Source of the DNA: Parahaliea mediterranea
GTDB lineage: Bacteria > Pseudomonadota > Gammaproteobacteria > Pseudomonadales > Halieaceae
Direction: 5' to 3'
Length of the DNA: 64,000 bases
Assembly (NCBI RefSeq): GCF_003402235.1
Contig: NZ_QEWO01000003.1
Span: forward strand, 124,001 to 188,000
Of this stretch, positions 1 to 64,000 are shown in pieces. Position numbers and translations under genes: made by a program. Every line of letters begins with the position of its first letter. Within the stretch, counting starts at the first letter, position 1. Under the pieces are notes generated by a model. The model was not told the origin of the DNA. It did not search any database and saw only the letters and a program-made list of their open reading frames with translations.

Positions 1-1416
1 CACCGCCTGCTCCAGGCTCAGGGCGCCTGCCTCGCGCACAAAGCAGCTGAACAGATAGCCGGTGTCGCCGTAGGTGGCAAAGCGGGTGACATGGGCGCCG
101 CCGTCGCCGGAGCCCACCTGCACCAGCGGGTCGCTGAGGGGGCCGGTGATGCGCGCCAGGTTGTTGTGGCCCACGGCCACGGCGCTGAAGCAGGTTTGCA
201 GGTTTTCCTCCACCGCCAGATCCAGCATCAGCTCCACCGGGTCGCAGCCGCGCTCGGCGGCAATGTCCTTCAGGCTGCGGCCCTCAAGCGCCCGGTTGTG
301 CGGCAGGTGGCAGCGGCGCACTATAAAATCAGGGAAATGCACCTCCATGGCGATGGGGTGCATGGCGTTGTAGGCCTCGTCCACCAGCTGTTTGCGAATG
401 GCTGGGTTCTGGAAGTCCGCCAGGGTCTCATCCGCGCTCTTGAGGATGGTCGCCCACCAGGTGGGACGGGTGCTGAACACCGAGGTGGGCACGTCAAACT
501 CGAAGGTCACGTCGATGGGGCGGGTCTGCATCTGCGGCACAATGCGCGCGCCGTAGGCGGTCTGCAACCGCACCCGCTCCAGTGCCCGCGGCACCAGCTC
601 CGGGGTGGCGTTGGAATCGAACAGGGGCGAGAAGCTGACGGTAATGCCGTGACGCCGCGACAGCTCACCGAGAATGTCGATACGGGCGCACAGCAGGTCC
701 GGGTCCCAGAATTCCGGCACCACCTGCATGATGGCCCCGTATTCGCCAAGCACCGCGCACAGGGCGTCCAGCTCTTCGGGCGCCGCCAGGCGGCAGGGCA
801 CCGGGCGGTGCTCGTGGTCGATGTCCACCCAACTGGTGGACAGGCCCAGCGCACCGGCCTGCAGGCACTCCCGCAGCAGATCCTGCATGCGGGCAACTTC
901 CTCCCCAGTTGCCGAACGCTCGCGGGCAGCCTCGCCCATCACCCACAGGCGCAGCATGCTGTGGCCGGCCAGGGTCGCGACGTTGATGCCGAGGTTGTCG
1001 CGAAAGGCCGCCAGGTATTCCTCGAAGGTTTCCCAATTCCAGCGCATGCCGGCGTCGAAGGCGGCGGCGGGCATCTCCTCAATCTGGCGGAATACGGCGC
1101 CCACGAATGCCCGGTGCTCGGCCCGCACTGGCGCCATGGTCAGTGAGCAGTTGCCGTTGATGACGGTGGTCACCCCGTGCTCCAGCGAGGGCGTGGCCAG
1201 GCCGTCCCAGGTGATCTGGGCATCAAAATGGGTGTGGGGGTCGATAAAGCCCGGGGCCAGCACCTTGCCGCCAGCGTCTACCACCGTGCGCGCATCACCG
1301 TCGATGCGGGTGCCAATGGCGGCAATGCGGCCCTCGCTCACAGCCAGCGCACCGCGATAGGCGGCTGTGCCGCTGCCGTCGCAAATGCGCGCATTTCTTA
1401 TTATCAAATCGTACAT
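1..1416 (-). CDS. N-acyl-D-amino-acid deacylase-like amidohydrolase (3' end outside window)
   Basis: The frame opens at ATG 1416 behind a strong AGGAGG and stays open to the window edge, giving 472 codons without the C-terminus. It begins MYDLIIRNARICDG, has the metal-binding HxH in GFIDPHTHFD (H61 and H63), and near the end of the visible part carries GSGDGGAHV, the late Asp motif of the D-aminoacylase branch of the amidohydrolase superfamily. Members are zinc hydrolases of N-acyl-D-amino acids and related cyclic amides, but many in catabolic islands have unknown substrates. No signal peptide is visible, so it is probably cytoplasmic. A second member of the same branch lies at the other end of the window. 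Family assignment is secure; the substrate is not. Confidence 0.85.
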   Translation of the reverse strand, partial: MYDLIIRNARICDGSGTAAYRGALAVSEGRIAAIGTRIDGDARTVVDAGGKVLAPGFIDPHTHFDAQITWDGLATPSLEHGVTTVINGNCSLTMAPVRAEHRAFVGAVFRQIEEMPAAAFDAGMRWNWETFEEYLAAFRDNLGINVATLAGHSMLRLWVMGEAARERSATGEEVARMQDLLRECLQAGALGLSTSWVDIDHEHRPVPCRLAAPEELDALCAVLGEYGAIMQVVPEFWDPDLLCARIDILGELSRRHGITVSFSPLFDSNATPELVPRALERVRLQTAYGARIVPQMQTRPIDVTFEFDVPTSVFSTRPTWWATILKSADETLADFQNPAIRKQLVDEAYNAMHPIAMEVHFPDFIVRRCHLPHNRALEGRSLKDIAAERGCDPVELMLDLAVEENLQTCFSAVAVGHNNLARITGPLSDPLVQVGSGDGGAHVTRFATYGDTGYLFSCFVREAGALSLEQAV

Positions 1417-1639
1417 GGGAGCTCCTCCTTGTCCTTGGTGTCACTGTAGGCGCCAACGCGCTCGGTGGACATGGCAGATTGAGCAAAGGGCATGGAGAAT
1501 GGGTGCGACTGTACCCCCCATCGCCACAGGCGGCGGGCTTGTCCCCGACGCCCGTCGCTGCGATGATCAATGCCAGCAACAATAAAAAAGGTGGACGCAC
1601 CGGCCGGGACTGGCCGGGCGGGGCAACCCAGGGGATGGC

Positions 1640-2725
1640 ATGGACCAGAGCAAGCTACCGCACAGCCCGGAACTCGACATGGAGCGCGTGCAAATCCTGT
1701 ACGCCAATGTCCGCACCGGCTACATCGGCGTATCCGCCGCCATTGCGCTGCTGTTCTTCATTGCCAATACCTACGCCAGCCCCCTCGCCGCCCGCTACTG
1801 GCTGCTGGGCGTGGTGATCGCCAACCTGCCGCGCCTGTGGTTGTCACTGCGCTACGGGCAAAACAAGCGCGCCGGGCGTATCACCGAAGCCGACGCCCTG
1901 AAGTGGGACCGCTACATGGCCCTGGCCAGCGTCATTGCCTACGCCGGTTTTGTGGCGGTGATTTACCTGCCCTACGGCAACAATGCCGTGATCGGCACCC
2001 TGCTCTGCGCGTTTGTCTTCATGTTGCTGGCCACCGGCGGCGTGCTGGTGCTGAGTACCTCCTACGTGCAGGTGGTGGCCTTTTTGAGCCTGGTGATGTT
2101 CTCCATCATCGGCAAGTTCCTGCTGCTGCAGCAGCCCCTGTTCTACATTGCGGTGGCCATTCTCTGCTTTGGCTATGTCCAGCTGCTTATTCACACCCGC
2201 CGCCACACCCGGGTGCTGATTGAAAACATCGCCCTGAAAATCGAGAACCGGCAGTCGGCCCTGGTCGACCCCCTCACTCGGGTCGGCAACCGCCGCCGGC
2301 TGGCACTGCACACCGAAATGCTGTTCCCCGCCGCCCAGCGCAGCGGCGACCCCTTCTGTTTGATTCTGCTGGATATCGACTTTTTCAAGCGCTACAACGA
2401 CACCCATGGCCACAGTGCCGGCGATGAACTACTGGTAAAAGTGGCCGAGGCCCTCGGCCAGTGTTCGCGCGGCCAGGACCTGATTGTGCGCTACGGCGGC
2501 GAGGAATTTATGGTGGTGCTGCCAAGGACCGCCCTGCAGGACGCCGAAGCCATTGCCCAGCGCATTCTGGCGCGGGTACGCGAGCAAACCCCGGTCACCG
2601 TCAGCGCCGGGGTTGCCGTGTACAACGGCGATGACAGTTTTGAAACCGTGGTAAAACGGGCCGACGAGGCCCTCTACCACGCCAAGGACAGCGGCCGCGA
2701 CCGGTACCACCTGGCGCCGGCCTGA
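1640..2725 (+). CDS. Membrane-bound GGDEF diguanylate cyclase
   Basis: This 361-residue protein has six or seven hydrophobic segments over about residues 25-185, then a GGDEF domain that makes cyclic di-GMP from two GTP. The signature is GGEEF at residues 286-290, an active variant. An RxxD inhibitory site (RGQD, 277-280) lies exactly five residues before it, so product inhibition by c-di-GMP is expected. The membrane part is not a clear match to a named sensor module that I can recognise. A short AGGGG lies before the ATG. The gene precedes a secreted SRPBCC-like protein by a small gap, but no functional link is evident. Confidence 0.92.
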   Translation: MDQSKLPHSPELDMERVQILYANVRTGYIGVSAAIALLFFIANTYASPLAARYWLLGVVIANLPRLWLSLRYGQNKRAGRITEADALKWDRYMALASVIAYAGFVAVIYLPYGNNAVIGTLLCAFVFMLLATGGVLVLSTSYVQVVAFLSLVMFSIIGKFLLLQQPLFYIAVAILCFGYVQLLIHTRRHTRVLIENIALKIENRQSALVDPLTRVGNRRRLALHTEMLFPAAQRSGDPFCLILLDIDFFKRYNDTHGHSAGDELLVKVAEALGQCSRGQDLIVRYGGEEFMVVLPRTALQDAEAIAQRILARVREQTPVTVSAGVAVYNGDDSFETVVKRADEALYHAKDSGRDRYHLAPA

Positions 2726-2804
2726 CCCTGCGCCCCACAGCCCCTGTTGCCGCGCCGCCTGCCGGGCTAGTATGGCGCACTACCCATTGCGCGGGAGTCC
2801 CGAC

Positions 2805-3314
2805 ATGCACCCGACCGGCCTTTTTCTCAGCCTCTGGCTGCTGCTGTTCGCGCCACTGCTGCGGGCGGAGGTAGTGAGCGCCTCGGATACCCATTTTGTG
2901 CTGCAGCACAGCGCCCGCTCGACGCTGGATACCGCGGCCCTGTGGCAGCGGCTGATTCACCCGGCACGCTGGTGGAACCCGGCCCACAGCTATGCGGGCG
3001 ATGCCAAGGCCCTGAGCCTTGAGGCACGCGCCGGTGGCCTGTGGCTGGAGCAGTGGCAAGGCGGCTCGGTGGCCCACGGCCGGGTGCTGATGGTGCGCGA
3101 GGGCACCCTGCTGCGCCTGGAGGCGCCCTTTGGCCCTCTGCAGGGCCTTGGTGCCTACACCGTGTGGACCATCACCCTTGAAGCCGATGGCGAGGGCAGC
3201 AAGGTCCACTTCCGGGAGGTGGCCCAGGCGCCCCCCGGCAGCGATATGGCCGCCATGGCCGCCGCGGTCGACCAGGTGAAAAGCGACGCCATCAGCCGGC
3301 TTGCCAAGCCCTGA
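2805..3314 (+). CDS. Secreted SRPBCC/START-like protein
   Basis: I start it at ATG 2805, preceded by GGGAG, which gives 169 residues beginning with a clear signal peptide (MHPTGLFLSLWLLLFAPLLRA, cleaved after ARA). An in-frame ATG 33 bases upstream would bury the signal. The mature part resembles the SRPBCC/AHSA1-like fold: it opens with short strands, includes the RWWNPAHSY loop typical of polyketide-cyclase-like proteins, and ends in an amphipathic helix (AAMAAAVDQVKSDAISRLAK). Such proteins bind hydrophobic ligands; no catalytic residues can be named. It is probably periplasmic. The AraC regulator follows after about 40 bases. Confidence 0.7.
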   Translation: MHPTGLFLSLWLLLFAPLLRAEVVSASDTHFVLQHSARSTLDTAALWQRLIHPARWWNPAHSYAGDAKALSLEARAGGLWLEQWQGGSVAHGRVLMVREGTLLRLEAPFGPLQGLGAYTVWTITLEADGEGSKVHFREVAQAPPGSDMAAMAAAVDQVKSDAISRLAKP

Positions 3315-3356
3315 CCCCTACTGACAAGCCCTGACAGCAAACCCATCGGAAGCACC

Positions 3357-4499
3357 GTGACCGCCAGCCCCAACCACATACCGCAAACCCGGGCCGCCCT
3401 GATTTCGCTGGCCAATGCCCTGGTGGCGGCCCTGCAGTCTGACGACGCCGACACGGCCTTTCTGGAACAGACCCGGCAGTTTGTCGACCTGCTTGGCGAC
3501 ACCCTCACCCTGCCGGTGACCGCCATGCTCAACCTCGACCAGCTCGACCTGGATGAGCGCCACGAGCTGCTGGCGGACACCCTCGATGAACTGGGCCTGC
3601 CGCTGGAGGGGCTCAACTGGAACAACTACCCGGAACTGGCAATGCAGTTCCAGAGCCGGGCCTGGGCCCACTTCTACCACCGCTTTCTGCTGACCCACCA
3701 GGTTGTTACCAGTCACATTGAGCTGCTGCCGGCCCCTGCGCCGGACTTCCCGCGCCCCCTGCACACCCCGGCGGGGTCCTGGCTGCTGCTGTACGCCGCC
3801 AGCGGCGAGTGCCTGCTGCAAAGCGACAATAGCCAGCTGGTACTGGGCGCCCACAGCCCGGCCCTGCTGCTGGTGCCGCCCGATAGCCAGCTGTTGGTGC
3901 AGTGCGCCAATCGCGGGCGCGCCTGCAGCCTTTTCAACAGCGCCTTCTACCCGCCCCAGCACTGGCAGGCCCTGCTGCGCAGCGGCCTGGTGGAAGGCCG
4001 GTTGCAAGGCGAGGCAATCAGCGACGCCCGCGTTGCCGGCTACATCACCGAATCCTTCGGGCGCATTATCGATATCGCCCACTCCCAGTCGCGCCACAGC
4101 CAGGCCCTGCACCTCAACCTGCTGGAGCAGGTGCTGCTGCTGTGTGACGAGCAACGCCCCCAGCAACAGCGGGAAAGCCTGGACCGGCGGGTGGTCGCCG
4201 CCCGCGACTACCTGCTGGCCCACTACACCGAGAAGACCACGGTGGAGCAGGTGGCGGCCGCCGCCAATGCAGCACCCTCTACCCTGAACGCCCTGTTCAA
4301 AAGCCAGATGGGTGAAAACCTGATGCGCTGGCGCGACCAGCTGCGCATTCAAAAAGCCAGGGAATTGCTGCAGGGCAGCGACAAGGCCGTGAAGGTTATC
4401 GCCGCCGAGGTTGGCTACGACGACCCCATGTTTTTCTCGCGCCGCTTTAAGCAGCTCACTGGCTGGTCACCCACCCAGATCCGCGACGGTAAAAGTTGA
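3357..4499 (+). CDS. AraC-family transcriptional regulator
   Basis: A GTG start behind GGAAG gives 380 residues. The last 100 or so residues are a double helix-turn-helix AraC/XylS domain (TTVEQVAAAANAAPSTLNALFK for the first recognition unit and YDDPMFFSRRFKQLTGWSP for the second, the most conserved AraC segment). The N-terminal 280 residues contain a beta-rich middle (LLLYAASGECLLQSD) consistent with a cupin-like sensing domain, but the ligand cannot be read. It lies just upstream of and in the same direction as a Coq4-family gene and a TonB-dependent receptor, so local control of those two genes is the simplest guess. Confidence 0.9.
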   Translation: MTASPNHIPQTRAALISLANALVAALQSDDADTAFLEQTRQFVDLLGDTLTLPVTAMLNLDQLDLDERHELLADTLDELGLPLEGLNWNNYPELAMQFQSRAWAHFYHRFLLTHQVVTSHIELLPAPAPDFPRPLHTPAGSWLLLYAASGECLLQSDNSQLVLGAHSPALLLVPPDSQLLVQCANRGRACSLFNSAFYPPQHWQALLRSGLVEGRLQGEAISDARVAGYITESFGRIIDIAHSQSRHSQALHLNLLEQVLLLCDEQRPQQQRESLDRRVVAARDYLLAHYTEKTTVEQVAAAANAAPSTLNALFKSQMGENLMRWRDQLRIQKARELLQGSDKAVKVIAAEVGYDDPMFFSRRFKQLTGWSPTQIRDGKS

Positions 4500-4585
4500 T
4501 AAACCAGCGGCTGCCGCGCAGCGCCGGCGCGCAATTGTGCAAGCCCTCCACCGCATCCTCCATTCCCCCGCCGCGGCCCCTACCC

Positions 4586-4610
4586 TCTAATACCGGACAT
4601 AAAGATTAGA
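4586..4610. promoter_or_regulatory. Inverted repeat TCTAAT-N13-ATTAGA before the first Coq4-like gene
   Basis: Perfect 6-bp arms (4586-4591 and 4605-4610) lie 26 bases before the ATG of the Coq4-family gene, in the gap that follows the AraC gene. It may be an operator for that regulator, but AraC proteins usually prefer direct repeats, and a 6-bp repeat can occur by chance. Confidence 0.3.
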
Positions 4611-4635
4611 ACCAGGCTACCGCGAGGATCTCGCC

Positions 4636-5469
4636 ATGACCGACGTACCCGGCTATTCAGCCAACCAGCGGCTGCTGGACCCGCGCAAGCTGGGCACCAG
4701 CACCATGCTCAGCAGCACCTCCAAGTACCTGAACGACCCGCGCTTGCGCCACTGGGTAGCGGTGGAATCACTGCGCCGCAATGGGCCGGACATGGATCAC
4801 TACGGCGGCCCGCTGGAAATTATCGATATCTTCCGCGGCCTCGACGACATTGACGAGATCAACCGCCTGTTCGGTGAAGCGCGTAAAAAAGACGCCGACC
4901 TGAACGCCTGGTTTGAAGCCCGCTACCTGATTCCCCACGACATGCAGGCCCTGGCCGAATTGCCAGAAGGCACCCTGGGCAGGGAGTACCAGAAAATGCT
5001 GGCCGAACAGGGTTTGCAGGCGGACTTTCTACCCTTTGACAACACCGCCACCGACTACGATTACTTCATGCGCCGCCACAGCCAGACCCACGACATTGAG
5101 CATGTGGTGATCGGCTACCGCTACGATCCCCTCGGGGAGTTCGCCCTGATCGCCGCCCGCCAAACCAACATGCTGAAGGTACTGGGGCTAGAACTGATGG
5201 AACACATGTCAGTGGTGTCCAACCTGCTGCTGTCCACCGGTATCGCCCGCTTTGGCTGCCACTATCCGCAACTGCTGCCACCACTGTACAAAGCCCTCGG
5301 TGAAGGCCAGCGCATCGGCGAACAGATGACCACGGGCATTTTCATGCCGCGTTACGAGGAAATGTTCGACTGGACCGTTGACGCGGTGCGCGAAGAGCTG
5401 GGGATCCGGCACGGCCCCGACTTCCAGGACACCATGTGGTCACTGGGCGAGTACTTCGACGCCGCCTGA
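4636..5469 (+). CDS. Coq4-family protein, paralogue 1
   Basis: This 277-residue protein carries the Coq4 signature HDxxHx11E as HDIEH (152-156) with Glu168, plus the conserved GTLG segment near residue 113 (EGTLGREYQKML). Coq4 binds a metal through this motif and prenylated lipid in a hydrophobic pocket; in eukaryotes it acts in coenzyme Q synthesis, reportedly in C1 decarboxylation of the ring. Here the neighbours are an AraC regulator upstream and a TonB-dependent receptor downstream, not ubi genes, which suggests use on an imported hydrophobic substrate. No signal peptide or membrane helix is visible. A paralogue with the same motif lies at 40910-41761. Confidence 0.8.
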   Translation: MTDVPGYSANQRLLDPRKLGTSTMLSSTSKYLNDPRLRHWVAVESLRRNGPDMDHYGGPLEIIDIFRGLDDIDEINRLFGEARKKDADLNAWFEARYLIPHDMQALAELPEGTLGREYQKMLAEQGLQADFLPFDNTATDYDYFMRRHSQTHDIEHVVIGYRYDPLGEFALIAARQTNMLKVLGLELMEHMSVVSNLLLSTGIARFGCHYPQLLPPLYKALGEGQRIGEQMTTGIFMPRYEEMFDWTVDAVREELGIRHGPDFQDTMWSLGEYFDAA

Positions 5470-5603
5470 GCAACCGGGCCCTCACCGGCCCCCAACAACA
5501 CCGCTCTACCAAGACCGCCCCGACAACGGCGCACTGGCCTTTGAGCCAAAGGCGCGCCCTGGGGCTTCGCTACGCCTGCAATAACGACAACGGGATAACC
5601 ATC

Positions 5604-8048
5604 ATGACCACGCTGCCTCAACACCCAATACGCTGCGCACTCACCGCGCTGGCTGCCCTCTCACTGGCCCAGACCCTGCCGGCCCAAGCCCTGCAGACCA
5701 ATGCCCAGACTGACCCTGCCGCGAGCGAACCGAGCCAGGCTATCGGGCGCGGGGGCGCACTGGAGGAAATCGTGGTGACCGCCCAGCGCCGTGAAGAGAA
5801 CCTCCAGTCAGTGCCGATTGCGGTCACCGCCCTTGGCGCAGAAGACATCCAGCAAATGCGCATCACCAACATTGAAGACCTGTCGGCCCTGGCGCCAAAC
5901 CTGAACATCACCAACCAGGGCCAGCAGTCCACCCCCGCCATGGCCATTCGCGGCGTCACCTCGGGCACCTCCGACAATGCGGTGGACCCCAAGGTCGGGG
6001 TCTACGTTGACGGCATCTACGTCGGGCGCAGCGTCGGCGCCATTTTCGACCTGGCCGACATCGAGCGGGTGGAAGTGCTGCGCGGGCCCCAGGGCACACT
6101 GTTCGGGCGCAATGCCACCGCCGGCGCGCTGAGCATTGTGACCGCCGCCCCCACCGGGGAATTCGGCATCAGCGCCAATGCCTCGGTGGGCAACGACGAC
6201 GCCCGCCGCGGCAAAATCACCCTCAACCTGCCCGAGTGGCATGGCCTGCGCACCAAGCTGAGCTACCTCTATGATGAAATCGGCGGCTACGCCGACAACC
6301 TCATTGGCGGGCAGCGCATTGACGTCAGCGCCCGCGCACCGGGTTTTGGCCGCCTGCGCTACGCCGACGAACTCGGCGGCAAAGAAGTCAACGCCTTCCA
6401 CTTTGCCGCCCAGTACGATGTCACCGACCGCCTCACGGTGGACTACCGCTTCGACTACACCGACGCCGAAACCGTTGGCAACCCACAGCAGGTGGTGGCA
6501 CCGCTGCCGGACCAGACCGGCCAGCTATGGGGCGCGGTGCTGGCCTTCCAGCCACTGACCGGCGGCATCACCAATATCGCCACCGACCAGCTCGGCGCCG
6601 TGGCCGCGGCCTCCAGCCTGGAGCGAGTGGAAACCCTGGGGCACAACCTGACCCTGACCTGGGACATCAACGACAGCACAACGCTCAAGAGCATCACCGG
6701 CTGGCGCGAACTGGAACAGGACCCGAACATCTACGACTTGGGCGCCACTGGCGGCGTGCGCTTTACCGAGGCCCAGTTCCTGGCGCTGCTCGGTGGCAAC
6801 GTGCCCGGCATTCTGGACCCGGCAGTGCAGCCCGGCCCCAACGACAGCTTTTTCTCCCTGCTGACGGCCCGCTCCACAAGCCAGGAGCAGTTCACCCAGG
6901 AGCTGCAACTGCAGATTTCCAGCGACCAGTTTGACCTGGTCACCGGCCTGTTCTACTTCGAGGAGGAATCACCGGCGCGCAGCGTGCTGGGCATCTTCCA
7001 GCCGGTGGCAGGCGGCGTGGTGACCGCCAACCCCGTTCTCGACCCGCTGTTTGGCAGCGGCACCACCGTCACCACCGCCAATAACGATTCGGCAGCGGCC
7101 TATGCCCAACTCACCTGGCACCTGAGCGACAGCGTGGATTTGACCGGCGGCCTGCGCTATACCTCCGACAGGCGGGAAATCGACATCGACTCACTGGCCG
7201 GCGCCACCGGTGCCGTGCTGGGCCTTGGCAACTACAAGGTCGACTACGAGGAACTGACCTACACCGGCATCGCCACCTGGCGCCCCACCGCCGACATCAC
7301 CACCTACGCCAAGGTGTCTACCGGCTATGTATCCGGCGGGCTGCTGAGCGGCATTCCCTTCGAGCCGGAGACCCTCATCTCCTACGAAATCGGCGTGAAG
7401 TCACAGCTGCTGGACAACCGCCTGCGCCTCAACCTGGCCGCCTTCTATAGCGACTACGAAGACCTGCAATTGCAGGCCTTCCTGAACGGCCGTCAATTCT
7501 TCGACAACGCCGGCGAGGCCACCATCCAGGGCGCCGAGGCGGAGGTTGAATGGTTGCCGCTGGAGGGCCTGGTGCTGTCGGCCTCGCTGGGCTACATCGA
7601 CCACGAGTACGAGGAATACCTGCAGCGCACCGCCGACGGCGGCTTTGTGGACATTACCGACGACGTGGACCAGACCTTCGTCCCCAAAACCACCGGGCGC
7701 CTGTCCGCCCAGTACTATGCCCCGGCCTTCAGCAACGGGCTGCAGGTCTACGGCCGCGTGGACGGTGCCTACCAGGGCGACACCACCCTCACTGCCAACA
7801 CCCTGCGCGATGCCGAGGGCAATGCAGTGCCACTGAATAAAGAGCGCTACCTGGACGGCTACTGGCGCGTGGGCGCGCGGCTGGGCCTGGCCGGCATCCG
7901 CCTTGGCGACAGCAACATCAGCGCCTCGCTGTTTGCCGAAAACCTGCTGGACGAGGAGTACTACCCCAACGAAACAACAGTGTTTTCACTGACCCGTATG
8001 TACGCCCGCGGGCGCACCTACGGCCTGGAATTCAGTATCGACCTGTAA
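5604..8048 (+). CDS. TonB-dependent outer membrane receptor, paralogue 1
   Basis: I start at ATG 5604 (814 residues), which places a signal peptide at the N-terminus. The mature protein opens with a TonB-box-like EEIVVTAQRREE, then the plug domain with VEVLRGPQGTLFGRNA, and a long beta-barrel ending in the typical terminal strand (TYGLEFSIDL). This outer membrane protein imports a specific large or hydrophobic compound using TonB energy; this subtype (iron-complex-like, EIVVTAQRR) is very common in marine hydrocarbon and steroid degraders. The ligand is unknown. It follows the Coq4-like gene by 134 bases in the same direction, and a strong hairpin follows its stop codon. Confidence 0.93.
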   Translation: MTTLPQHPIRCALTALAALSLAQTLPAQALQTNAQTDPAASEPSQAIGRGGALEEIVVTAQRREENLQSVPIAVTALGAEDIQQMRITNIEDLSALAPNLNITNQGQQSTPAMAIRGVTSGTSDNAVDPKVGVYVDGIYVGRSVGAIFDLADIERVEVLRGPQGTLFGRNATAGALSIVTAAPTGEFGISANASVGNDDARRGKITLNLPEWHGLRTKLSYLYDEIGGYADNLIGGQRIDVSARAPGFGRLRYADELGGKEVNAFHFAAQYDVTDRLTVDYRFDYTDAETVGNPQQVVAPLPDQTGQLWGAVLAFQPLTGGITNIATDQLGAVAAASSLERVETLGHNLTLTWDINDSTTLKSITGWRELEQDPNIYDLGATGGVRFTEAQFLALLGGNVPGILDPAVQPGPNDSFFSLLTARSTSQEQFTQELQLQISSDQFDLVTGLFYFEEESPARSVLGIFQPVAGGVVTANPVLDPLFGSGTTVTTANNDSAAAYAQLTWHLSDSVDLTGGLRYTSDRREIDIDSLAGATGAVLGLGNYKVDYEELTYTGIATWRPTADITTYAKVSTGYVSGGLLSGIPFEPETLISYEIGVKSQLLDNRLRLNLAAFYSDYEDLQLQAFLNGRQFFDNAGEATIQGAEAEVEWLPLEGLVLSASLGYIDHEYEEYLQRTADGGFVDITDDVDQTFVPKTTGRLSAQYYAPAFSNGLQVYGRVDGAYQGDTTLTANTLRDAEGNAVPLNKERYLDGYWRVGARLGLAGIRLGDSNISASLFAENLLDEEYYPNETTVFSLTRMYARGRTYGLEFSIDL

Positions 8049-8049
8049 A

Positions 8050-8081
8050 CGCAAACGGGCGCCATAGGGCGCCCGTTTGCG
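8050..8081. terminator. Bidirectional hairpin between TonB receptor and greA
   Basis: A perfect 14-bp stem (CGCAAACGGGCGCC and its complement) with a 4-base ATAG loop lies between two convergent genes, two bases after the receptor stop. There is no long T run, but stem strength and location fit a shared terminator. Confidence 0.75.
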
Positions 8082-8103
8082 TAGTCGGTTGCGCGCGGCA
8101 ACC

Positions 8104-8576
8104 TCAGAGGTGATGCACCTGGTCGATCTCGTACTCCACATCGCCACCCGGGGCACGCACGATGACCACATCACCCTCTTCCTTGCCGATCAGGGCGCGG
8201 GCAATGGGTGAGCTGACGGAAATCAGGTTGTTCTTCACGTCGGCCTCGTCGTCGCCGACGATGCGGTAGGTCACGGTGGCGTCGGTTTCCAGGTTGATCA
8301 GGTCGATGGTGGTGCCAAAGATGACCTTGCCGGTTTTGGGAATGGTGGTGACATCAATGACCTGGGCACTGGCCAGCTTGCCTTCGATCTCCATGATGCG
8401 ACCCTCGGCAAAGCTCTGCTGCTCGCGGGCGGCGTGGTACTCGGCATTTTCCTTCAGGTCGCCGTGCTCCCGCGCCTCGGCAATGGCCGCGGTGATGCGG
8501 GGGCGCTCAACCTTCTTCAGGCGCTCCAGTTCTGCGCGCAGCGCGGCTTCACCGGAAACCGTCATCGGCACGTTAC

Positions 8577-8580
<4 letters not shown>
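8104..8580 (-). CDS. greA: Transcription elongation factor GreA
   Basis: This is a 158-residue GreA. The N-terminal half is the coiled coil that enters the RNA polymerase secondary channel, with the conserved acidic tip region ([19 protein letters not shown]), and the C-terminal half is the FKBP-like domain ([16 protein letters not shown]). It stimulates RNA cleavage in backtracked polymerase. Its ATG overlaps the carB stop codon by four bases (ATGA), so it is the last gene of a carA-carB-greA operon, an order common in gammaproteobacteria. Confidence 0.97.
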
Positions 8581-11807
<3,227 letters not shown>

Positions 11808-11810
11808 GGG

Positions 11811-12953
11811 CTACTGCGTTCCTGCTCTGGCTTGAATCAGTTCAATGAAGTGGTCAAACAGCGGGGCGGCGTCGTGGGGCCCGGGGCTCGCCTCGGGATG
11901 GCCCTGGAAGCTGAAGGCCGCCTTGTCGGTGCGGTGAATGCCCTGCAGGGTGCCATCAAACAGGGACTTGTGAGTCACCCGCAGGTTGGCCGGCAGGTTC
12001 GCCTCGTCCACCGCAAAGCCGTGGTTCTGGCTGGTGATCAACACAGTGCCGTCATCCAGGTTCTGCACCGGGTGGTTGGCACCGTGGTGGCCGTGGCCCA
12101 TCTTCATGGTTTTGGCGCCGCTGGCCAGGCCCAGTAACTGGTGGCCGAGGCAGATGCCAAACACCGGCACGTCGGTTTCCAGAATGTCCTGGATGGCGGC
12201 AATGGCGTAGTCGCAGGGCTCCGGGTCACCCGGGCCGTTGGACAGGAAGATACCATCGGGGTTCAGGGCCAGCACCTCGCTGGCGGGGGTCTGGGCCGGC
12301 ACCACCGTCAGGCGGCAGCCGCGATCCACCAGCATGCGCAGGATGTTGCGCTTGACGCCGTAATCGTAGGCCACCACGTGGTAGGGCAAGTCGGCTTCGG
12401 CGGGCTGGCTGTGGCCTTCGCCCAGGGTCCAGCTGCCTTCGCTCCAGCGGTAGCTGTCCTTGACGCTCACCACTTTGGCCAGGTCCATGCCCTTGAGGCC
12501 GGCAAAACCCTGCGCCTGGGCCAGGGCCTGGGCTTCGTCGATGGCGTCACCGGCGATGATGCAGCCGTTCAGGGCGCCCTTCTCGCGCAGGATGCGGGTC
12601 AGGCTGCGGGTATCGATATCGGCGATGGCCACCACGTTGCGCCGCTTGAGGTAGGTGGAAAGATCCTCCTGGTTGCGGTAGTTGCTGGCCAGCAGCGGCA
12701 GGTCGCGGATCACCAGGCCCGAGGCCCAGACCTCGGCGGACTCCTCGTCCTCGGGGTTGGTACCGGTATTGCCGATATGCGGGTAGGTCAGGGTAATGAT
12801 CTGGCGGGCGTAAGAAGGATCGGTGAGGATCTCCTGGTAGCCGCTCATCGCGGTGTTGAACACCACCTCACCAACGGCGCTGCCCTCAGCACCGATGGCC
12901 ACACCTTTGAAAATACTGCCATCCTCAAGGGCTAACAGGGCCGGACTGGTCAA
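11811..12953 (-). CDS. carA: Carbamoyl-phosphate synthase small subunit (TTG start)
   Basis: This glutamine amidotransferase subunit has the class I active-site segment [13 protein letters not shown] with the nucleophilic Cys, and GHHGANHPV. It channels ammonia to CarB. I place the start at TTG 12953 rather than the in-frame ATG at 12965: that ATG lies inside an ideal GGAGG ribosome site (ATGGAGG), TTG follows at normal spacing, and the resulting 380-residue N-terminus ([11 protein letters not shown]) aligns in length with E. coli CarA, which also uses TTG. A terminator-like attenuator and small leader ORF lie upstream. Confidence 0.96.
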
Positions 12954-12983
12954 GGACACCTCCATCAGACTTCTGAGTGATTG

Positions 12984-13055
12984 TTACTCGAACCCCCGGC
13001 GCGCGGGCGCTCGAAAAAAAGCGAGATGGGGCAACCGCATCTCGCTTTTTGGCAT
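12984..13055 (-). CDS. Putative carAB leader peptide (23 residues)
   Basis: A small ORF starts at ATG 13055 and ends at TAA 12984, reading MPKSEMRLPHLAFF then RAPARRGFE. It spans the whole terminator hairpin and its U run and stops 30 bases before the carA start. A ribosome translating it would cover the hairpin and allow read-through, the arrangement of the pyrBI leader in enteric bacteria. Four of 23 residues are Arg, which may matter because carbamoyl phosphate also feeds arginine synthesis. The ribosome site (AGAG about 10 bases upstream) is weak. Translation is inferred, not shown. Confidence 0.45.
   Translation of the reverse strand: MPKSEMRLPHLAFFRAPARRGFE
13014..13050 (-). terminator. 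Candidate transcription attenuator upstream of carA
   Basis: On the minus strand, a perfect GCGAGATG/CATCTCGC stem with a 9-base loop is followed directly by seven U residues (13020-13014), a textbook intrinsic terminator. The next gene downstream is carA, 61 bases away, and no gene ends upstream on this strand, so it most likely stops carAB transcription conditionally. It also has a T5 run on the plus strand and could work in both directions. Confidence 0.7.
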
Positions 13056-13259
13056 ACAATCAGCTCTGGTTATTCACGGGACTACACGGAACCCGGGGCC
13101 GACCGGGCGTGTGAAATCTGGCAGGCAATTTTAGGTGAAGCCGCCGGGAGTGTCCAGACGAAGTCCCGGCAGATGCCGTCCTCAGCCGGCAATTGGTGAT
13201 ATTACCAAGCCGGCGCGCGCGCACCACCGCACCCACATAACAATCAACAGGGGACAACC

Positions 13260-14084
13260 ATGCCGTACACCACGGGAAAGATCGCCGCCGTCACCGGCGC
13301 CGGCTCCGGCATCGGCCGGGCGCTGGCCATGCAATTGCACAGCGAGGGCTGCGCCCTCTATCTCTCGGACGTCGACGAGGCGGGCCTGGCGGAAACCCGC
13401 GCCGCCCTCAGCGGCAGCGCCGCCGTGGATACCCGGCGGGTGGACGTGGCCGACAAGGCCGCGGTGGACGCCTGGGCCACGGCTATCGGCGAGCGCGAGG
13501 GGCGCATCGACATTGTGATCAACAATGCCGGGGTGGGCCTGTCGGACCGGGTGGACGAATGCCGCTACGAAGATGTGCAGTGGCTGATGGGCATCAACTT
13601 CTGGGGCGTGGTACACGGCACCATGGCCTTTTTGCCCCTGCTCGGGCAGAGCCCCCAGGGGCACCTGGTCAATATTTCCTCCATCTTCGGCATGATCGGC
13701 GTGCCCACCCAATCCGCCTACAACGCGGCCAAGTTCGCTGTGCGTGGCTACACCGAGGCCCTGCGCCAGGAAATGGAAGGCAGCCCGGTGCATGTGTGTT
13801 GCGTGCATCCCGGCGGCATCCGTACCAACATCGCCCGCCGCGCGCGCAGCGCCGCCTCCGACCTCAGCCCCGACGAGCGCGGCCAGGTGTTTGAACAGTT
13901 CGCCCGCACCAGCCCCGAGAGCGCCGCCGCACAGATCATTCGCGCAGTGGAGAAGCGCAAGAAGCGCCTGCTGATTGGCGGCGACGCCAAGTTCATTTCG
14001 ATCATCAACCGCCTGTTCCCGGTGCGCTACCCCGCCCTGATGCCGGGTCTTGGCAAGGTTGGCAGCGCCCTGGACAAGGCCTGA
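13260..14084 (+). CDS. Short-chain dehydrogenase/reductase
   Basis: This 274-residue SDR has TGAGSGIG (cofactor loop), NNAG, and the catalytic Ser with YNAAK (Tyr and Lys of the triad). The Asp after beta-strand 2 (LSDVDE) favours NAD(H). The C-terminal extension (FPVRYPALMPGL) resembles SDRs annotated as acting on lipid alcohols. It has a good AGGGG ribosome site and is followed immediately by an MFS transporter gene, so the two probably form an operon. The substrate is unknown. Confidence 0.92.
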   Translation: MPYTTGKIAAVTGAGSGIGRALAMQLHSEGCALYLSDVDEAGLAETRAALSGSAAVDTRRVDVADKAAVDAWATAIGEREGRIDIVINNAGVGLSDRVDECRYEDVQWLMGINFWGVVHGTMAFLPLLGQSPQGHLVNISSIFGMIGVPTQSAYNAAKFAVRGYTEALRQEMEGSPVHVCCVHPGGIRTNIARRARSAASDLSPDERGQVFEQFARTSPESAAAQIIRAVEKRKKRLLIGGDAKFISIINRLFPVRYPALMPGLGKVGSALDKA

Positions 14085-14094
14085 TGCCAACGCC

Positions 14095-15297
14095 GTGAGT
14101 ACACTGGCCAGCAAACAGCTCGACCTGCGCCAGACCACCGTCCTGATTCTCGGCCTGATGGCCACGGGGATCGGCCAGTCGCTGGTGTTCGCCATTCTGG
14201 CGCCGCTGGGGCGCGAGGTGAACCTGGGGGAACTGCAGATCACCTCCATCATCGCCCTGTCCGCCCTGGTGTTTGCCCTGGCCTCCCCCTACTGGGGGCG
14301 CTTTTCGGATCGGGTGGGGCGCAAGCCGGTGATCATCACTGGCCTTGCGGGCTACACCGTGGGCACCCTGCTTTTTACCAGCGTGTTTTACGCCGGGCTC
14401 GCCGGGGCATTAAGCGGCCTGGCCCTGTACGCGGTGCTGCTGCTGGCCCGCTGCAGCCAGTCGATTGTGATGTCAGCCACCAATCCGGCCAGCACCGCCT
14501 ACGCCGCCGACAACAGCGCGCCCGCCACCCGCACCCGCACCATGGCTCGCCTGGGCACCGCCAATAGCCTGGGCACCATTTTAGGCCCCGCGGTTTCCGG
14601 GGCCCTGGCCACCTTCGGCCTGCTGGCCCCGCTGTATTTTGCCGCCGGGCTATCGGCCCTGGCCGGCTTTGCGGTGTGGAAGCTGCTGCCACCCACCCCG
14701 AAAGAAGACCTGACCGCCCGCAGCCGCCGCCTGTCTCTGCGCTTCACCGACCCCCGGGTGCGCCACTACCTGCTGAGCGCCATTGGCCTGTTTGTCGGCT
14801 ATTCCGGCATTCAGCAGACCCTGGGCTTTTTGCTGCAGGACAAGCTGGCGCTGAACGGCATCCAGACCGCACAGATGACCGGCGCGGCGCTGATGATCTC
14901 GGCGGTGTTCACCTTTGCCGCCCAGATGACGCTGATGCAGCACCTGAAACTCAGCGCCACCCAGTTCCTGCGCCTGGGGCTGGTGGCCCTGCTGTTTGGC
15001 GCCGGCATCATCGCCGCCTTCGACCGCTTTGCGGTGCTGGCAGTGGGCATGGCCTTTGTTGGCGTTGGGCTGGGTGTGTCCATGCCGGCGGTGGCCGCCG
15101 GTGCCTCGCTGGCGGTGAGTTCCGAGGAACAGGGCGCGGTGGCAGGGCTGGTGAGTGCCTGCCCCGCCATGGGGTTTGTGGCGGGGCCGATTGTGGCCGG
15201 TTTTCTATACCAGATTCACGGGCCGCTGGCGGCCCTGTTCAGTGCCTTTGTGTTTTTTGTGGTGCTGGTGCTGCTCACCCTGCACGAGCGGCGCTAG
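14095..15297 (+). CDS. MFS transporter
   Basis: This major facilitator has about twelve hydrophobic segments and the MFS loop motif between helices 2 and 3 (GRFSDRVGRKP). I prefer GTG 14095 as start (about 400 residues), because it sits just after the SDR stop codon and leaves a short N-terminus before helix 1. An in-frame TTG at 14050 would overlap the SDR by 35 bases and adds a poor N-terminus. The export or import substrate cannot be read. A tight convergence with the thioesterase gene follows. Confidence 0.88.
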   Translation: MSTLASKQLDLRQTTVLILGLMATGIGQSLVFAILAPLGREVNLGELQITSIIALSALVFALASPYWGRFSDRVGRKPVIITGLAGYTVGTLLFTSVFYAGLAGALSGLALYAVLLLARCSQSIVMSATNPASTAYAADNSAPATRTRTMARLGTANSLGTILGPAVSGALATFGLLAPLYFAAGLSALAGFAVWKLLPPTPKEDLTARSRRLSLRFTDPRVRHYLLSAIGLFVGYSGIQQTLGFLLQDKLALNGIQTAQMTGAALMISAVFTFAAQMTLMQHLKLSATQFLRLGLVALLFGAGIIAAFDRFAVLAVGMAFVGVGLGVSMPAVAAGASLAVSSEEQGAVAGLVSACPAMGFVAGPIVAGFLYQIHGPLAALFSAFVFFVVLVLLTLHERR

Positions 15298-15302
15298 CGG
15301 CT

Positions 15303-15746
15303 CTAACTACCGGTGCTGCCCTGCACGCTGATGGCGGCCAGGGCCTGGCGCAGCCGGTCCGGGATGGCCACGGAACGATTGGCGGCGCGCTCCACAAACA
15401 CATGCACAAAATGGCCGTGGGCCACGGCCTCAGCACGGCCCTCCCGGAAGATGGCAATGCCGTAGCGCACCGAACTGTTGCCCAGCTTCTCCACCCGCAG
15501 GCCCGCCTCGATACGCTCGGGATAGGCGATGGGGGCGTGATATTCGCAGCCGGAGCTGACCACAAAGCCGACGATCTCCCCCGCCTGGATGTCCAGCCCG
15601 CCCTCCTCGATCAGGTAGCGGTTGGCGGCGGAATCAAAGTAGGCGTAATACACCACGTTGTTGACGTGGCCGTAGAGGTCGTTGTCTGACCAGCGGGTGG
15701 TGATGGGGTAGAACACCCGGTAGTCGGCGCGGGTGGGCAGGCTCAT
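15303..15746 (-). CDS. Acyl-CoA thioesterase, 4HBT hot-dog family
   Basis: This 147-residue hot-dog protein has the 4HBT signature WSDNDLYGHVNNVVYYAYFD, with Asp as likely catalytic residue at the start of the central helix region. It should hydrolyse acyl-CoA to free acid and CoA. Its ATG overlaps the stop codon of the iron alcohol dehydrogenase by four bases, so it is the last gene of a three-gene unit with quinone/enoyl reductase and alcohol dehydrogenase. Confidence 0.92.
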   Translation of the reverse strand: MSLPTRADYRVFYPITTRWSDNDLYGHVNNVVYYAYFDSAANRYLIEEGGLDIQAGEIVGFVVSSGCEYHAPIAYPERIEAGLRVEKLGNSSVRYGIAIFREGRAEAVAHGHFVHVFVERAANRSVAIPDRLRQALAAISVQGSTGS

Positions 15747-16945
15747 GCGGCGCCTCCGCCTGCCGCCCCGTAGGCGGCGCGGTAGATGGCCAGGGCGTCG
15801 GCCTCGCTCACCTCGCGCGGGTTATTCACCAGCAGCCGCTGTTGCAGCATGGCATCGGCGGCCAGCATGGGCAGGTCGGCCTCTGGCACTTTGGCGGCTG
15901 CCAGGGTGGCCGGCAGCTTGAGGTCGTCGATAAGGGTGCGCAGTGCATGGATGAGGGCGGCGGTTTTGGCCTCGTCGCTACCACTCACCTTGCCACCTAA
16001 TTTGGCACCCCCCTTGCCCCCCACCACAATATCCGCCAGTTCGGCGTAGAGCGGTGCAGCCTGTGGGGCGTTGAAGGCCAGCACACTCGGCAGCACCAGG
16101 GAATTACTCAACCCATGTGGAATGTGGTAGTGGCCACCCAGCGGGTAGGCCAGGGCGTGTACCGCCGCCACCGGCGCATTGGCGAAGGCCTGCCCGGCCA
16201 GGCAGGCGCCCAGCAGCATGTTGCCGCGGGCCTGCCGGTTGCCGCCGTCGCTGACGGCGGTGCGGATGTTGCGCGCCAGCAGGGCCAGCGCCTCGCGGGC
16301 CAGGTTGTCGGAGATCGGGTTCTTGCGGTGCCGGGTGGTGTAGGCCTCGATGGCGTGCACCATGGCGTCCACGCCGGTCATGGCGGTCACCGCCGGCGGC
16401 AGGCCAAGAGTCAGGTCGGCATCCAGCACCGCCACATCGGGCAGCAGCACCGGGGAGGAAATACCCGCCTTGGTGGTCTCACCCGTGGTGACAATGGCCA
16501 CTGGCGTGACTTCCGAGCCGGTGCCCGCGGTGGTTGGCACCAGCATCAGCGGCAGGCGCGCATTGCGCACCTGGTCAACGCCGTACAGCTCTGCCAGCGG
16601 CTGCTCGCCGCCGAGCAGTACAGCCACCACTTTGGCCACATCCATGGAGCTGCCGCCACCAACGGCTATCACCCCGTCGGCGCCCTGCTGGCGGGCCAGG
16701 TCGGTGGCATCCAGCACTGTTGCCTCGGGCGGGTCCTCCCGCACCTGGTCGAACACCAGGGCCGGCACGCCGGCCTGCTCCAGCGCCGCCAGCACCGGAG
16801 CCACCAGGCCAATGGCCATCAGTTGCGGGTCGGTCACCAGCAGGGGGCGGCTCACCCCCAGCCGGCGGCAGCTCTCGGCCAGCGCCAGTGCGCTGCCGGG
16901 GGCGCACTGGATTTGCGGCGTGGTGTTAAAGACAAAGCCCTGCAT
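15743..16945 (-). CDS. Iron-containing alcohol dehydrogenase
   Basis: This 400-residue group III alcohol dehydrogenase has the nucleotide motif GGGSSMDVAK, the PTTAGTGSE segment, the metal-ligand region GVDAMVHAIEAY and the PHGLSN loop. It oxidises alcohols or hydroxyacids, or reduces aldehydes, with NAD(P). It lies 21 bases after the quinone-reductase-like gene and overlaps the thioesterase gene, so it likely supports the same acyl or alcohol pathway. A low-complexity stretch (VVGGKGGAKLGGKVSG) sits in the C-terminal half and is unusual for the family. Confidence 0.93.
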   Translation of the reverse strand: MQGFVFNTTPQIQCAPGSALALAESCRRLGVSRPLLVTDPQLMAIGLVAPVLAALEQAGVPALVFDQVREDPPEATVLDATDLARQQGADGVIAVGGGSSMDVAKVVAVLLGGEQPLAELYGVDQVRNARLPLMLVPTTAGTGSEVTPVAIVTTGETTKAGISSPVLLPDVAVLDADLTLGLPPAVTAMTGVDAMVHAIEAYTTRHRKNPISDNLAREALALLARNIRTAVSDGGNRQARGNMLLGACLAGQAFANAPVAAVHALAYPLGGHYHIPHGLSNSLVLPSVLAFNAPQAAPLYAELADIVVGGKGGAKLGGKVSGSDEAKTAALIHALRTLIDDLKLPATLAAAKVPEADLPMLAADAMLQQRLLVNNPREVSEADALAIYRAAYGAAGGGAA

Positions 16946-16966
16946 CAGACGCCCCCCTGGGTTGGT

Positions 16967-17950
16967 TCAACTGGCGATGGTGAGGATCACCTTGCCGCGG
17001 GCACGGCGCTCAATCATGCAATTGTAGGCCGCTTCGTACTCTTCCAGCGGGAACAGATCGGTGACCACCGGGTTCAACTTGCCGGCGGCAAAGTACTTCC
17101 ACAGGGCCTGGATGTTGGCCAGGTTGAGCTCCGGCTCCTCCATAGTAAAACGCCCCCAGAAAATGCCGACAATGGAGCAGCCCTTGAGCAGAGTCAGGTT
17201 CAGCGGCGGCGTGGGGATCGGGCCGCTGGCAAAGCCAATCACCAGGTAGCGCCCCTTCCAGGCCATGCTGCGCAGGGCCGGCTCGCTGAAGTCGCCACCC
17301 ACCGGGTCGTAAACCACGTCCACGCCCTTGCCGCCGGTGAGCTCCTTGAGCTTGTCCTTCAGCGAGCCATCTGAGTAGTTGATTACCTCGTCGGCGCCAA
17401 GCTGCTTGCAAAGTTCCAGCTTCTCGTCGGAGCTGGCGGCGGCGATTACCTTCGCACCCAGCAATTTGCCAAGTTCGATGGCGGTAACGCCCACACCGCC
17501 GGCGGCGCCAAGTACCAGCAGGGTTTCGCCCGGCTGGATGTTGGCCCGCTGCACCAGGGCGTGGTAGGAGGTGAAATAGGTGACGCCAACCCCGGCCGCC
17601 TGCTCAAAGCTCAGGCCATCCGGCATGGGAAACACCACCGACTCGCTAGCGGCAATCTGCTCGGCAAAGGCGCCCCAGCCCACCATAGCGATCACTCTGT
17701 CGCCGGGTTTGACCCGGGTCACACCCTCACCCACAGCACTCACCACGCCGGCACATTCGCCGCCCACAACATGGGGCAATTCCGGCTGGGTCTGGTACTT
17801 GCCCTGCATCATCAACACATCGGGGAAGTTAAGTCCCGCCGCCTTGATGTCGATCACCACCTGGCCCTTGCCCACCTCCGGTGCCGGCCAATCGCTCTCC
17901 AGTTTCAGTTTGTCGGCCATGCCGTATTCGCTGCAGACTACTGCTTTCAT
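16967..17950 (-). CDS. Zinc-independent MDR: NADPH:quinone/enoyl reductase
   Basis: This 327-residue medium-chain reductase of the quinone oxidoreductase branch starts MKAVVCSEYG, has LNFPDVLMMQGKY, and the NADPH-binding GAAGGVGVTAIELGK. It lacks zinc ligands. Relatives reduce quinones or act as acyl-CoA or enone reductases, and many marine acyl-CoA clusters carry one. It has a strong AGGAG site and heads the unit with iron alcohol dehydrogenase and thioesterase. A terminator-like hairpin separates it from the thiolase operon upstream. Confidence 0.9.
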   Translation of the reverse strand: MKAVVCSEYGMADKLKLESDWPAPEVGKGQVVIDIKAAGLNFPDVLMMQGKYQTQPELPHVVGGECAGVVSAVGEGVTRVKPGDRVIAMVGWGAFAEQIAASESVVFPMPDGLSFEQAAGVGVTYFTSYHALVQRANIQPGETLLVLGAAGGVGVTAIELGKLLGAKVIAAASSDEKLELCKQLGADEVINYSDGSLKDKLKELTGGKGVDVVYDPVGGDFSEPALRSMAWKGRYLVIGFASGPIPTPPLNLTLLKGCSIVGIFWGRFTMEEPELNLANIQALWKYFAAGKLNPVVTDLFPLEEYEAAYNCMIERRARGKVILTIAS

Positions 17951-18016
17951 GTCCTGCTCCTTGGTTCAGTCCGTTGTCGCTCCGGGGCCGCCCGTAAGCG
18001 GCCCGCAGAGACAAGA

Positions 18017-18036
18017 ACGGCGCCCGCAGGCGCCGT
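18017..18036 (-). terminator. Hairpin after thiolase gene
   Basis: A perfect 8-bp stem (ACGGCGCC/GGCGCCGT) with a 4-base loop lies 17 bases after the thiolase stop codon. The following minus-strand sequence, TTCTTGTC, is only moderately U-rich, so termination may be partial. Confidence 0.5.
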
Positions 18037-18052
18037 AAATTGTGCTTGGCCC

Positions 18053-19231
18053 CTAGGCCACTTCAAACAGGCCGGCTGCGCCCATGCCGCCGCCCACGCA
18101 CATGGTGACCACTACGTACTTCACGCCGCGGCGCTTGCCCTCGATCAGGGCGTGGCCAATCATGCGCGAGCCGCTCATGCCGTAAGGGTGGCCCACGGAG
18201 ATGGCCCCGCCGTTGACGTTGAGCCTATCGTTGTCGATGCCGAGTTTGTCGCGGCAGTACAGCACCTGCACCGCGAAGGCTTCGTTCAGTTCCCACAGGC
18301 CGATGTCGTCCACACCGAGGCCGTGCTGCTTGAGCAGCTTGGGCACGGCGAACACCGGGCCAATGCCCATCTCGTCGGGTTCGCAACCGGCCACCGCAAT
18401 GCCGCGGTAAATGCCCAGCGGCTCCAGGCCGCGCTGCTCCGCCAGCTTGGCATCCATTACCACCTGGGCAGAGGAGCCGTCGGACAGTTGGGACGCGTTG
18501 CCGGCGGTGATGGTGCCACCCTCGATCACCGTCTTAAGGCCGGCGAGGCCCTCGGCGGTAGTGGCACGCAAGCCCTCGTCGGCAGAGACGGTCACCTCGG
18601 CCTCGGACTGCTCGCCGGTTGCCTTGTCCCAGACGATGCGCTGGCAGGTGACCGGCACCAGTTCGTCGGCGTACTTGCCGGCCTCATAGGCGGCGGCGGT
18701 GCGCTGCTGCGACTGCAGACCGTACTCGTCCATGGCGTCGCGGCTGATGTTGTAGCGCTTGGCCACCACCTCGGCGGTTTGCAGCATGGGCATATGGATG
18801 TCCGGGTGCATGGCCATCAGCTCTTCATCCACCATGCGGTGCAGGTTCATGTGCTCGTTCTGCACCAGCGAGATGGACTCCAGGCCGCCGCCCACCACAA
18901 TGCCCATGCCGTCGTCGATCACCTGCTTGGCCGCGGTGGCCACCGCCATCAGGCCGGAGGAGCACTGGCGGTCGATGGTCATGCCGGATACCCCCGCCCC
19001 AAGGCCGGCGCGCAGGGCAATCTGGCGCGCCACGTTGGTGCCGGTGGCGCCCTGCTGCAGGGCGCAGCCCATGATCACGTCGTCGACTTCCGCCGGGTCG
19101 ATGCCGGCGCGGCGCACTGCTTCCGCCACCGAAGCGGCGCCAAGGCTGGCGCCACCCAAGTTGTTAAAGCCGCCGCGATAGGCCTTGCCGATGGGGGTGC
19201 GGGCGGTGGAGACAATGACTGCTTCTTTCAT
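18053..19231 (-). CDS. Acetyl-CoA acyltransferase (thiolase)
   Basis: This 392-residue thiolase has the nucleophile Cys in RQCSSG, the GHPYGMSG histidine motif and the second Cys in CVGGGMGAA. It cleaves 3-ketoacyl-CoA to acetyl-CoA (or propionyl-CoA) and a shortened acyl-CoA. It is preceded by a good AGGAG site and starts 11 bases after the MFE2-like SDR stop codon, so MaoC hydratase, SDR and thiolase together supply the last three steps of one beta-oxidation round. Confidence 0.95.
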
Positions 19232-19242
19232 GGTGGCGCTCC

Positions 19243-20163
19243 TTAATCCAGTTTGATGCCAAGGCCATTGGCGGCCACGGTCAGCATTTTCACCGACTGC
19301 TCGAAGCCGGCGGAAAGCTCCCGCGATCCTTCGAACTTGTTGATTTCATCCCAGTGGGCAGCGATGCCTTCCGGGGTCTGCTCGTCGGGCGACAGCCACA
19401 CGCTCTCGGTTTCCACGATCTTGGCCACCGAGAAGCCGCCGGCGCCGGCACACAGGATGGTGCGGTTGGGGGCATCTTCGCTCACCAGGTAGAGCACCGC
19501 CGGGGTGACGGTTTCCGGGGTCAGCAGGTCGAAGGCCTTCTCTGGCAGCAGGCCCTCGGTCATGCGGGTGCCGGCGGTGGGCGCCAGGGCGTTAACGCGA
19601 ATGTTGTACTTGGCGCCTTCCTGCACCAGGGTGTTCATGGCGCCGATCACGCCCATTTTGGCCGCGCCGTAGTTGGTCTGGCCGAAGTTGCCGTACAGGC
19701 CGGAAGAAGACGAGGTCACCACGATACGGCCGTACTCCTGCTCGCGCATGATGTCCCAACAGGCCTTGGTGCAGTTGATGGTGCCCATCAGGTGCACGTC
19801 CAGCACCAGTTGGAAATCCTCCAGGGAGCCTTTGGCAAAGCTTTTGTCGCGCAGGATGCCGGCGTTGTTGACCAGTATGTCTACCCGGCCCCACTTGTCC
19901 ACGGCCTGCTTCACCATGGCTTCCACGTCGGCGTATTTGGCCACGTTGGCGCCGTTGGCAATGGCTTCGCCACCGGCGGCTTCAATCTCTGCCACCACGG
20001 CCAGGGCGGCGTCGCTGGACGCGCCGGTGCCGTCTTTTGCGCCGCCCAGGTCGTTCACGACCACTTTGGCACCGCGCTTGGCGAGTTCAATGGCATGGCA
20101 GCGGCCGAGCCCCTGGCCGGCGCCGGTTACGATGGCGACTTTGCCGTCATAGCGAATAGACAT
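19243..20163 (-). CDS. 3-hydroxyacyl-CoA dehydrogenase, SDR (MFE-2-like)
   Basis: I start at ATG 20163 behind AGGAGG, giving 306 residues. It has TGAGQGLGR, the VVVNDLGG stretch typical of the dehydrogenase domain of peroxisomal multifunctional enzyme 2 (HSD17B4), NNAGI, and YGAAK. It should oxidise 3-hydroxyacyl-CoA with NAD. HSD17B4-type enzymes act on bulky branched or steroid side-chain acyl-CoAs. Its neighbours are a MaoC hydratase upstream (the partner domain in MFE-2) and thiolase downstream, in one operon. Confidence 0.93.
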
Positions 20164-20332
20164 GGTGTGTATTCCTCCTGATTGTTCGATGCCGCCGGGG
20201 CCCTGGGCTCGCCGCTGCACCGCTTCACGTTGTGGGTTTCGCCCCGGCGCGCTGGCGGCGCCTGGCCGAAGGGTTTGAGTTGCCGGGGCAGCCTGCGTCT
20301 GGCCGACGCCCCGGATTGATGCCAAGTGGAGC

Positions 20333-20797
20333 TTAGGCGGTGACCACCATGGACAGCCACTCGGCCACCAGGGCCGGGGTGTCCTCGCCTTCGATCTCGA
20401 CGCTGATGCTCTGGGTCACCAGGAAGCGGCCGCCATCTTTGGCTTCCACGTCGGTGATTTCCACATGGGCCCGCACCCGCTTGCCAGCGCGCACCGGCGC
20501 CAGAAAACGCACCTTATTAAAGCCGTAGTTAATGCCCATCACCACATTCTCGGGAATGATGCCGCTGCCCTCGCACATCTTTACCAGCATGGACAGGGTC
20601 AGAAAGCCGTGGGCAATGGTGCCGCCAAAGGGCGTTTGGGCGGCCTTTTCCTGATCGAGGTGGATGAACTGGTGGTCTTCCGTGCAATCGGCAAACTGGT
20701 TGATGCGCTCCTGGTCCAGGGTCACCCAGGGGCCTGGCTCGAACTTGCGCCCCTTTTGCTCCAGCATCTTGTCCTTGGGGATCAGTGTCGCCGCCAT
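20333..20797 (-). CDS. MaoC-like enoyl-CoA hydratase
   Basis: The start at ATG 20797 behind AAGGAG gives 154 residues. It is a hot-dog MaoC protein with the hydratase-2 motif in the form DCTEDHQFIHLDQE (Asp and His dyad) and FGGTIAHGFLTLSM. It should hydrate 2-enoyl-CoA to the (R)-3-hydroxyacyl-CoA used by the MFE-2-like SDR that follows. It is the first gene of the MaoC-SDR-thiolase operon, whose promoter lies about 100 bases upstream and is shared in sequence with the acyl-CoA dehydrogenase operon. Confidence 0.92.
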   Translation of the reverse strand: MAATLIPKDKMLEQKGRKFEPGPWVTLDQERINQFADCTEDHQFIHLDQEKAAQTPFGGTIAHGFLTLSMLVKMCEGSGIIPENVVMGINYGFNKVRFLAPVRAGKRVRAHVEITDVEAKDGGRFLVTQSISVEIEGEDTPALVAEWLSMVVTA

Positions 20798-20895
20798 CGT
20801 GTGCTCCTTATCGTTGGTGTGGTGGGAAAGCGCGGGTCTGATCAGTGTAGACGGCATCGCGCCCTCACGCGGATGCCCCGGCGCTCCAGAAAAAG

Positions 20896-20940
20896 CGGAT
20901 TTGAACATACAGTATGAAAAACTAGCGTTCAAGTATTTTT
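20896..20940 (-). promoter_or_regulatory. Promoter/operator block, copy 1 (MaoC operon)
   Basis: On the minus strand TTGAAC (20932-20927), a 17-base spacer and TATGTT (20909-20904) form a sigma-70-like promoter with start near 20897, about 100 bases before the MaoC ATG. The block contains TTGAAC and GTTCAA as an inverted repeat and the palindrome CATACAGTATG. It matches a block at 27718-27763 in about 36 of 46 positions, mostly in the two outer parts rather than the spacer, so a bound regulator is likely. Confidence 0.7.
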
Positions 20941-20996
20941 GCCGGCATCGCAGCCTGCTAAGCTCCCTTCACACTGCCTGACACAGAGATAACAGC

Positions 20997-22193
20997 ATGC
21001 CGCAGTCCACCCGCGCCGCCGCCAACAACCCTGATGCCGAGCAGCAGCAAGCCACGTCCTGTGACGGCCTGCTGGCCCGCCTGCAGCAACGCGCCAGGGG
21101 CGCCGTCGACGCGCCCCCGCCCTGCAGTTTGCGGGTGCCCATCGCGGCCTACACCGACCCGCAGCGCCTGCAGCGCGAAGTCGACCGGCTGATCCACCGC
21201 TACCCCCAGGTGATTGGCCACGCAACGCAGATCCCCGAGCCCGGTGACGCCCTGGTCTATGACTGGCTGGGGCTGCCGCTGGTGACCCTGCGCGATAAAG
21301 CCGGCGCCATTGCCACCTTTCTCAACGTGTGCCGCCACCGCGGCATGCGCCTGCTGCAAAACGAGGGGCAGGCAAGCGTGCGCTCGCTGGTGTGCCCCTA
21401 CCACCAGTGGACCTACGGCCTGGACGGCCAACTGCGCAATATTCCCCGGGCGGAGAGCTTCTGCGATATCGACCCCGCCGACTTTAACCTGGTGGCCCTG
21501 CCCACCGAAGTGCGCCACGGCCTGATCTGGGTGCAGGCCACCCCCGGCGACCACATGGACCTGGACAGCCACCTGGCGGGCCTGGGCCGCGACTTCGACG
21601 ACTTCCAACTGGGCGACTACCACTTTTGCCGCCAGAGCGTGAAGGACATCGCCTGCAACTGGAAGCTGGTACAGGACGCCTTTCTCGATGGCTACCACGT
21701 GGTGCGCCTGCACAAAAAAACCGTGGGGCCCTTCTTCCCGGATGCGCTGGCCGAAACCAGCGTGCACGGTCGCCACATTCGCTCGGCGGTGGCGCGCAAT
21801 ACCCTGCTGGACGACCTGGCCCTGGCGCCCGAGGCCCTCGACCGGCGCCACCACGCCACCTTCTCCTACACCCTGTTCCCGAACATGGTGCTGATCTTCC
21901 ACCCGGAGTACACCAGCGTGATCAGTCTGTTCCCCCAGGCGCCTGACCGCACCCTGTTTGTACACAACATGCTGACGCCACGGGCGCCGGCGTCCGAGCA
22001 GGAGCGCGACCACTTCGAGCGCTCCTTCGAGCTGATTGATAAAGGGGTGTTCGAAGCGGAGGATATTTTCGTGTCGGTGGGCGCCCAGAAGGGCTTTGCC
22101 AGCGGCGCCAACGACAGCCTGCTGTTCGGCGCGCTGGAGCAACCGGCAGTGCAGTTTCACCAGTTTGTGGAAGCGGCGCTCGGCGAAGGCTGA
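20997..22193 (+). CDS. Rieske non-heme iron oxygenase, large subunit
   Basis: This 398-residue protein has a Rieske [2Fe-2S] site CRHRG followed by CPYHQWTYGLDG, and the catalytic iron site in NWKLVQDAFLDGYHVVRLH with the bridging Asp and facial-triad histidines. It hydroxylates or demethylates a hydrophobic ring or side chain using electrons from a separate reductase, which is not encoded nearby. It is divergent from the MaoC operon across the shared promoter block and converges on the ACAD11-like gene. The substrate cannot be read. Confidence 0.93.
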   Translation: MPQSTRAAANNPDAEQQQATSCDGLLARLQQRARGAVDAPPPCSLRVPIAAYTDPQRLQREVDRLIHRYPQVIGHATQIPEPGDALVYDWLGLPLVTLRDKAGAIATFLNVCRHRGMRLLQNEGQASVRSLVCPYHQWTYGLDGQLRNIPRAESFCDIDPADFNLVALPTEVRHGLIWVQATPGDHMDLDSHLAGLGRDFDDFQLGDYHFCRQSVKDIACNWKLVQDAFLDGYHVVRLHKKTVGPFFPDALAETSVHGRHIRSAVARNTLLDDLALAPEALDRRHHATFSYTLFPNMVLIFHPEYTSVISLFPQAPDRTLFVHNMLTPRAPASEQERDHFERSFELIDKGVFEAEDIFVSVGAQKGFASGANDSLLFGALEQPAVQFHQFVEAALGEG

Positions 22194-22196
22194 GCG

Positions 22197-22227
22197 CCGG
22201 CTGCAGCGGGCGGGCCGCCGCAGCCGG
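22197..22227. terminator. Hairpin between Rieske oxygenase and acyl-CoA dehydrogenase
   Basis: CCGGCTGC and GCAGCCGG form an 8-bp stem around a 15-base GC-rich loop in the 41-base gap between these convergent genes. There is no T run, so this is a weak terminator candidate. Confidence 0.4.
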
Positions 22228-22234
22228 GGTCACT

Positions 22235-23488
22235 TCAGCCGTCGCGGAAGGTGGCGTTGACCTCGTCCTGCGCGGCCATATAGCCCTTCAGCTCATTGCG
22301 CCCTACCACCATGCGGTGTACTTCATCCGGGCCATCCGCCAGGCGCAGGGTGCGCTGGGCCATGTACATGGTGGCCAGCGGCGTATCCTGTGACACGCCG
22401 AGGGCGCCGTACATCTGGATGGCCTGATCGACAATGCGAATGGACACATTCGGCACCGCGGTTTTGATCATGGAAATCCACACCCGGGCTTCTTTCGGGT
22501 CCACCTGATCCATCATCCAGGCGGTTTTCAGGGTCAGCAGCCGCGCCATTTCAATGTCCATGCGGGCATTGGCAATGATGTCGATGTTGCCGCCCAGGCG
22601 GGCCAGGGGCTTGCCGAAGGCGGTGCGGGAGACGGAGCGTTCGCACAGCAGTTTCAGGGCCTTCTCTGCCGCGCCGATGGCGCGCATGCAGTGGTGGATG
22701 CGGCCCGGGCCCAGGCGACCCTGGGAGATTTCAAAGCCGCGGCCGGGGCCGAGGATGATGTTGTCTTTGGGCACCCGCACGTTGGTGTAGCGCTGGTGCA
22801 TGTGGCCGTGGGGGGCGTCGTCCATGGAGAACACGTTCATCGGCCGCACGTTTTCCACCCCGGGGGTGTCCATGGGCACCAGAATCTGGCTCTGCTGCAG
22901 GTGCTTGGGAGCGTCCGGGTCGGTCTTGACCATCACAATCATGATCTTGCAGCGCGGGTCGCCAGCGCCGGAAATATAGTGCTTCTCGCCGTTGATCACC
23001 CATTCGTCACCCTCCAGCACCGCGGTGGTGCCAATGTTGGTGGCGTCGGAGGATGCCACGCCGGGCTCGGTCATGGCGTAGGCGGAGCGAATCTCGCCGT
23101 TCATCAGCGGCTCCAGCCACTGCTGCTTCTGGGCTTCGGAGCCGTACTTGTGCAGCACTTCCATGTTGCCGGTGTCCGGCGCCGCGCAGTTGAAGACTTC
23201 CGCGGCGATGTGGGACTTGCCCATCTCCTCCGCCAGGTAGGCGTATTCCACGGTGTTCAGGCCCGAGCCGTGCTCGCCGTCGGTAAGGAAGAAATTCCAC
23301 AGCCCCGCCGCCTTCGCCTTGGTCTTGAGCCCTTCCATGATCTCGGTCTGGCGGGCGGTGAACTGCCAGCGGTCGCCAACGCCGATTTCGGCCAGGTACT
23401 CGTGTTCCACCGGTTCGATGTTGTCGGTGATGAAGTCCTTCACCTGCTGCAGCAGGGGGGCCAGTTTGTCGCTGATGCCTAAATCCAT
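22235..23488 (-). CDS. ACAD11-like acyl-CoA dehydrogenase
   Basis: The start at ATG 23488 behind GGAGAG gives 417 residues. It is of the ACAD10/ACAD11 type, shown by AYAMTEPGVASSDATNI, LGPGRIHHCMRAIGAAE and the C-terminal LRLADGPDEVHRMVVGR, where Asp replaces the usual catalytic Glu, as in that subfamily. It should introduce the alpha-beta double bond into long, branched or hydroxylated acyl-CoA. It is the last gene of the operon that starts with the two-subunit dehydrogenase and contains the acyl-CoA ligase. Confidence 0.93.
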   Translation of the reverse strand: MDLGISDKLAPLLQQVKDFITDNIEPVEHEYLAEIGVGDRWQFTARQTEIMEGLKTKAKAAGLWNFFLTDGEHGSGLNTVEYAYLAEEMGKSHIAAEVFNCAAPDTGNMEVLHKYGSEAQKQQWLEPLMNGEIRSAYAMTEPGVASSDATNIGTTAVLEGDEWVINGEKHYISGAGDPRCKIMIVMVKTDPDAPKHLQQSQILVPMDTPGVENVRPMNVFSMDDAPHGHMHQRYTNVRVPKDNIILGPGRGFEISQGRLGPGRIHHCMRAIGAAEKALKLLCERSVSRTAFGKPLARLGGNIDIIANARMDIEMARLLTLKTAWMMDQVDPKEARVWISMIKTAVPNVSIRIVDQAIQMYGALGVSQDTPLATMYMAQRTLRLADGPDEVHRMVVGRNELKGYMAAQDEVNATFRDG

Positions 23489-23543
23489 TGTCACTCTCCA
23501 GTCGTCGTCATGTGCGTTACTGTCGCCTCCCGCGCCGATTGAA

Positions 23544-25277
23544 TCAGGCGCGCTCAGCCTGCTGCGCCAGCTCGGCGGCATAGTCACTCTTGAGCTGGCG
23601 CTTGAAAATCTTGCCGGTGGCGATGCGCGGCAGCTGCTCATCGCGAAACCAGATATGGGCCGGAATCTTGAAGCCGGCCAGATGCCCTGCGAGATAGTCA
23701 CGCAGCGCCGCCGCGTCGAGGGCCTGGGCATCGTGCAGCAGAACGGCCGCCCCCACCACTTCGCCCAGGCGCTCGTCCGGCAGGCCGAACACCGCCGCCT
23801 CCGCCACCGCCGGGTGGCTGTAGATGGCGGCCTCTACCTCCAGGCAGCTGATGTTCTCGCCGCCGCGGATGATGACCTCCTTGATGCGATCGACAATATA
23901 AAGGAAGCCGTCCTCGTCCATGTAGCCCACGTCGCCGGTGTGGAACCAGCCGTCCCGGAAGGCCTCGGCGGTGGCCTCGGGCTTGTTCCAGTAGCCCAGC
24001 ACATTGGCCGGGGACTTCATGCACACCTCGCCGCGCTCACCCACCGGCAGCGCCTCGCCATCGGCGCTGGTGATGCGAAACTCGGTTACCGCCGGCACCA
24101 CACGCCCGGTGCTGCCGGGATTGGCGATATACAGGGCGCCGCTGTTCACCGCGCCCAGGGCGTTGGTTTCGGTCAGCCCGTAACCGCTGCCGGGAATGGA
24201 TTTGCGAAAGGTGCTGGCCAACTTGCCCACCTGGTCCGGGGGCCGCGCCGCGCCGCCGGAGAAAATATCCTTGAGGGTGGACAGGTCCCGCTTGCTGCTG
24301 CGCGCCGCCTCCTGCAATTCCGCCGACATGGTGGGCACGCCGTTGAACCAGGTGACCTTCTCGACCTCGATAAGCCGCAGGGCCTCCTGCACGTCCCAGC
24401 GGTGCATGATCACCAGCTTGCGCCCGGCGATCAGCGACAGCAAAAAGGCCGAATGCGAGCCGGTGCAGTGGAACAGCGGAATGGTCAGCAGGCCGCAGGG
24501 CTGCAGTTCTGCCACGTCCGGGGCGTCATCGGCGGCCTCCACCTGCTTGCTGGCGATGCCCATCAGCAGCCAGCTGTACAGGGCCGACAGAATGCCCCGG
24601 TGGCTGGACAGCGCGCCCTTGGGATGGCCGGTGGAGCCCGAGGTATACATGATGGTGGCGTAATCATCACAATCCACGGCCACCTGCGGCATTGCCGAGC
24701 CGGCATACTCGGCGAGCAGCTCACCGAAGGACAGGGCGGGCACCGCCAGGTCGCTGCAGTCGTCAATGGCCACCAGCGTCAGGCCGAGGGTGTCCACCAG
24801 GGGCGCCAGCCGCTCGATGCGCTGGCGGTCGGCCACCACCACCCTGGCGCCGCAGTCGCGCAGGCCGTAGTCCAGCTCCTCCGTGGTCCACCAGGCGTTC
24901 ATCGGCACCGCCACCACACCGGTAGCCAGGGTGGCGATGAACGTCATCATCCACTGGGGGTTGTTGCGACTGAGAATGGCAACCCGCTCGCCCTTGGACA
25001 CACCGAGCCGGCCCTGCAGCGCTGCCGCAAAAGCGGCGCTGTGGGCGTAGGTTTCGGCAAAGGTGTAGCGTTCATCCAGGTAGAGGGCGAATTCCTTGTC
25101 GCCGTGGTTCAGCATGTTCAGGAAGTACTCGCCAAGGTTGGCGGGCAGTGCTTCGTAGTTGCGATAGCTGACGCCACCGGCCTCCACATTGGTCACGGCG
25201 AAGGGCGCCCCTGGGGCTGTGAGGGCAGCCACCGCGGCATCGAACTGCTGTACTTCAGGGCGCATCTTATTGGCCAT
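23544..25277 (-). CDS. Acyl-CoA synthetase (AMP-forming)
   Basis: This ligase of about 577 residues is in the ANL superfamily with the P-loop-like YTSGSTGHPKG, the GYGLTETNA motif, TGDVGYMDEDGFLYIVDR and a C-terminal Lys in RIATGKIFKR. It activates a carboxylic acid to its CoA thioester through an acyl-AMP. I start at ATG 25277; an in-frame ATG at 25265 is possible. It lies between two acyl-CoA dehydrogenase genes, 16 bases after the upstream one, and supplies the substrate for this operon. Confidence 0.93.
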   Translation of the reverse strand: MANKMRPEVQQFDAAVAALTAPGAPFAVTNVEAGGVSYRNYEALPANLGEYFLNMLNHGDKEFALYLDERYTFAETYAHSAAFAAALQGRLGVSKGERVAILSRNNPQWMMTFIATLATGVVAVPMNAWWTTEELDYGLRDCGARVVVADRQRIERLAPLVDTLGLTLVAIDDCSDLAVPALSFGELLAEYAGSAMPQVAVDCDDYATIMYTSGSTGHPKGALSSHRGILSALYSWLLMGIASKQVEAADDAPDVAELQPCGLLTIPLFHCTGSHSAFLLSLIAGRKLVIMHRWDVQEALRLIEVEKVTWFNGVPTMSAELQEAARSSKRDLSTLKDIFSGGAARPPDQVGKLASTFRKSIPGSGYGLTETNALGAVNSGALYIANPGSTGRVVPAVTEFRITSADGEALPVGERGEVCMKSPANVLGYWNKPEATAEAFRDGWFHTGDVGYMDEDGFLYIVDRIKEVIIRGGENISCLEVEAAIYSHPAVAEAAVFGLPDERLGEVVGAAVLLHDAQALDAAALRDYLAGHLAGFKIPAHIWFRDEQLPRIATGKIFKRQLKSDYAAELAQQAERA

Positions 25278-25293
25278 CCCCGGTGTTGTGGCC

Positions 25294-26421
25294 TCAGAAA
25301 CCGCCGAGGCGGGCGAAGCGATCCAGATGGTAGTTATAGTCACCAAAGGTGTGCTGGGCCACCCGGGCGCGCTTGATGAAAAAGCCGATATCACATTCAT
25401 CGGTCATGCCGATGCCGCCGTGCATCTGCACCGCCTCGTTGCTGGCGCGCTGGGCCACTTCACACAGCTTGGCCTTGGCGGCGCTGGCCAGCAGGGGCAG
25501 GTTGTCGGCGCCCTCATCAATGGCCTGCAGGGCCTTGAGCACGATGGAGCGGGCCAGCTCCAGTTCGGCAAACAGCTCCGCGGCCCGGTGCTGCAGGCCC
25601 TGGAAACTGCCGATAATGCGGCCGAACTGCTTGCGCTCCTGCAAATAGGCCACGGTGCGCTCGAAGGCCTCCGCCGACAGGCCCAGCAGCTCGGCGGAAA
25701 GGCCGATGTTGGCAATATCCAGCGTGCGCTCCAGCGCGGGGCCAGCGGCCCCCGCCTCGCCCACCAGGGCATCGGCGCCGACGGCCACTTGGTTCAGGGT
25801 GAGGGCGCCAGCGGCGCGGCTGTCCACCATGGCGCGCGATTCAATGGCCAGACCATCGGCACTGGCCGGCACCGCAAACACGCTGGCACCATCGGTGCCT
25901 TCCAGTTGCGCCACTACCAGAAATTGCTGGGCGCTGGGCGCATCCAGCACCAGCACCTTGCTGCCGCTGAGCACAAAGCCATCGCCTTCGCGACGGGCGC
26001 TGGTGGCCAGCTGCTGCGGGTTGTGGTGCGCGCCCTCCTGCAGGGCCAGGCTGAACCGGGTTTCACCGGCGGCAATGGCCGGCAGCCACTGTTGCTTCTG
26101 GGCTTCGCTGGCCAGCTCATTGACCAGGGTAGCGCCCACCAGCACCGCCGACTCCAGCGGCGAGTTGCTGAGGTGGCGCCCCACCTGCTCCAGCACCAGG
26201 CCCAGGCCGGTATAGCCATAACCCAGGCCGCCATAGGCCTCGGGAATGGCAATGCTGGCCCAGCCCATGTTCACCATTTCATTCCACACATCGCCGTCGA
26301 AGGTGGTTTTGCTGCCGCTGTCTCGCAGCGCGCGCAGTTGCGCTACCGCCGCCTTCTGGGCCAGAAAGCCCGCGGCGGAATCCTTGAGCATGATCTGCTC
26401 TTCGTTCAATACCAGTGCCAT
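25294..26421 (-). CDS. Acyl-CoA dehydrogenase subunit, probably non-catalytic partner
   Basis: The start at ATG 26421 gives 375 residues with the acyl-CoA dehydrogenase fold (WASIAIPEAYGGLGYGYTGL, RKQFGRIIGSFQGLQHRAAE, QMHGGIGMTDECD). In most family members the catalytic Glu lies in a C-terminal EGT segment; here the corresponding stretch reads HTFGDYNYHL and has no Glu. The adjacent gene keeps that Glu. This fits an alpha2beta2 dehydrogenase in which one subunit only helps bind FAD, as known for mycobacterial steroid side-chain enzymes. Confidence 0.88.
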   Translation of the reverse strand: MALVLNEEQIMLKDSAAGFLAQKAAVAQLRALRDSGSKTTFDGDVWNEMVNMGWASIAIPEAYGGLGYGYTGLGLVLEQVGRHLSNSPLESAVLVGATLVNELASEAQKQQWLPAIAAGETRFSLALQEGAHHNPQQLATSARREGDGFVLSGSKVLVLDAPSAQQFLVVAQLEGTDGASVFAVPASADGLAIESRAMVDSRAAGALTLNQVAVGADALVGEAGAAGPALERTLDIANIGLSAELLGLSAEAFERTVAYLQERKQFGRIIGSFQGLQHRAAELFAELELARSIVLKALQAIDEGADNLPLLASAAKAKLCEVAQRASNEAVQMHGGIGMTDECDIGFFIKRARVAQHTFGDYNYHLDRFARLGGF

Positions 26422-26446
26422 GCTGTTGTCCTCTATCGCGTCCGGC

Positions 26447-27628
26447 TCAGGCGTCCGGCAGGCCAAGCACGCGCTTGGCAATAATGTTGAGCTGAACCTC
26501 GGAGGTGCCGCCCTCAATGGAGTTGCCCTTGGAACGCAGCCAGTCGCGGCTCAGTTGCCCGCCGTCGTACACTTCGCCGTCCCAACCCAGGGCCGCCTCG
26601 CCCTGCACCGCCAGGTTCAGCTCGTTACGGCGCTTGTTCAGCTCGGTGCCGTAGTATTTGAAGATGGACGACGCCGGCCCCAGGCCCTGCCCCGCCTTCG
26701 CCTCATCGCCCACCCGAGCCATGGTGTAGCCGAACACCAGGGCATCCAACTGGTACTGGGCAATGTTCTGGCGCAGCACGCCGTTGGCCAGGCGGCCCGA
26801 GGCATCGGCGCCGATGACGTCCACCGCCTGCTGGCCCAGGGACTGGCGCGGCGCGGTGCCAAAGCTGGAGATCATTTCCCGCTCGTGGGTCAGCAGGTAC
26901 TTGGCGATGGTCCAGCCCTTGCCTTCTTCGCCCACCAGGTTCGCCTTCAGCGCTTTCGCATCGTCAAAGAAGGTCTCGCAGAAGGGCGACGAGCCGCTGA
27001 TCAGCTTGATCGGTTTTACGGTAACGCCGGGCTGGTCCATATCGAACAGCACAAAGCTGATGCCCTCGTGCTTGCTGCCGGAGTTGTCGGTGCGCACCAG
27101 GCAGAAAATCCAGTCCGCCTTGTCGGCGTAGGAGGTCCAGATTTTCTGGCCGTTGATCAGGTAGTGATCGCCCTTATCATCCGCGCGGGTTGCCAGGCTC
27201 GCCAGGTCGGAACCGGCATTGGGCTCGGAATAGCCCTGGCACCAGCGGATTTCGCCGCGCACGATGGGCGGCAGGTGTTCTTTCTTCTGCGCTTCGGTGC
27301 CGAACTTCAGCAGGGCCGGGCCAAGCATGGAAATGCCAAAGCTGTCCAGCGGGCGGCGGGCATTGATGCGCGCCATCTCCTGGGCCAGCACCTTGGCCTC
27401 CTCCTTGCTGAGGCCACCGCCACCGTACTCCTTCGGCCAGGTGGGCACCGTCCAGCCGCGCTCGGCCATGCGGTCGCACCAGACCTTTTGGTCCGGGTGG
27501 TCGATTTCGGGCTTGCGCCCACCGTTGTAGATATCCTCAAACCCGCGTGCCGGTGTGCGCATGGACTGGGGGCAGTTGGCCTCCAGCCAGGCGCGGGTTT
27601 CGGCGCGGAATTGTTCCAGCTCACTCAC
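26447..27628 (-). CDS. Acyl-CoA dehydrogenase subunit, catalytic
   Basis: I start at GTG 27628 behind AGAGGTG, giving 393 residues. The fold is clear (WPKEYGGGGLSKEEAKV, QGYSEPNAGSDLASL, INGQKIWTSYADKADW), and the C-terminus has SIEGGTSEVQLNIIAKRVLG with the catalytic Glu in place. It is the first gene of the operon with its probable partner subunit, the acyl-CoA ligase and the ACAD11-like enzyme. Long acyl-CoA dehydrogenases of this type often act on bulky or polycyclic acyl-CoAs. A promoter block lies about 90 bases upstream. Confidence 0.92.
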   Translation of the reverse strand: MSELEQFRAETRAWLEANCPQSMRTPARGFEDIYNGGRKPEIDHPDQKVWCDRMAERGWTVPTWPKEYGGGGLSKEEAKVLAQEMARINARRPLDSFGISMLGPALLKFGTEAQKKEHLPPIVRGEIRWCQGYSEPNAGSDLASLATRADDKGDHYLINGQKIWTSYADKADWIFCLVRTDNSGSKHEGISFVLFDMDQPGVTVKPIKLISGSSPFCETFFDDAKALKANLVGEEGKGWTIAKYLLTHEREMISSFGTAPRQSLGQQAVDVIGADASGRLANGVLRQNIAQYQLDALVFGYTMARVGDEAKAGQGLGPASSIFKYYGTELNKRRNELNLAVQGEAALGWDGEVYDGGQLSRDWLRSKGNSIEGGTSEVQLNIIAKRVLGLPDA

Positions 27629-27717
27629 GGCTGCACCTCTTCTGGGAATGGTTGGCGCCTGTGCGCCGCGCGTCCTGCCCTGCGGGCAGTCGAGCGGCAT
27701 ACGGCAGCGTTCAAAAT

Positions 27718-27763
27718 GCGGATTTGAACCTACAGTATGTTTTGATGGCTTTCAAGTATCTTT
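27718..27763 (-). promoter_or_regulatory. Promoter/operator block, copy 2 (acyl-CoA dehydrogenase operon)
   Basis: On the minus strand TTGAAA (27755-27750), a 17-base spacer and TAGGTT (27732-27727) form a promoter about 90 bases before the GTG start. Outer parts GCGGATTTGAAC, TACAGTATG and TTCAAGTAT are identical to copy 1 at 20896-20940, while the spacer core differs. Both operons probably answer to one regulator. Confidence 0.7.
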
Positions 27764-27903
27764 CGCTGAAACGGGAGAACCACGCCGTCATTCGGCTCTG
27801 CAGAGCCACTGAGAACGACGGGCTTTTCTTGCCCTAGCCGAGGTGGGAAGTAGGTGAGAAATAAATGAGAGTGCGCAACCAAGGCTGGCGCCTGACAGAC
27901 ACA

Positions 27904-27930
27904 TCGCCGGCCCCGCGCAGGTGCCGGCGA
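27904..27930 (-). terminator. Terminator-like stem after giant gene
   Basis: An 8-bp perfect stem (TCGCCGGC/GCCGGCGA) around an 11-base loop lies 35 bases past the giant gene stop codon. No T run follows, so confidence is low. Confidence 0.4.
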
Positions 27931-27964
27931 GGCTCGTCGCAACCCCGCCCCTGCGCGCAGCCCC

Positions 27965-30900
27965 CTAGCCCACCTTACGCGCAGCCCTCCTCCGCTGACA
28001 GGCGGCCGCCAGAGCGATCATCGCCAGCGCGAGCAGGGCCAGCATGCGGGCATCCATTACCGGAATCCCGGCAACGGAGAAGCGCACGGTGTGGGTCGCG
28101 ATTTCGTCGCCGCTCTTTGGCCCCTCGCCGTTGGTGCCGTCATCCCGGATGCTGACGATATTGCGTATTTCAAGCGACGCTGGGATATCCACCACCTTCA
28201 CGGCAAAGGGCACGCTTGCGCTCACCCCGACTTCCAGCACGCCCACCTCCAGCACGCACTGGGTGCCCGCCGGTGCGCCGTCGGCGCAGCTCCAGTTTGC
28301 GGGGGCGCTGTCGGCGGCGACAAAGACTGTGCCTTCGGGCACGGTTTCGCGCAGTTCTACGCCACTGGCGTGCTGGGTGCCGCGGTTGCTATAGCCAACG
28401 TCGTAAACCACCACGTCGCCGCGTTGCGGCACGCGCACGTTGGCGGTTTTGGTGACCAGCAGATCCGGGAAGGCCGCCAATGGTGTGTCGTCGGTGGCGG
28501 TCGCCTGCTGCGGGCCGGCCGGGTTGCTGCCGTCGTCGCTGAGCACGGCGGTGTTGGTGGTGTCATGAACGCCCAGTGGCAGGGGCACAATCAGGTGCAC
28601 GCCGAAGTTGGCCGTACCGCTTTGCTCTGCTGCCAGTTCACCGATGGCCAGGGTGCATTGGGTGCCGGGCCCGGCGCCGTCTGCACAGCTCCAGCCCGGG
28701 GTGCTGGCACTGCGGTCGAAGGTTGTGTAGGGCGGGACGGTTTCGGTGAGCACCACGCCTGTTACTGCCTGGTTGCCGTTATTGCCGTAGCGCAGTTCGT
28801 AGCTGAACACGAGCCCGGGGAACGCGGTGATGCCGCCATCGTCCTTGTTGAGCCAAAGCCCGGGCATGGCGCTGAGGGGCGTGACATGCCCGGCAGTCGC
28901 GGTGGCAGGTTCGCCGGCTGGCTGCTCGAACTCGGCCCCGTCTTCGCTGATGCGCGCGGTGTTCTCTACCTGGCTGACCCCGGCGGGCAAACCCGGCGCA
29001 ATGTCCACGGCGAAGTAGGCTTCTCCACTTGCCCCGCCACCGAGCCCGCCGCTAACCACCAGCTCGCAGACACTGCCGGCCACGGCGCCGTTGGGGCAGC
29101 TCCACCCCGCTGTGCTGCCGCTGGCGTTAAAGCGTGTATACGCCGGCACCACCTCGGTCAGCACAACGCCGGAGGCGTCCTGGTCGCCGGCATTGCTGAA
29201 GGTCAGTGCATAGGTCAGCGTTGCGCCCGGCACCGAGGATGCCACGCCATCGTCCTTGGCCAGCCGCAGTATCGGGTCGGCAACAACGCTGACAACGGTG
29301 GCATCGCCCTCGGCACTCGTCGCCGGGTCATCAGACAGCCGTTCCAGTGTTTGTGCGCTGTCCACCAGGGCCTGATTGACCAGGCGCTGTGCAATGCCGG
29401 TGGCGACACTGCCGTCGGGATAGGGCAGCGGTACCCGCACCTGATATTCCACGGAGAGGCTTGCACCGGCGCCCAGTTCGGAAAGGCGAAGTACAATCTC
29501 GGTATCGCCCGCATCGTTGCCGCTTTCAATCACCGCCATGGGATTGGACGCCACCAACGAACCGGGCTGCAGCTGCGCGTGACTCTCTGGCGTGTCGCGC
29601 AGCACCAGGTCGGTGAGCGCGCCTTCACCGCTGTTGGTCACGGTGAGGGTGTAGGTAATCAGCTCGCCCGGGATAGCCGAACTGGTAGATGCGGATTTGA
29701 CGAACTCAAGTCCCGGCAGCAGCAGTGTGTCATCGTCGCTGCTGGTATAGGTTCGCTCGCCCACAACCACCCCGGGGTGGGAGGTCGCCGTTGCCTCGCC
29801 GGTATTGGGAATACGATAGACATCGGCCGGGTCGCGCTCTTCGCGCAATACCACCTCAAAAACCAGGCTGAGCGACTCTCCCGGGGCCAACACCTGCTCG
29901 GCCGGGGGCGAATCGGGGTTGCCGGTCATGGCGAGGGTCACCACCATCGCACCGTCATCGCTCTCGCTCAGTTCAAAACCGGGCGGCACCTGCGTGGCGA
30001 CAACCGAACCGGCCACCCACTGCCCCTCGTCCAGGTCGTCCGTCAGGCGAATGTCGTAGGCTGGCGCGTTACCGGTGTTTTCCAATACCAGTTCGATGCT
30101 GGCCACCCCATCCACCAGCGCGCCGAAGGACTTGCTGAGACCAAGCACTGGCTCCACCACATCGGCCAGCACGTTCGCATCGGCCCGATGACTGCCACCA
30201 CCGGCGGCACTGTGCTCAAGCAAGGCGGCGTTCTCCAGTACATTGCCCGCCACGTTCGCCGCCACATCCGGGGCGCGAGCAAACAGGCGATAGACCAGGG
30301 TGTCGTTCTCATCCAGCACGCCGTCCGGGTTGTTAGTCACCGGCCCGAAACCGAGGGATAGGGTGTTGCCGGACACGGAAGCGATGGGGCGATTGCTCTC
30401 GGTGACCAGGTTGTTGCCCATGAACACCACATCGCCCGCGATGAATTCCAGGGCACCACCGGCATCGTCCTGGAGCACGTCGGTAATCACCAGGTCAGGC
30501 GTCATGCCCTCTTCCAGATAGGCGGTAATGCGATACTCCACCACCTCACCGATCGCCAGATCTTCCAGTACAGCGTCGTATTCCGCCAGGCCGGTATCAT
30601 CCAGTGCCGTGGCATACAGGGCCTTGGCCACATAGGCATCGCTGGAGGTGAACAGCAAGGCGGCCCCCTCGTCACGGCCCGGGCGCGATGGTGGCTGGCC
30701 GGCACCGGGATGGGACTCCCAGGTCAGGGATACGGTATTGGGGAACTCTGCATCCACCGAGGCCGTGGGCGCCAGGCTGACATCAAAGGCAATTTCGCAG
30801 CGCTGCAGGGACAGCGGCAGGCTGTCCATGCGCAGGGTCACGGTGCCGTTGGTGTTCTCTGCCGGCGCGTTCACCTGCAGGGCCGGACAGTCACTGCTGA

Positions 30901-33900
30901 GGTTGCCGCCCCACAGCATGTCAGCAACAAGCACGTCCTCGATCACCAGCGAACGGGCTGTGGCGGTGGATGCCGCCCGGTGCTCTACCACCAGGCTGAA
31001 GCGGTGGGACTGGCCCACCTCCACTTCCTGAATGTCGCCGCCGGAAGCAGTGTACTTTTCGATATTCAGCAGTGGCTCAACAATCGCCATCCGCGCCCTG
31101 GCCAGCAGGGTGACATTGAGGCTATCCAGGCGGGCGAGATTGATCACGTCGTCATCAACGTTCGGCAGGCCGGAATTTTCCGCGTCGTCGATCACCGTGG
31201 CCACCACTTCGAACACAATCGTGTCCTCGGCATCCGGGTCGGCGCGACGGTCCGGCTGGTTGACGATGTCACCCAGCTGCCAGCTACAGCTGTCTGTATA
31301 CGATGGGTCGCTCTGCAAACAGCTTGCGGCATCGCCAATGGCCAGCGGTTCGCTGATCGACAGATCCCCGCCGATGCTCACCACCCTGCTGGAGGTCACC
31401 AAGAAGCGCGCGTCGCTGGGTAGCACGTCTGTCACCCTGGCCGCCCGTGTAGTGCCATCGGGCACGGTGAGGGTGATGGCAAAGGTTACCGTTTCACCAA
31501 TGGTCAGGTCGGTGACCGCTTCACCGGGCGTAAAGGAGGTATCCTCGCTGCTGGTGGCGGTGATGGCCTTTTCCAGGCCCGGGTTGCTGACCACCACATC
31601 CCACTGGTCGCTGGTGGTATAGGGCCGGTCATCGGCATCGCCTTCCCCGGGCAGGCTGGTCCAGGCCAGCTCGCCGGTGTTGGGAATGACTGAACCGGTC
31701 AGCGCAGGCACGCCAACCTCGGCCTGGAACTCTATCTCGCAATCGGCATCCAGCGGAAAGCGCGCCCAGCCCGCGGAGATCGTGTTGCCGGTTTCGCTCA
31801 ATGTGTCCGGCGCCACGCTGCAACGGTTTGCCGTGAGCGTACCGGGCACCAGCGTCAGTTCCGGCGGTAGGGCATCTTCCAGCAGCACATCCATGCCATC
31901 GGTGCGCGACGCGTTGGCATGCACCACACGCAGGCGATAATTGACGATGTCCCCCGCTTCAACCTCGCTCTGTTCGGCGGTTTTTTCAATGTTCAGCAGG
32001 GCCTCGACAACTTCGACACCGTAGGTATCCGAACGATGATTGCGCGTACCACTGGCATCCACGGCATAGCTGACGGTGGCGGTGTTCTGGTCGCGGTCGT
32101 TGTTGCGGTTGGCGGCCCTATCCAGCACCTTGGCCACCACCTCTATGCGTATCCGGTCATCTTCGTCGGTGATGCTGTTGATGGCGCGCCCCACGTTGCC
32201 ATAGTCCAGCTCCACGCTGTCGTTGATGCCGTCACCGTTAGTGTCCACAAAGGCATTGATTACCGGCACCAGTGCATCACCCTGCACGCCCCCTTCCGGG
32301 AACACGTCTGCGCCATGGCTGATCTGCCGCGTGCTCACCAGCTCCAGCACGACCTGCGTCGCAGGCATGCGGTCAACCACCCGCAGGGCGTCAACCGGCG
32401 ATTCCGGCACCGTGAGCACCAGTTCGAAAGTAACCAGTTCGCCAATGGCCAGCGATTCGGTCTCGTTCGGCGTGCCGGGAATGGTATCAGTGTGCGGTTC
32501 ACTGGAGCCGATCACTGTCTTGGCAATGCCAATGTCGTAGATCTTGAAGGTGTCGCAGCTGTTGGCACGATAATCGTTGATCTCGCCAGCGGCGCCGATG
32601 TCACCCGTGCGCTCGACACCCAGCGCGCTGGACGGCGGCATGGGCAAGGGCTGATCACTGGCGGCCAGGCTTTGCCAGTTGACCTGGGCACAGTTATCCA
32701 GCGTGGTGCCAGCCGGGGTCAGGTCATTGATGTCGGTGGTGAAGGAGATCTCGCAGCGATCCCCGCGCCGGAACACCGGCCAGCTTCCCGGGGCACTGCG
32801 AATGAGATCGGTGGTGGCTTCGATACCCCCGGGGCATTCCCCGGTCAGTAGTACCGAGGATGGCACCAACTGCATCAGGGTTTCGCCGCCGACCACCGGC
32901 AGTATGTCCTCGAATGAGAGATCGAAGGCATCGGCGCTGGAGCCCGGCCCGTGTTGAATGACAATAGTCACCTGCGGCGTGGACATATCGTCGCCCTGAT
33001 CCGGCGTTACCACCTTTTCGATACGCAGGTCTGGCTCGGTGACGATGAGCTGGCCGGCTCGCGCCCTTACCCGCTGCACCCTGCCAAGGGTGTCGCGCCA
33101 CTGCCAATCCGCGCGGTTGCGAACCCGCTCGCCCTCGGTATTGAGCGCCGCATTGAGCAGGCGCACGCGGTAGCGCACGGTGAGCACCTCCGCCGTGGCG
33201 TTGTTGTCATCGGCATTGGTCAGCTCGCCAAAGTCAATCACCAGGCGGCGATCGGCCGCGGTTGCCCCGCCGCCCTGTGATTGGATGCTGGCGGTGGCGA
33301 TAAAGCTGGAGAAGTCCGTGCCGTGGGCCGCCGTGGACAGCCCTGCGCTGGCATCAATCGACAGCACATCGACAAAAGCCAGCCCGGCGTCCAGGGTATC
33401 GACCAGCGCCACGTCGCGCGTGCGCCCCTCGGGAATGCGCACACTGACGGCGTAAGTCACCAGTTCGCCGATTTGCGCCCGGTTCAGCACGCCGGCATAG
33501 CCCGGCGTGATCTGCGCGATGGATTTCTGGATGCTGGGGGTATCCACCGTTATCCGCGCGCTGTCACTCTGGGCCGGGAAAGGGCGGGTTCCGGTGGGCG
33601 TGCCGGTCCAGGTGACCGACGCGGTGTTGTCGATCTGCTGCTGGGGCTCCACGGTGCCAGCCAGCTCGCATTGAAACTGGACGATGGCGGTGTCGGCGCC
33701 GAAGGGCGCGCCGCCCCCGGTTGGCGTATCATCGTTTGCCGGCAGCGGATCAACCAGCGTGATGCCGCCTGGCAGGTCGCCACTGTATGCCAGCGCCTGG
33801 CCATCGCCGTTGCGCACAGAATCGGGGGTGGCGGCACAGTTAAGGCCCGCCACCGCAGGGTCGGTAATCAGCACGTTGTAGGCCGGCTGGCCGCCAATGT

Positions 33901-35965
33901 TCTCCACCGTTACGGCAAAGGTCAGCGTGTCACCGGCGTCAACGCGTTCGACATCGCTGTCGGCCAGCACGCTCCCTACCGGGCCGGTGTAGGGTGGGCT
34001 CAACACTGCTGCACTGTTGTCTGCCGCTATCACGCCCTTGGTAAGCACCAGATCGGGCGCGCCAACCCGGATCAGCTCGGCAATCACCTGATCGCTGACC
34101 AGCCCCTCGGAGTTTTCATAGGTCGCCTGCATGATGTTGGTGAGGTAGAGGTTGTCGGCATAGGGCGCATCGCTCACCGTCATGGTGACGTCAACCGCCA
34201 GCAGGGTGTCTACATCCGCATCAACATCGCCAAACTCGATGATGAGTGAATTGGTGCTGGCATCAACGGTAACCACCGGCGCCACCGGTGGCTGATAAAT
34301 GCCCGGCTCCGCCGGCACCACAACCGCCGGTGGCGACATGCTCACGCTTAGCACCGGCAGGGGGAAGTTATCGATCATCACCACGTTGTCGGAGTTGCCC
34401 GCGGGAATCGACATGGACAGGCGAAAGGTCACTTGCTGGCCCGGGTTCAGCTCGCCGGGGCCGGCGGGCGATGTCAGCACCTTGTTGGCGCTGTTCTCGG
34501 GAATGTTGACTGCCGCCGTCGCCCCGTCACTGCCACTGCCGCCCTGGATGAGGTGGTAGCCGAGTTCAGCGTTGTTGGTGAGCGTGTCGCTACTGTTGAT
34601 GGGGTCGCCATTGGCGTAGGCCGAGGCCACCGTCGCGCGGTACCTCAGCTCCCCGATTGTGCCACCGGTCAGCGGGGCGCCAAGTGCCGCCGCCACATCC
34701 CAGCTCAGCAAGGTCTCCCCCGGGCCGGGGCCCGCCGCCTGCACTTCGGTGATGGCGACGGCCGCGCCGTTGATCGTCAAATCGAGTGTATCGACAAAGA
34801 TCAGGCCATCAGGAAGGATGTCGGTCAGCTCAAAGGCATCCGCTTCGGTCACGTAATTGCTGATTTGAAACGGCAGCGAATAGGTCAGCGTGGTGCCGGG
34901 CAAGGGGGCGCCAAGCACGGTTTTCTGCACCACGGCGTGGGCTGCCTGGAGGGTATCGCTTGCCGTGCTGTTGAAGCTTGCCCCGCCGTAGTTGTAGTTC
35001 ATGCTGAGGTTGTTGGTGATGGGGCGCGCGTCATCGATCTGCTCATCCAGCACATCGGCAATATACACCGGCACTGTTACCTGCAAATCCTCAGTGCCGG
35101 CGCTGCCTACCAGCGCGTCACATACCACGCGCACCTCACCACCAGGCCCACCACCCGGCGGGTTGGGCGTGTTGTCCAGGCGGCAACTGCTGCCAGGGGA
35201 GGCACTGATGGTGATGGCGCCACCCGTCCACTGCAGTTCTGGCGGCAACAGGTCGCTCAGGCTGACCGCCTGCAACACCACCTGATCAGACACATCCACA
35301 TGCCATTGATAGTCAAAGGGGAAATCCGGCCCGGGGGTTCTTTCAGCGGCGGGGGTCGAGTTCTGCTTCTCAAGGCGGGCCAGCAGCGGTGTCACCCCAG
35401 TGTTGATGGCCTCGGCCGTATCGAGCACCGCACCCGACTCGCCCGTCGCCGTGTCGCCATATTCAAAGCCCGGAATCACCGTGACGGCGAGCGGCGAGCC
35501 AATCGCACTGCCCGGGGCAACCTGGCTGCACATGCGCATGGGAAAATCGGCGCTTGCGGGTGCTACATAACCCACCGGGTAGCGCACCAGGTGGGCGGTG
35601 GCACCCGGATTCCCGGCCAGGGGTTCGCCGCTTAATGGGTCAGTTATCGGGTCATCGACGCCAAAGGTGCCCAGGGTTTCGACAATCGGTAGCACATCCA
35701 GAAAGGCCCACTGGGTGTTGACCAGCCCGGCGTCGAGAACCACCACCAGATACGGGCCGAAACCGGCGGTGGTATCCACGTTGCGGAAGTTGAATTCGGA
35801 GCAGACCTGCTCGCCAATTAACACGTCTGCCGGAAGGCCGTCGACGTTCAGCGCAGGGTCCTGCGCCCGTGCCAATGGCCCCGCGATCAGCAGGCTGAAT
35901 GCCACCAGCCAGAAAAATTGGATCGTATTGCCAGTGCACTTTTGCGATTGACAGAGAAATTTCAC
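27965..35965 (-). CDS. Giant DUF11-repeat surface protein with IPTL-CTERM-like tail
   Basis: At about 2666 residues this is by far the longest gene. I prefer GTG 35965 (ribosome site AGGTGG) because it gives a clean signal peptide (hydrophobic FFWLVAFSLLIAG, cleavage after ARA); a GTG 33 bases upstream is the alternative. I count about sixteen DUF11-like units, each opening with a P-x-L-x-x-x-K phrase (PDLVLTK, LLNIEK, PGLEFVK, PILRLAK, PDLLVTK) and containing YxxxxxNxG strands. These Ig-like repeats form surface stalks. The tail is GIPVMDARML, a hydrophobic helix and QRRRAARK, an IPTL-CTERM-like sorting signal. A role in adhesion or cell envelope is inferred. It stands alone as a transcription unit. 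Confidence 0.88.
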   Translation of the reverse strand: MKFLCQSQKCTGNTIQFFWLVAFSLLIAGPLARAQDPALNVDGLPADVLIGEQVCSEFNFRNVDTTAGFGPYLVVVLDAGLVNTQWAFLDVLPIVETLGTFGVDDPITDPLSGEPLAGNPGATAHLVRYPVGYVAPASADFPMRMCSQVAPGSAIGSPLAVTVIPGFEYGDTATGESGAVLDTAEAINTGVTPLLARLEKQNSTPAAERTPGPDFPFDYQWHVDVSDQVVLQAVSLSDLLPPELQWTGGAITISASPGSSCRLDNTPNPPGGGPGGEVRVVCDALVGSAGTEDLQVTVPVYIADVLDEQIDDARPITNNLSMNYNYGGASFNSTASDTLQAAHAVVQKTVLGAPLPGTTLTYSLPFQISNYVTEADAFELTDILPDGLIFVDTLDLTINGAAVAITEVQAAGPGPGETLLSWDVAAALGAPLTGGTIGELRYRATVASAYANGDPINSSDTLTNNAELGYHLIQGGSGSDGATAAVNIPENSANKVLTSPAGPGELNPGQQVTFRLSMSIPAGNSDNVVMIDNFPLPVLSVSMSPPAVVVPAEPGIYQPPVAPVVTVDASTNSLIIEFGDVDADVDTLLAVDVTMTVSDAPYADNLYLTNIMQATYENSEGLVSDQVIAELIRVGAPDLVLTKGVIAADNSAAVLSPPYTGPVGSVLADSDVERVDAGDTLTFAVTVENIGGQPAYNVLITDPAVAGLNCAATPDSVRNGDGQALAYSGDLPGGITLVDPLPANDDTPTGGGAPFGADTAIVQFQCELAGTVEPQQQIDNTASVTWTGTPTGTRPFPAQSDSARITVDTPSIQKSIAQITPGYAGVLNRAQIGELVTYAVSVRIPEGRTRDVALVDTLDAGLAFVDVLSIDASAGLSTAAHGTDFSSFIATASIQSQGGGATAADRRLVIDFGELTNADDNNATAEVLTVRYRVRLLNAALNTEGERVRNRADWQWRDTLGRVQRVRARAGQLIVTEPDLRIEKVVTPDQGDDMSTPQVTIVIQHGPGSSADAFDLSFEDILPVVGGETLMQLVPSSVLLTGECPGGIEATTDLIRSAPGSWPVFRRGDRCEISFTTDINDLTPAGTTLDNCAQVNWQSLAASDQPLPMPPSSALGVERTGDIGAAGEINDYRANSCDTFKIYDIGIAKTVIGSSEPHTDTIPGTPNETESLAIGELVTFELVLTVPESPVDALRVVDRMPATQVVLELVSTRQISHGADVFPEGGVQGDALVPVINAFVDTNGDGINDSVELDYGNVGRAINSITDEDDRIRIEVVAKVLDRAANRNNDRDQNTATVSYAVDASGTRNHRSDTYGVEVVEALLNIEKTAEQSEVEAGDIVNYRLRVVHANASRTDGMDVLLEDALPPELTLVPGTLTANRCSVAPDTLSETGNTISAGWARFPLDADCEIEFQAEVGVPALTGSVIPNTGELAWTSLPGEGDADDRPYTTSDQWDVVVSNPGLEKAITATSSEDTSFTPGEAVTDLTIGETVTFAITLTVPDGTTRAARVTDVLPSDARFLVTSSRVVSIGGDLSISEPLAIGDAASCLQSDPSYTDSCSWQLGDIVNQPDRRADPDAEDTIVFEVVATVIDDAENSGLPNVDDDVINLARLDSLNVTLLARARMAIVEPLLNIEKYTASGGDIQEVEVGQSHRFSLVVEHRAASTATARSLVIEDVLVADMLWGGNLSSDCPALQVNAPAENTNGTVTLRMDSLPLSLQRCEIAFDVSLAPTASVDAEFPNTVSLTWESHPGAGQPPSRPGRDEGAALLFTSSDAYVAKALYATALDDTGLAEYDAVLEDLAIGEVVEYRITAYLEEGMTPDLVITDVLQDDAGGALEFIAGDVVFMGNNLVTESNRPIASVSGNTLSLGFGPVTNNPDGVLDENDTLVYRLFARAPDVAANVAGNVLENAALLEHSAAGGGSHRADANVLADVVEPVLGLSKSFGALVDGVASIELVLENTGNAPAYDIRLTDDLDEGQWVAGSVVATQVPPGFELSESDDGAMVVTLAMTGNPDSPPAEQVLAPGESLSLVFEVVLREERDPADVYRIPNTGEATATSHPGVVVGERTYTSSDDDTLLLPGLEFVKSASTSSAIPGELITYTLTVTNSGEGALTDLVLRDTPESHAQLQPGSLVASNPMAVIESGNDAGDTEIVLRLSELGAGASLSVEYQVRVPLPYPDGSVATGIAQRLVNQALVDSAQTLERLSDDPATSAEGDATVVSVVADPILRLAKDDGVASSVPGATLTYALTFSNAGDQDASGVVLTEVVPAYTRFNASGSTAGWSCPNGAVAGSVCELVVSGGLGGGASGEAYFAVDIAPGLPAGVSQVENTARISEDGAEFEQPAGEPATATAGHVTPLSAMPGLWLNKDDGGITAFPGLVFSYELRYGNNGNQAVTGVVLTETVPPYTTFDRSASTPGWSCADGAGPGTQCTLAIGELAAEQSGTANFGVHLIVPLPLGVHDTTNTAVLSDDGSNPAGPQQATATDDTPLAAFPDLLVTKTANVRVPQRGDVVVYDVGYSNRGTQHASGVELRETVPEGTVFVAADSAPANWSCADGAPAGTQCVLEVGVLEVGVSASVPFAVKVVDIPASLEIRNIVSIRDDGTNGEGPKSGDEIATHTVRFSVAGIPVMDARMLALLALAMIALAAACQRRRAARKVG

Positions 35966-36352
35966 GCCGCCCCACCTGTTTCTGCTTTTTTTTGGCACTA
36001 AAAACCCCTACCCCTTAAAAAAGGGATAGATCATCAATTAGGGAATTCAGACCATGTGGCTTAAATAGTGCACGAGCGAAACGTTTTTTTAATCACCCGG
36101 AAGGTAGCTTTTACTAAAATTTTACAATTAGTATTTACAAACTATTTACAAATACAGCCAATACAGCGCCATTCGCAGCGTATAAGCTGACAAAATCTCA
36201 CTGTTTAAAATAAAAATCAGGCAAAAATAGAAACCAGAAAGCGGCAATAAAAAGAACCAATGAAAATAAAATAAGTAAAATCTGTAAGGAATGAAGTACC
36301 TGTTGAATAAAAACGCGCAACACAAATTTATACCCACTCCCGCCGGCGCTCT
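35966..36352. other. AT-rich intergenic region before response regulator
   Basis: This 387-base gap is strikingly AT-rich against a GC-rich background. It contains four TTTAC repeats (36110-36151), a 9-base-spaced double AATACAGC (36151-36167) and several A or T runs. No ribosome site precedes the ATG of the regulator at 36353. It separates two divergent genes and must hold both promoters; none is obvious. Confidence 0.6.
36110..36151. promoter_or_regulatory. Phased TTTACwA direct repeats
   Basis: TTTACTA at 36110, and TTTACAA at 36121, 36134 and 36145, are spaced 11, 13 and 11 bp, as two tandem pairs on one face of the helix. OmpR/PhoB-type winged-helix regulators bind such 10-11-bp direct repeats, and one is encoded 200 bases away. 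The repeats lie about 145 bases before the giant surface-protein gene. Confidence 0.5.
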
Positions 36353-37186
36353 ATGCTAGCGCCAACAGAAAAGCACTACCCATTTCGCATCGCCATCATA
36401 GAAAGTAACGAAGGTAAAGCCGAAAACAATCCAGGCATAATCGAAAGCGACTCAGATACAGCCGAAAGTGGCTCAGATACAGCCGAAAGCGATGTGGAAA
36501 AAGCCGAAAGTCATCTGAGTCAAACTGATCGCTTAGCACAATGGCTAACCCCCTTCGGCTACGAAACAATCCCTTTCGATAACCGGGCGTCGTTCCTGCA
36601 GAGTGACCACCACCTGACGATTGACGCCATACTGGTTGATTGGGAAGTATCCGACGAAAAAAGTACTGAATTTATCCAGACACTTCGGCAGCAGCTGGGT
36701 TTCAGCGGGGCCATTCTTGTTATATCCGACCAGGAAGACGAGTTGGACCTGGTAAAAGCACTGGTGTCCGGCGCGGATGACTATCTGGAAAAGCCATTGA
36801 AAAAAGCCGAATTTCTGGCCCGCATCATGGCAACGATGCGCCGAAGGTCAAAACACCCGACTGGATTAATACAACTCGGCCCCATACAAATAGACCCTGA
36901 GAACAAAACCGTAAAGGTCAACGGATTGCGTGTTGAACTGACCTCTACTGAATTCCTGCTCATCGAATGCTTTGGAAGACACGCCGGTGCACTGCTTTCT
37001 CGCCAGTACCTGCTCGGTGAGGTTTGGAATATCTTTAACTGCATTTCCACCCGCACGGTGGATATCTACATCGGCAGGCTGAGAAAAAAGCTGGACCTTG
37101 GCCCCGCCACGGGCTACGTCATCCGCTCTGTGTACCGCAATGGGTATCGCCTGGAGCGTATTGAAGAGGGCGATTCAAAAGAATAA
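36353..37186 (+). CDS. OmpR-family response regulator with inserted heptad repeats
   Basis: This 277-residue protein has a receiver-like domain and a C-terminal winged helix (LTSTEFLLIECFGRHAG, STRTVDIYIGRLRKKL, RSVYRNGYRLER). Likely phosphoacceptor Asp96 (AILVDWE) and conserved Lys147 (EKPLKK) are present. Between the first beta strand (RIAIIESNE) and the first helix there is an insertion of about 40 residues with three heptads, ESDSDTA, ESGSDTA and ESDVEKA (36443-36505), which is not normal for receivers. The first acidic pocket is reduced to Glu17 and Glu20. No histidine kinase is nearby. Base composition is more AT-rich than the surroundings, suggesting transfer. Confidence 0.88.
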   Translation: MLAPTEKHYPFRIAIIESNEGKAENNPGIIESDSDTAESGSDTAESDVEKAESHLSQTDRLAQWLTPFGYETIPFDNRASFLQSDHHLTIDAILVDWEVSDEKSTEFIQTLRQQLGFSGAILVISDQEDELDLVKALVSGADDYLEKPLKKAEFLARIMATMRRRSKHPTGLIQLGPIQIDPENKTVKVNGLRVELTSTEFLLIECFGRHAGALLSRQYLLGEVWNIFNCISTRTVDIYIGRLRKKLDLGPATGYVIRSVYRNGYRLERIEEGDSKE

Positions 37187-37312
37187 TTACCGGCGTTTCC
37201 TCACCCATTCACATGAATCCCCCCGGCCCCGGGTGCACTACCCTGTGCCCACCTACCCGCCACCGTGCCCGCTGTGCGCCGCCAAGGTTGCCCGGGCGAA
37301 AGGAGAACGGAT

Positions 37313-37795
37313 ATGCCAGGCAGTGACAGTGCAGACCATACACTCAGAAGCCACAATGCCGACCTGTTCAGAACGATGCTGGCGTACCTGGGCCAGCGCG
37401 ACTATGCCAACTGCGCGCGCTATCTGGCGCAGGATGTTTACGCCGACTGGCCCTATCGGCCGATGCCGACGATTCCGGACAGGGTCACCGGCCGGGATAA
37501 TCTGATTGGCTATTTTCGCGGCGAGGTGGACGGCTCGGACAATGAGGGGCTGGATGAATTTACGCCCCTGGACTATGAGATAGAAACCCTGCACGAACTG
37601 CTGGACCCCAATGTGCTGATTGCCGAGTATGCCTCCCACGCCCGGCACATTCCCTCGGGCAAGCCCTACAACAACCGCTATGTGGGCATTGTCCGGTTTA
37701 AAGACGACGAGATTGTCTACTGGCGGGAGTACGTGAACCCGGCGGTGATCTACGAAATTTACGACCTGCTGAAACTACCCACTGACACGCAATGA
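37313..37795 (+). CDS. SnoaL-like/NTF2-fold protein 1
   Basis: The start at ATG 37313 behind AGGAG gives 160 residues. It has a SnoaL/NTF2-like cone fold: an N-terminal helix (LFRTMLAYLGQRDYANCARYLAQDV), a middle with TGRDNLIGYFRGEV, and terminal strands YVGIVRFKDDEIVYWREYVNP. This family includes isomerases, dehydratases and cyclases of steroids and polyketides, but catalytic residues cannot be assigned by eye. It is eight bases before the zinc alcohol dehydrogenase, with which it must be cotranscribed. A weak match to the island operator lies about 100 bases upstream. Confidence 0.8.
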   Translation: MPGSDSADHTLRSHNADLFRTMLAYLGQRDYANCARYLAQDVYADWPYRPMPTIPDRVTGRDNLIGYFRGEVDGSDNEGLDEFTPLDYEIETLHELLDPNVLIAEYASHARHIPSGKPYNNRYVGIVRFKDDEIVYWREYVNPAVIYEIYDLLKLPTDTQ

Positions 37796-37803
37796 GGTGA
37801 CCT

Positions 37804-38847
37804 GTGCGCTCTGCCAATTTTATTGACCCCGGCCAGATCGAGATGCGCGACGACGCATCGGCACCCACCCCGGCAGCGGGCGAGGTGATTGTGGCCGTCC
37901 AGAGCTGCGGCATTTGCGGCTCGGACCTGCATATGTACCGCAACAACAGCTCCCGCGATGTACTGGTGCGCGCCACCCCCGAAGGCTATGAGATTCCCGG
38001 TCACGAATTCGCCGGTTGCATATCGGCCATTGGCGACGGGGTGAGCGGCTGGGCGGTGGGTGACCGGGTGGTGGGCGTGACCGGCCAGGGCGGCGGCATG
38101 GCGGATTTTGTCGCGGTGCCAGACAACCCCTTCCAGCTGGTGGCCATGCCCGACGGGGTGAGTTTTCAGGAGGCCGCCACCACCGAGCCGCTGGCCGATG
38201 GCCTGCAGATGGTGCGCAAGGCTGCGGCCGAGCCGGGCGAGAATGTGCTGGTGTTCGGGGTGGGCATTATCGGCCTGGGTGTGATTCAGGCCTATCGGGC
38301 AGCCGGCGCCGAGCTTGGCGCGCTGATCGCCGTAGACGTGCACGATGCCCGCCTGGAAAAGGCCCTGGCGGTGGGCGCCACCCATGCGGTCAATGCGCGC
38401 GATGGCGACCTTGTGGCGCAGATCCAGGCCATTACCGGGGTGGAGAACGACTGGCGCGGAACCTCCGCCAACATCCAGGTGGTGATCGACTGCGCCGGCT
38501 ACATCAAGCACATGCCCGGCCCGCCCCCGCTGGAGACCGCCCTGCAGCTGGTGGCCTGCGAGAACGGCCGGATTGTGTGCTTTGGCGCCTACGAGGACAA
38601 AATGCTGATCGACATGATGCCGCTGATCAGGAAGCAGCCGGTCATCATGGGGTCCAATGGCTATGCCGCCGAAGACCTCACCCACGCCCTGCAGTTGATG
38701 CGCGATGGCAGCGTTGACCGGCTGGGGCTGATTTCCCACTCCTTCCCCCTGGAGCAGATAGACGCCGCCTTTGCCACCCAGGCCACACCGCAGGCGGTGA
38801 AGGTGATGATCGACATTCGCTGCGCTGTTGATCGGCCGCGCCGGTGA
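37804..38847 (+). CDS. Zinc-binding alcohol dehydrogenase lacking structural zinc loop
   Basis: GTG start behind GAGGTG, 347 residues. The catalytic zinc ligands are seen in CGICGSDLHMY and GHEFAG, and the Rossmann motif in VFGVGIIGLGVIQ. The four-Cys structural zinc lobe that usually follows GDRV is absent: the sequence runs GDRVVGVTGQGGGMADFV. It resembles threonine dehydrogenase/sorbitol-dehydrogenase-like MDRs and should oxidise a secondary alcohol with NAD(P). It is coupled to the SnoaL-like gene and converges on the PQQ dehydrogenase gene. Confidence 0.88.
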   Translation: MRSANFIDPGQIEMRDDASAPTPAAGEVIVAVQSCGICGSDLHMYRNNSSRDVLVRATPEGYEIPGHEFAGCISAIGDGVSGWAVGDRVVGVTGQGGGMADFVAVPDNPFQLVAMPDGVSFQEAATTEPLADGLQMVRKAAAEPGENVLVFGVGIIGLGVIQAYRAAGAELGALIAVDVHDARLEKALAVGATHAVNARDGDLVAQIQAITGVENDWRGTSANIQVVIDCAGYIKHMPGPPPLETALQLVACENGRIVCFGAYEDKMLIDMMPLIRKQPVIMGSNGYAAEDLTHALQLMRDGSVDRLGLISHSFPLEQIDAAFATQATPQAVKVMIDIRCAVDRPRR

Positions 38848-38854
38848 TGTCTGG

Positions 38855-38879
38855 GCCGGCGGCCTATTCCGCCGCCGGC
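38855..38879. terminator. Convergent hairpin over the PQQ dehydrogenase stop
   Basis: A perfect 9-bp stem (GCCGGCGGC/GCCGCCGGC) with a 7-base loop overlaps the last codons and stop of the PQQ dehydrogenase, 8 bases after the zinc dehydrogenase stop. It probably serves both convergent units; no T run is present. Confidence 0.5.
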
Positions 38880-40909
38880 AGGCGGAAGGCCACAATGGCA
38901 TCGCCCAGGTCGGTGCCCAGGTAGGCGTGGCCGCCGGCCGCAATCACCACGTACTGGCGCCCATCGCGCTGGCCGCGAAAGGTCATCGGCGTGGCCTGCC
39001 CGCCCGCTGGCAGGCGATGCTGCCACAGGGCCTTGCCGGATGCGGTGGCAAAGGCCCTGATGTAGTTGTCGGTGGTGGCGCCGATGAAGGTAAGCCCGCC
39101 CCCGGTGACCAGCGCGCCGCCCTGGTTTGGCACGCCCAATTCCCGCCAGAAGGGAAAGGGGGCAACGTCGCGGGTGGTGCCCAGTGGCCGGTCCCACACG
39201 GTATCGCCACTGGCCAGGTCGACGGCCCGCAGCCCACCCCAGGGCGGTGCGGTGCAGGGCGCGCCCAGGGGTGACAAGAACAGGGTCAGATCGAAGGCGT
39301 AGGGCGAGTCCGCCATGGGGTACACCGGCACCTGCCCCGCGGCGATTTGCGCATCGGCCTGCGCCCTCGGGATCAGGGTTACCACGCTGGCCACGCGGGT
39401 GTAGTTGGCAATCAATAGTTTGCGCTGCGGGTCTATGGCCACGCTGCCCCAGTTGGCGGCGCCGGTATGGGCCGGGTAGAGGATGGTGCCCTGCTCCCCC
39501 GGCGGCGTGAACAAGCCCTCGGAACGGTGGCGGCGGAAGGTGTCCAGGCACTTGCCCCGATCCCAGGGGGTAAAGCCCCAGATATCCGCTTCCGACAGAT
39601 GGGTATCAAGCAGGGGCTCGGGTTTGCGCGGCACCGGTTGTGTTGGCGACACGCGCATGCCGGGCACGTCGCTGCCGGGCACGGGCCGCTCGTCAATGGG
39701 GAAGATCGGCTCCCCCGTCAGCCGGTTGAGGATGAAGACAAACCCCTGCTTGGTGGCCTGCGCCACGGCGGGCACCGGGCCATGCTGTCCCGGACCATCG
39801 TTGCCGGGACTTGCTTTACCGGGATAGTCAAACAACACCGGCTGGGCCGGCACATCGTAGTCCCAGATGTCGTGATGCACCGTTTGAAAATGCCAGCGGA
39901 CCTGCCCGGTCTTTGCATCCAGCGCCACCAGGGAACTGGCGTAGTAATCCAGGCCCTTGCGCAGGCCGCTGTAATAGTCTGGCGCCGCATTGCCGGTGGG
40001 CACAAACACCAGCTGGTTGCGGGTATCGACAGAAAACACGCTCCAGGCATTGGGGGTGCCGCGCTGCCAGCGGGCGGGGCCGCCCTGGCGCTGCCAGCCC
40101 GGCGGCACCGGGTCCCAGGCCCAGCGCAGTTCGCCGCTGTGGACATCAAAGGCCCGAATCACCCCGGGCGGCGCATCCAGGGTCTGGTTGTCTTCCACCA
40201 GGGCACCCACAACGGCAATGTCGCCAATGATGGCCGGCGGCGACATCACCTTGTAGTGCCCGGGCGTCACCGCCCTCAGGCCGCGGCGCAGATCCACCTT
40301 GCCGCCCTGCCCGAACCCCGGGCACAGCTGCCCGCTGTGGGCATCCAGCGCCAGCAGGTAGGCATCCACCGTGCCCATCAGAATACGCTCGCGGCAGGTG
40401 GCGCCCGCCGGCAATGACGGCGATAAGTGGTAGCTCACGCCCCGGCAGGCCATGACGTAGTGGCCCGCCTCTGCGCTCTGGTGGCGATACACCCAGCGCT
40501 CGCGACCGGTCTGCGCGTCCAGCGCCACCACATGGTTGCGCGGGGTGCAGGCATACAGCACGTCATCAACCACCAGCGGGGTGGCCTCAAAGGCGGGCAA
40601 CTTCATGGATTGCAGGCCGGCGCCCTCGATCAGGTCGCCCGTGTGATACTCCCAGGCCACCTCCAGCGTCCCGACATTGTCCGGGGTGATTTGCGCCAGG
40701 GGCGAAAAGCGCTGGCCGCCCTCGTCACCGCCGTAGTGGGGCCAGTTGCCGGTGGCCACGCTGGCCGCTGTGGCCTGCGGCGCTTGCCTCACCGTTGTTG
40801 CGGTCGTTGCGGCTGCCGCTGCTGTAGTGGGTATTGCAGCCAACGCCAAGGCGGCAGCAACTGCACCAAGCCCGCCCAGGGCCGTTTTACAGCGGGCGCC
40901 GGCAACCAT
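38864..40909 (-). CDS. Soluble periplasmic PQQ-dependent alcohol/sugar dehydrogenase
   Basis: This 681-residue quinoprotein has an N-terminal signal-like segment (ALGGLGAVAAALALAAIP) and an eight-bladed propeller with repeating LDAxTG phrases (ALDAQTGRERW, ALDAHSGQL, ALDAKTGQVRW) and WDYDVPAQPVL, as in glucose and quinate dehydrogenases. The five membrane helices of membrane glucose dehydrogenase are absent, so electrons must go to a carrier. It oxidises an alcohol or polyol in the periplasm with PQQ. Its ATG directly abuts the stop codon of the Coq4-like gene, so it ends the 2-oxoacid dehydrogenase operon. No PQQ synthesis genes are in the window. Confidence 0.9.
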   Translation of the reverse strand: MVAGARCKTALGGLGAVAAALALAAIPTTAAAAATTATTVRQAPQATAASVATGNWPHYGGDEGGQRFSPLAQITPDNVGTLEVAWEYHTGDLIEGAGLQSMKLPAFEATPLVVDDVLYACTPRNHVVALDAQTGRERWVYRHQSAEAGHYVMACRGVSYHLSPSLPAGATCRERILMGTVDAYLLALDAHSGQLCPGFGQGGKVDLRRGLRAVTPGHYKVMSPPAIIGDIAVVGALVEDNQTLDAPPGVIRAFDVHSGELRWAWDPVPPGWQRQGGPARWQRGTPNAWSVFSVDTRNQLVFVPTGNAAPDYYSGLRKGLDYYASSLVALDAKTGQVRWHFQTVHHDIWDYDVPAQPVLFDYPGKASPGNDGPGQHGPVPAVAQATKQGFVFILNRLTGEPIFPIDERPVPGSDVPGMRVSPTQPVPRKPEPLLDTHLSEADIWGFTPWDRGKCLDTFRRHRSEGLFTPPGEQGTILYPAHTGAANWGSVAIDPQRKLLIANYTRVASVVTLIPRAQADAQIAAGQVPVYPMADSPYAFDLTLFLSPLGAPCTAPPWGGLRAVDLASGDTVWDRPLGTTRDVAPFPFWRELGVPNQGGALVTGGGLTFIGATTDNYIRAFATASGKALWQHRLPAGGQATPMTFRGQRDGRQYVVIAAGGHAYLGTDLGDAIVAFRLPAAE

Positions 40910-41761
40910 TCACCCGGCCCCGTCGGCCGGCGCGGCGCCTTCGTCACGCATGACCTGCCACGCCCAGTCCCAGGCGCCCTCCGCCGGCGCCTCGGTAATG
41001 CCCAGCTGCTGTCGAATCTCCGGAATGCTCAGGTCCCAGTAGTCTTCCCAGCGCTCGTAAAACAGCGGGCGCGGCAGTGCCCGGGCCATGCGCCGGGCCA
41101 GGTCCATCGCCTCCCAGAACAGCCCCAGGGTGGCAGGATAATGCAGCGTCGCCCGCATCCAGCCGCTGGCCACTTGCAGGGTGGTCTGCATGGACAGCTC
41201 GGCGGCAAGGTGGGGGCTGAAGTGATCGTAATAGTTGGTGCTGTTCAGCATGATCAGCGCGTACTCCCCCAGGGGCGACACATCAAAGCCGGTGATCATG
41301 TGCTGGATGTCATGGCTCTGGATAAAGCGCTTCAGCCAGTACTGGTGATCATTCTCGGGCGCGCCCTTGAACATAAAGTCGATATCCAGCCCGCTGTCCA
41401 CCACAAAGCGGTACACACGCTCGCCGAGCGTGCCCGGCTGGTGCGCCCGCAGTCGCTCGGCGCTGAAGTCGGAAACAAAGCCCGCATCCAGCCAGCGGGC
41501 AAACACCGGGTTGCTGGCGCGCTCCTGCTGGAACAGGGCAAGGGTCTTAGCGGTATCACTCACCTCGGCAAAGGCCGCCCCCATCTCCGGAATGAAGTAG
41601 GCCGGCGGCAGGTCGTTGCCCACCTTGCGCAGCATTTCCTGGGCCACCACATGGCGCAGGGCCGCGCTGTTTAGGTACTTGGAGGAGCTGACCAGCACGC
41701 TGCTGCGGGTGGTGAGTGGCTGGATACCGCCCTTCAGGTACGCACTTTCTTCGCTGTTCAT
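40910..41761 (-). CDS. Coq4-family protein, paralogue 2
   Basis: The start at ATG 41761 gives 283 residues. The family signature HDxxHx11E is HDIQH (150-154) with Glu166, and GTLGERVYRFV corresponds to the GTLG segment. It shares the SSSKYLN-ALRH N-terminal phrase with paralogue 1 at 4636-5469 (SSTSKYLN-LRHW). It lies between the E2 subunit and the PQQ dehydrogenase in one operon and is not near ubiquinone genes. The substrate is unknown; the family fold binds a hydrophobic, probably quinone-like or isoprenoid, ligand with a metal. Confidence 0.78.
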   Translation of the reverse strand: MNSEESAYLKGGIQPLTTRSSVLVSSSKYLNSAALRHVVAQEMLRKVGNDLPPAYFIPEMGAAFAEVSDTAKTLALFQQERASNPVFARWLDAGFVSDFSAERLRAHQPGTLGERVYRFVVDSGLDIDFMFKGAPENDHQYWLKRFIQSHDIQHMITGFDVSPLGEYALIMLNSTNYYDHFSPHLAAELSMQTTLQVASGWMRATLHYPATLGLFWEAMDLARRMARALPRPLFYERWEDYWDLSIPEIRQQLGITEAPAEGAWDWAWQVMRDEGAAPADGAG

Positions 41762-41811
41762 GGTTGCCTTGCCTCTCAAGATTGCCCTGTCTGTGAAGCG
41801 CCAGTGAACCG

Positions 41812-43080
41812 TCAGTCCAGCAGCCAGTCCGGGTCGGCCAACCTCTCCGACAAGGTGTTCAGGAAGCGGATGGCATGGCCGCCGTCCAGCGCCCGGTGGT
41901 CGAAGGTCAGGGACGGGCGCAGCACGGTGCGCACGGCCACCCGGCAATTGCCGTCGTCGTCGATCTCCGCCACCGGCACCTGGCGGGTGGCGGGCAGGCC
42001 CAGCAGGGCCACCTGCGGCGGGTTGAGGATGGCCTCGGCGCGCAGCACGGGGCCCAGGGCACCCGGGTTGGATAGGGTAAAGGTGCCACCCTCCAGTTCC
42101 TCGCGGTCCAGGCTGCCCCCCAGCGCCCGGGCCGTTAGCCCCTTGATGGCGGTGTTGAGTTCATTCACGTCGAGCCGCTGTGCATCCTTGACCACCGGCA
42201 CTACCAGGCCGTCGGGGGTGTCCACCGCAATGCCCAGGTTAACGGTTTGCCACAGGTAGCGTTCCTTTTCGCCGTAGGTGGCGTTCAGCTCGGGGTGGTC
42301 CGCCAGGGCCTTGCACACCGCCGCGGCGATGCAGCTGAACAGGGAGATGCCCGCCTCGCCCCTGGCCACCTGGGTGCGGCTCAGTTCATGGCGCACCTCA
42401 ATCAGGTGTTCAATGGCAATCTCCATGTCGGCGGTGAGCTGGGGCACCTCCCGCGCCACCGCACTCAGGCGCCGGGCAATGGTTTGCCGGCGCAGGCTGT
42501 TGGCCACGGTTTTGCACGGCACAGCCTCGTAACCGGCGGGCAGGGGCGATTTGGCATCGGCCGCCGCAACACGCGCGAGAATATCCTCCTTGGTGACCCG
42601 CCCCGCCGGGCCGCTGCCCGCTACCTCTGTCAGGTTAATACCGTGTTCCGCTGCCAGCTTGCGCACCAGCGGCGAGTGTCGCGCGCCGCCAGCTGCACCC
42701 GCCGCGGTGTTCGCCGGGGTTGCAGCGCTGTTGTCTGCGGTACTGCCTGCGCTGGGGCTAGCATCAGGGATTGCATCAGCGTCTGCACCGACAGCATTCA
42801 GGGCCTGCAGCGCGGCCTGCAGGGCCTCGCCGGGCACTTCGCCATCGGCGAACAGGCCCACCACGTCGCCCACCTTGAAGTCCTCGTCTTCCTCGGCAAG
42901 CTGCTTCAGCAGATAGCCGTCGCAGTCGGCATCCACCTCGGTGAGGGTTTTGTCGGTCTCCACCTCGTAGAGGGTCTGCCCCGCTGTGAAGTAGGCGTTC
43001 TCGGCAACATGCCAGGCCACCAGGCGGGCGTTTTCCACCGAGCCCATGTGGGGAATTCGAAGTTGTTTGACGTCACTCAT
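41812..43080 (-). CDS. 2-oxoacid dehydrogenase E2 (dihydrolipoamide acyltransferase)
   Basis: This 422-residue protein has an N-terminal lipoyl domain with the modified Lys44 in EVETDKTLTEV, an Ala-rich linker, a peripheral subunit-binding domain (SPLVRKLAAEHGINL) and the acyltransferase domain ending in TFDHRALDGGHAIRFL (HxxxDG catalytic motif). It takes the acyl group from E1 and passes it to CoA. The E1 genes lie directly upstream. No E3 (dihydrolipoamide dehydrogenase) gene is present, so that subunit must come from elsewhere in the genome. Confidence 0.94.
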   Translation of the reverse strand: MSDVKQLRIPHMGSVENARLVAWHVAENAYFTAGQTLYEVETDKTLTEVDADCDGYLLKQLAEEDEDFKVGDVVGLFADGEVPGEALQAALQALNAVGADADAIPDASPSAGSTADNSAATPANTAAGAAGGARHSPLVRKLAAEHGINLTEVAGSGPAGRVTKEDILARVAAADAKSPLPAGYEAVPCKTVANSLRRQTIARRLSAVAREVPQLTADMEIAIEHLIEVRHELSRTQVARGEAGISLFSCIAAAVCKALADHPELNATYGEKERYLWQTVNLGIAVDTPDGLVVPVVKDAQRLDVNELNTAIKGLTARALGGSLDREELEGGTFTLSNPGALGPVLRAEAILNPPQVALLGLPATRQVPVAEIDDDGNCRVAVRTVLRPSLTFDHRALDGGHAIRFLNTLSERLADPDWLLD

Positions 43081-43098
43081 CCGACTGCTCTCGCTACC

Positions 43099-44103
43099 TT
43101 AACCAAGACACAGCTGCCGCCCGGCAGCCACGATTTCCGCCACCGAGGGAATGCACAGGGCTTCAAGCGCGCCATGCTGGGGCAGCGGCACATCCTTGCC
43201 GGCCACCCGCAACACCGGTGACTCCAGGTCGAAGAAGGCCTGCTCCTGAATGTGGGCGGCAATTTCGGCGCCGGGCCCGGCGGTTTTCATCGCCTCGTGC
43301 ACGACCATCGCGCGGTTGGTGCGCCGCACCGAATCCAGAATCAGCGGCCAGTCGATGGGCACCAGGCTGCGCAGGTCGATGACCTCCAGGTCGATGCCCT
43401 CCCCCGCCAGTTGCCCCGCCGCCTGCAGCGACGGCTCCACCATCGAGCCGTAGGTGAGCAGCGTGGCGCTGCTCCCCGGGCGACGCACGCAGGCCTTGCC
43501 GATGGGCACAAAATGGTCGCTGCCGGTGGGCACATCGCCGCGCTGGAAGCTCAGGGTATTCACACTGTGAAACAGCACCGGGTTGGGCTCGCGCAGCGCG
43601 GCGCACATCAGGCCCTTGGCATCGGCGGCAGTGGAGGGCACCACTACCTTCAGGCCGGGAAAGTGCATGCCGAGCACCTCGGTACAACTGGAATGTTCCG
43701 GGCCGGCGCCGTTCATGGTGCCAATGGGGAAGATAATGACGGCGGTCATCGGCACGTTCAGCCCGTGCATGTAACGCCACTTGGCCAGCTTGTGGAAAAT
43801 CTCGTCGCCGGCTATCAGGGCAAAGTCACCAAAGCCCATGTTGATCACCGGCTTCATGCCCGCGATGGCGGCGCCAGCCGCCAGCCCTGCCTCAAAGGCC
43901 TCGGAGATATTGCTGTCGATGACGCGATCGGTGCCGAACTCATCGGCCAGCCCCTTCTCGGCGCCAAACCAGCCGCCCGTGGCTACCCCCTGGCCGAGCA
44001 CGAAAATGCTGTCGTCTTCGCGCATGGCCTCCACCAGGGCCTGGCCCATGGCGGCGTTGTAGGTGATGGATTGGGTATCAGCCATAGTTTGGGTATCAGC
44101 CAT
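43099..44103 (-). CDS. 2-oxoacid dehydrogenase E1 beta
   Basis: This 334-residue E1 beta subunit has the expected N-terminal SITYNAAMGQALVEAMRED, SEAFEAGLAAGAAIAG and C-terminal transketolase-like domain (SLVPIDWPLILDSVRRTNRAM). With E1 alpha it decarboxylates a 2-oxoacid using ThDP. The start at ATG 44103 has an AAGGA site; its first six codons are an exact 18-bp duplicate of the next six (MADTQT then MADTQS), so a second ATG at 44085 is also available. It overlaps the E1 alpha stop by eight bases. Confidence 0.93.
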   Translation of the reverse strand: MADTQTMADTQSITYNAAMGQALVEAMREDDSIFVLGQGVATGGWFGAEKGLADEFGTDRVIDSNISEAFEAGLAAGAAIAGMKPVINMGFGDFALIAGDEIFHKLAKWRYMHGLNVPMTAVIIFPIGTMNGAGPEHSSCTEVLGMHFPGLKVVVPSTAADAKGLMCAALREPNPVLFHSVNTLSFQRGDVPTGSDHFVPIGKACVRRPGSSATLLTYGSMVEPSLQAAGQLAGEGIDLEVIDLRSLVPIDWPLILDSVRRTNRAMVVHEAMKTAGPGAEIAAHIQEQAFFDLESPVLRVAGKDVPLPQHGALEALCIPSVAEIVAAGRQLCLG

Positions 44104-45073
44104 AGTAGAGATCCTTGAAAATAGTGTCTGGCGCAGGGTCGTCTTCGGCCATGGCGGCCTGATAGGCCGAGGCCACCTCGGCCTCGGCCTGCGCCCACAG
44201 GGCGCTGGCCTCATCCTCATCCAGCCGGGCCGCCAGCAGCGCCAGGGGGTCGCGATAGGCATCCAGGTAATCCGGTGCGCGGTAGTGCTGGGGGTCACCG
44301 GCGTAGTGGCCGTGCTTGCGAAACACCTTGGCCTCGATGAGGGTTGGCCCCTCACCCGCCCTGGCCCGCTCGATGGCTTCGGCGGTGGCGGTGTACACCG
44401 CCTGCGCGTCCTGGCCGTCCACCACCACACCGGGAATGTGGTAGCCGGCGGCGTAGTCGGCAATGTTCTCGGTGGGGCTCACCTGCTTGAGTGGGGTGCC
44501 CACCAGCCACTCGTTGTTTTCGCAGAAGTAAATCAGCGGCAGCTTCCAGGCGGCGGCGTGTACCAGGGTTTCGTGAAAGGTGCCGCGGGCGGCGGTGCCA
44601 TCGCCAAAGTTAGCCAGCGCCACCTGGTCGGTGCCGCGCTGCTTGGCGGCCAGGGCCGCGCCAGCGGCCAGCGGGTATACGCTGCCCAGCGTTGCCCCCT
44701 CGCCCATCACGCCAATGGCGTAGTCCACCCAGTGGGGCACACCGCCGCCCTTGCCCCCGGTGGAGCCGGAAGGCTTGCCCAGCAGGTCGCCCAGTATCGG
44801 GCCCGGCGCCATGCCCTTGCCAATGGCCCAGGAACAGCCCCGCCCCTGGTAGAACAGGTAGTCGTCACGGCGCATGGCGGCGCTGGCGCCGATGCCGGCG
44901 GCCTCCTGCCCTTCGCCGGGGTGCCACCAGCCGCTGAAGCGGTTGTTGCGAACGTGCTGGGCCATGCACTGTTCAATGGCGCGGGTGAGCGCCATGCGCT
45001 GGTACATCCGCTTGAGCAGGTCCGAATCCGGCGCCGGCCCGCCGGGGTTTTTGCCAGGGTGCTGATCGTTCAT
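44096..45073 (-). CDS. 2-oxoacid dehydrogenase E1 alpha
   Basis: The start at ATG 45073 behind AAGGA gives 325 residues. The ThDP site is NFGDGTAARGTFHETL followed by FCENNEW, closest to acetoin and branched-chain 2-oxoacid dehydrogenases, and YRMALTRAIEQ-like and GWWHPGEGQEAAG segments are in place. It heads the E1alpha-E1beta-E2-Coq4-PQQ operon. The true 2-oxoacid is unknown; an acetoin-type or branched-chain-type substrate is plausible. Its promoter region carries a copy of the island operator (45166-45181). Confidence 0.92.
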   Translation of the reverse strand: MNDQHPGKNPGGPAPDSDLLKRMYQRMALTRAIEQCMAQHVRNNRFSGWWHPGEGQEAAGIGASAAMRRDDYLFYQGRGCSWAIGKGMAPGPILGDLLGKPSGSTGGKGGGVPHWVDYAIGVMGEGATLGSVYPLAAGAALAAKQRGTDQVALANFGDGTAARGTFHETLVHAAAWKLPLIYFCENNEWLVGTPLKQVSPTENIADYAAGYHIPGVVVDGQDAQAVYTATAEAIERARAGEGPTLIEAKVFRKHGHYAGDPQHYRAPDYLDAYRDPLALLAARLDEDEASALWAQAEAEVASAYQAAMAEDDPAPDTIFKDLYYG

Positions 45074-45165
45074 GGCTGTCCTTTTTATGTTGCGGTGGTG
45101 GTGCGCTGGCGGTGCGTAACCAGGCACTGTGCAGCACAGCCTATGCCCCACCCGCAAGCCCCGCC

Positions 45166-45181
45166 TCATTCGATGAAATGA
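45166..45181 (-). promoter_or_regulatory. Island operator, facing E1 alpha operon
   Basis: TCATTC-GATG-AAATGA matches the palindrome TCATTC-N4-GAATGA at 11 of 12 positions. It lies about 100 bases before the E1 alpha ATG; a weak -10 (TAGGCT, 45143-45138) starts about 30 bp from its centre. Confidence 0.65.
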
Positions 45182-45214
45182 ATTCCCCGGCAGCCGGCGC
45201 CGCCTGTCGAATGT

Positions 45215-45230
45215 TCACCCGATCGAATGA
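45215..45230 (+). promoter_or_regulatory. Island operator, facing TonB receptor
   Basis: TCACCC-GATC-GAATGA matches at 10 of 12 positions. A good -10 box, TATGAT at 45252-45257, begins 29.5 bp from the centre, placing the site near -41.5 of the receptor promoter. Confidence 0.68.
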
Positions 45231-45308
45231 GCTGTTGTTGTACCCCGCCGCTATGATGGCCTGCGAGTTAGAACATTGGCCTTATAACGATTACTCAGGA
45301 GTCAATTC

Positions 45309-47666
45309 ATGCTGCGGATATCCCAGCCCTGCCTCACCTTTGTTCCCACGCCTGCCCACGCGCTTGCCCTCGCCATGGCCCCGCTGCTTGCCACAGCGCC
45401 GCTGCCCGCGGCCAGCCAGGACAGCCGGGCCTCGGCCCTGGAAGAGGTGGTGGTAACCGCGCGCCGGGTGGAAGAGAGCCTGCAGGAAGTGCCGGTGGCG
45501 GTCACGGCGCTGACCAAGAACACCCTGGAAGCGCTGCGCATCGACAGCTTTCTGACCGTGGGGCAGACCGTGCCCAACGTGTACATCCAGAAACAGGGCG
45601 GCAGCCCCACCGCGCCGCAGATGAACATACGCGGGGTGTCCAACGGCTCGCTGAACATGCAGGTGGACTCCGGCATCGGGCTGTATGTGGATGGCGTGTA
45701 CGTGGGGCGCCCGGGCGCCTCGGCCTTTGACATGGCCGACCTGGAGCGGGTGGAAGTGATGCGCGGCCCCCAGGGCACGCTGTTCGGGCGCAACTCCACT
45801 GGTGGCGCCATCAACCTGATTACCGCCAAGCCCACTGGCGACGCTGACTTTGGCCTGGACTTTACCGCCGGCAATTTCAACCACCGGGAATACCGCGCGC
45901 GCATTGACACCGCGCAGTGGAAGGGCTTTTCGGCCCGGCTGGTAGCCGGCCATGTGGAATACCAGGGCGACGTGGACAACCTGTCACGCCCGCGCAGCTA
46001 CACCTTCGACGCGCCCTTTGGCACCTACACCAGCAACCGCCGGGGTGGCGACAGCGACACCGACAATGCCTATGTGGCCATCAACTACGCGGGCATAGAG
46101 CGCCTGACGGTGGACTACAAGTTCGACTACAGCAACTGGAAGGGCAGCATGAACTACCGGCAGATGGGGAGCTTCGGCCCCTGCGTCGACTTCGACGCCA
46201 CGCCGGGCCAGTGCATTATCGGCAACGGCCTGGTGGATCCGGTGCGCCCCTTCAGCCTGAGCTTCGACTACCTCGATGAACTGGCCGCGCCACTGGAATC
46301 CGGCGCCGAGCAAATTACCCGGGGGCACTCACTCACCGCTGAGTTCGAGATCAGCGACAGCCTGGCCATCCGCTATATCGGCGGCTACCGCGAATACCAG
46401 CTGGACAGTGGGATGAACCAGGTGTGGGGAGCCAGCGAATATGTGGATACGGCGGGCATCATCGGCGGCGTACCGGGAGGCCTTTACGCCCCGCTGCTGG
46501 CGTTGCGCAAGGAAGATCAGGACCAGTTCTCCAATGAGTTGCAGCTGATCGGCAACAGCGAGCATATCGAGTGGATTATCGGCGCCTTCCAGTTCGAGGA
46601 GGAGGGCGCGCTTAACAACCCGATATTCCTCTCCCAAACCTTCTCCGACGGGCAGTACATTCCCATCAGCGTTGCGGCCTTCCACTACTTTGTTGGCCAG
46701 AACGTCGAGGTTACCAACGAATCGCTGGCCGCCTACGCCCACCTGACCTGGCACCTGGGCAACTTCGACCTGAGCGGCGGCATCCGCTACACCGAGGACG
46801 ACCGCGAGGAGTACATCATCGCTGCGGGCCTGTACGGCGCGGTGCTGCCTGGCAACCAGTCCTTCGACTACAGCGACGACCACCTGGACTACGACGCCTC
46901 GCTGACCTACAACTTCACCGACAGCGCCAACGTCTACGCCAAATACGCCACTGGCTATGTGTCCGGTGGCACCCTCGGGGGCAACGCCTTCGACCAGGAC
47001 GAAATGACCCTGTATGAACTGGGCATGAAGTCCGACTTCTTCGATCAAACCCTGCGTTTCAACGCCGCCGTGTTCCGCCAGGAACGCACCGACGTGCAGA
47101 TAGAGGGCTTTACCAGCATCGGTTATTTCATGGGCCGCGGCGAGGAGATCAACGCCGATGGCGTCGAGCTGGAAGCCACCTGGATTCCCGTCACCGGACT
47201 GTCGCTGAACGCCTCCTGGGGTTATACGGATGTGGACAGCTCCGGCGATCTGCGCACCTACCAGCCGGAAAACACCGCCTATTTTGGCGCCCAGTACGAC
47301 TTCCCGGATCTCGCCAACGGCATCCAGACCACGGTGCGCGTGGACTGGAGCTGGCGCGACGAAGTGCATCGCCTGGCCTGTATCGCAGGGCAGGACCAGG
47401 TGCCCGCCACCGATATCTGCGCCGGCACGCCGGACTATGCCCTGGATGAGGCGGCAACCATTGGCGAGGTGGACATGGTCAGCGCCAACCTGGTGTTTGC
47501 CAATATTCCGCTGGGCCGTGACACCCGCCTGAAGGCCACCCTGTGGGGCCGCAACCTGCTGGATGAAGACGAAATCGAATTCAACTTCACCCTGGGCGGG
47601 CCAACCATTGCCAACACCTTCGTGCGCCCGCGCACCTATGGGGTGGATGTGGCCGTTGATTTCTGA
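45309..47666 (+). CDS. TonB-dependent outer membrane receptor, paralogue 2
   Basis: 785 residues, ATG behind AGGAG. It has a signal-like N-terminus, a TonB-box phrase LEEVVVTARRVEES, the plug motif VEVMRGPQGTLFGRNS, and a barrel closing with TYGVDVAVDF. It imports the substrate of the surrounding pathway through the outer membrane. It is divergent from the 2-oxoacid dehydrogenase operon, and the gap has two operators with the receptor -10 at the right distance. A strong terminator follows. It is of the same subtype as the receptor at 5604-8048 but clearly diverged. Confidence 0.94.
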   Translation: MLRISQPCLTFVPTPAHALALAMAPLLATAPLPAASQDSRASALEEVVVTARRVEESLQEVPVAVTALTKNTLEALRIDSFLTVGQTVPNVYIQKQGGSPTAPQMNIRGVSNGSLNMQVDSGIGLYVDGVYVGRPGASAFDMADLERVEVMRGPQGTLFGRNSTGGAINLITAKPTGDADFGLDFTAGNFNHREYRARIDTAQWKGFSARLVAGHVEYQGDVDNLSRPRSYTFDAPFGTYTSNRRGGDSDTDNAYVAINYAGIERLTVDYKFDYSNWKGSMNYRQMGSFGPCVDFDATPGQCIIGNGLVDPVRPFSLSFDYLDELAAPLESGAEQITRGHSLTAEFEISDSLAIRYIGGYREYQLDSGMNQVWGASEYVDTAGIIGGVPGGLYAPLLALRKEDQDQFSNELQLIGNSEHIEWIIGAFQFEEEGALNNPIFLSQTFSDGQYIPISVAAFHYFVGQNVEVTNESLAAYAHLTWHLGNFDLSGGIRYTEDDREEYIIAAGLYGAVLPGNQSFDYSDDHLDYDASLTYNFTDSANVYAKYATGYVSGGTLGGNAFDQDEMTLYELGMKSDFFDQTLRFNAAVFRQERTDVQIEGFTSIGYFMGRGEEINADGVELEATWIPVTGLSLNASWGYTDVDSSGDLRTYQPENTAYFGAQYDFPDLANGIQTTVRVDWSWRDEVHRLACIAGQDQVPATDICAGTPDYALDEAATIGEVDMVSANLVFANIPLGRDTRLKATLWGRNLLDEDEIEFNFTLGGPTIANTFVRPRTYGVDVAVDF

Positions 47667-47691
47667 ACCGTGACTGCACGTCGGTCCATTC

Positions 47692-47717
47692 ACGGGCGGG
47701 ATTCCGCCCGTTTTTTT
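47692..47717 (+). terminator. Intrinsic terminator after TonB receptor
   Basis: A perfect 8-bp stem ACGGGCGG/CCGCCCGT with a 4-base loop is followed by six more T residues. It ends the receptor transcript and insulates the LuxR-type gene. Confidence 0.9.
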
Positions 47718-47753
47718 ATGTGTTCACAACCAACATGGCCCCGCCACCGGCGG

Positions 47754-47782
47754 CTGTTTCCGAACAGGCATTGGCGTATACT
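47754..47782 (+). promoter_or_regulatory. Promoter of LuxR-type gene with inverted repeat
   Basis: TATACT (47777-47782) is a good -10. An inverted repeat CTGTT-TCCG-AACAG (47754-47767) occupies the -35 position. A regulator could bind there; the start codon is 57 bases downstream. Confidence 0.45.
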
Positions 47783-47838
47783 GAAGCGCGGCCCTGGCTG
47801 GTCGACCCATGAGCCTCCACCGCAAGAGGTACATAATA

Positions 47839-48990
47839 ATGAGACTGGGCACTACCCTTAAAAAGTATGACGAGCTGCTGCAGCTCGCCTATGACGGTTC
47901 CAGCGGCCCGGAGCCCTGGAAGGCCTTCGTCGAGTGCTTCCGCGACGTACTGGAAGCACGGGACGCCTCCATCGTGATCCAGCAGGTTCCCGGCGACAAT
48001 GCCCTGCCGCGGGAAAATCGCTACCTGCTGGTAACTTCCGACACCTCGCCCCACCTCACGCGGGAATACCTCGACTCGGTGATGGAAGCCAACATCGTCA
48101 TGGCCCTGCCCCAGCCCCAACCGACGACGATTCGCGACATCCTGCCAGATGAGCTGTTCCTTGGCTCGCGGCTGTACCAGGACTTTCTCGAACCGGTGGA
48201 TATCAAGCACCTGATGGGCATGGATATCTATCGCTCCGATTCGCTGTGCATCAAGCTGTCGGTGGAGCGCAGTGGCAGCCAGGAGGCCTTCTCGGAGGAC
48301 GACAAGGCCATCTTTCGCATGATCGCCCCCCACCTGCAACGGGCGCTGCGCTTTCGCTCGGAAGTGGACGGTGGCCTGCAGCTGCAAACCTTTTACGAGC
48401 ACATTCTCGACAAAATGGAAGTGGGCGTGCTGCTGCTGGATGAGCAGGGCAAAGTCATATCCAGCAACGGCTCGGCGCGGGCATTGCTGAAGCAGGGCAG
48501 CTGCCTGAAAATCGCCAATGGCCGGCTGGTGACTGTCGAACCTTCGGATTGCGGGCGCCTGCGGGACGCCTTCAACCTCGCCGCCTCGGCCAGCAAAACC
48601 CAATGTCGGGCCCAGCCGGGCGTGTGTATCGGCCTGCGCAATGGCGACGATGGCAGCGTGATCGAAGCAGTGGTAAAACCCTACCTCGGCGAGGAATTTG
48701 CCACCCGGGGCAACCGGCCCAGCGTGGCGGTGTTTTTACATGCCAACCAGCCCAGCGGCGCTCCGGTGGACAGCGAAATCCTGACCGATGTGTACGGCTT
48801 TACCCGCAAGGAAGCGGCCGTTGCCGCCCTGATCGGCGCAGGCCACAGCCTGAACCAGGTGGCCGACGACCTCTCGGTCAGCGTCAACACGGTCAAAACC
48901 CACCTGCGCGGCATCTACGAAAAAACCGGCTTTCACCGCCAATCGCAGGTGGTGGCACTGCTCAGCAACAGTTCGGTGAAGCTGCTGTAG
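47839..48990 (+). CDS. LuxR-type transcriptional regulator with PAS-like domain
   Basis: I start at ATG 47839 behind AAGAGG, giving 383 residues; an ATG 30 bases upstream has no ribosome site. The first 170 residues are an unassigned sensing part, residues 185-230 look like a PAS segment (MEVGVLLLDEQGKVISSNGS), and the last 65 are a LuxR/NarL helix-turn-helix (FTRKEAAVAALIGAGHSLNQVADDL, SVNTVKTHLRGIYEK). No autoinducer-binding domain is recognisable. It is embedded in the island, so it is the best candidate for the factor that binds TCATTC-N4-GAATGA at its promoters. Confidence 0.9.
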   Translation: MRLGTTLKKYDELLQLAYDGSSGPEPWKAFVECFRDVLEARDASIVIQQVPGDNALPRENRYLLVTSDTSPHLTREYLDSVMEANIVMALPQPQPTTIRDILPDELFLGSRLYQDFLEPVDIKHLMGMDIYRSDSLCIKLSVERSGSQEAFSEDDKAIFRMIAPHLQRALRFRSEVDGGLQLQTFYEHILDKMEVGVLLLDEQGKVISSNGSARALLKQGSCLKIANGRLVTVEPSDCGRLRDAFNLAASASKTQCRAQPGVCIGLRNGDDGSVIEAVVKPYLGEEFATRGNRPSVAVFLHANQPSGAPVDSEILTDVYGFTRKEAAVAALIGAGHSLNQVADDLSVSVNTVKTHLRGIYEKTGFHRQSQVVALLSNSSVKLL

Positions 48991-49009
48991 CCGCCGGGGC
49001 GGCGGGCCG

Positions 49010-49040
49010 CATTGCCTCACCCTAGAACTGTGAGGCAATG
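49010..49040. terminator. Hairpin between LuxR gene and luciferase-like gene
   Basis: CATTGCCTCAC and GTGAGGCAATG make an 11-bp perfect stem over a 9-base loop that includes the stop codon of the minus-strand gene. It separates two convergent genes; there is no T run. Confidence 0.5.
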
Positions 49041-49882
49041 ATGGCGCCGATCTCATCAATCATAGGGAACAGGTGCTCGGCCTGCCCCCACTTGTCGATC
49101 TCAACCCCCACCACCACGCGCTCGATGCCTAAGTCGCGGTAGCGCAGCAGGTCGTCCCGGCTGGGGCGCTGCATGCACTGAAGGGTGATGGGCGCATCCT
49201 CCAGGGTACGGCCGAAGTCGGCCAGCAAGGCGCGGTAGCCGGCAACGCTTTCGGCCACGTCGGGCAGTGCGATGTCCACCGGCAGCCAGCCGTCCGCCCA
49301 CTGGGCACTGTGGCGCACGCCCAGCGCGCCCATGGCGCCAAACAGTATTGGCGGCCCGCCGGCCTGGGCCGGCTTGGGGTAGCTCCACACCGGCTCGAAC
49401 TGTATGTACTCGCCGGTAAAGCCGGCGGCTTCCTGTGTCCACAGTTGTCGCAGGGCGGCGACGGTTTCACGCATCACGCCGTAGCGCTTGCCCCAGGGCG
49501 CCAGGTTGACGTTCTCGAACTCCTCCCGGTTCCAGCCCACGCCGGTGCCAATCAACACCCGGCCGCCCGACAGGGTATCCAGGGTGGCGATGGACTTGGC
49601 CAGGGAAAATACATCCCGCTCCATTAACAGGGCGATACCGGTGGCAAGGCGCAGCTCGGAGGTGACAGCGGCGGCCGACATCAGCGAAACGTAGGGGTCG
49701 CGCATGTGCTTGTAGGGCTCCGGCATCTCGCCCCCGGCGGGGTAGGCCGATTGCCGGCTGACGGGAATGTGGCTGTGCTCGCCCATCCACAGCGATTCAA
49801 ACCCGCGCGCTTCAAGGGCCACCGCCAGTTCTGCCGGCAGGGGGTCGAAGTGCGTATTCATGGAGCTGAAACCGATTTTCAT
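49022..49882 (-). CDS. LLM-class (luciferase-like) flavin-dependent oxidoreductase 1
   Basis: 286 residues of the bacterial luciferase-like family: MKIGFSSMNTHFDPLPAE, LRLATGIALLMERDVFSLAKS, LSGGRVLIGTGVGWNREEF and GGPPILFGAMG are typical strands and loops. These enzymes use FMNH2 or F420 to hydroxylate, cleave or reduce hydrophobic substrates; F420 versus FMN cannot be settled here. It follows the second luciferase-like gene (49974-50846) by 91 bases and is probably in its operon. The two proteins are diverged, so they may have different substrates or be components of one step. Confidence 0.9.
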   Translation of the reverse strand: MKIGFSSMNTHFDPLPAELAVALEARGFESLWMGEHSHIPVSRQSAYPAGGEMPEPYKHMRDPYVSLMSAAAVTSELRLATGIALLMERDVFSLAKSIATLDTLSGGRVLIGTGVGWNREEFENVNLAPWGKRYGVMRETVAALRQLWTQEAAGFTGEYIQFEPVWSYPKPAQAGGPPILFGAMGALGVRHSAQWADGWLPVDIALPDVAESVAGYRALLADFGRTLEDAPITLQCMQRPSRDDLLRYRDLGIERVVVGVEIDKWGQAEHLFPMIDEIGAIIASQF

Positions 49883-49973
49883 GCCGCGGTATCCTCAAGC
49901 TGGGTGAAGGTTTTTTGTGAAGAGCTATCTACGACGGCGCTACCTATGAAGGGGCTTGGGCGATACTGCGCAG

Positions 49974-50846
49974 CTAGCACTGGCTGATGACTTCATCGGC
50001 AAAGCGCTTGATGCTGTCTATCGCCACCGCCAGCGGCGGCGTCATCGGGTGGCCATGCAGCACCCAGGGCATGGTGGTGGCCACCGACACGCCCATTGCC
50101 GCCATGGCGCGGTAACCAGCGCTGTCGTAGGCATCGGTGCAGCCAAAGGCCATGATGCGGTAATCGTCCCGCCCGGCGGTGCCCGCCTGTTCGCGCTGGG
50201 CATTGAGCTTGCCGATCAAACCTTCCAGTTCCGCCAGCGAGTGCAAATCGGCAATCCAGCCGTCGTTGTGCGCCGCCCGGCGCAGCGCCGGGGCGGAAAA
50301 GCCGCCCACGTAAATGGGAATCTGGCGCCGTGGTGGTGGCACCTGCCGCATGGCATCCAGTTGGTAGTGCTCACCCTGGAAGCTCACCTGCTCGCCGCTC
50401 CACAGCAGGCGCAGAATCTCGATCATTTCATCCGCCCGCTTGCCCCGCGCCGCAAAGGGCTGGCCCGCGGCGGCAAACTCCTCCGGCATCCAGCCCATGC
50501 CAATCCCCAGGCCCACGCGCTCGTTGGAAAACAGGTCCGCCGTGGCCAGTATCTTGGCCACCTGCACCGGGTTGCGGGTTGGCAGTACAAAAACGTTGGT
50601 ATAGAACGCGATGCGACGGGTCTGGGCCGCCATCGCGGTAATGGCAACCCAGGGGTCCGGGAAGGGGTCGAACTCGCCAAAGCGCGGCACACCGTCGTCG
50701 GTGTAGGGGTACGGCACCGAAAAGGCCCCCGGGTAAATCAGGTGGTCCGCAAGAGACACCGCGCCAAAGCCGTTTTCTTCGGCGGCCTGGGCCAGCGGCA
50801 GATAGTTCTCAAGGGGATGAAAAGCAATAGACAGGCCGAATTCCAT
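49974..50846 (-). CDS. LLM-class (luciferase-like) flavin-dependent oxidoreductase 2
   Basis: The start at ATG 50846 behind GGGAG gives 290 residues. Family features are MEFGLSIAFHPLENYLPLA, RRIAFYTNVFVLPTRNPVQVAK, NERVGLGIGMGWMPEEF and RRQIPIYVGGFS. It should act as a flavin- or F420-dependent monooxygenase or reductase. It is the first gene of a two-gene unit with luciferase-like protein 1 and is divergent from a SnoaL-like gene; the gap holds two operators. Confidence 0.91.
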   Translation of the reverse strand: MEFGLSIAFHPLENYLPLAQAAEENGFGAVSLADHLIYPGAFSVPYPYTDDGVPRFGEFDPFPDPWVAITAMAAQTRRIAFYTNVFVLPTRNPVQVAKILATADLFSNERVGLGIGMGWMPEEFAAAGQPFAARGKRADEMIEILRLLWSGEQVSFQGEHYQLDAMRQVPPPRRQIPIYVGGFSAPALRRAAHNDGWIADLHSLAELEGLIGKLNAQREQAGTAGRDDYRIMAFGCTDAYDSAGYRAMAAMGVSVATTMPWVLHGHPMTPPLAVAIDSIKRFADEVISQC

Positions 50847-50907
50847 GGTGGCGCACTCCCGTACAGTCGTTGGGCAGGCAGTGTCCCACCCGCTGGGCCG
50901 GCCGGCT

Positions 50908-50923
50908 TCATTTGCTCGAATGA
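50908..50923 (-). promoter_or_regulatory. Island operator, facing luciferase-like genes
   Basis: TCATTT-GCTC-GAATGA matches at 11 of 12 positions, extended by flanking bases to TTCATTT-GCTC-GAATGAA. Its centre is 69.5 bases before the ATG; the -10 is weak (GACACT). Confidence 0.65.
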
Positions 50924-50955
50924 AGAATGCTGTGCGGTGCTTCATTGATGAGGAT

Positions 50956-50971
50956 TCATCCATGAGGGTGA
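50956..50971 (+). promoter_or_regulatory. Island operator, facing SnoaL-like gene
   Basis: TCATCC-ATGA-GGGTGA matches at 9 of 12 positions. The -10 TACAAT (50993-50998) begins exactly 29.5 bp from the centre, and the ATG is 68.5 bases away, mirroring the opposite site. Confidence 0.6.
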
Positions 50972-51031
50972 GGCCGCGGCGCCTTCCGCACCTACAATCA
51001 AGCGACTGTTACAAGCCACTGGACGATTACC

Positions 51032-51529
51032 ATGTCAGCCGATACAACCAGCACACTGTCAACGCCGCCATCCACCCTGGACGAGTTGCTCAACCTGGAG
51101 GCGATCAAGGCCCTGAAATACCGCTACATCCGCTGCATGACGCTGAGCCTGTGGGACGAGTTGGAGACGCTGCTGACCGCAGACGCCTACAGCGCCTACT
51201 CCGACGGCAAATACGTGTTCGAGGGCCGGGACGCGCTAATGGGCTTTTTGCGCAACCAGCACGGTGGCGACGAGCCCACCTCGCTGGGCTACTGGCAGGT
51301 GGGCATGCCGGAAATCACCCTGCTGTCGGCCACCACGGCGCGCGGCATCTGGGGCATGTACCACTACTACCTGGACAAAACCGTCGACCAGCAGCTGGAA
51401 ATGTTCTGCTACTACGAGGACGAGTACCGCAAGGAAGACGGCACCTGGCGCATCTGCCGCACCGGCTACCAGCGGGTGATGGAGCAGTCGCTGGCGCGCA
51501 AGGGAGCCTATTCGCTGGAGGTTGGCTGA
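51032..51529 (+). CDS. SnoaL-like/NTF2-fold protein 2
   Basis: This 165-residue protein with the SnoaL_4-like layout (LEAIKALKYRYIRCMTLSLWDELETLLT, GRDALMGFLRNQ, GIWGMYHYYLDK, DEYRKEDGTWRICRTGYQRV) is like BaiE-type dehydratases and other small steroid or terpenoid isomerases. The Tyr-Arg-Tyr pattern in KYRYIRCM and a His in YHYY are plausible catalytic residues, but this is a guess. It has its own operator and a close -10 box, and it ends six bases before the stop of the carboxylesterase gene (convergent). Confidence 0.82.
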   Translation: MSADTTSTLSTPPSTLDELLNLEAIKALKYRYIRCMTLSLWDELETLLTADAYSAYSDGKYVFEGRDALMGFLRNQHGGDEPTSLGYWQVGMPEITLLSATTARGIWGMYHYYLDKTVDQQLEMFCYYEDEYRKEDGTWRICRTGYQRVMEQSLARKGAYSLEVG

Positions 51530-51534
51530 GCCAT

Positions 51535-53274
51535 CTACGACGGCCCGGCCACACCGGTCCAGGCCATCAGCCGCCACAGCCAGCGCAGCACACCGATGCG
51601 CGGCACCGGTGCCAACGCCGCACCGTCATTCTCAAACGCCATCAACCGGGGCTGGCTGGCGTCAAAGGCCGGCCAGTCGGGCAGGCCCGGGCCGCCGGAG
51701 CGCCCGTTGTGTGCAAAGCCGGCCCAGTAATCCGCCACGGTGCTGGCCAGTGCGGCATCGCGCGCGGGCACCTCATCGCCAAGCCCCGGGAATTGGGCGA
51801 GGGACTCAAACACATAGAACAGCTCCATGCCGTGGGGAGCGCCCGCGGCATAGCCCCGCAGCGCTTCTGGCACGGCATTGAAGCGGTAGAGGTAGGCATT
51901 GGCAGTTGCTGCATTGGTGCTTTTGTTTGCATTTGTGTCGGCTCCGTCATGCGCCCATAACGCTGCCAGGTGCAGGGTGCCCGCCCCCAGGAACAGGTCA
52001 CTGGCCAGCAGGTCGCGGGGCGCGGCGGCGCCGGCATTCTCGCCTGGCTTCTGGCCGGGCGTCTCGTCAGTCTTCTCGTCGGGGTTCTCGTCACGATAGC
52101 CCAGAGCCAGCAGGGCGGAGACCGCCGCCCCGGCCACGCCCCGGGACGGTACCTCCAGCAGCGGCAGCAGCGATGGCCGCTCGAGCGCAAACTGCCACAC
52201 CTGCGCTTCCAGCGTGTTGCTGCCAAGCAGTATCGGCGGGCGCTTAGCCGGTGGCAGCGCGCGCAGGTAAGCCAGCGGGTGCTCGGGCAGAACGGTGTCA
52301 TCCAGGCTGGGGGCAGTGGTGACGGCAATCTCCATCACCGCTTCGTAGGACGGATGCGCCGGTGCCACCGCATCAAGCGGCAGATTGCGCAGGGCCTGTG
52401 CCACGCCGCTATCGCTGCCCGACAGACCCTGCGCCGCGGCAAAGGCCAACCCCAGGGCCTCGGCTGAGGGCAGCTCATCCCGGTCTTCGCCCCCGTCTTC
52501 GTTCCCACTAGCGCTCTGTCGCAGCCGGCGCATGGGCCGCAAAATCGCCCCGGACTGCACAATCAACCGATTGAACAGTCCTTCTGCAGCGGGCGACGCC
52601 AGCAGCGCAAGGGCGGCGATGCCACCGGCGGATTCGCCAAACAGGGTGACGTTGTGCGGGTCGCCGCCAAAGGCGGCGATATGATCCTGCACCCAGCGCA
52701 GGGCGGCGAGCTGATCCAGCAGGGCAAAATTGGCCGTGGCCTGCCCCAGGGCCGGGTGGGCAAAAAAGCCCAGGCGCCCCAGGCGATAGTTCAGGCTGAC
52801 CAGAATCACCCCGCGCCGGGCCAGGCCCCGGCCATCAAACACTGCATCGCTGCCGGCACCGGCAATAAACCCGCCGCCGTGCAGCCACACCATCACCGGC
52901 GCCGACGCGCCGGGCGCAAGTGCCGCTGGCGCCCACACGTTCAGGTACAGGCAGTCTTCGCTGAAGGCCTCGCGCACCGCCAGTTGGGTTTCGGTTTCCC
53001 GGGATTGCGGGCAGGCCGGGCCGAAGTGGCGGGCACTGCGAATGCCCTGCCAGGCAACAGGCGCCGCCGGCGGCCGCCAGCGCCTCTCGCCCACTGGCGG
53101 CGCCGCATAGGGCAGGCCAAAAAAGGTGCGCACCCCGTCACGGGTGCTACCGTGCACGCGCCCCGAGGGCAGCTGCACCACATCTTCGTTCTGGCCTTGC
53201 ACGGCGGCGCTCGCCGGCAGGGTCAACAACGCCAGTGCCATGCCGGCGGCACCCAGCAAAGTGGGCTTGGGCAT
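51535..53274 (-). CDS. Secreted type B carboxylesterase
   Basis: 579 residues with a signal peptide (LLGAAGMALALLTLPASAA). It has the oxyanion HGGG (132-135), the nucleophile Ser215 in FGESAGG, EDCLYLNVW and NYRLGRLGFF, and the later catalytic GSNTLEAQVW (Glu) and GAPHGMELFYVF (His). It should cleave a carboxylic ester, probably in the periplasm or outer surface. An unusual charged insertion with repeated DE-K units (RDENPDEKTDETPGQK) interrupts the lid region. It is divergent from the ThDP enzyme with two operators between them. Confidence 0.93.
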   Translation of the reverse strand: MPKPTLLGAAGMALALLTLPASAAVQGQNEDVVQLPSGRVHGSTRDGVRTFFGLPYAAPPVGERRWRPPAAPVAWQGIRSARHFGPACPQSRETETQLAVREAFSEDCLYLNVWAPAALAPGASAPVMVWLHGGGFIAGAGSDAVFDGRGLARRGVILVSLNYRLGRLGFFAHPALGQATANFALLDQLAALRWVQDHIAAFGGDPHNVTLFGESAGGIAALALLASPAAEGLFNRLIVQSGAILRPMRRLRQSASGNEDGGEDRDELPSAEALGLAFAAAQGLSGSDSGVAQALRNLPLDAVAPAHPSYEAVMEIAVTTAPSLDDTVLPEHPLAYLRALPPAKRPPILLGSNTLEAQVWQFALERPSLLPLLEVPSRGVAGAAVSALLALGYRDENPDEKTDETPGQKPGENAGAAAPRDLLASDLFLGAGTLHLAALWAHDGADTNANKSTNAATANAYLYRFNAVPEALRGYAAGAPHGMELFYVFESLAQFPGLGDEVPARDAALASTVADYWAGFAHNGRSGGPGLPDWPAFDASQPRLMAFENDGAALAPVPRIGVLRWLWRLMAWTGVAGPS

Positions 53275-53330
53275 CCTGTCGTCTCCGTATCTGTGGAATC
53301 GTCAACATACCCCCACCAAAGGTTTGCACC

Positions 53331-53346
53331 TCATTCCTTTGAATGA
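53331..53346 (-). promoter_or_regulatory. Island operator, facing carboxylesterase
   Basis: TCATTC-CTTT-GAATGA is a perfect match. On the minus strand the -10 TATGTT (53309-53304) begins 29.5 bp from the centre, placing the site near -41.5; the ATG is 64.5 bases from the centre. Confidence 0.75.
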
Positions 53347-53381
53347 CGCGCGAGCACGCGCCCGCCCCTGGGCTGGCAATT

Positions 53382-53397
53382 TCATTCGAAGGAATGA
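53382..53397 (+). promoter_or_regulatory. Island operator, facing ThDP enzyme
   Basis: TCATTC-GAAG-GAATGA is a perfect match, centred 51 bp from the other copy. The -10 TAGACT (53419-53424) begins 29.5 bp from the centre, and the ATG is 65.5 bases away. Confidence 0.75.
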
Positions 53398-53454
53398 TGC
53401 CGGCCCATCCCGCGCCAATAGACTGCAAGACTCACTGGCATACTGGAGCGGCTT

Positions 53455-55197
53455 ATGAGTACACAGGCACTGGGGGAGCGCATCGCGGATCTGCTGCTGG
53501 GCGAGGGCGTGGACCGTTTTTTCTCGCTGCCGGAGGTCACCTTCGGCAAATTGCACGACGCCCTGGACCGCCGAGGGGCGCCGCTGATCGCACCCCACCA
53601 CGAAGCGGCGGCGGGCTATATGGCCGAGGCCTACGCGCAGCTCACCGGGCGCATGGCGGTGGTTGGCGGCAGCGTGGGGCCGGGCGCGATTAATCTCTAC
53701 CCGGTGATCGCCAACTCCTGGAGCGAGAACCTGCCCATACTCTACCTGGGCTCGGAGCGCACCGTGCTGGCACGCAACTCACCGCGCCGCAGCCAGTTCC
53801 AGTGCCCACCCAACCTTGAGGTGGTAAAGCCCATCACCAAATACTGCGCCATGATCGAAAACCCGCTGGAGGCCGACGCCATTTTCCAGGAGGCCTTTCG
53901 GCAACTGCACACCGGCACCCCCGGCCCGGTGTACATCGGGCTGCCCTTCGACCTGCTGCTGGAAGAGCACGACTTTGGGCCGCTGGCCCCGCCGCAGCGC
54001 TATCGTCCGGCGAGCTTCGTCGACACCGTCTGCGACGCCGACCTCGCCGCGCTGGCCGAAGAGCTGGTGGCCTCGCCGCTGCCGCTGATTCTGGCCGGGG
54101 CCGGGCTGCGCCTGTCGCGGATGCAAGCAGCCCTGGAACAGCTGGCGCGGGCGCTGGGGTGCCCGGTCATCACCACCCCCGCCGGGCGCGGCGTGCTGCC
54201 AGACACCCACCCCCAGCTGTTTGACCTGGGCGTGGCGCCGGGCTCGGACATTGCCGCCCAGGCAGACACAGTGCTGGTGCTGGGCTCATCCATCAGCGAG
54301 CAGGTGGCCTTTGGTGGCCAGCCCTACGCCCGCAGCCAGCAGGGCTTTCCGAACTTTTTTGGCGATCCCGCCACACAGCGCTGGATACACATTGATCGCG
54401 ACCCGGCGGCCCTCGGCCGCAACCGGCCGGTGGATGTGGCCCTGGCCGGCGATTTGCGCCGGGTAATGCCGCGCCTGGTGGATGCAGTGCAGCGCGCCGG
54501 CGCCGAGCCCGAGCGCAACGCCAAACGCCTTGGCACCTGGCAACAAGCGCGCGAGGCCCACTACCGTTCGCTCTACAGCGCCACCACCGACAGCCAGCCC
54601 ATACACCCGGGCCGCGCCATCGTGGAAGTGCAGCGGGCCCTGCCGGAGCAGGCCATCATCGTGCGCGATGGCGGCGCTTTCAAAATCTGGGCCATGAATC
54701 TACTGCACCATCCCATCAGCGAGAACCTGGCCGCCATCAAGCAGGGCATGCTGGGCAGCGGTGTGCCCTACGGGCTGGGCGCGGCGCTGGCCGCCCGCGA
54801 CGACGGGCGCCGCGTCTGTGTGATCACCGGCGATGGCGCCTTTGGCTTTTACCCCATGGAGCTGGAGACCGCCGTGCGCCACAACCTGCCGGTGGTGATT
54901 GTGGTGGGCTACGACGCGGGCTGGTCGCTGGAGGTGCCCTACTACATGCAGGTGTGCGGGCGCACCTTTGAAGTGGACCACGAGTTTGTACGCCTGGATG
55001 AAATGGCCCGCACCCTCGGCGCCCACGGTGAGTTCTGCACGCGCAGCGACGAAATTGGCCCGGCTATGCAACGCGCGCTGGCGGCGCAAAAGCCGGCACT
55101 GGTGCAGATTGTGATTGACCGGGACATCAACGCCTACCAGATGCCCAACAATGGCGTGTGGTCCAGCTGGCATGCGGACAAGGCGGTGTATCAATAG
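53455..55197 (+). CDS. ThDP-dependent enzyme, acetolactate synthase-like superfamily
   Basis: This 580-residue three-domain ThDP enzyme has catalytic Glu50 (APHHEAAAGYMAEAYAQLTG region), a middle Rossmann-like domain, and a C-terminal ThDP site starting at GDG 459-461. The usual second metal-binding Asn of the GDG-x-NN motif appears to be Asp (VVGYDAGWS). It does not match benzoylformate decarboxylase, acetolactate synthase or 2-hydroxyacyl-CoA lyase clearly enough to choose. It likely makes or breaks a C-C bond next to a carbonyl in the island pathway. Confidence 0.88.
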   Translation: MSTQALGERIADLLLGEGVDRFFSLPEVTFGKLHDALDRRGAPLIAPHHEAAAGYMAEAYAQLTGRMAVVGGSVGPGAINLYPVIANSWSENLPILYLGSERTVLARNSPRRSQFQCPPNLEVVKPITKYCAMIENPLEADAIFQEAFRQLHTGTPGPVYIGLPFDLLLEEHDFGPLAPPQRYRPASFVDTVCDADLAALAEELVASPLPLILAGAGLRLSRMQAALEQLARALGCPVITTPAGRGVLPDTHPQLFDLGVAPGSDIAAQADTVLVLGSSISEQVAFGGQPYARSQQGFPNFFGDPATQRWIHIDRDPAALGRNRPVDVALAGDLRRVMPRLVDAVQRAGAEPERNAKRLGTWQQAREAHYRSLYSATTDSQPIHPGRAIVEVQRALPEQAIIVRDGGAFKIWAMNLLHHPISENLAAIKQGMLGSGVPYGLGAALAARDDGRRVCVITGDGAFGFYPMELETAVRHNLPVVIVVGYDAGWSLEVPYYMQVCGRTFEVDHEFVRLDEMARTLGAHGEFCTRSDEIGPAMQRALAAQKPALVQIVIDRDINAYQMPNNGVWSSWHADKAVYQ

Positions 55198-55321
55198 CAC
55201 ACTGCTCTTTTGGAATTTCACCGGCGAGAGCAATGAACCCGCCTTTGTCCAATACCTGTTTGATGAACATCACCAACGTGACCGTCGGGGGAATTGGATC
55301 TACCACCGCCAGGGCTGTGGA

Positions 55322-57658
55322 TCAGCGCCGCGCATCGGCCAGCCAGGCGCGGGCCTGGTCCATGAAACGTGACTCGCGCATGTCCCCATCCTCGTCAAAA
55401 GCAGCGACCACTGTCTCCAGCGTCGCGATGGCCGCAGCCCGTTCCTGCGGATCCTCACTGACCAGGAGCACCGCCCGGGCCTGGGACATGCGACCCACCC
55501 GCAGGTAGATCGAACTTTCGTCACGGTAGCGGGGAAAAATTCGCACCGCCGCAGCCAGATGCCCCACCGCGTCTTGCGGCCTGTGCATATCGAGGAGCAG
55601 GCGCCCGACGTTCAGGTGCTGGGACGCCACGGAATCCGAGTCTGGACCAAATACCTGGCGTCGCACCTCCAGCGACTCCAGATAGAGCGGCAGCGCTTCG
55701 TCATTCCGGCCCTTCTGGCTCAGCACATTGCCATAGTTGTTCAGCGCGTGCGCAAGATCCGCAATCACTCCCCGCTCTCCCAGCGCCCGCAGGCGCTCGA
55801 TGGCCTGCAGATAATAGCGCCTGGCCTGTTCCAGCTCTCCCAGACCATCGTAGGCATGGCCCAGATTGATCAACGTGGCCGTGCGATCCGGCGACTCGGG
55901 GCTGAGGCGCATCGCCGCCGTTTGGTGATCAATGGCCTCCTGCCAAAGCTCCATGCCCACCAGCACCACACCCAGGTCATTGTGGATCAGGGCCCGGAAC
56001 TCCGCATTGTGGGCGGGGGTGAAATCGGCGATGACGTCCAGGTACGCCGCGCGGGAGCGGTCGTAGTTCTCCCGCTCGTACTCGAGCCACGCCAGGTGCG
56101 CCCGCGTGCGCAGCAGAACTTCGGCATCCGCAGCGACGGTCTCTTCCAGCAACGCCTGCGCACGGCGCAGATTGCGCTCACCGCCATCGAGATCCAGCAG
56201 CGTGAGCTGCACTCCCCCCACGCTCTGGCGCAGGGAGGCCTCCAGCAGTGGCTGGGAAACGAAGCGCTCATCCAGCAGCGCGCTCGCGTCCGTGAGCACC
56301 TCCCGTACTGTACGATCCTGATCCGCCGCGTAGGGGTCCGCCTCGGCGAGCACTTCCTGCATGAAACTGTTCATGGCCTGGGCCCGATCCCGCTGCTGGC
56401 GCGCCTCATCCGCCTGCCACAGCGCCACGCCCAGCCCCACGGCCAGGGACGAGATCACCGCGGCAGTCGCCAGCAGCCCCTTCCAGTGACGGCGGATGAA
56501 CCGGTTCACGCGATAGGCTCGGGAATCACCGCGGGCGACAATGGGCCGTCGCTGCTGGTAACGCTGCAGATCCGCGCGCAGATCCGCCACGGAGCCATAG
56601 CGACGCAACGGATCCTTGTGCAGGGCTTTGGCGAGAATCGTATCCAGATCGCCGCGCAGCGCCTGGGCGAGGCGCGCCACGGAGCTTCGCCGCATGGCAG
56701 CGATGTCCGCCACTTGCCCGGCTTTGCGCAGCGCTATGCTCGCCGGCAGGGGATCCACATCGCAGATGAGCGCCTCGATCTCGGCCGCGGACATCTCCGT
56801 GGTGATCCGGTAGGGCGGCACCCCCGCAAGCAGCGTGTAGAGCAGCACCCCCAGGCCATAGACATCCGTCGCCGTGCTTATGCCTTCCCCGCGCAGCTGC
56901 TCCGGTGCTGCGCTGCCAAAGCTGATGCGCCGCTCCACCGTCGCCTCCGGCGAGGCGGTTTCATCCAGCAGGCTGGCGATGCCGAAGTCCAGCACCTTGG
57001 CCCGCCCCTGTTTGTCCACCAGTACGTTGGACATCTTGATGTCCCGGTGCGTAATCAGTATCTGATGCAGGGAGGCGATCGCATCCGCCACCTGGTCGAA
57101 CAGCGCCAGGCGCTGCACCAGGCTCAGGCGACGGTGATCCGCATAGGTGTCGATGGGCAGGCCATCCACATAGTCCATCGCCAGCCAGGGCAGGCCATCG
57201 TCCGTGGTTCCACCGTCGAGCAGGCGGGCGATATTGGGATGATCCACGCGCGCCAGCAGCTGGCGTTCGCGGGCGAAGCGGGCAATCAGTTCCGGCGACT
57301 CAAAGCCCAACCGCACCAGCTTCAGTGCGGCACGCTGGGCAAAACCCTCACCCAGGCGCACGGCCTCGAAGACGCTGCCCATGCCGCCGCTCTGTATCAG
57401 GGCATCGATGCGCCAGGGGCCGATGGAAGAGCCAATCAGCGAGGAGCCAAGCAGATCCGGAACCAGCGCCGCCGCCTCATTGAGCGCCGAATCCTCGAGA
57501 AAATCGCCGCTGGCGTCGTGCGCCGCAAGGAGCGCGCGCAGCTCCGCCGCCATGGCGGGGTCTTGTTTGTCCAGATGCTCCAGCACGGCCTCGCGCTGGG
57601 CGGAGGTGGACAGCGCCACCGTCTCGTCGAAAAGTTGCGCGAGGCGGTCAGGGTCCAA
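55322..57658 (-). CDS. Membrane Ser/Thr protein kinase with TPR-type C-terminus
   Basis: 778 residues. The Hanks kinase domain (about 80-350) shows the Gly-rich loop QSGGMGSVFEA, the Lys in AALKLVR, HRDIKMSN in the catalytic loop (the usual Pro after Lys is Met) and LDFGIAS. One membrane helix (GLLATAAVISSLAVGLGVAL, about 390-410) is followed by several TPR-like units (NDLGVVLVGMELWQEAIDH, INLGHAYDGLGELEQARRYY, NNYGNVLSQKGRNDEALPLY). It overlaps the ECF sigma gene by 11 bases. Such sigma-kinase pairs are a known arrangement; the kinase may control the sigma factor. Confidence 0.93.
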   Translation of the reverse strand: MDPDRLAQLFDETVALSTSAQREAVLEHLDKQDPAMAAELRALLAAHDASGDFLEDSALNEAAALVPDLLGSSLIGSSIGPWRIDALIQSGGMGSVFEAVRLGEGFAQRAALKLVRLGFESPELIARFARERQLLARVDHPNIARLLDGGTTDDGLPWLAMDYVDGLPIDTYADHRRLSLVQRLALFDQVADAIASLHQILITHRDIKMSNVLVDKQGRAKVLDFGIASLLDETASPEATVERRISFGSAAPEQLRGEGISTATDVYGLGVLLYTLLAGVPPYRITTEMSAAEIEALICDVDPLPASIALRKAGQVADIAAMRRSSVARLAQALRGDLDTILAKALHKDPLRRYGSVADLRADLQRYQQRRPIVARGDSRAYRVNRFIRRHWKGLLATAAVISSLAVGLGVALWQADEARQQRDRAQAMNSFMQEVLAEADPYAADQDRTVREVLTDASALLDERFVSQPLLEASLRQSVGGVQLTLLDLDGGERNLRRAQALLEETVAADAEVLLRTRAHLAWLEYERENYDRSRAAYLDVIADFTPAHNAEFRALIHNDLGVVLVGMELWQEAIDHQTAAMRLSPESPDRTATLINLGHAYDGLGELEQARRYYLQAIERLRALGERGVIADLAHALNNYGNVLSQKGRNDEALPLYLESLEVRRQVFGPDSDSVASQHLNVGRLLLDMHRPQDAVGHLAAAVRIFPRYRDESSIYLRVGRMSQARAVLLVSEDPQERAAAIATLETVVAAFDEDGDMRESRFMDQARAWLADARR

Positions 57659-58265
57659 TGGGCGCGCTACCCGATTCCGACAGGCGCCGTAGCAGCCAGG
57701 CCTTAGCCATCACCCAGTCGCGCTTTACCGTCGCCGGTGAAACGGACAGGTAGGCCGCGCTCTCATCCACGGACAGACCCGAAAAATAGCGCAGCTCCAC
57801 CAGATGTGCCTGGCGCGGGTAGACCGCCGACAGGTCATCCAGGGCGCTGTCCAGATCAATGAGTTCGGCAGCTCGTGCAGGGGTCATGGCCTGGGCTGGA
57901 ATCGGCGCATCGGGATCCGCGTCCAGGGACATCACTTCGCGGCGCCGATCGCGTTTGTCCGCCAGGCGTCGCCGCGCGGCGTCGAGGAGAATACGACGCA
58001 CCACGGTCGCGGTCACCGCGAAAAAATGTTGCCGATCCTGCCAGTTGGTTTCGCATTGCTGCGACAGGCGCAGATAGGCTTCGTTCACCAGATCCGTCGC
58101 CTGGAGCGTGATGGATCCCGCTTCACCATTGAGCCCGGTGCGTGCAATGCGCCGTAGCTCCTCATAGATGAGCGGCAATACTTCGTGTTCCGCCGCCTGA
58201 TCCCCAGAGGACCAGGCACGGAGCAGAGTGGTCACATCACGCGACTTGTTCCCGGGCGCTGCCAT
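57648..58265 (-). CDS. ECF RNA polymerase sigma factor paired with kinase
   Basis: 205 residues: sigma region 2 (VNEAYLRLSQQCETNWQDRQHFFAVTATVVRRILLDAARRR) and region 4 (LRYFSGLSVDESAAYLSVSPATVKRDWVMAKAWL) are clear. It belongs to the ECF group whose genes sit beside a Ser/Thr kinase with TPRs rather than beside a membrane anti-sigma factor. It is divergent from a beta-lactamase-like lipoprotein gene and may regulate it and the anchor-U protein that follows. Confidence 0.93.
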   Translation of the reverse strand: MAAPGNKSRDVTTLLRAWSSGDQAAEHEVLPLIYEELRRIARTGLNGEAGSITLQATDLVNEAYLRLSQQCETNWQDRQHFFAVTATVVRRILLDAARRRLADKRDRRREVMSLDADPDAPIPAQAMTPARAAELIDLDSALDDLSAVYPRQAHLVELRYFSGLSVDESAAYLSVSPATVKRDWVMAKAWLLRRLSESGSAPIGP

Positions 58266-58427
58266 GGCAAAAGTATAACCCGAAACGAGTGGTGGGCATC
58301 GACGAACCGATTGTCCTCGCGACCAGAAAGCACGTGATTGTGAGCCTTTTCACACCGCCACCGCGCGTAAGAGATACAGAGGCATCCGGCACCGTGCCCA
58401 CACCAACCTTCGAAGCGGGGAAGCCCC

Positions 58428-60107
58428 ATGACCACTTCATCAACACGCCTCGTGCGAACCATCGGCGTCATCGCCCTGGGAGCGCTCCTGGGCGCCTGTC
58501 GTCACGGCATACTCATCACTGGCCAGGGCAGTGTCAGCTCGGCTACGGGCACCCGGGACTGCGCCTCGGGGGAGTGCCGCTTCGACATCGAGGGTCGCTA
58601 CCTCGAGACCTACACCGCCACGCCAAAAGCAGGCTGGCTGTTTGACGCCTGGGAGAACTGCCAGACTCCCCAGGGCAATCGCTGCAGCTTCGACATCGCT
58701 GCGGATGTGGTCGCTGAACAGGAGGGTGCGGAGGTACCCTCCGCCGTCGCCCGCTTCCGGCGACCCATCGAGCCCCTGTTCCGCGACGTTAACGGCAACT
58801 TCGAACTCCCCGATGGCAGCGCCACAAACCAGCTGCGCTGGCTGCTGGAGGAACTCGGCTCCGCGAGCACAAGCCTCAGCGAGATCAAAGCACACTTCCA
58901 TCCGGATTTTCTCGCCCAGATTCCCGCGGCAACGATGCGTGACGAAATCGCCGCCATGCGTGCCGAAATCTCTGACCCTGTGATAGACGACCTGATCACC
59001 GCCACACCGGTGTACACCCGGGGCCTCATTGCCCAGCGGGGGCGCGTCGACAACGCTATGTTCCTTTCCCTGAACGCCGACTACGGCAATGGCAGCGACG
59101 ACGGACTGATCACCAGCCTGTCCTGGACCCCCGGCCTGTTTACCAATGGCAATAACGTCACTGCGGAATTTGCCAATGCAAATCTCGCCTCCCTGGGCCA
59201 GTCCGTAAAGGGACTCGCGACGAAAACCGCCATGCTCGTGGCCCGCATAGAGAACGACCGCTGCAAAGGAATGTACGGGCACAACGCCCAGTTGCCCTAC
59301 CCCACGGGATCGATCTTCAAGCTCTGGGTGCTCGGAGCGCTGGCGGAAGAAATCCGCGCTGGCCGCATCGACGCCTCGGCGATGGTGCCGATGAGCAGCG
59401 CCGAGTACGCCCCCGGTAGTGCCATCAACAACGTGACCCCTGGCACCCAGATTCCCCTCGCGCAGATGGCCAACCTGATGCTGGGCGTCAGCGACAATAC
59501 CGCCACGGATCACATCCATGAATTGATTCCCCGCCCTCGCCTCGAAAAAATCCTCGGGCGCTTCAAGAACAAGAACAAGTCATCACTCACCCCGTTCCTT
59601 AGCGTGAATGAGCAGTTTCACATTCTCTGGAGCCTGACCCCGGCCCGTGCCCGCGCCTACGCCAACCGCAACGACAACCAGCAGCGCAAGATTCTGGCAA
59701 ACGAGATTGAGCCCCTGGGCCCCGTAAGCCGGTATTCGTACAACAACTGGAATGCGCTGCTGGAGAGCAGCTGGGCGGCGAGCGCTTTCGACGTATGCCA
59801 GGCCTACGCGGGCCTGCGCAGCTACGACAATCGCAGCGAGGCCTTTGAACTACTGGATCAGGCAGCCGGCGCCGACGCCGTGCTGCTGTCCCTGCGCAAG
59901 CGCTGGGATCGCGTATGGCAGAAGGGTGGCTCCCTGGCCACGGTGGATGGGAACTTTGTCTTTACCCTGAGCTGGCTGCTGGAATCCGACGACAAGGGCA
60001 CCTACGTGGTCGTCATCATGCTCAACAACCCGGATCTTTCTCCCGTGGATTTTGGACCCGCATTCAATATTGCCGCCCGCGCCGAACAGATTCTCTACAA
60101 CCGCTGA
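58428..60107 (+). CDS. Lipoprotein with InlB-like repeat and class A beta-lactamase-like domain
   Basis: 559 residues. The N-terminus is a lipoprotein signal (GALLGAC lipobox). Residues about 30-110 resemble a divergent InlB B-repeat (YTATPKAGWLFDAWENC, CSFDI, and an Ala-Val-Ala-Arg-Phe end). The rest has the three serine beta-lactamase landmarks: TGSIFK (SxxK), GVSDNTATD (SDN) and WQKGGSLATV (KGG in place of KTG). The Glu166 position is not obvious (NEIEPLG is the closest), so deacylation, and thus drug hydrolysis, is unsure. It may instead act on peptidoglycan-like or other amides at the envelope. Confidence 0.82.
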   Translation: MTTSSTRLVRTIGVIALGALLGACRHGILITGQGSVSSATGTRDCASGECRFDIEGRYLETYTATPKAGWLFDAWENCQTPQGNRCSFDIAADVVAEQEGAEVPSAVARFRRPIEPLFRDVNGNFELPDGSATNQLRWLLEELGSASTSLSEIKAHFHPDFLAQIPAATMRDEIAAMRAEISDPVIDDLITATPVYTRGLIAQRGRVDNAMFLSLNADYGNGSDDGLITSLSWTPGLFTNGNNVTAEFANANLASLGQSVKGLATKTAMLVARIENDRCKGMYGHNAQLPYPTGSIFKLWVLGALAEEIRAGRIDASAMVPMSSAEYAPGSAINNVTPGTQIPLAQMANLMLGVSDNTATDHIHELIPRPRLEKILGRFKNKNKSSLTPFLSVNEQFHILWSLTPARARAYANRNDNQQRKILANEIEPLGPVSRYSYNNWNALLESSWAASAFDVCQAYAGLRSYDNRSEAFELLDQAAGADAVLLSLRKRWDRVWQKGGSLATVDGNFVFTLSWLLESDDKGTYVVVIMLNNPDLSPVDFGPAFNIAARAEQILYNR

Positions 60108-60167
60108 GGGACATCAAGGTCCTGCCAGGTGCTGACAAGAAGTACAACCACTCGATGAGGCATTGAC

Positions 60168-61469
60168 GTGAAAGTTATCGAAAGAAGCAAGGATAGTATT
60201 AGAGTAACCGTGGCGATTATTCGCTTCTCCTTCATGCTGCTGGTGGGGAGTTCCTTGGCGGGCGCGATTCAGGCAGCGCCTCCGGGCACCCCTGCGCCCG
60301 TGAGACCATTGCCGCTGTGTGATCGTTCATTCGACCCGCCCCGGGGTGCCTGCGTCGAGGATAGTGAGTTTGTTGACCTTTCCTCGTCGGGCGCGCTGTC
60401 TGGAAATGGCTCGGTTCAGCTGACAGCCACACCTAGCCTACCTGCCTGTGAGAGAGGTAATGCAACGACCGGCTTTTGGGAGCCCTCGCCATGCTACAGC
60501 GCAATCGAGTTTAACCAGTTCGGGTTCTGTTATTACATCGACCAGATCACGAACGAGTTCCAATCCTGCAGGGACTACAACTATCAGGACGGCACAACCC
60601 CGTTTAACGGATATGCGGGCGGCCGGGATGTACTCATCCGAACGAGCCCGGCAATCGGGGTCGGCGCAACAGGAACCCGCTCTGGATGCGGTGCATTTAG
60701 TGACTTTGCCACCTTTGGAGGCGGTGGTGTCCCCGTCTGGAGTGAGATCGCCCCGACAGCGCTTACCTGCACTCACAGCATTACCCGTACCCCCGACAAC
60801 CTGTTCGGCGCGTCCTGGCATGCTACGAGCGTAACATTGGACGTACGCCGCAATGGCGAAAGACGCGTGACGAAGGCTAGCGCCGACGTTTTCTACATCC
60901 TTGAGGGTACGCTGGGTCCGCTGGCACCGAATCCAAACGAGGAGCCGCAAGACCCCATTGAAATAGAAGAACCTTCGCCGACGGGTACAGGCACCGTGCG
61001 CATTGCGCTGACTCCCTCTGACACAGATACAGGTTGCGTAGTTTCCGATGCGCAGACTTTAACTATTCCGGCACCGCCGCCTGAAGGTATTACTCTTCCC
61101 CACGGGGGGTTTGGATTCACCTTCTCGGGTTGCGCACCAGGGTTCAGTGTCGAGGCGAGCATCGAGTATCCTAGCGTTATCCCGTCGGGTTCCGAATATT
61201 ACAAGTATGATGGAAGTCGAGGCTGGTTCACGATTCCCGCAAACATTTCAGGCGATACGGTCACCTTTACCATCACGGATAACGGCCCCGGTGATGCTGA
61301 TCCCGCTGTCGGAACCATTCGTGACCCGGGCGGTATCGGTATTCCTGTCGTGGCCACAGGGCCGGGCTCGTTTGCTGCCATTCCGACGGCACCACACTGG
61401 ATCCTCACCATATTGGCAGGTTTAATGGTTGTCCTCGTGTTCGCACGTTCCAGGTTCAACGGTTCCTGA
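60168..61469 (+). CDS. Choice-of-anchor-U protein with IPTL-CTERM-like tail
   Basis: 433 residues, GTG start behind GAGG. A signal peptide (FSFMLLVGSSLAGAIQA) and a Cys-rich N-terminal region are followed by an anchor-U-like domain (PHGGFGFTFSGCAPGFSV, YYKYDGSRGWFTI, TDNGPGDADPAVGTIRDPGG) and the tail AIPTAPHWILTILAGLMVV with ARSRF, an IPTL-CTERM-like sorting signal. It should be exported and anchored at the surface. It follows the beta-lactamase-like gene by 60 bases and may share its transcript. Base composition is slightly lower in GC than its neighbours. Confidence 0.85.
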   Translation: MKVIERSKDSIRVTVAIIRFSFMLLVGSSLAGAIQAAPPGTPAPVRPLPLCDRSFDPPRGACVEDSEFVDLSSSGALSGNGSVQLTATPSLPACERGNATTGFWEPSPCYSAIEFNQFGFCYYIDQITNEFQSCRDYNYQDGTTPFNGYAGGRDVLIRTSPAIGVGATGTRSGCGAFSDFATFGGGGVPVWSEIAPTALTCTHSITRTPDNLFGASWHATSVTLDVRRNGERRVTKASADVFYILEGTLGPLAPNPNEEPQDPIEIEEPSPTGTGTVRIALTPSDTDTGCVVSDAQTLTIPAPPPEGITLPHGGFGFTFSGCAPGFSVEASIEYPSVIPSGSEYYKYDGSRGWFTIPANISGDTVTFTITDNGPGDADPAVGTIRDPGGIGIPVVATGPGSFAAIPTAPHWILTILAGLMVVLVFARSRFNGS

Positions 61470-61503
61470 ATGCCACTTCAACACGAAGCGCGGCCAATTG
61501 AGC

Positions 61504-63420
61504 CTACTCCAGCTGGCGCGCCTGGGGCTCGAACCAGATAGGGGAAGTCCAGGCCCGCTCCTGCACAGTTTCAAGAGGTAGGTCTTTCTCCCGACCCAGT
61601 CGCAGGGCATCGTAGTGGGTCCAGCGACAGGAGGGGGTTTCAAAAACACGCACGTAGTACACCGCCCGCTGGCGCGGATCAAAATCAGGATCGCGCCAGC
61701 TTGTTGCCAGAGCGGCCGCCCCGCGCTTCGACCTGGGGCGGCAATTGCTGGCATCCACCTCAGCGCCGCTGGGCGGGCAGCGTGCGGTAGCGGCATCCGG
61801 CTCAAGGCCATCCGAGCAGGCCACATCATAAACCCGCACGGCCAGTTCACCGTCTACTACCAACCCTTTAACGATCTGCAATTTCTGCAGCGGGTTGGAT
61901 TGCGGATCTCGGTTGGCCCACAGGGCAAACACGGGTGAAACCTGACCAGGCTGGGGCTCGGCCAGTGGATGCATTTCACCGCCCATCGGCACGCCCATCG
62001 CGTAGGCCAGGGCATCGCGATCAGTTCGTTCGTGGATATCTTCGGGAACGTCGTAACCGGCAAAAAAGCGCACCCCTATTCTCGGCCCGCTGGTGGCAAA
62101 AACCTCGCGGCGATACAGGGCATCCCATATCGCGCTCCGGGTATTTTCTTGAGCCCAGACACCGGTCAACCCGCCCGGGTTAAACAGGCGAAATGCACCG
62201 CCTGCATCAACTCCGGCATCCAAACCCAGGCGCTGTTCCGGCCGGTAGTCCTGTTGCCCCAGATGACCGTTGAATTGCGACTCGACCACAGCCCCAGGAG
62301 TTCCATTGTGATTATCGGTAGCGGCTACAAACCCGAACTGGAAGGGGTTGAAGCCGAGTCTCGCGCGGATATCCAAGCCTTTCACCAGCGCATTGCGCAG
62401 AAACGAATCCGGCCCCGCGCAGTGCTCGCTTTGCCCCGGTTCGCAGGCTGCTACAGTAAGCTCGAAGTTGCAGTCCTCATCTGCCAGGCCCACGCCCACC
62501 TGGCATTCAGACGACCCCTTGATCTGGAAAATCTCTACCAGGCGCTCCAGTCGCGCTCGCCGTTTTAGTGTCTGCTCATCCCATGCCGACCCATCTGAAT
62601 GTCGGTCCGACCAGAAAAAGCGGCCCCAGGAATAATTGCTGTTGTGGGGAATGGTGAGCGCCCGACAGGCGCCGGTGCACGTGGCATCCAGCCAGCGCCA
62701 CAAATCCTCGCCGCTGCCTTCATAGGCGCTGAAGACCGTGTCCGGCACCGTTGCCGACCCAAAAATCACATTGCGATGCAGCATGCCCGGCGCACGTGAC
62801 GCAAGCACCGCGTCGGCACTGGGTGCCCGGGGGATATTGTCGGAAAATTCAAAACCCAGCAGCGTGGTGAACTCCCCTGGCCGGTTGTGCCGTTCTGCCA
62901 CGGCCCTGGTATCCCGCCAGATATTCGCCGCCGCGCGCGAGCAATTCTCCGGGTGGTCACCGCAAATGGCGGCGCGGCGCTCGCCGTCAGTGACGCTGGC
63001 CGACATCACTGCGAATTCGCGCAGGTCACGCTGTCTTATAGCCAGGCAGGCTTGGCTTTCGTAACTGCCGCTGCCGGCTTGCGTACACCGGAACAGTTCG
63101 CCCATATATTCCGCATGATCGGTAATCGCGACAAAATCCAGCGGCTGTTGCAGCCGCACTGTGGCGCCTCCGTACAGCGTCAGCGCTTCGCCCTGGGCAA
63201 AGCGCAATGCGGCTTCCGGGCCATGGGTATTGCCAAAGATATAGCTGTCCAGCGAATGGGCCGTGTGCAGGTGCAACTCGCCAAAATACAGACGGGTTGC
63301 CGCCGGTGTGGCGCCCGCCTCCAGCCCGATTGCGCCCAACAATGCCAGCGCTAGCGACAAGCCAACCTGCCGCCCGAAGCGAGTACAGGGGCTTTGCAAC
63401 AGGCGGTTCAGTGGAATCAC
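61504..63420 (-). CDS. DUF3604 protein
   Basis: 638 residues with a signal-like N-terminus (VGLSLALALLGAIGLEAGA). DUF3604 proteins carry a PHP-like metal core; here GELHLHTAHSLD has the clustered histidines, with DFVAITDHAEYMG and VAATDNHNG as further metal-ligand segments. The biochemical role of the family is not established. The ATG overlaps the stop codon of the second amidohydrolase by four bases, so the two are translationally coupled. Confidence 0.92.
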   Translation of the reverse strand: MIPLNRLLQSPCTRFGRQVGLSLALALLGAIGLEAGATPAATRLYFGELHLHTAHSLDSYIFGNTHGPEAALRFAQGEALTLYGGATVRLQQPLDFVAITDHAEYMGELFRCTQAGSGSYESQACLAIRQRDLREFAVMSASVTDGERRAAICGDHPENCSRAAANIWRDTRAVAERHNRPGEFTTLLGFEFSDNIPRAPSADAVLASRAPGMLHRNVIFGSATVPDTVFSAYEGSGEDLWRWLDATCTGACRALTIPHNSNYSWGRFFWSDRHSDGSAWDEQTLKRRARLERLVEIFQIKGSSECQVGVGLADEDCNFELTVAACEPGQSEHCAGPDSFLRNALVKGLDIRARLGFNPFQFGFVAATDNHNGTPGAVVESQFNGHLGQQDYRPEQRLGLDAGVDAGGAFRLFNPGGLTGVWAQENTRSAIWDALYRREVFATSGPRIGVRFFAGYDVPEDIHERTDRDALAYAMGVPMGGEMHPLAEPQPGQVSPVFALWANRDPQSNPLQKLQIVKGLVVDGELAVRVYDVACSDGLEPDAATARCPPSGAEVDASNCRPRSKRGAAALATSWRDPDFDPRQRAVYYVRVFETPSCRWTHYDALRLGREKDLPLETVQERAWTSPIWFEPQARQLE

Positions 63421-64000
63421 TCCGATCTACGTCGCAGCAAACGACCGGGCAAGGCTCCCGTTGCAACCCCATCGCGATAAGTGACCTCTCCCGACTTGAT
63501 CGTCATGAGGTAACCGCTGGCATCCTGCACCAGGCGCCCACCACCGGCGGGCAGGTCGAACACCATGCGCGGCGCGTGCAGGCAAAGTGCGTCGTAATCG
63601 ATGATGTTGATATCCGCGCGTAGGCCCGCAGCCAGCAGCCCCCTATCGGTGAACCCCACCGCCTGCGCATTGCGCTGGCTCAGCGCATGCACCGCCCAGG
63701 GCAGGGAAAAACGCGGGCCGTTGCTGCGGTCACGGGTCCAGTAGGCGAGTAGGTGGGTGGAGTAGCTTGAATCACAAATGGTGCCGTAGTGTGCCCCGCC
63801 ATCGCCAAGCGCCACCAGCGTATCGGGGTGCGCGAGCATGTCGTAGCTGTGGTTCAGGGTGTGGCCCACATAGTTGGATGCGGGCAGCAGGAGCAGCCCG
63901 TGGCCTTCATCCTGCAGCAGCAAATCATAGGCGAGTTCGTCAACACTCAGCCCCCGCTGCGCGGCCTGGGGGCCCAGCCTTTCATCGGGGGCCGGCTCAT
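63417..64000 (-). CDS. N-acyl-D-amino-acid deacylase-like amidohydrolase (5' end outside window)
   Basis: The open frame runs from the window edge to TGA 63417 and gives the last 194 codons. GDGGAHYGTICDSSY carries the late Asp motif, and DINIIDYDALCLHAPRMVFDLPAGGGRL is the typical beta-sandwich close of D-aminoacylase-like enzymes. It is the same branch as the gene at 1-1416. It overlaps the DUF3604 gene, so the pair should act together. Confidence 0.85.
   Translation of the reverse strand, partial: EPAPDERLGPQAAQRGLSVDELAYDLLLQDEGHGLLLLPASNYVGHTLNHSYDMLAHPDTLVALGDGGAHYGTICDSSYSTHLLAYWTRDRSNGPRFSLPWAVHALSQRNAQAVGFTDRGLLAAGLRADINIIDYDALCLHAPRMVFDLPAGGGRLVQDASGYLMTIKSGEVTYRDGVATGALPGRLLRRRSE

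Follow-up and report, generated by a model that had tools for sequence, protein, structure and literature searches.

A LuxR-type regulator predicted to activate an uptake-and-catabolism gene cluster through a conserved palindromic operator in Parahaliea mediterranea

Introduction

In Comamonas testosteroni, the LuxR-type regulator TeiR (TesR) is required to induce the steroid catabolic gene cluster, according to excerpts of two sources (PMC6678751, PMC6895838). The review account ascribes to TeiR a membrane location and kinase activity (PMC6678751/PMC6895838). The lux box of V. fischeri is 20 bp long and centred at -42.5 (PMC3376562). The locus analyzed here, from the 5.09-Mb genome of Parahaliea mediterranea (G000), resembles the TeiR/TesR system in combining a LuxR-type regulator with a catabolic cluster, a likeness of description rather than of sequence. 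It differs in that no 3-ketosteroid dehydrogenase is named among the genes annotated here, by annotation as distinct from a dedicated steroid-gene search. As with V. fischeri LuxR, a GerE-domain protein accompanies an inverted repeat near -42; however, the operator is a 16-bp element of another sequence, and Pfam (E ≤ 0.001) gave no match to an autoinducer-binding domain. Among openly licensed literature, searched by titles and the starts of abstracts, no account of this operator or of the cluster came up, though one may exist. We consider it very likely, from sequence and comparison, that the palindromes described below would be operators of a LuxR-type protein (47839-48990), which would activate uptake and catabolic genes as a class II activator.

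Coordinates without a contig prefix refer to the window, the 64,000-nucleotide stretch of contig C23 that was analyzed. Genes were called with a simple in-house caller, not a standard one. G134 and G135 denote congeners, and f9 another family.

Results

Three divergent gaps of the window each carry two copies of a palindrome, and all six copies lie where the original prediction had placed them, with 1 (45166), 2 (45215), 1 (50908), 3 (50956), 0 (53331), and 0 (53382) mismatches in 12 positions; the copy at 50956 is the weakest of the six. The four -10 boxes named in advance (TATGAT, TACAAT, TATGTT, and TAGACT) were likewise recovered, each 29.5 bp from the centre of the facing palindrome, and the boxes of the remaining two promoters, TAGGCT (45138-45143) and GACACT (50880-50885), lie one base further from the centre. 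The putative operators are:

45166..45181, minus strand: operator 1a, facing 2-oxoacid dehydrogenase E1-alpha (minus); -10 TAGGCT at 45138-45143 (minus); G134 counterpart C17:482476
45215..45230, plus strand: operator 1b, facing the TonB receptor; -10 TATGAT at 45252-45257; in G134, C17:482557 corresponds to it, and TAAGAT follows there with an identical 21-bp offset
50908..50923, minus strand: operator 2a, facing the LLM oxidoreductase (minus); weak -10 GACACT at 50880-50885 (minus); G134 counterpart C17:488154
50956..50971, plus strand: operator 2b, facing the SnoaL/BaiE-like gene; -10 TACAAT at 50993-50998; G134 counterpart C17:488188, with TACAAT at offset 23
53331..53346, minus strand: operator 3a, facing the carboxylesterase (minus); -10 TATGTT at 53304-53309 (minus)
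53382..53397, plus strand: operator 3b, facing the ThDP enzyme; -10 TAGACT at 53419-53424

Loose matching by itself would be an insufficient case, since the enrichment at ≤3 mismatches was mild (20 matches in the window against a shuffle mean of 11.83, with 4 of 100 shuffles equally high). The genes concerned, with the regulator, are:

37265..38847, plus strand: SnoaL_2 protein and zinc alcohol dehydrogenase
41812..43080, minus strand: dihydrolipoyl acyltransferase E2
43099..44463, minus strand: E1-beta; the ORF overlaps E1-alpha, and the start is probably near 44.1 kb
44096..45073, minus strand: 2-oxoacid dehydrogenase E1-alpha
45309..47666, plus strand: TonB-dependent receptor
47839..48990, plus strand: LuxR-type regulator, 383 aa, with a C-terminal GerE domain; predicted activator at the operators
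49022..49882, minus strand: LLM-class oxidoreductase, second gene
49974..50846, minus strand: LLM-class oxidoreductase
51032..51529, plus strand: SnoaL_4 protein related to the bile-acid 7-alpha-dehydratase BaiE
51535..53274, minus strand: carboxylesterase family protein
53455..55197, plus strand: ThDP enzyme similar to 2-hydroxyacyl-CoA lyases and cyclohexane-1,2-dione hydrolase

The regulon had been predicted to comprise three gaps. All three do hold paired sites, and the motif is better written TCAYYY-N4-RRRTGA. An extended scan with a matrix from seven sites over C23:104001-208000 gave a larger set, with two more divergent gaps past the window end and one single site:

C23:191693 and 191732: paired sites 39 bp apart, between a TonB receptor and an MFS carrier
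C23:194690 and 194726: paired sites 36 bp apart, between an SDR and an FMN oxidoreductase
37201..37216, plus strand: single operator upstream of the SnoaL_2 and zinc-ADH genes; -10 TACCCT at 37239-37244; a weaker match, scoring 13.3 and 15.7 in two matrix scans

The expected spacing of 48–51 bp between paired centres described the window (49, 48, and 51 bp) but failed as a general rule: it was ruled out by the next two gaps (39 and 36 bp) and by G134, where pairs stand 81, 34, and 38 bp apart. Pair spacing is thus not the conserved quantity; what is kept is the distance from site to -10 box. TAnnnT begins 21–23 bp past the site in 9 of 10 promoters of the five P. mediterranea gaps, the LLM promoter (operator 2a) being the sole one lacking it. 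Among 39 site orientations from seven genomes, hand-chosen as facing a gene, TAnnnT occurred at offsets 21–24 in 22, against five in total at the remaining 41 offsets; the share was 15/18 in G000 and G134, and 7/21 in f9, where the mean -10 score peaks at offset 22 (-1.3, against a mean over offsets of -6.4, sd 1.4). Separate inspection of sites outside this set (those of G319, G116, and G485, the single site at window position 37201, and 471345 and 472239 in G134) showed TAnnnT at 21–22 bp in some (for example G319:4771, TATGTT; G485:218410, TAAGAT; G116:36611, TAGAAT) and none in others.

With the -10 hexamer taken as -12 to -7, offsets of 21–23 bp correspond to a site centred at -41.5 to -43.5. 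This bears out the predicted class II position near -41.5, with starts inferred from the -10 boxes at the usual distance. No -35-like hexamer was seen in the 19 promoters of G000 and G134, whose best -35 match averaged 1.9 of 6 positions against 2.2 at random, a poor or absent element as in class II promoters. A centre at -41.5 to -43.5 together with the missing -35 box fits class II activation.

A motif scan of the whole genome had been named in advance as a check. At ≤1 mismatch, the genome contained 10 sites (reversed control, 0), five in the divergent gaps of the island and five under ORFs: one (window position 20544) inside a MaoC gene, and four under ORFs of >100 codons, which is ORF cover and not proof of genes. 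The palindrome alone lacks specificity. A composite pattern of palindrome, 21–23 bp, and TAnnnT gave 10 matches in G000, nine of them in the five gaps. It was also matched in G134 (seven, six in the cluster), G135 (one), G147 (two, one in the cluster), G275 (two, one in the cluster), G189 (three, two in the cluster), and G116 (one, none in the cluster), and the reversed control gave 0 in all seven genomes; the pattern was drawn after the G000 and G134 sites had been seen, so that the counts in these two are partly circular. Of the exact TCAYYCN4GRRTGA matches, 5/12 in G000, 4/10 in G134, and 4/17 in three f9 genomes fell within the clusters. A paired-site scan of genome contigs returned, among the matches listed, contigs of unrelated phyla (judged by title alone) that look like chance or repeats, and it speaks neither for nor against the reading given here.

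The GerE domain of the regulator (PF00196, residues 321–373, E 5.6e-9, 35.9 bits, cut-off 23.5) places a helix-turn-helix at its C-terminus, as in LuxR/GerE proteins, and was the single Pfam match at E ≤ 0.001; a diverged autoinducer-binding N-terminal domain may escape this search. That the N-terminal part holds a GAF/PAS domain is only an impression, and the single-sequence AlphaFold model was of low quality (mean pLDDT 37.4). Reading of the sequence, rather than a scan, showed a GC-rich inverted repeat with T residues after it at 47666-47720, in the gap that separates the TonB receptor from the regulator gene; the regulator may thus have its own promoter.

The regulator has an orthologue in G134 (85%), whose cluster bears the sites, and none in G135, where the best match is 28%. 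At ≤1 mismatch, six of nine G134 sites fall in C17:477-492 kb, whereas the ten in G135 are scattered over six contigs; across three congeners the site cluster is present where the orthologue is and missing where it is not. A match at 1e-45 was present in 14 of 390 genomes from the order (G000 among them); among 369 of the class, at 1e-48, G000 alone had one.

Six homologues from f9 (36–40% identity) lie in similar clusters with such sites. They adjoin LLM and SnoaL homologues, with an MFS gene in 5/6 and SDRs and an FMN oxidoreductase in the longer loci. A matrix from the ten G000 sites found 16 intergenic matches in these six loci, against ~0.1 summed from permuted matrices, and two further matches scored as coding, both in G319; 0/200 permutations per locus reached the count, except in G189 (1/200). 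All the f9 genomes are of a single genus, with some rows near-identical, and are not independent. Beyond these six loci, the locus of a 32% homologue (G485) had four intergenic matches (0/200 permutations), and that of a 33% homologue (G116) one, which was not significant (21/200). G116 has no site scoring ≥14 within 10 kb of the regulator homologue; a site scoring 20.3 lies ~13 kb off, before an FMN oxidoreductase, and weaker palindromes at 36611 and 30141, followed by TAGAAT and TAAGAA at 21 bp, are suggestive only.

A tree placed ten motif-associated homologues on one side of a branch supported at 100/99 and 32 others on the opposite side; the motif label was hand-assigned on regions that were larger for clade members than for the majority of the rest, the paralogue G232 was left unlabelled, and the program flagged long branches, G116 and G485 included. 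The ten share the recognition helix VS[VI]NTV[KR]TH[LV]RGIY. With equal flanks of ±1.5 kb (a few shortened by contig ends), a site scoring ≥14 occurred in 4/10 clade loci and 0/32 others. Widening the regions to at most 20 kb gave 32 such sites in 162 kb around the ten clade members, against 6 in 400 kb around 20 paralogues; three clade regions were shorter, six of the 32 sites belong to G000, and G116 contributed none. Good sites also lie in some paralogue regions (G134:C10:158471, scoring 20.5, and G000:C28:37714, scoring 17.1), and G232 has one site scoring 20.3 in 35 kb (7/200 permutations, not significant), so the motif may extend beyond the clade.

At G134:C10:158442-158486, a good operator and a -10 box lie just downstream of a LuxR-type paralogue with a partly similar recognition helix. 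The composite pattern also occurs at G000:C28:116826 and G135:C17:505968, with similar spacer ends in the two congeners; the ORF downstream in G000 resembles a KshA-type Rieske oxygenase by eye, and these two sites may belong to a LuxR-type paralogue.

Which protein would bind the palindromes was weighed against other candidates. An IclR-type protein is encoded downstream of the FMN-oxidoreductase gene (C23:197560-198720), within the cluster of both G000 and G134, and IclR proteins bind palindromic sites of similar length. It had, however, no match (E ≤ 1e-10) in the whole genomes of G147, G275, and G189, all three from f9 and all retaining the sites, and on this ground it was rejected as the binder. 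Its relatives in G116 (57%) and G485 (52%) sit away from the LuxR-type cluster, no ≤1-mismatch site lies near the 51–57% relatives in G000, G134, and G135, and a stricter pattern found none on the G116 contig; binding by IclR is very improbable. We rate slightly lower still the chance that the sites answer to an unlinked regulator, with the LuxR-type gene a mere passenger of the cluster. The genome does encode five further LuxR-type paralogues (six matches including the regulator itself), one of them near a similar site, but the orthologue and the site cluster are present or absent together in three congeners, and the LuxR-type gene is found in 6/6 f9 loci, which were fetched through that gene. 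Pfam searches of ten unassigned neighbours in five loci added one regulator, a TetR protein in G485.

The LuxR-type protein might instead bind and repress, blocking RNA polymerase at the -35 region. The sites overlap this region, and a requirement for repression by LuxR has been described for V. fischeri (PMC5601948). Yet the 19 promoters show no -35-like hexamer, and the distance from site to -10 box is narrow, which direct activation requires and occlusion does not; we regard repression as unlikely, if less so than a different binder. The comparison thus favours the LuxR-type protein as predicted binder and activator, in line with the original prediction: orthologue and sites co-occur in congeners, the f9 clusters carry both, three f9 genomes searched whole gave no IclR match, and the position fits class II.

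Discussion

The sites, their positions, their conservation, and their co-occurrence with a LuxR-type regulator outline a simple switch, for which we infer binding and activation rather than repression. A dimer of the LuxR-type protein would occupy TCAYYY-N4-RRRTGA, centred 41.5 to 43.5 bp upstream of the inferred starts, where it would replace the -35 element and directly activate RNA polymerase. Each promoter of the five divergent gaps would have its own operator, and the SnoaL_2/ADH genes a single one. One inducer, if it exists as we suppose, would probably be an imported compound or an early metabolite, and would jointly switch on the TonB receptors for outer-membrane uptake, the MFS carrier, and the catabolic gene set.

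More tentatively, and with considerable doubt, the regulator subfamily may share an operator code, TCA-N10-TGA with a -10 box 21–23 bp on, such that islands of several families would be wired alike and genes would join by gaining a site. In some relatives, one symmetric palindrome could occupy class II positions for both promoters of a divergent pair, so that a single dimer could drive the two. A candidate is G134:C17:477609, which is 21 bp from both TAGTCT and CAGAAT.

The genes under the sites would fit, perhaps, an alicyclic substrate undergoing dehydration, enone reduction, and C-C cleavage. The best solved relative of the ThDP enzyme is BbmA (E 2e-52), followed by 2-hydroxyacyl-CoA-lyase types and cyclohexane-1,2-dione hydrolase (4e-47), and that of the FMN oxidoreductase, by sequence, is NCR. 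A PQQ dehydrogenase in the neighbourhood, nearest to the glucose/quinate type at a score below its cut-off, faces a site in G134. A search of 50 kb of G134 recovered neither the carboxylesterase gene nor the ThDP gene, so gap 3 lacks a counterpart there. Other genes of the window were noted in passing. A serine/threonine kinase with TPR repeats adjoins an ECF-type sigma factor (PF07638) at 55322-58265 (minus strand), neither of which was found in the same 50 kb of G134. A 2,677-codon ORF with DUF11-type domains (27965-35998) perhaps encodes a large surface or secreted protein, and a beta-lactamase-like protein with an ORF12_N domain is encoded at 58428-60107.

The analysis provides a predicted regulator, operator, and set of target promoters for an uncharacterised uptake-and-catabolism cluster, a prediction specific enough to be tested on a single protein and a single DNA fragment. 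Further members could be sought by means of the operator, and knowing the inducer would give a lead on the substrate.

Resemblance to the bai system lies in the enzymes alone. The regulated SnoaL protein is similar to BaiE (E 2e-21), and the FMN oxidoreductase to BaiCD (E 7e-122), although its 408 bits against a cut-off of 825 mean that it is not a member. To our knowledge, the bai genes include none for the TonB receptors, LLM oxidoreductases, ThDP enzyme, or oxoacid dehydrogenase seen here. Activation of catabolic clusters by LuxR-type proteins and a lux box at -42.5 are already known; the switch predicted here is a further example of this familiar kind, and one unusually well supported by comparison for a prediction drawn from sequence.
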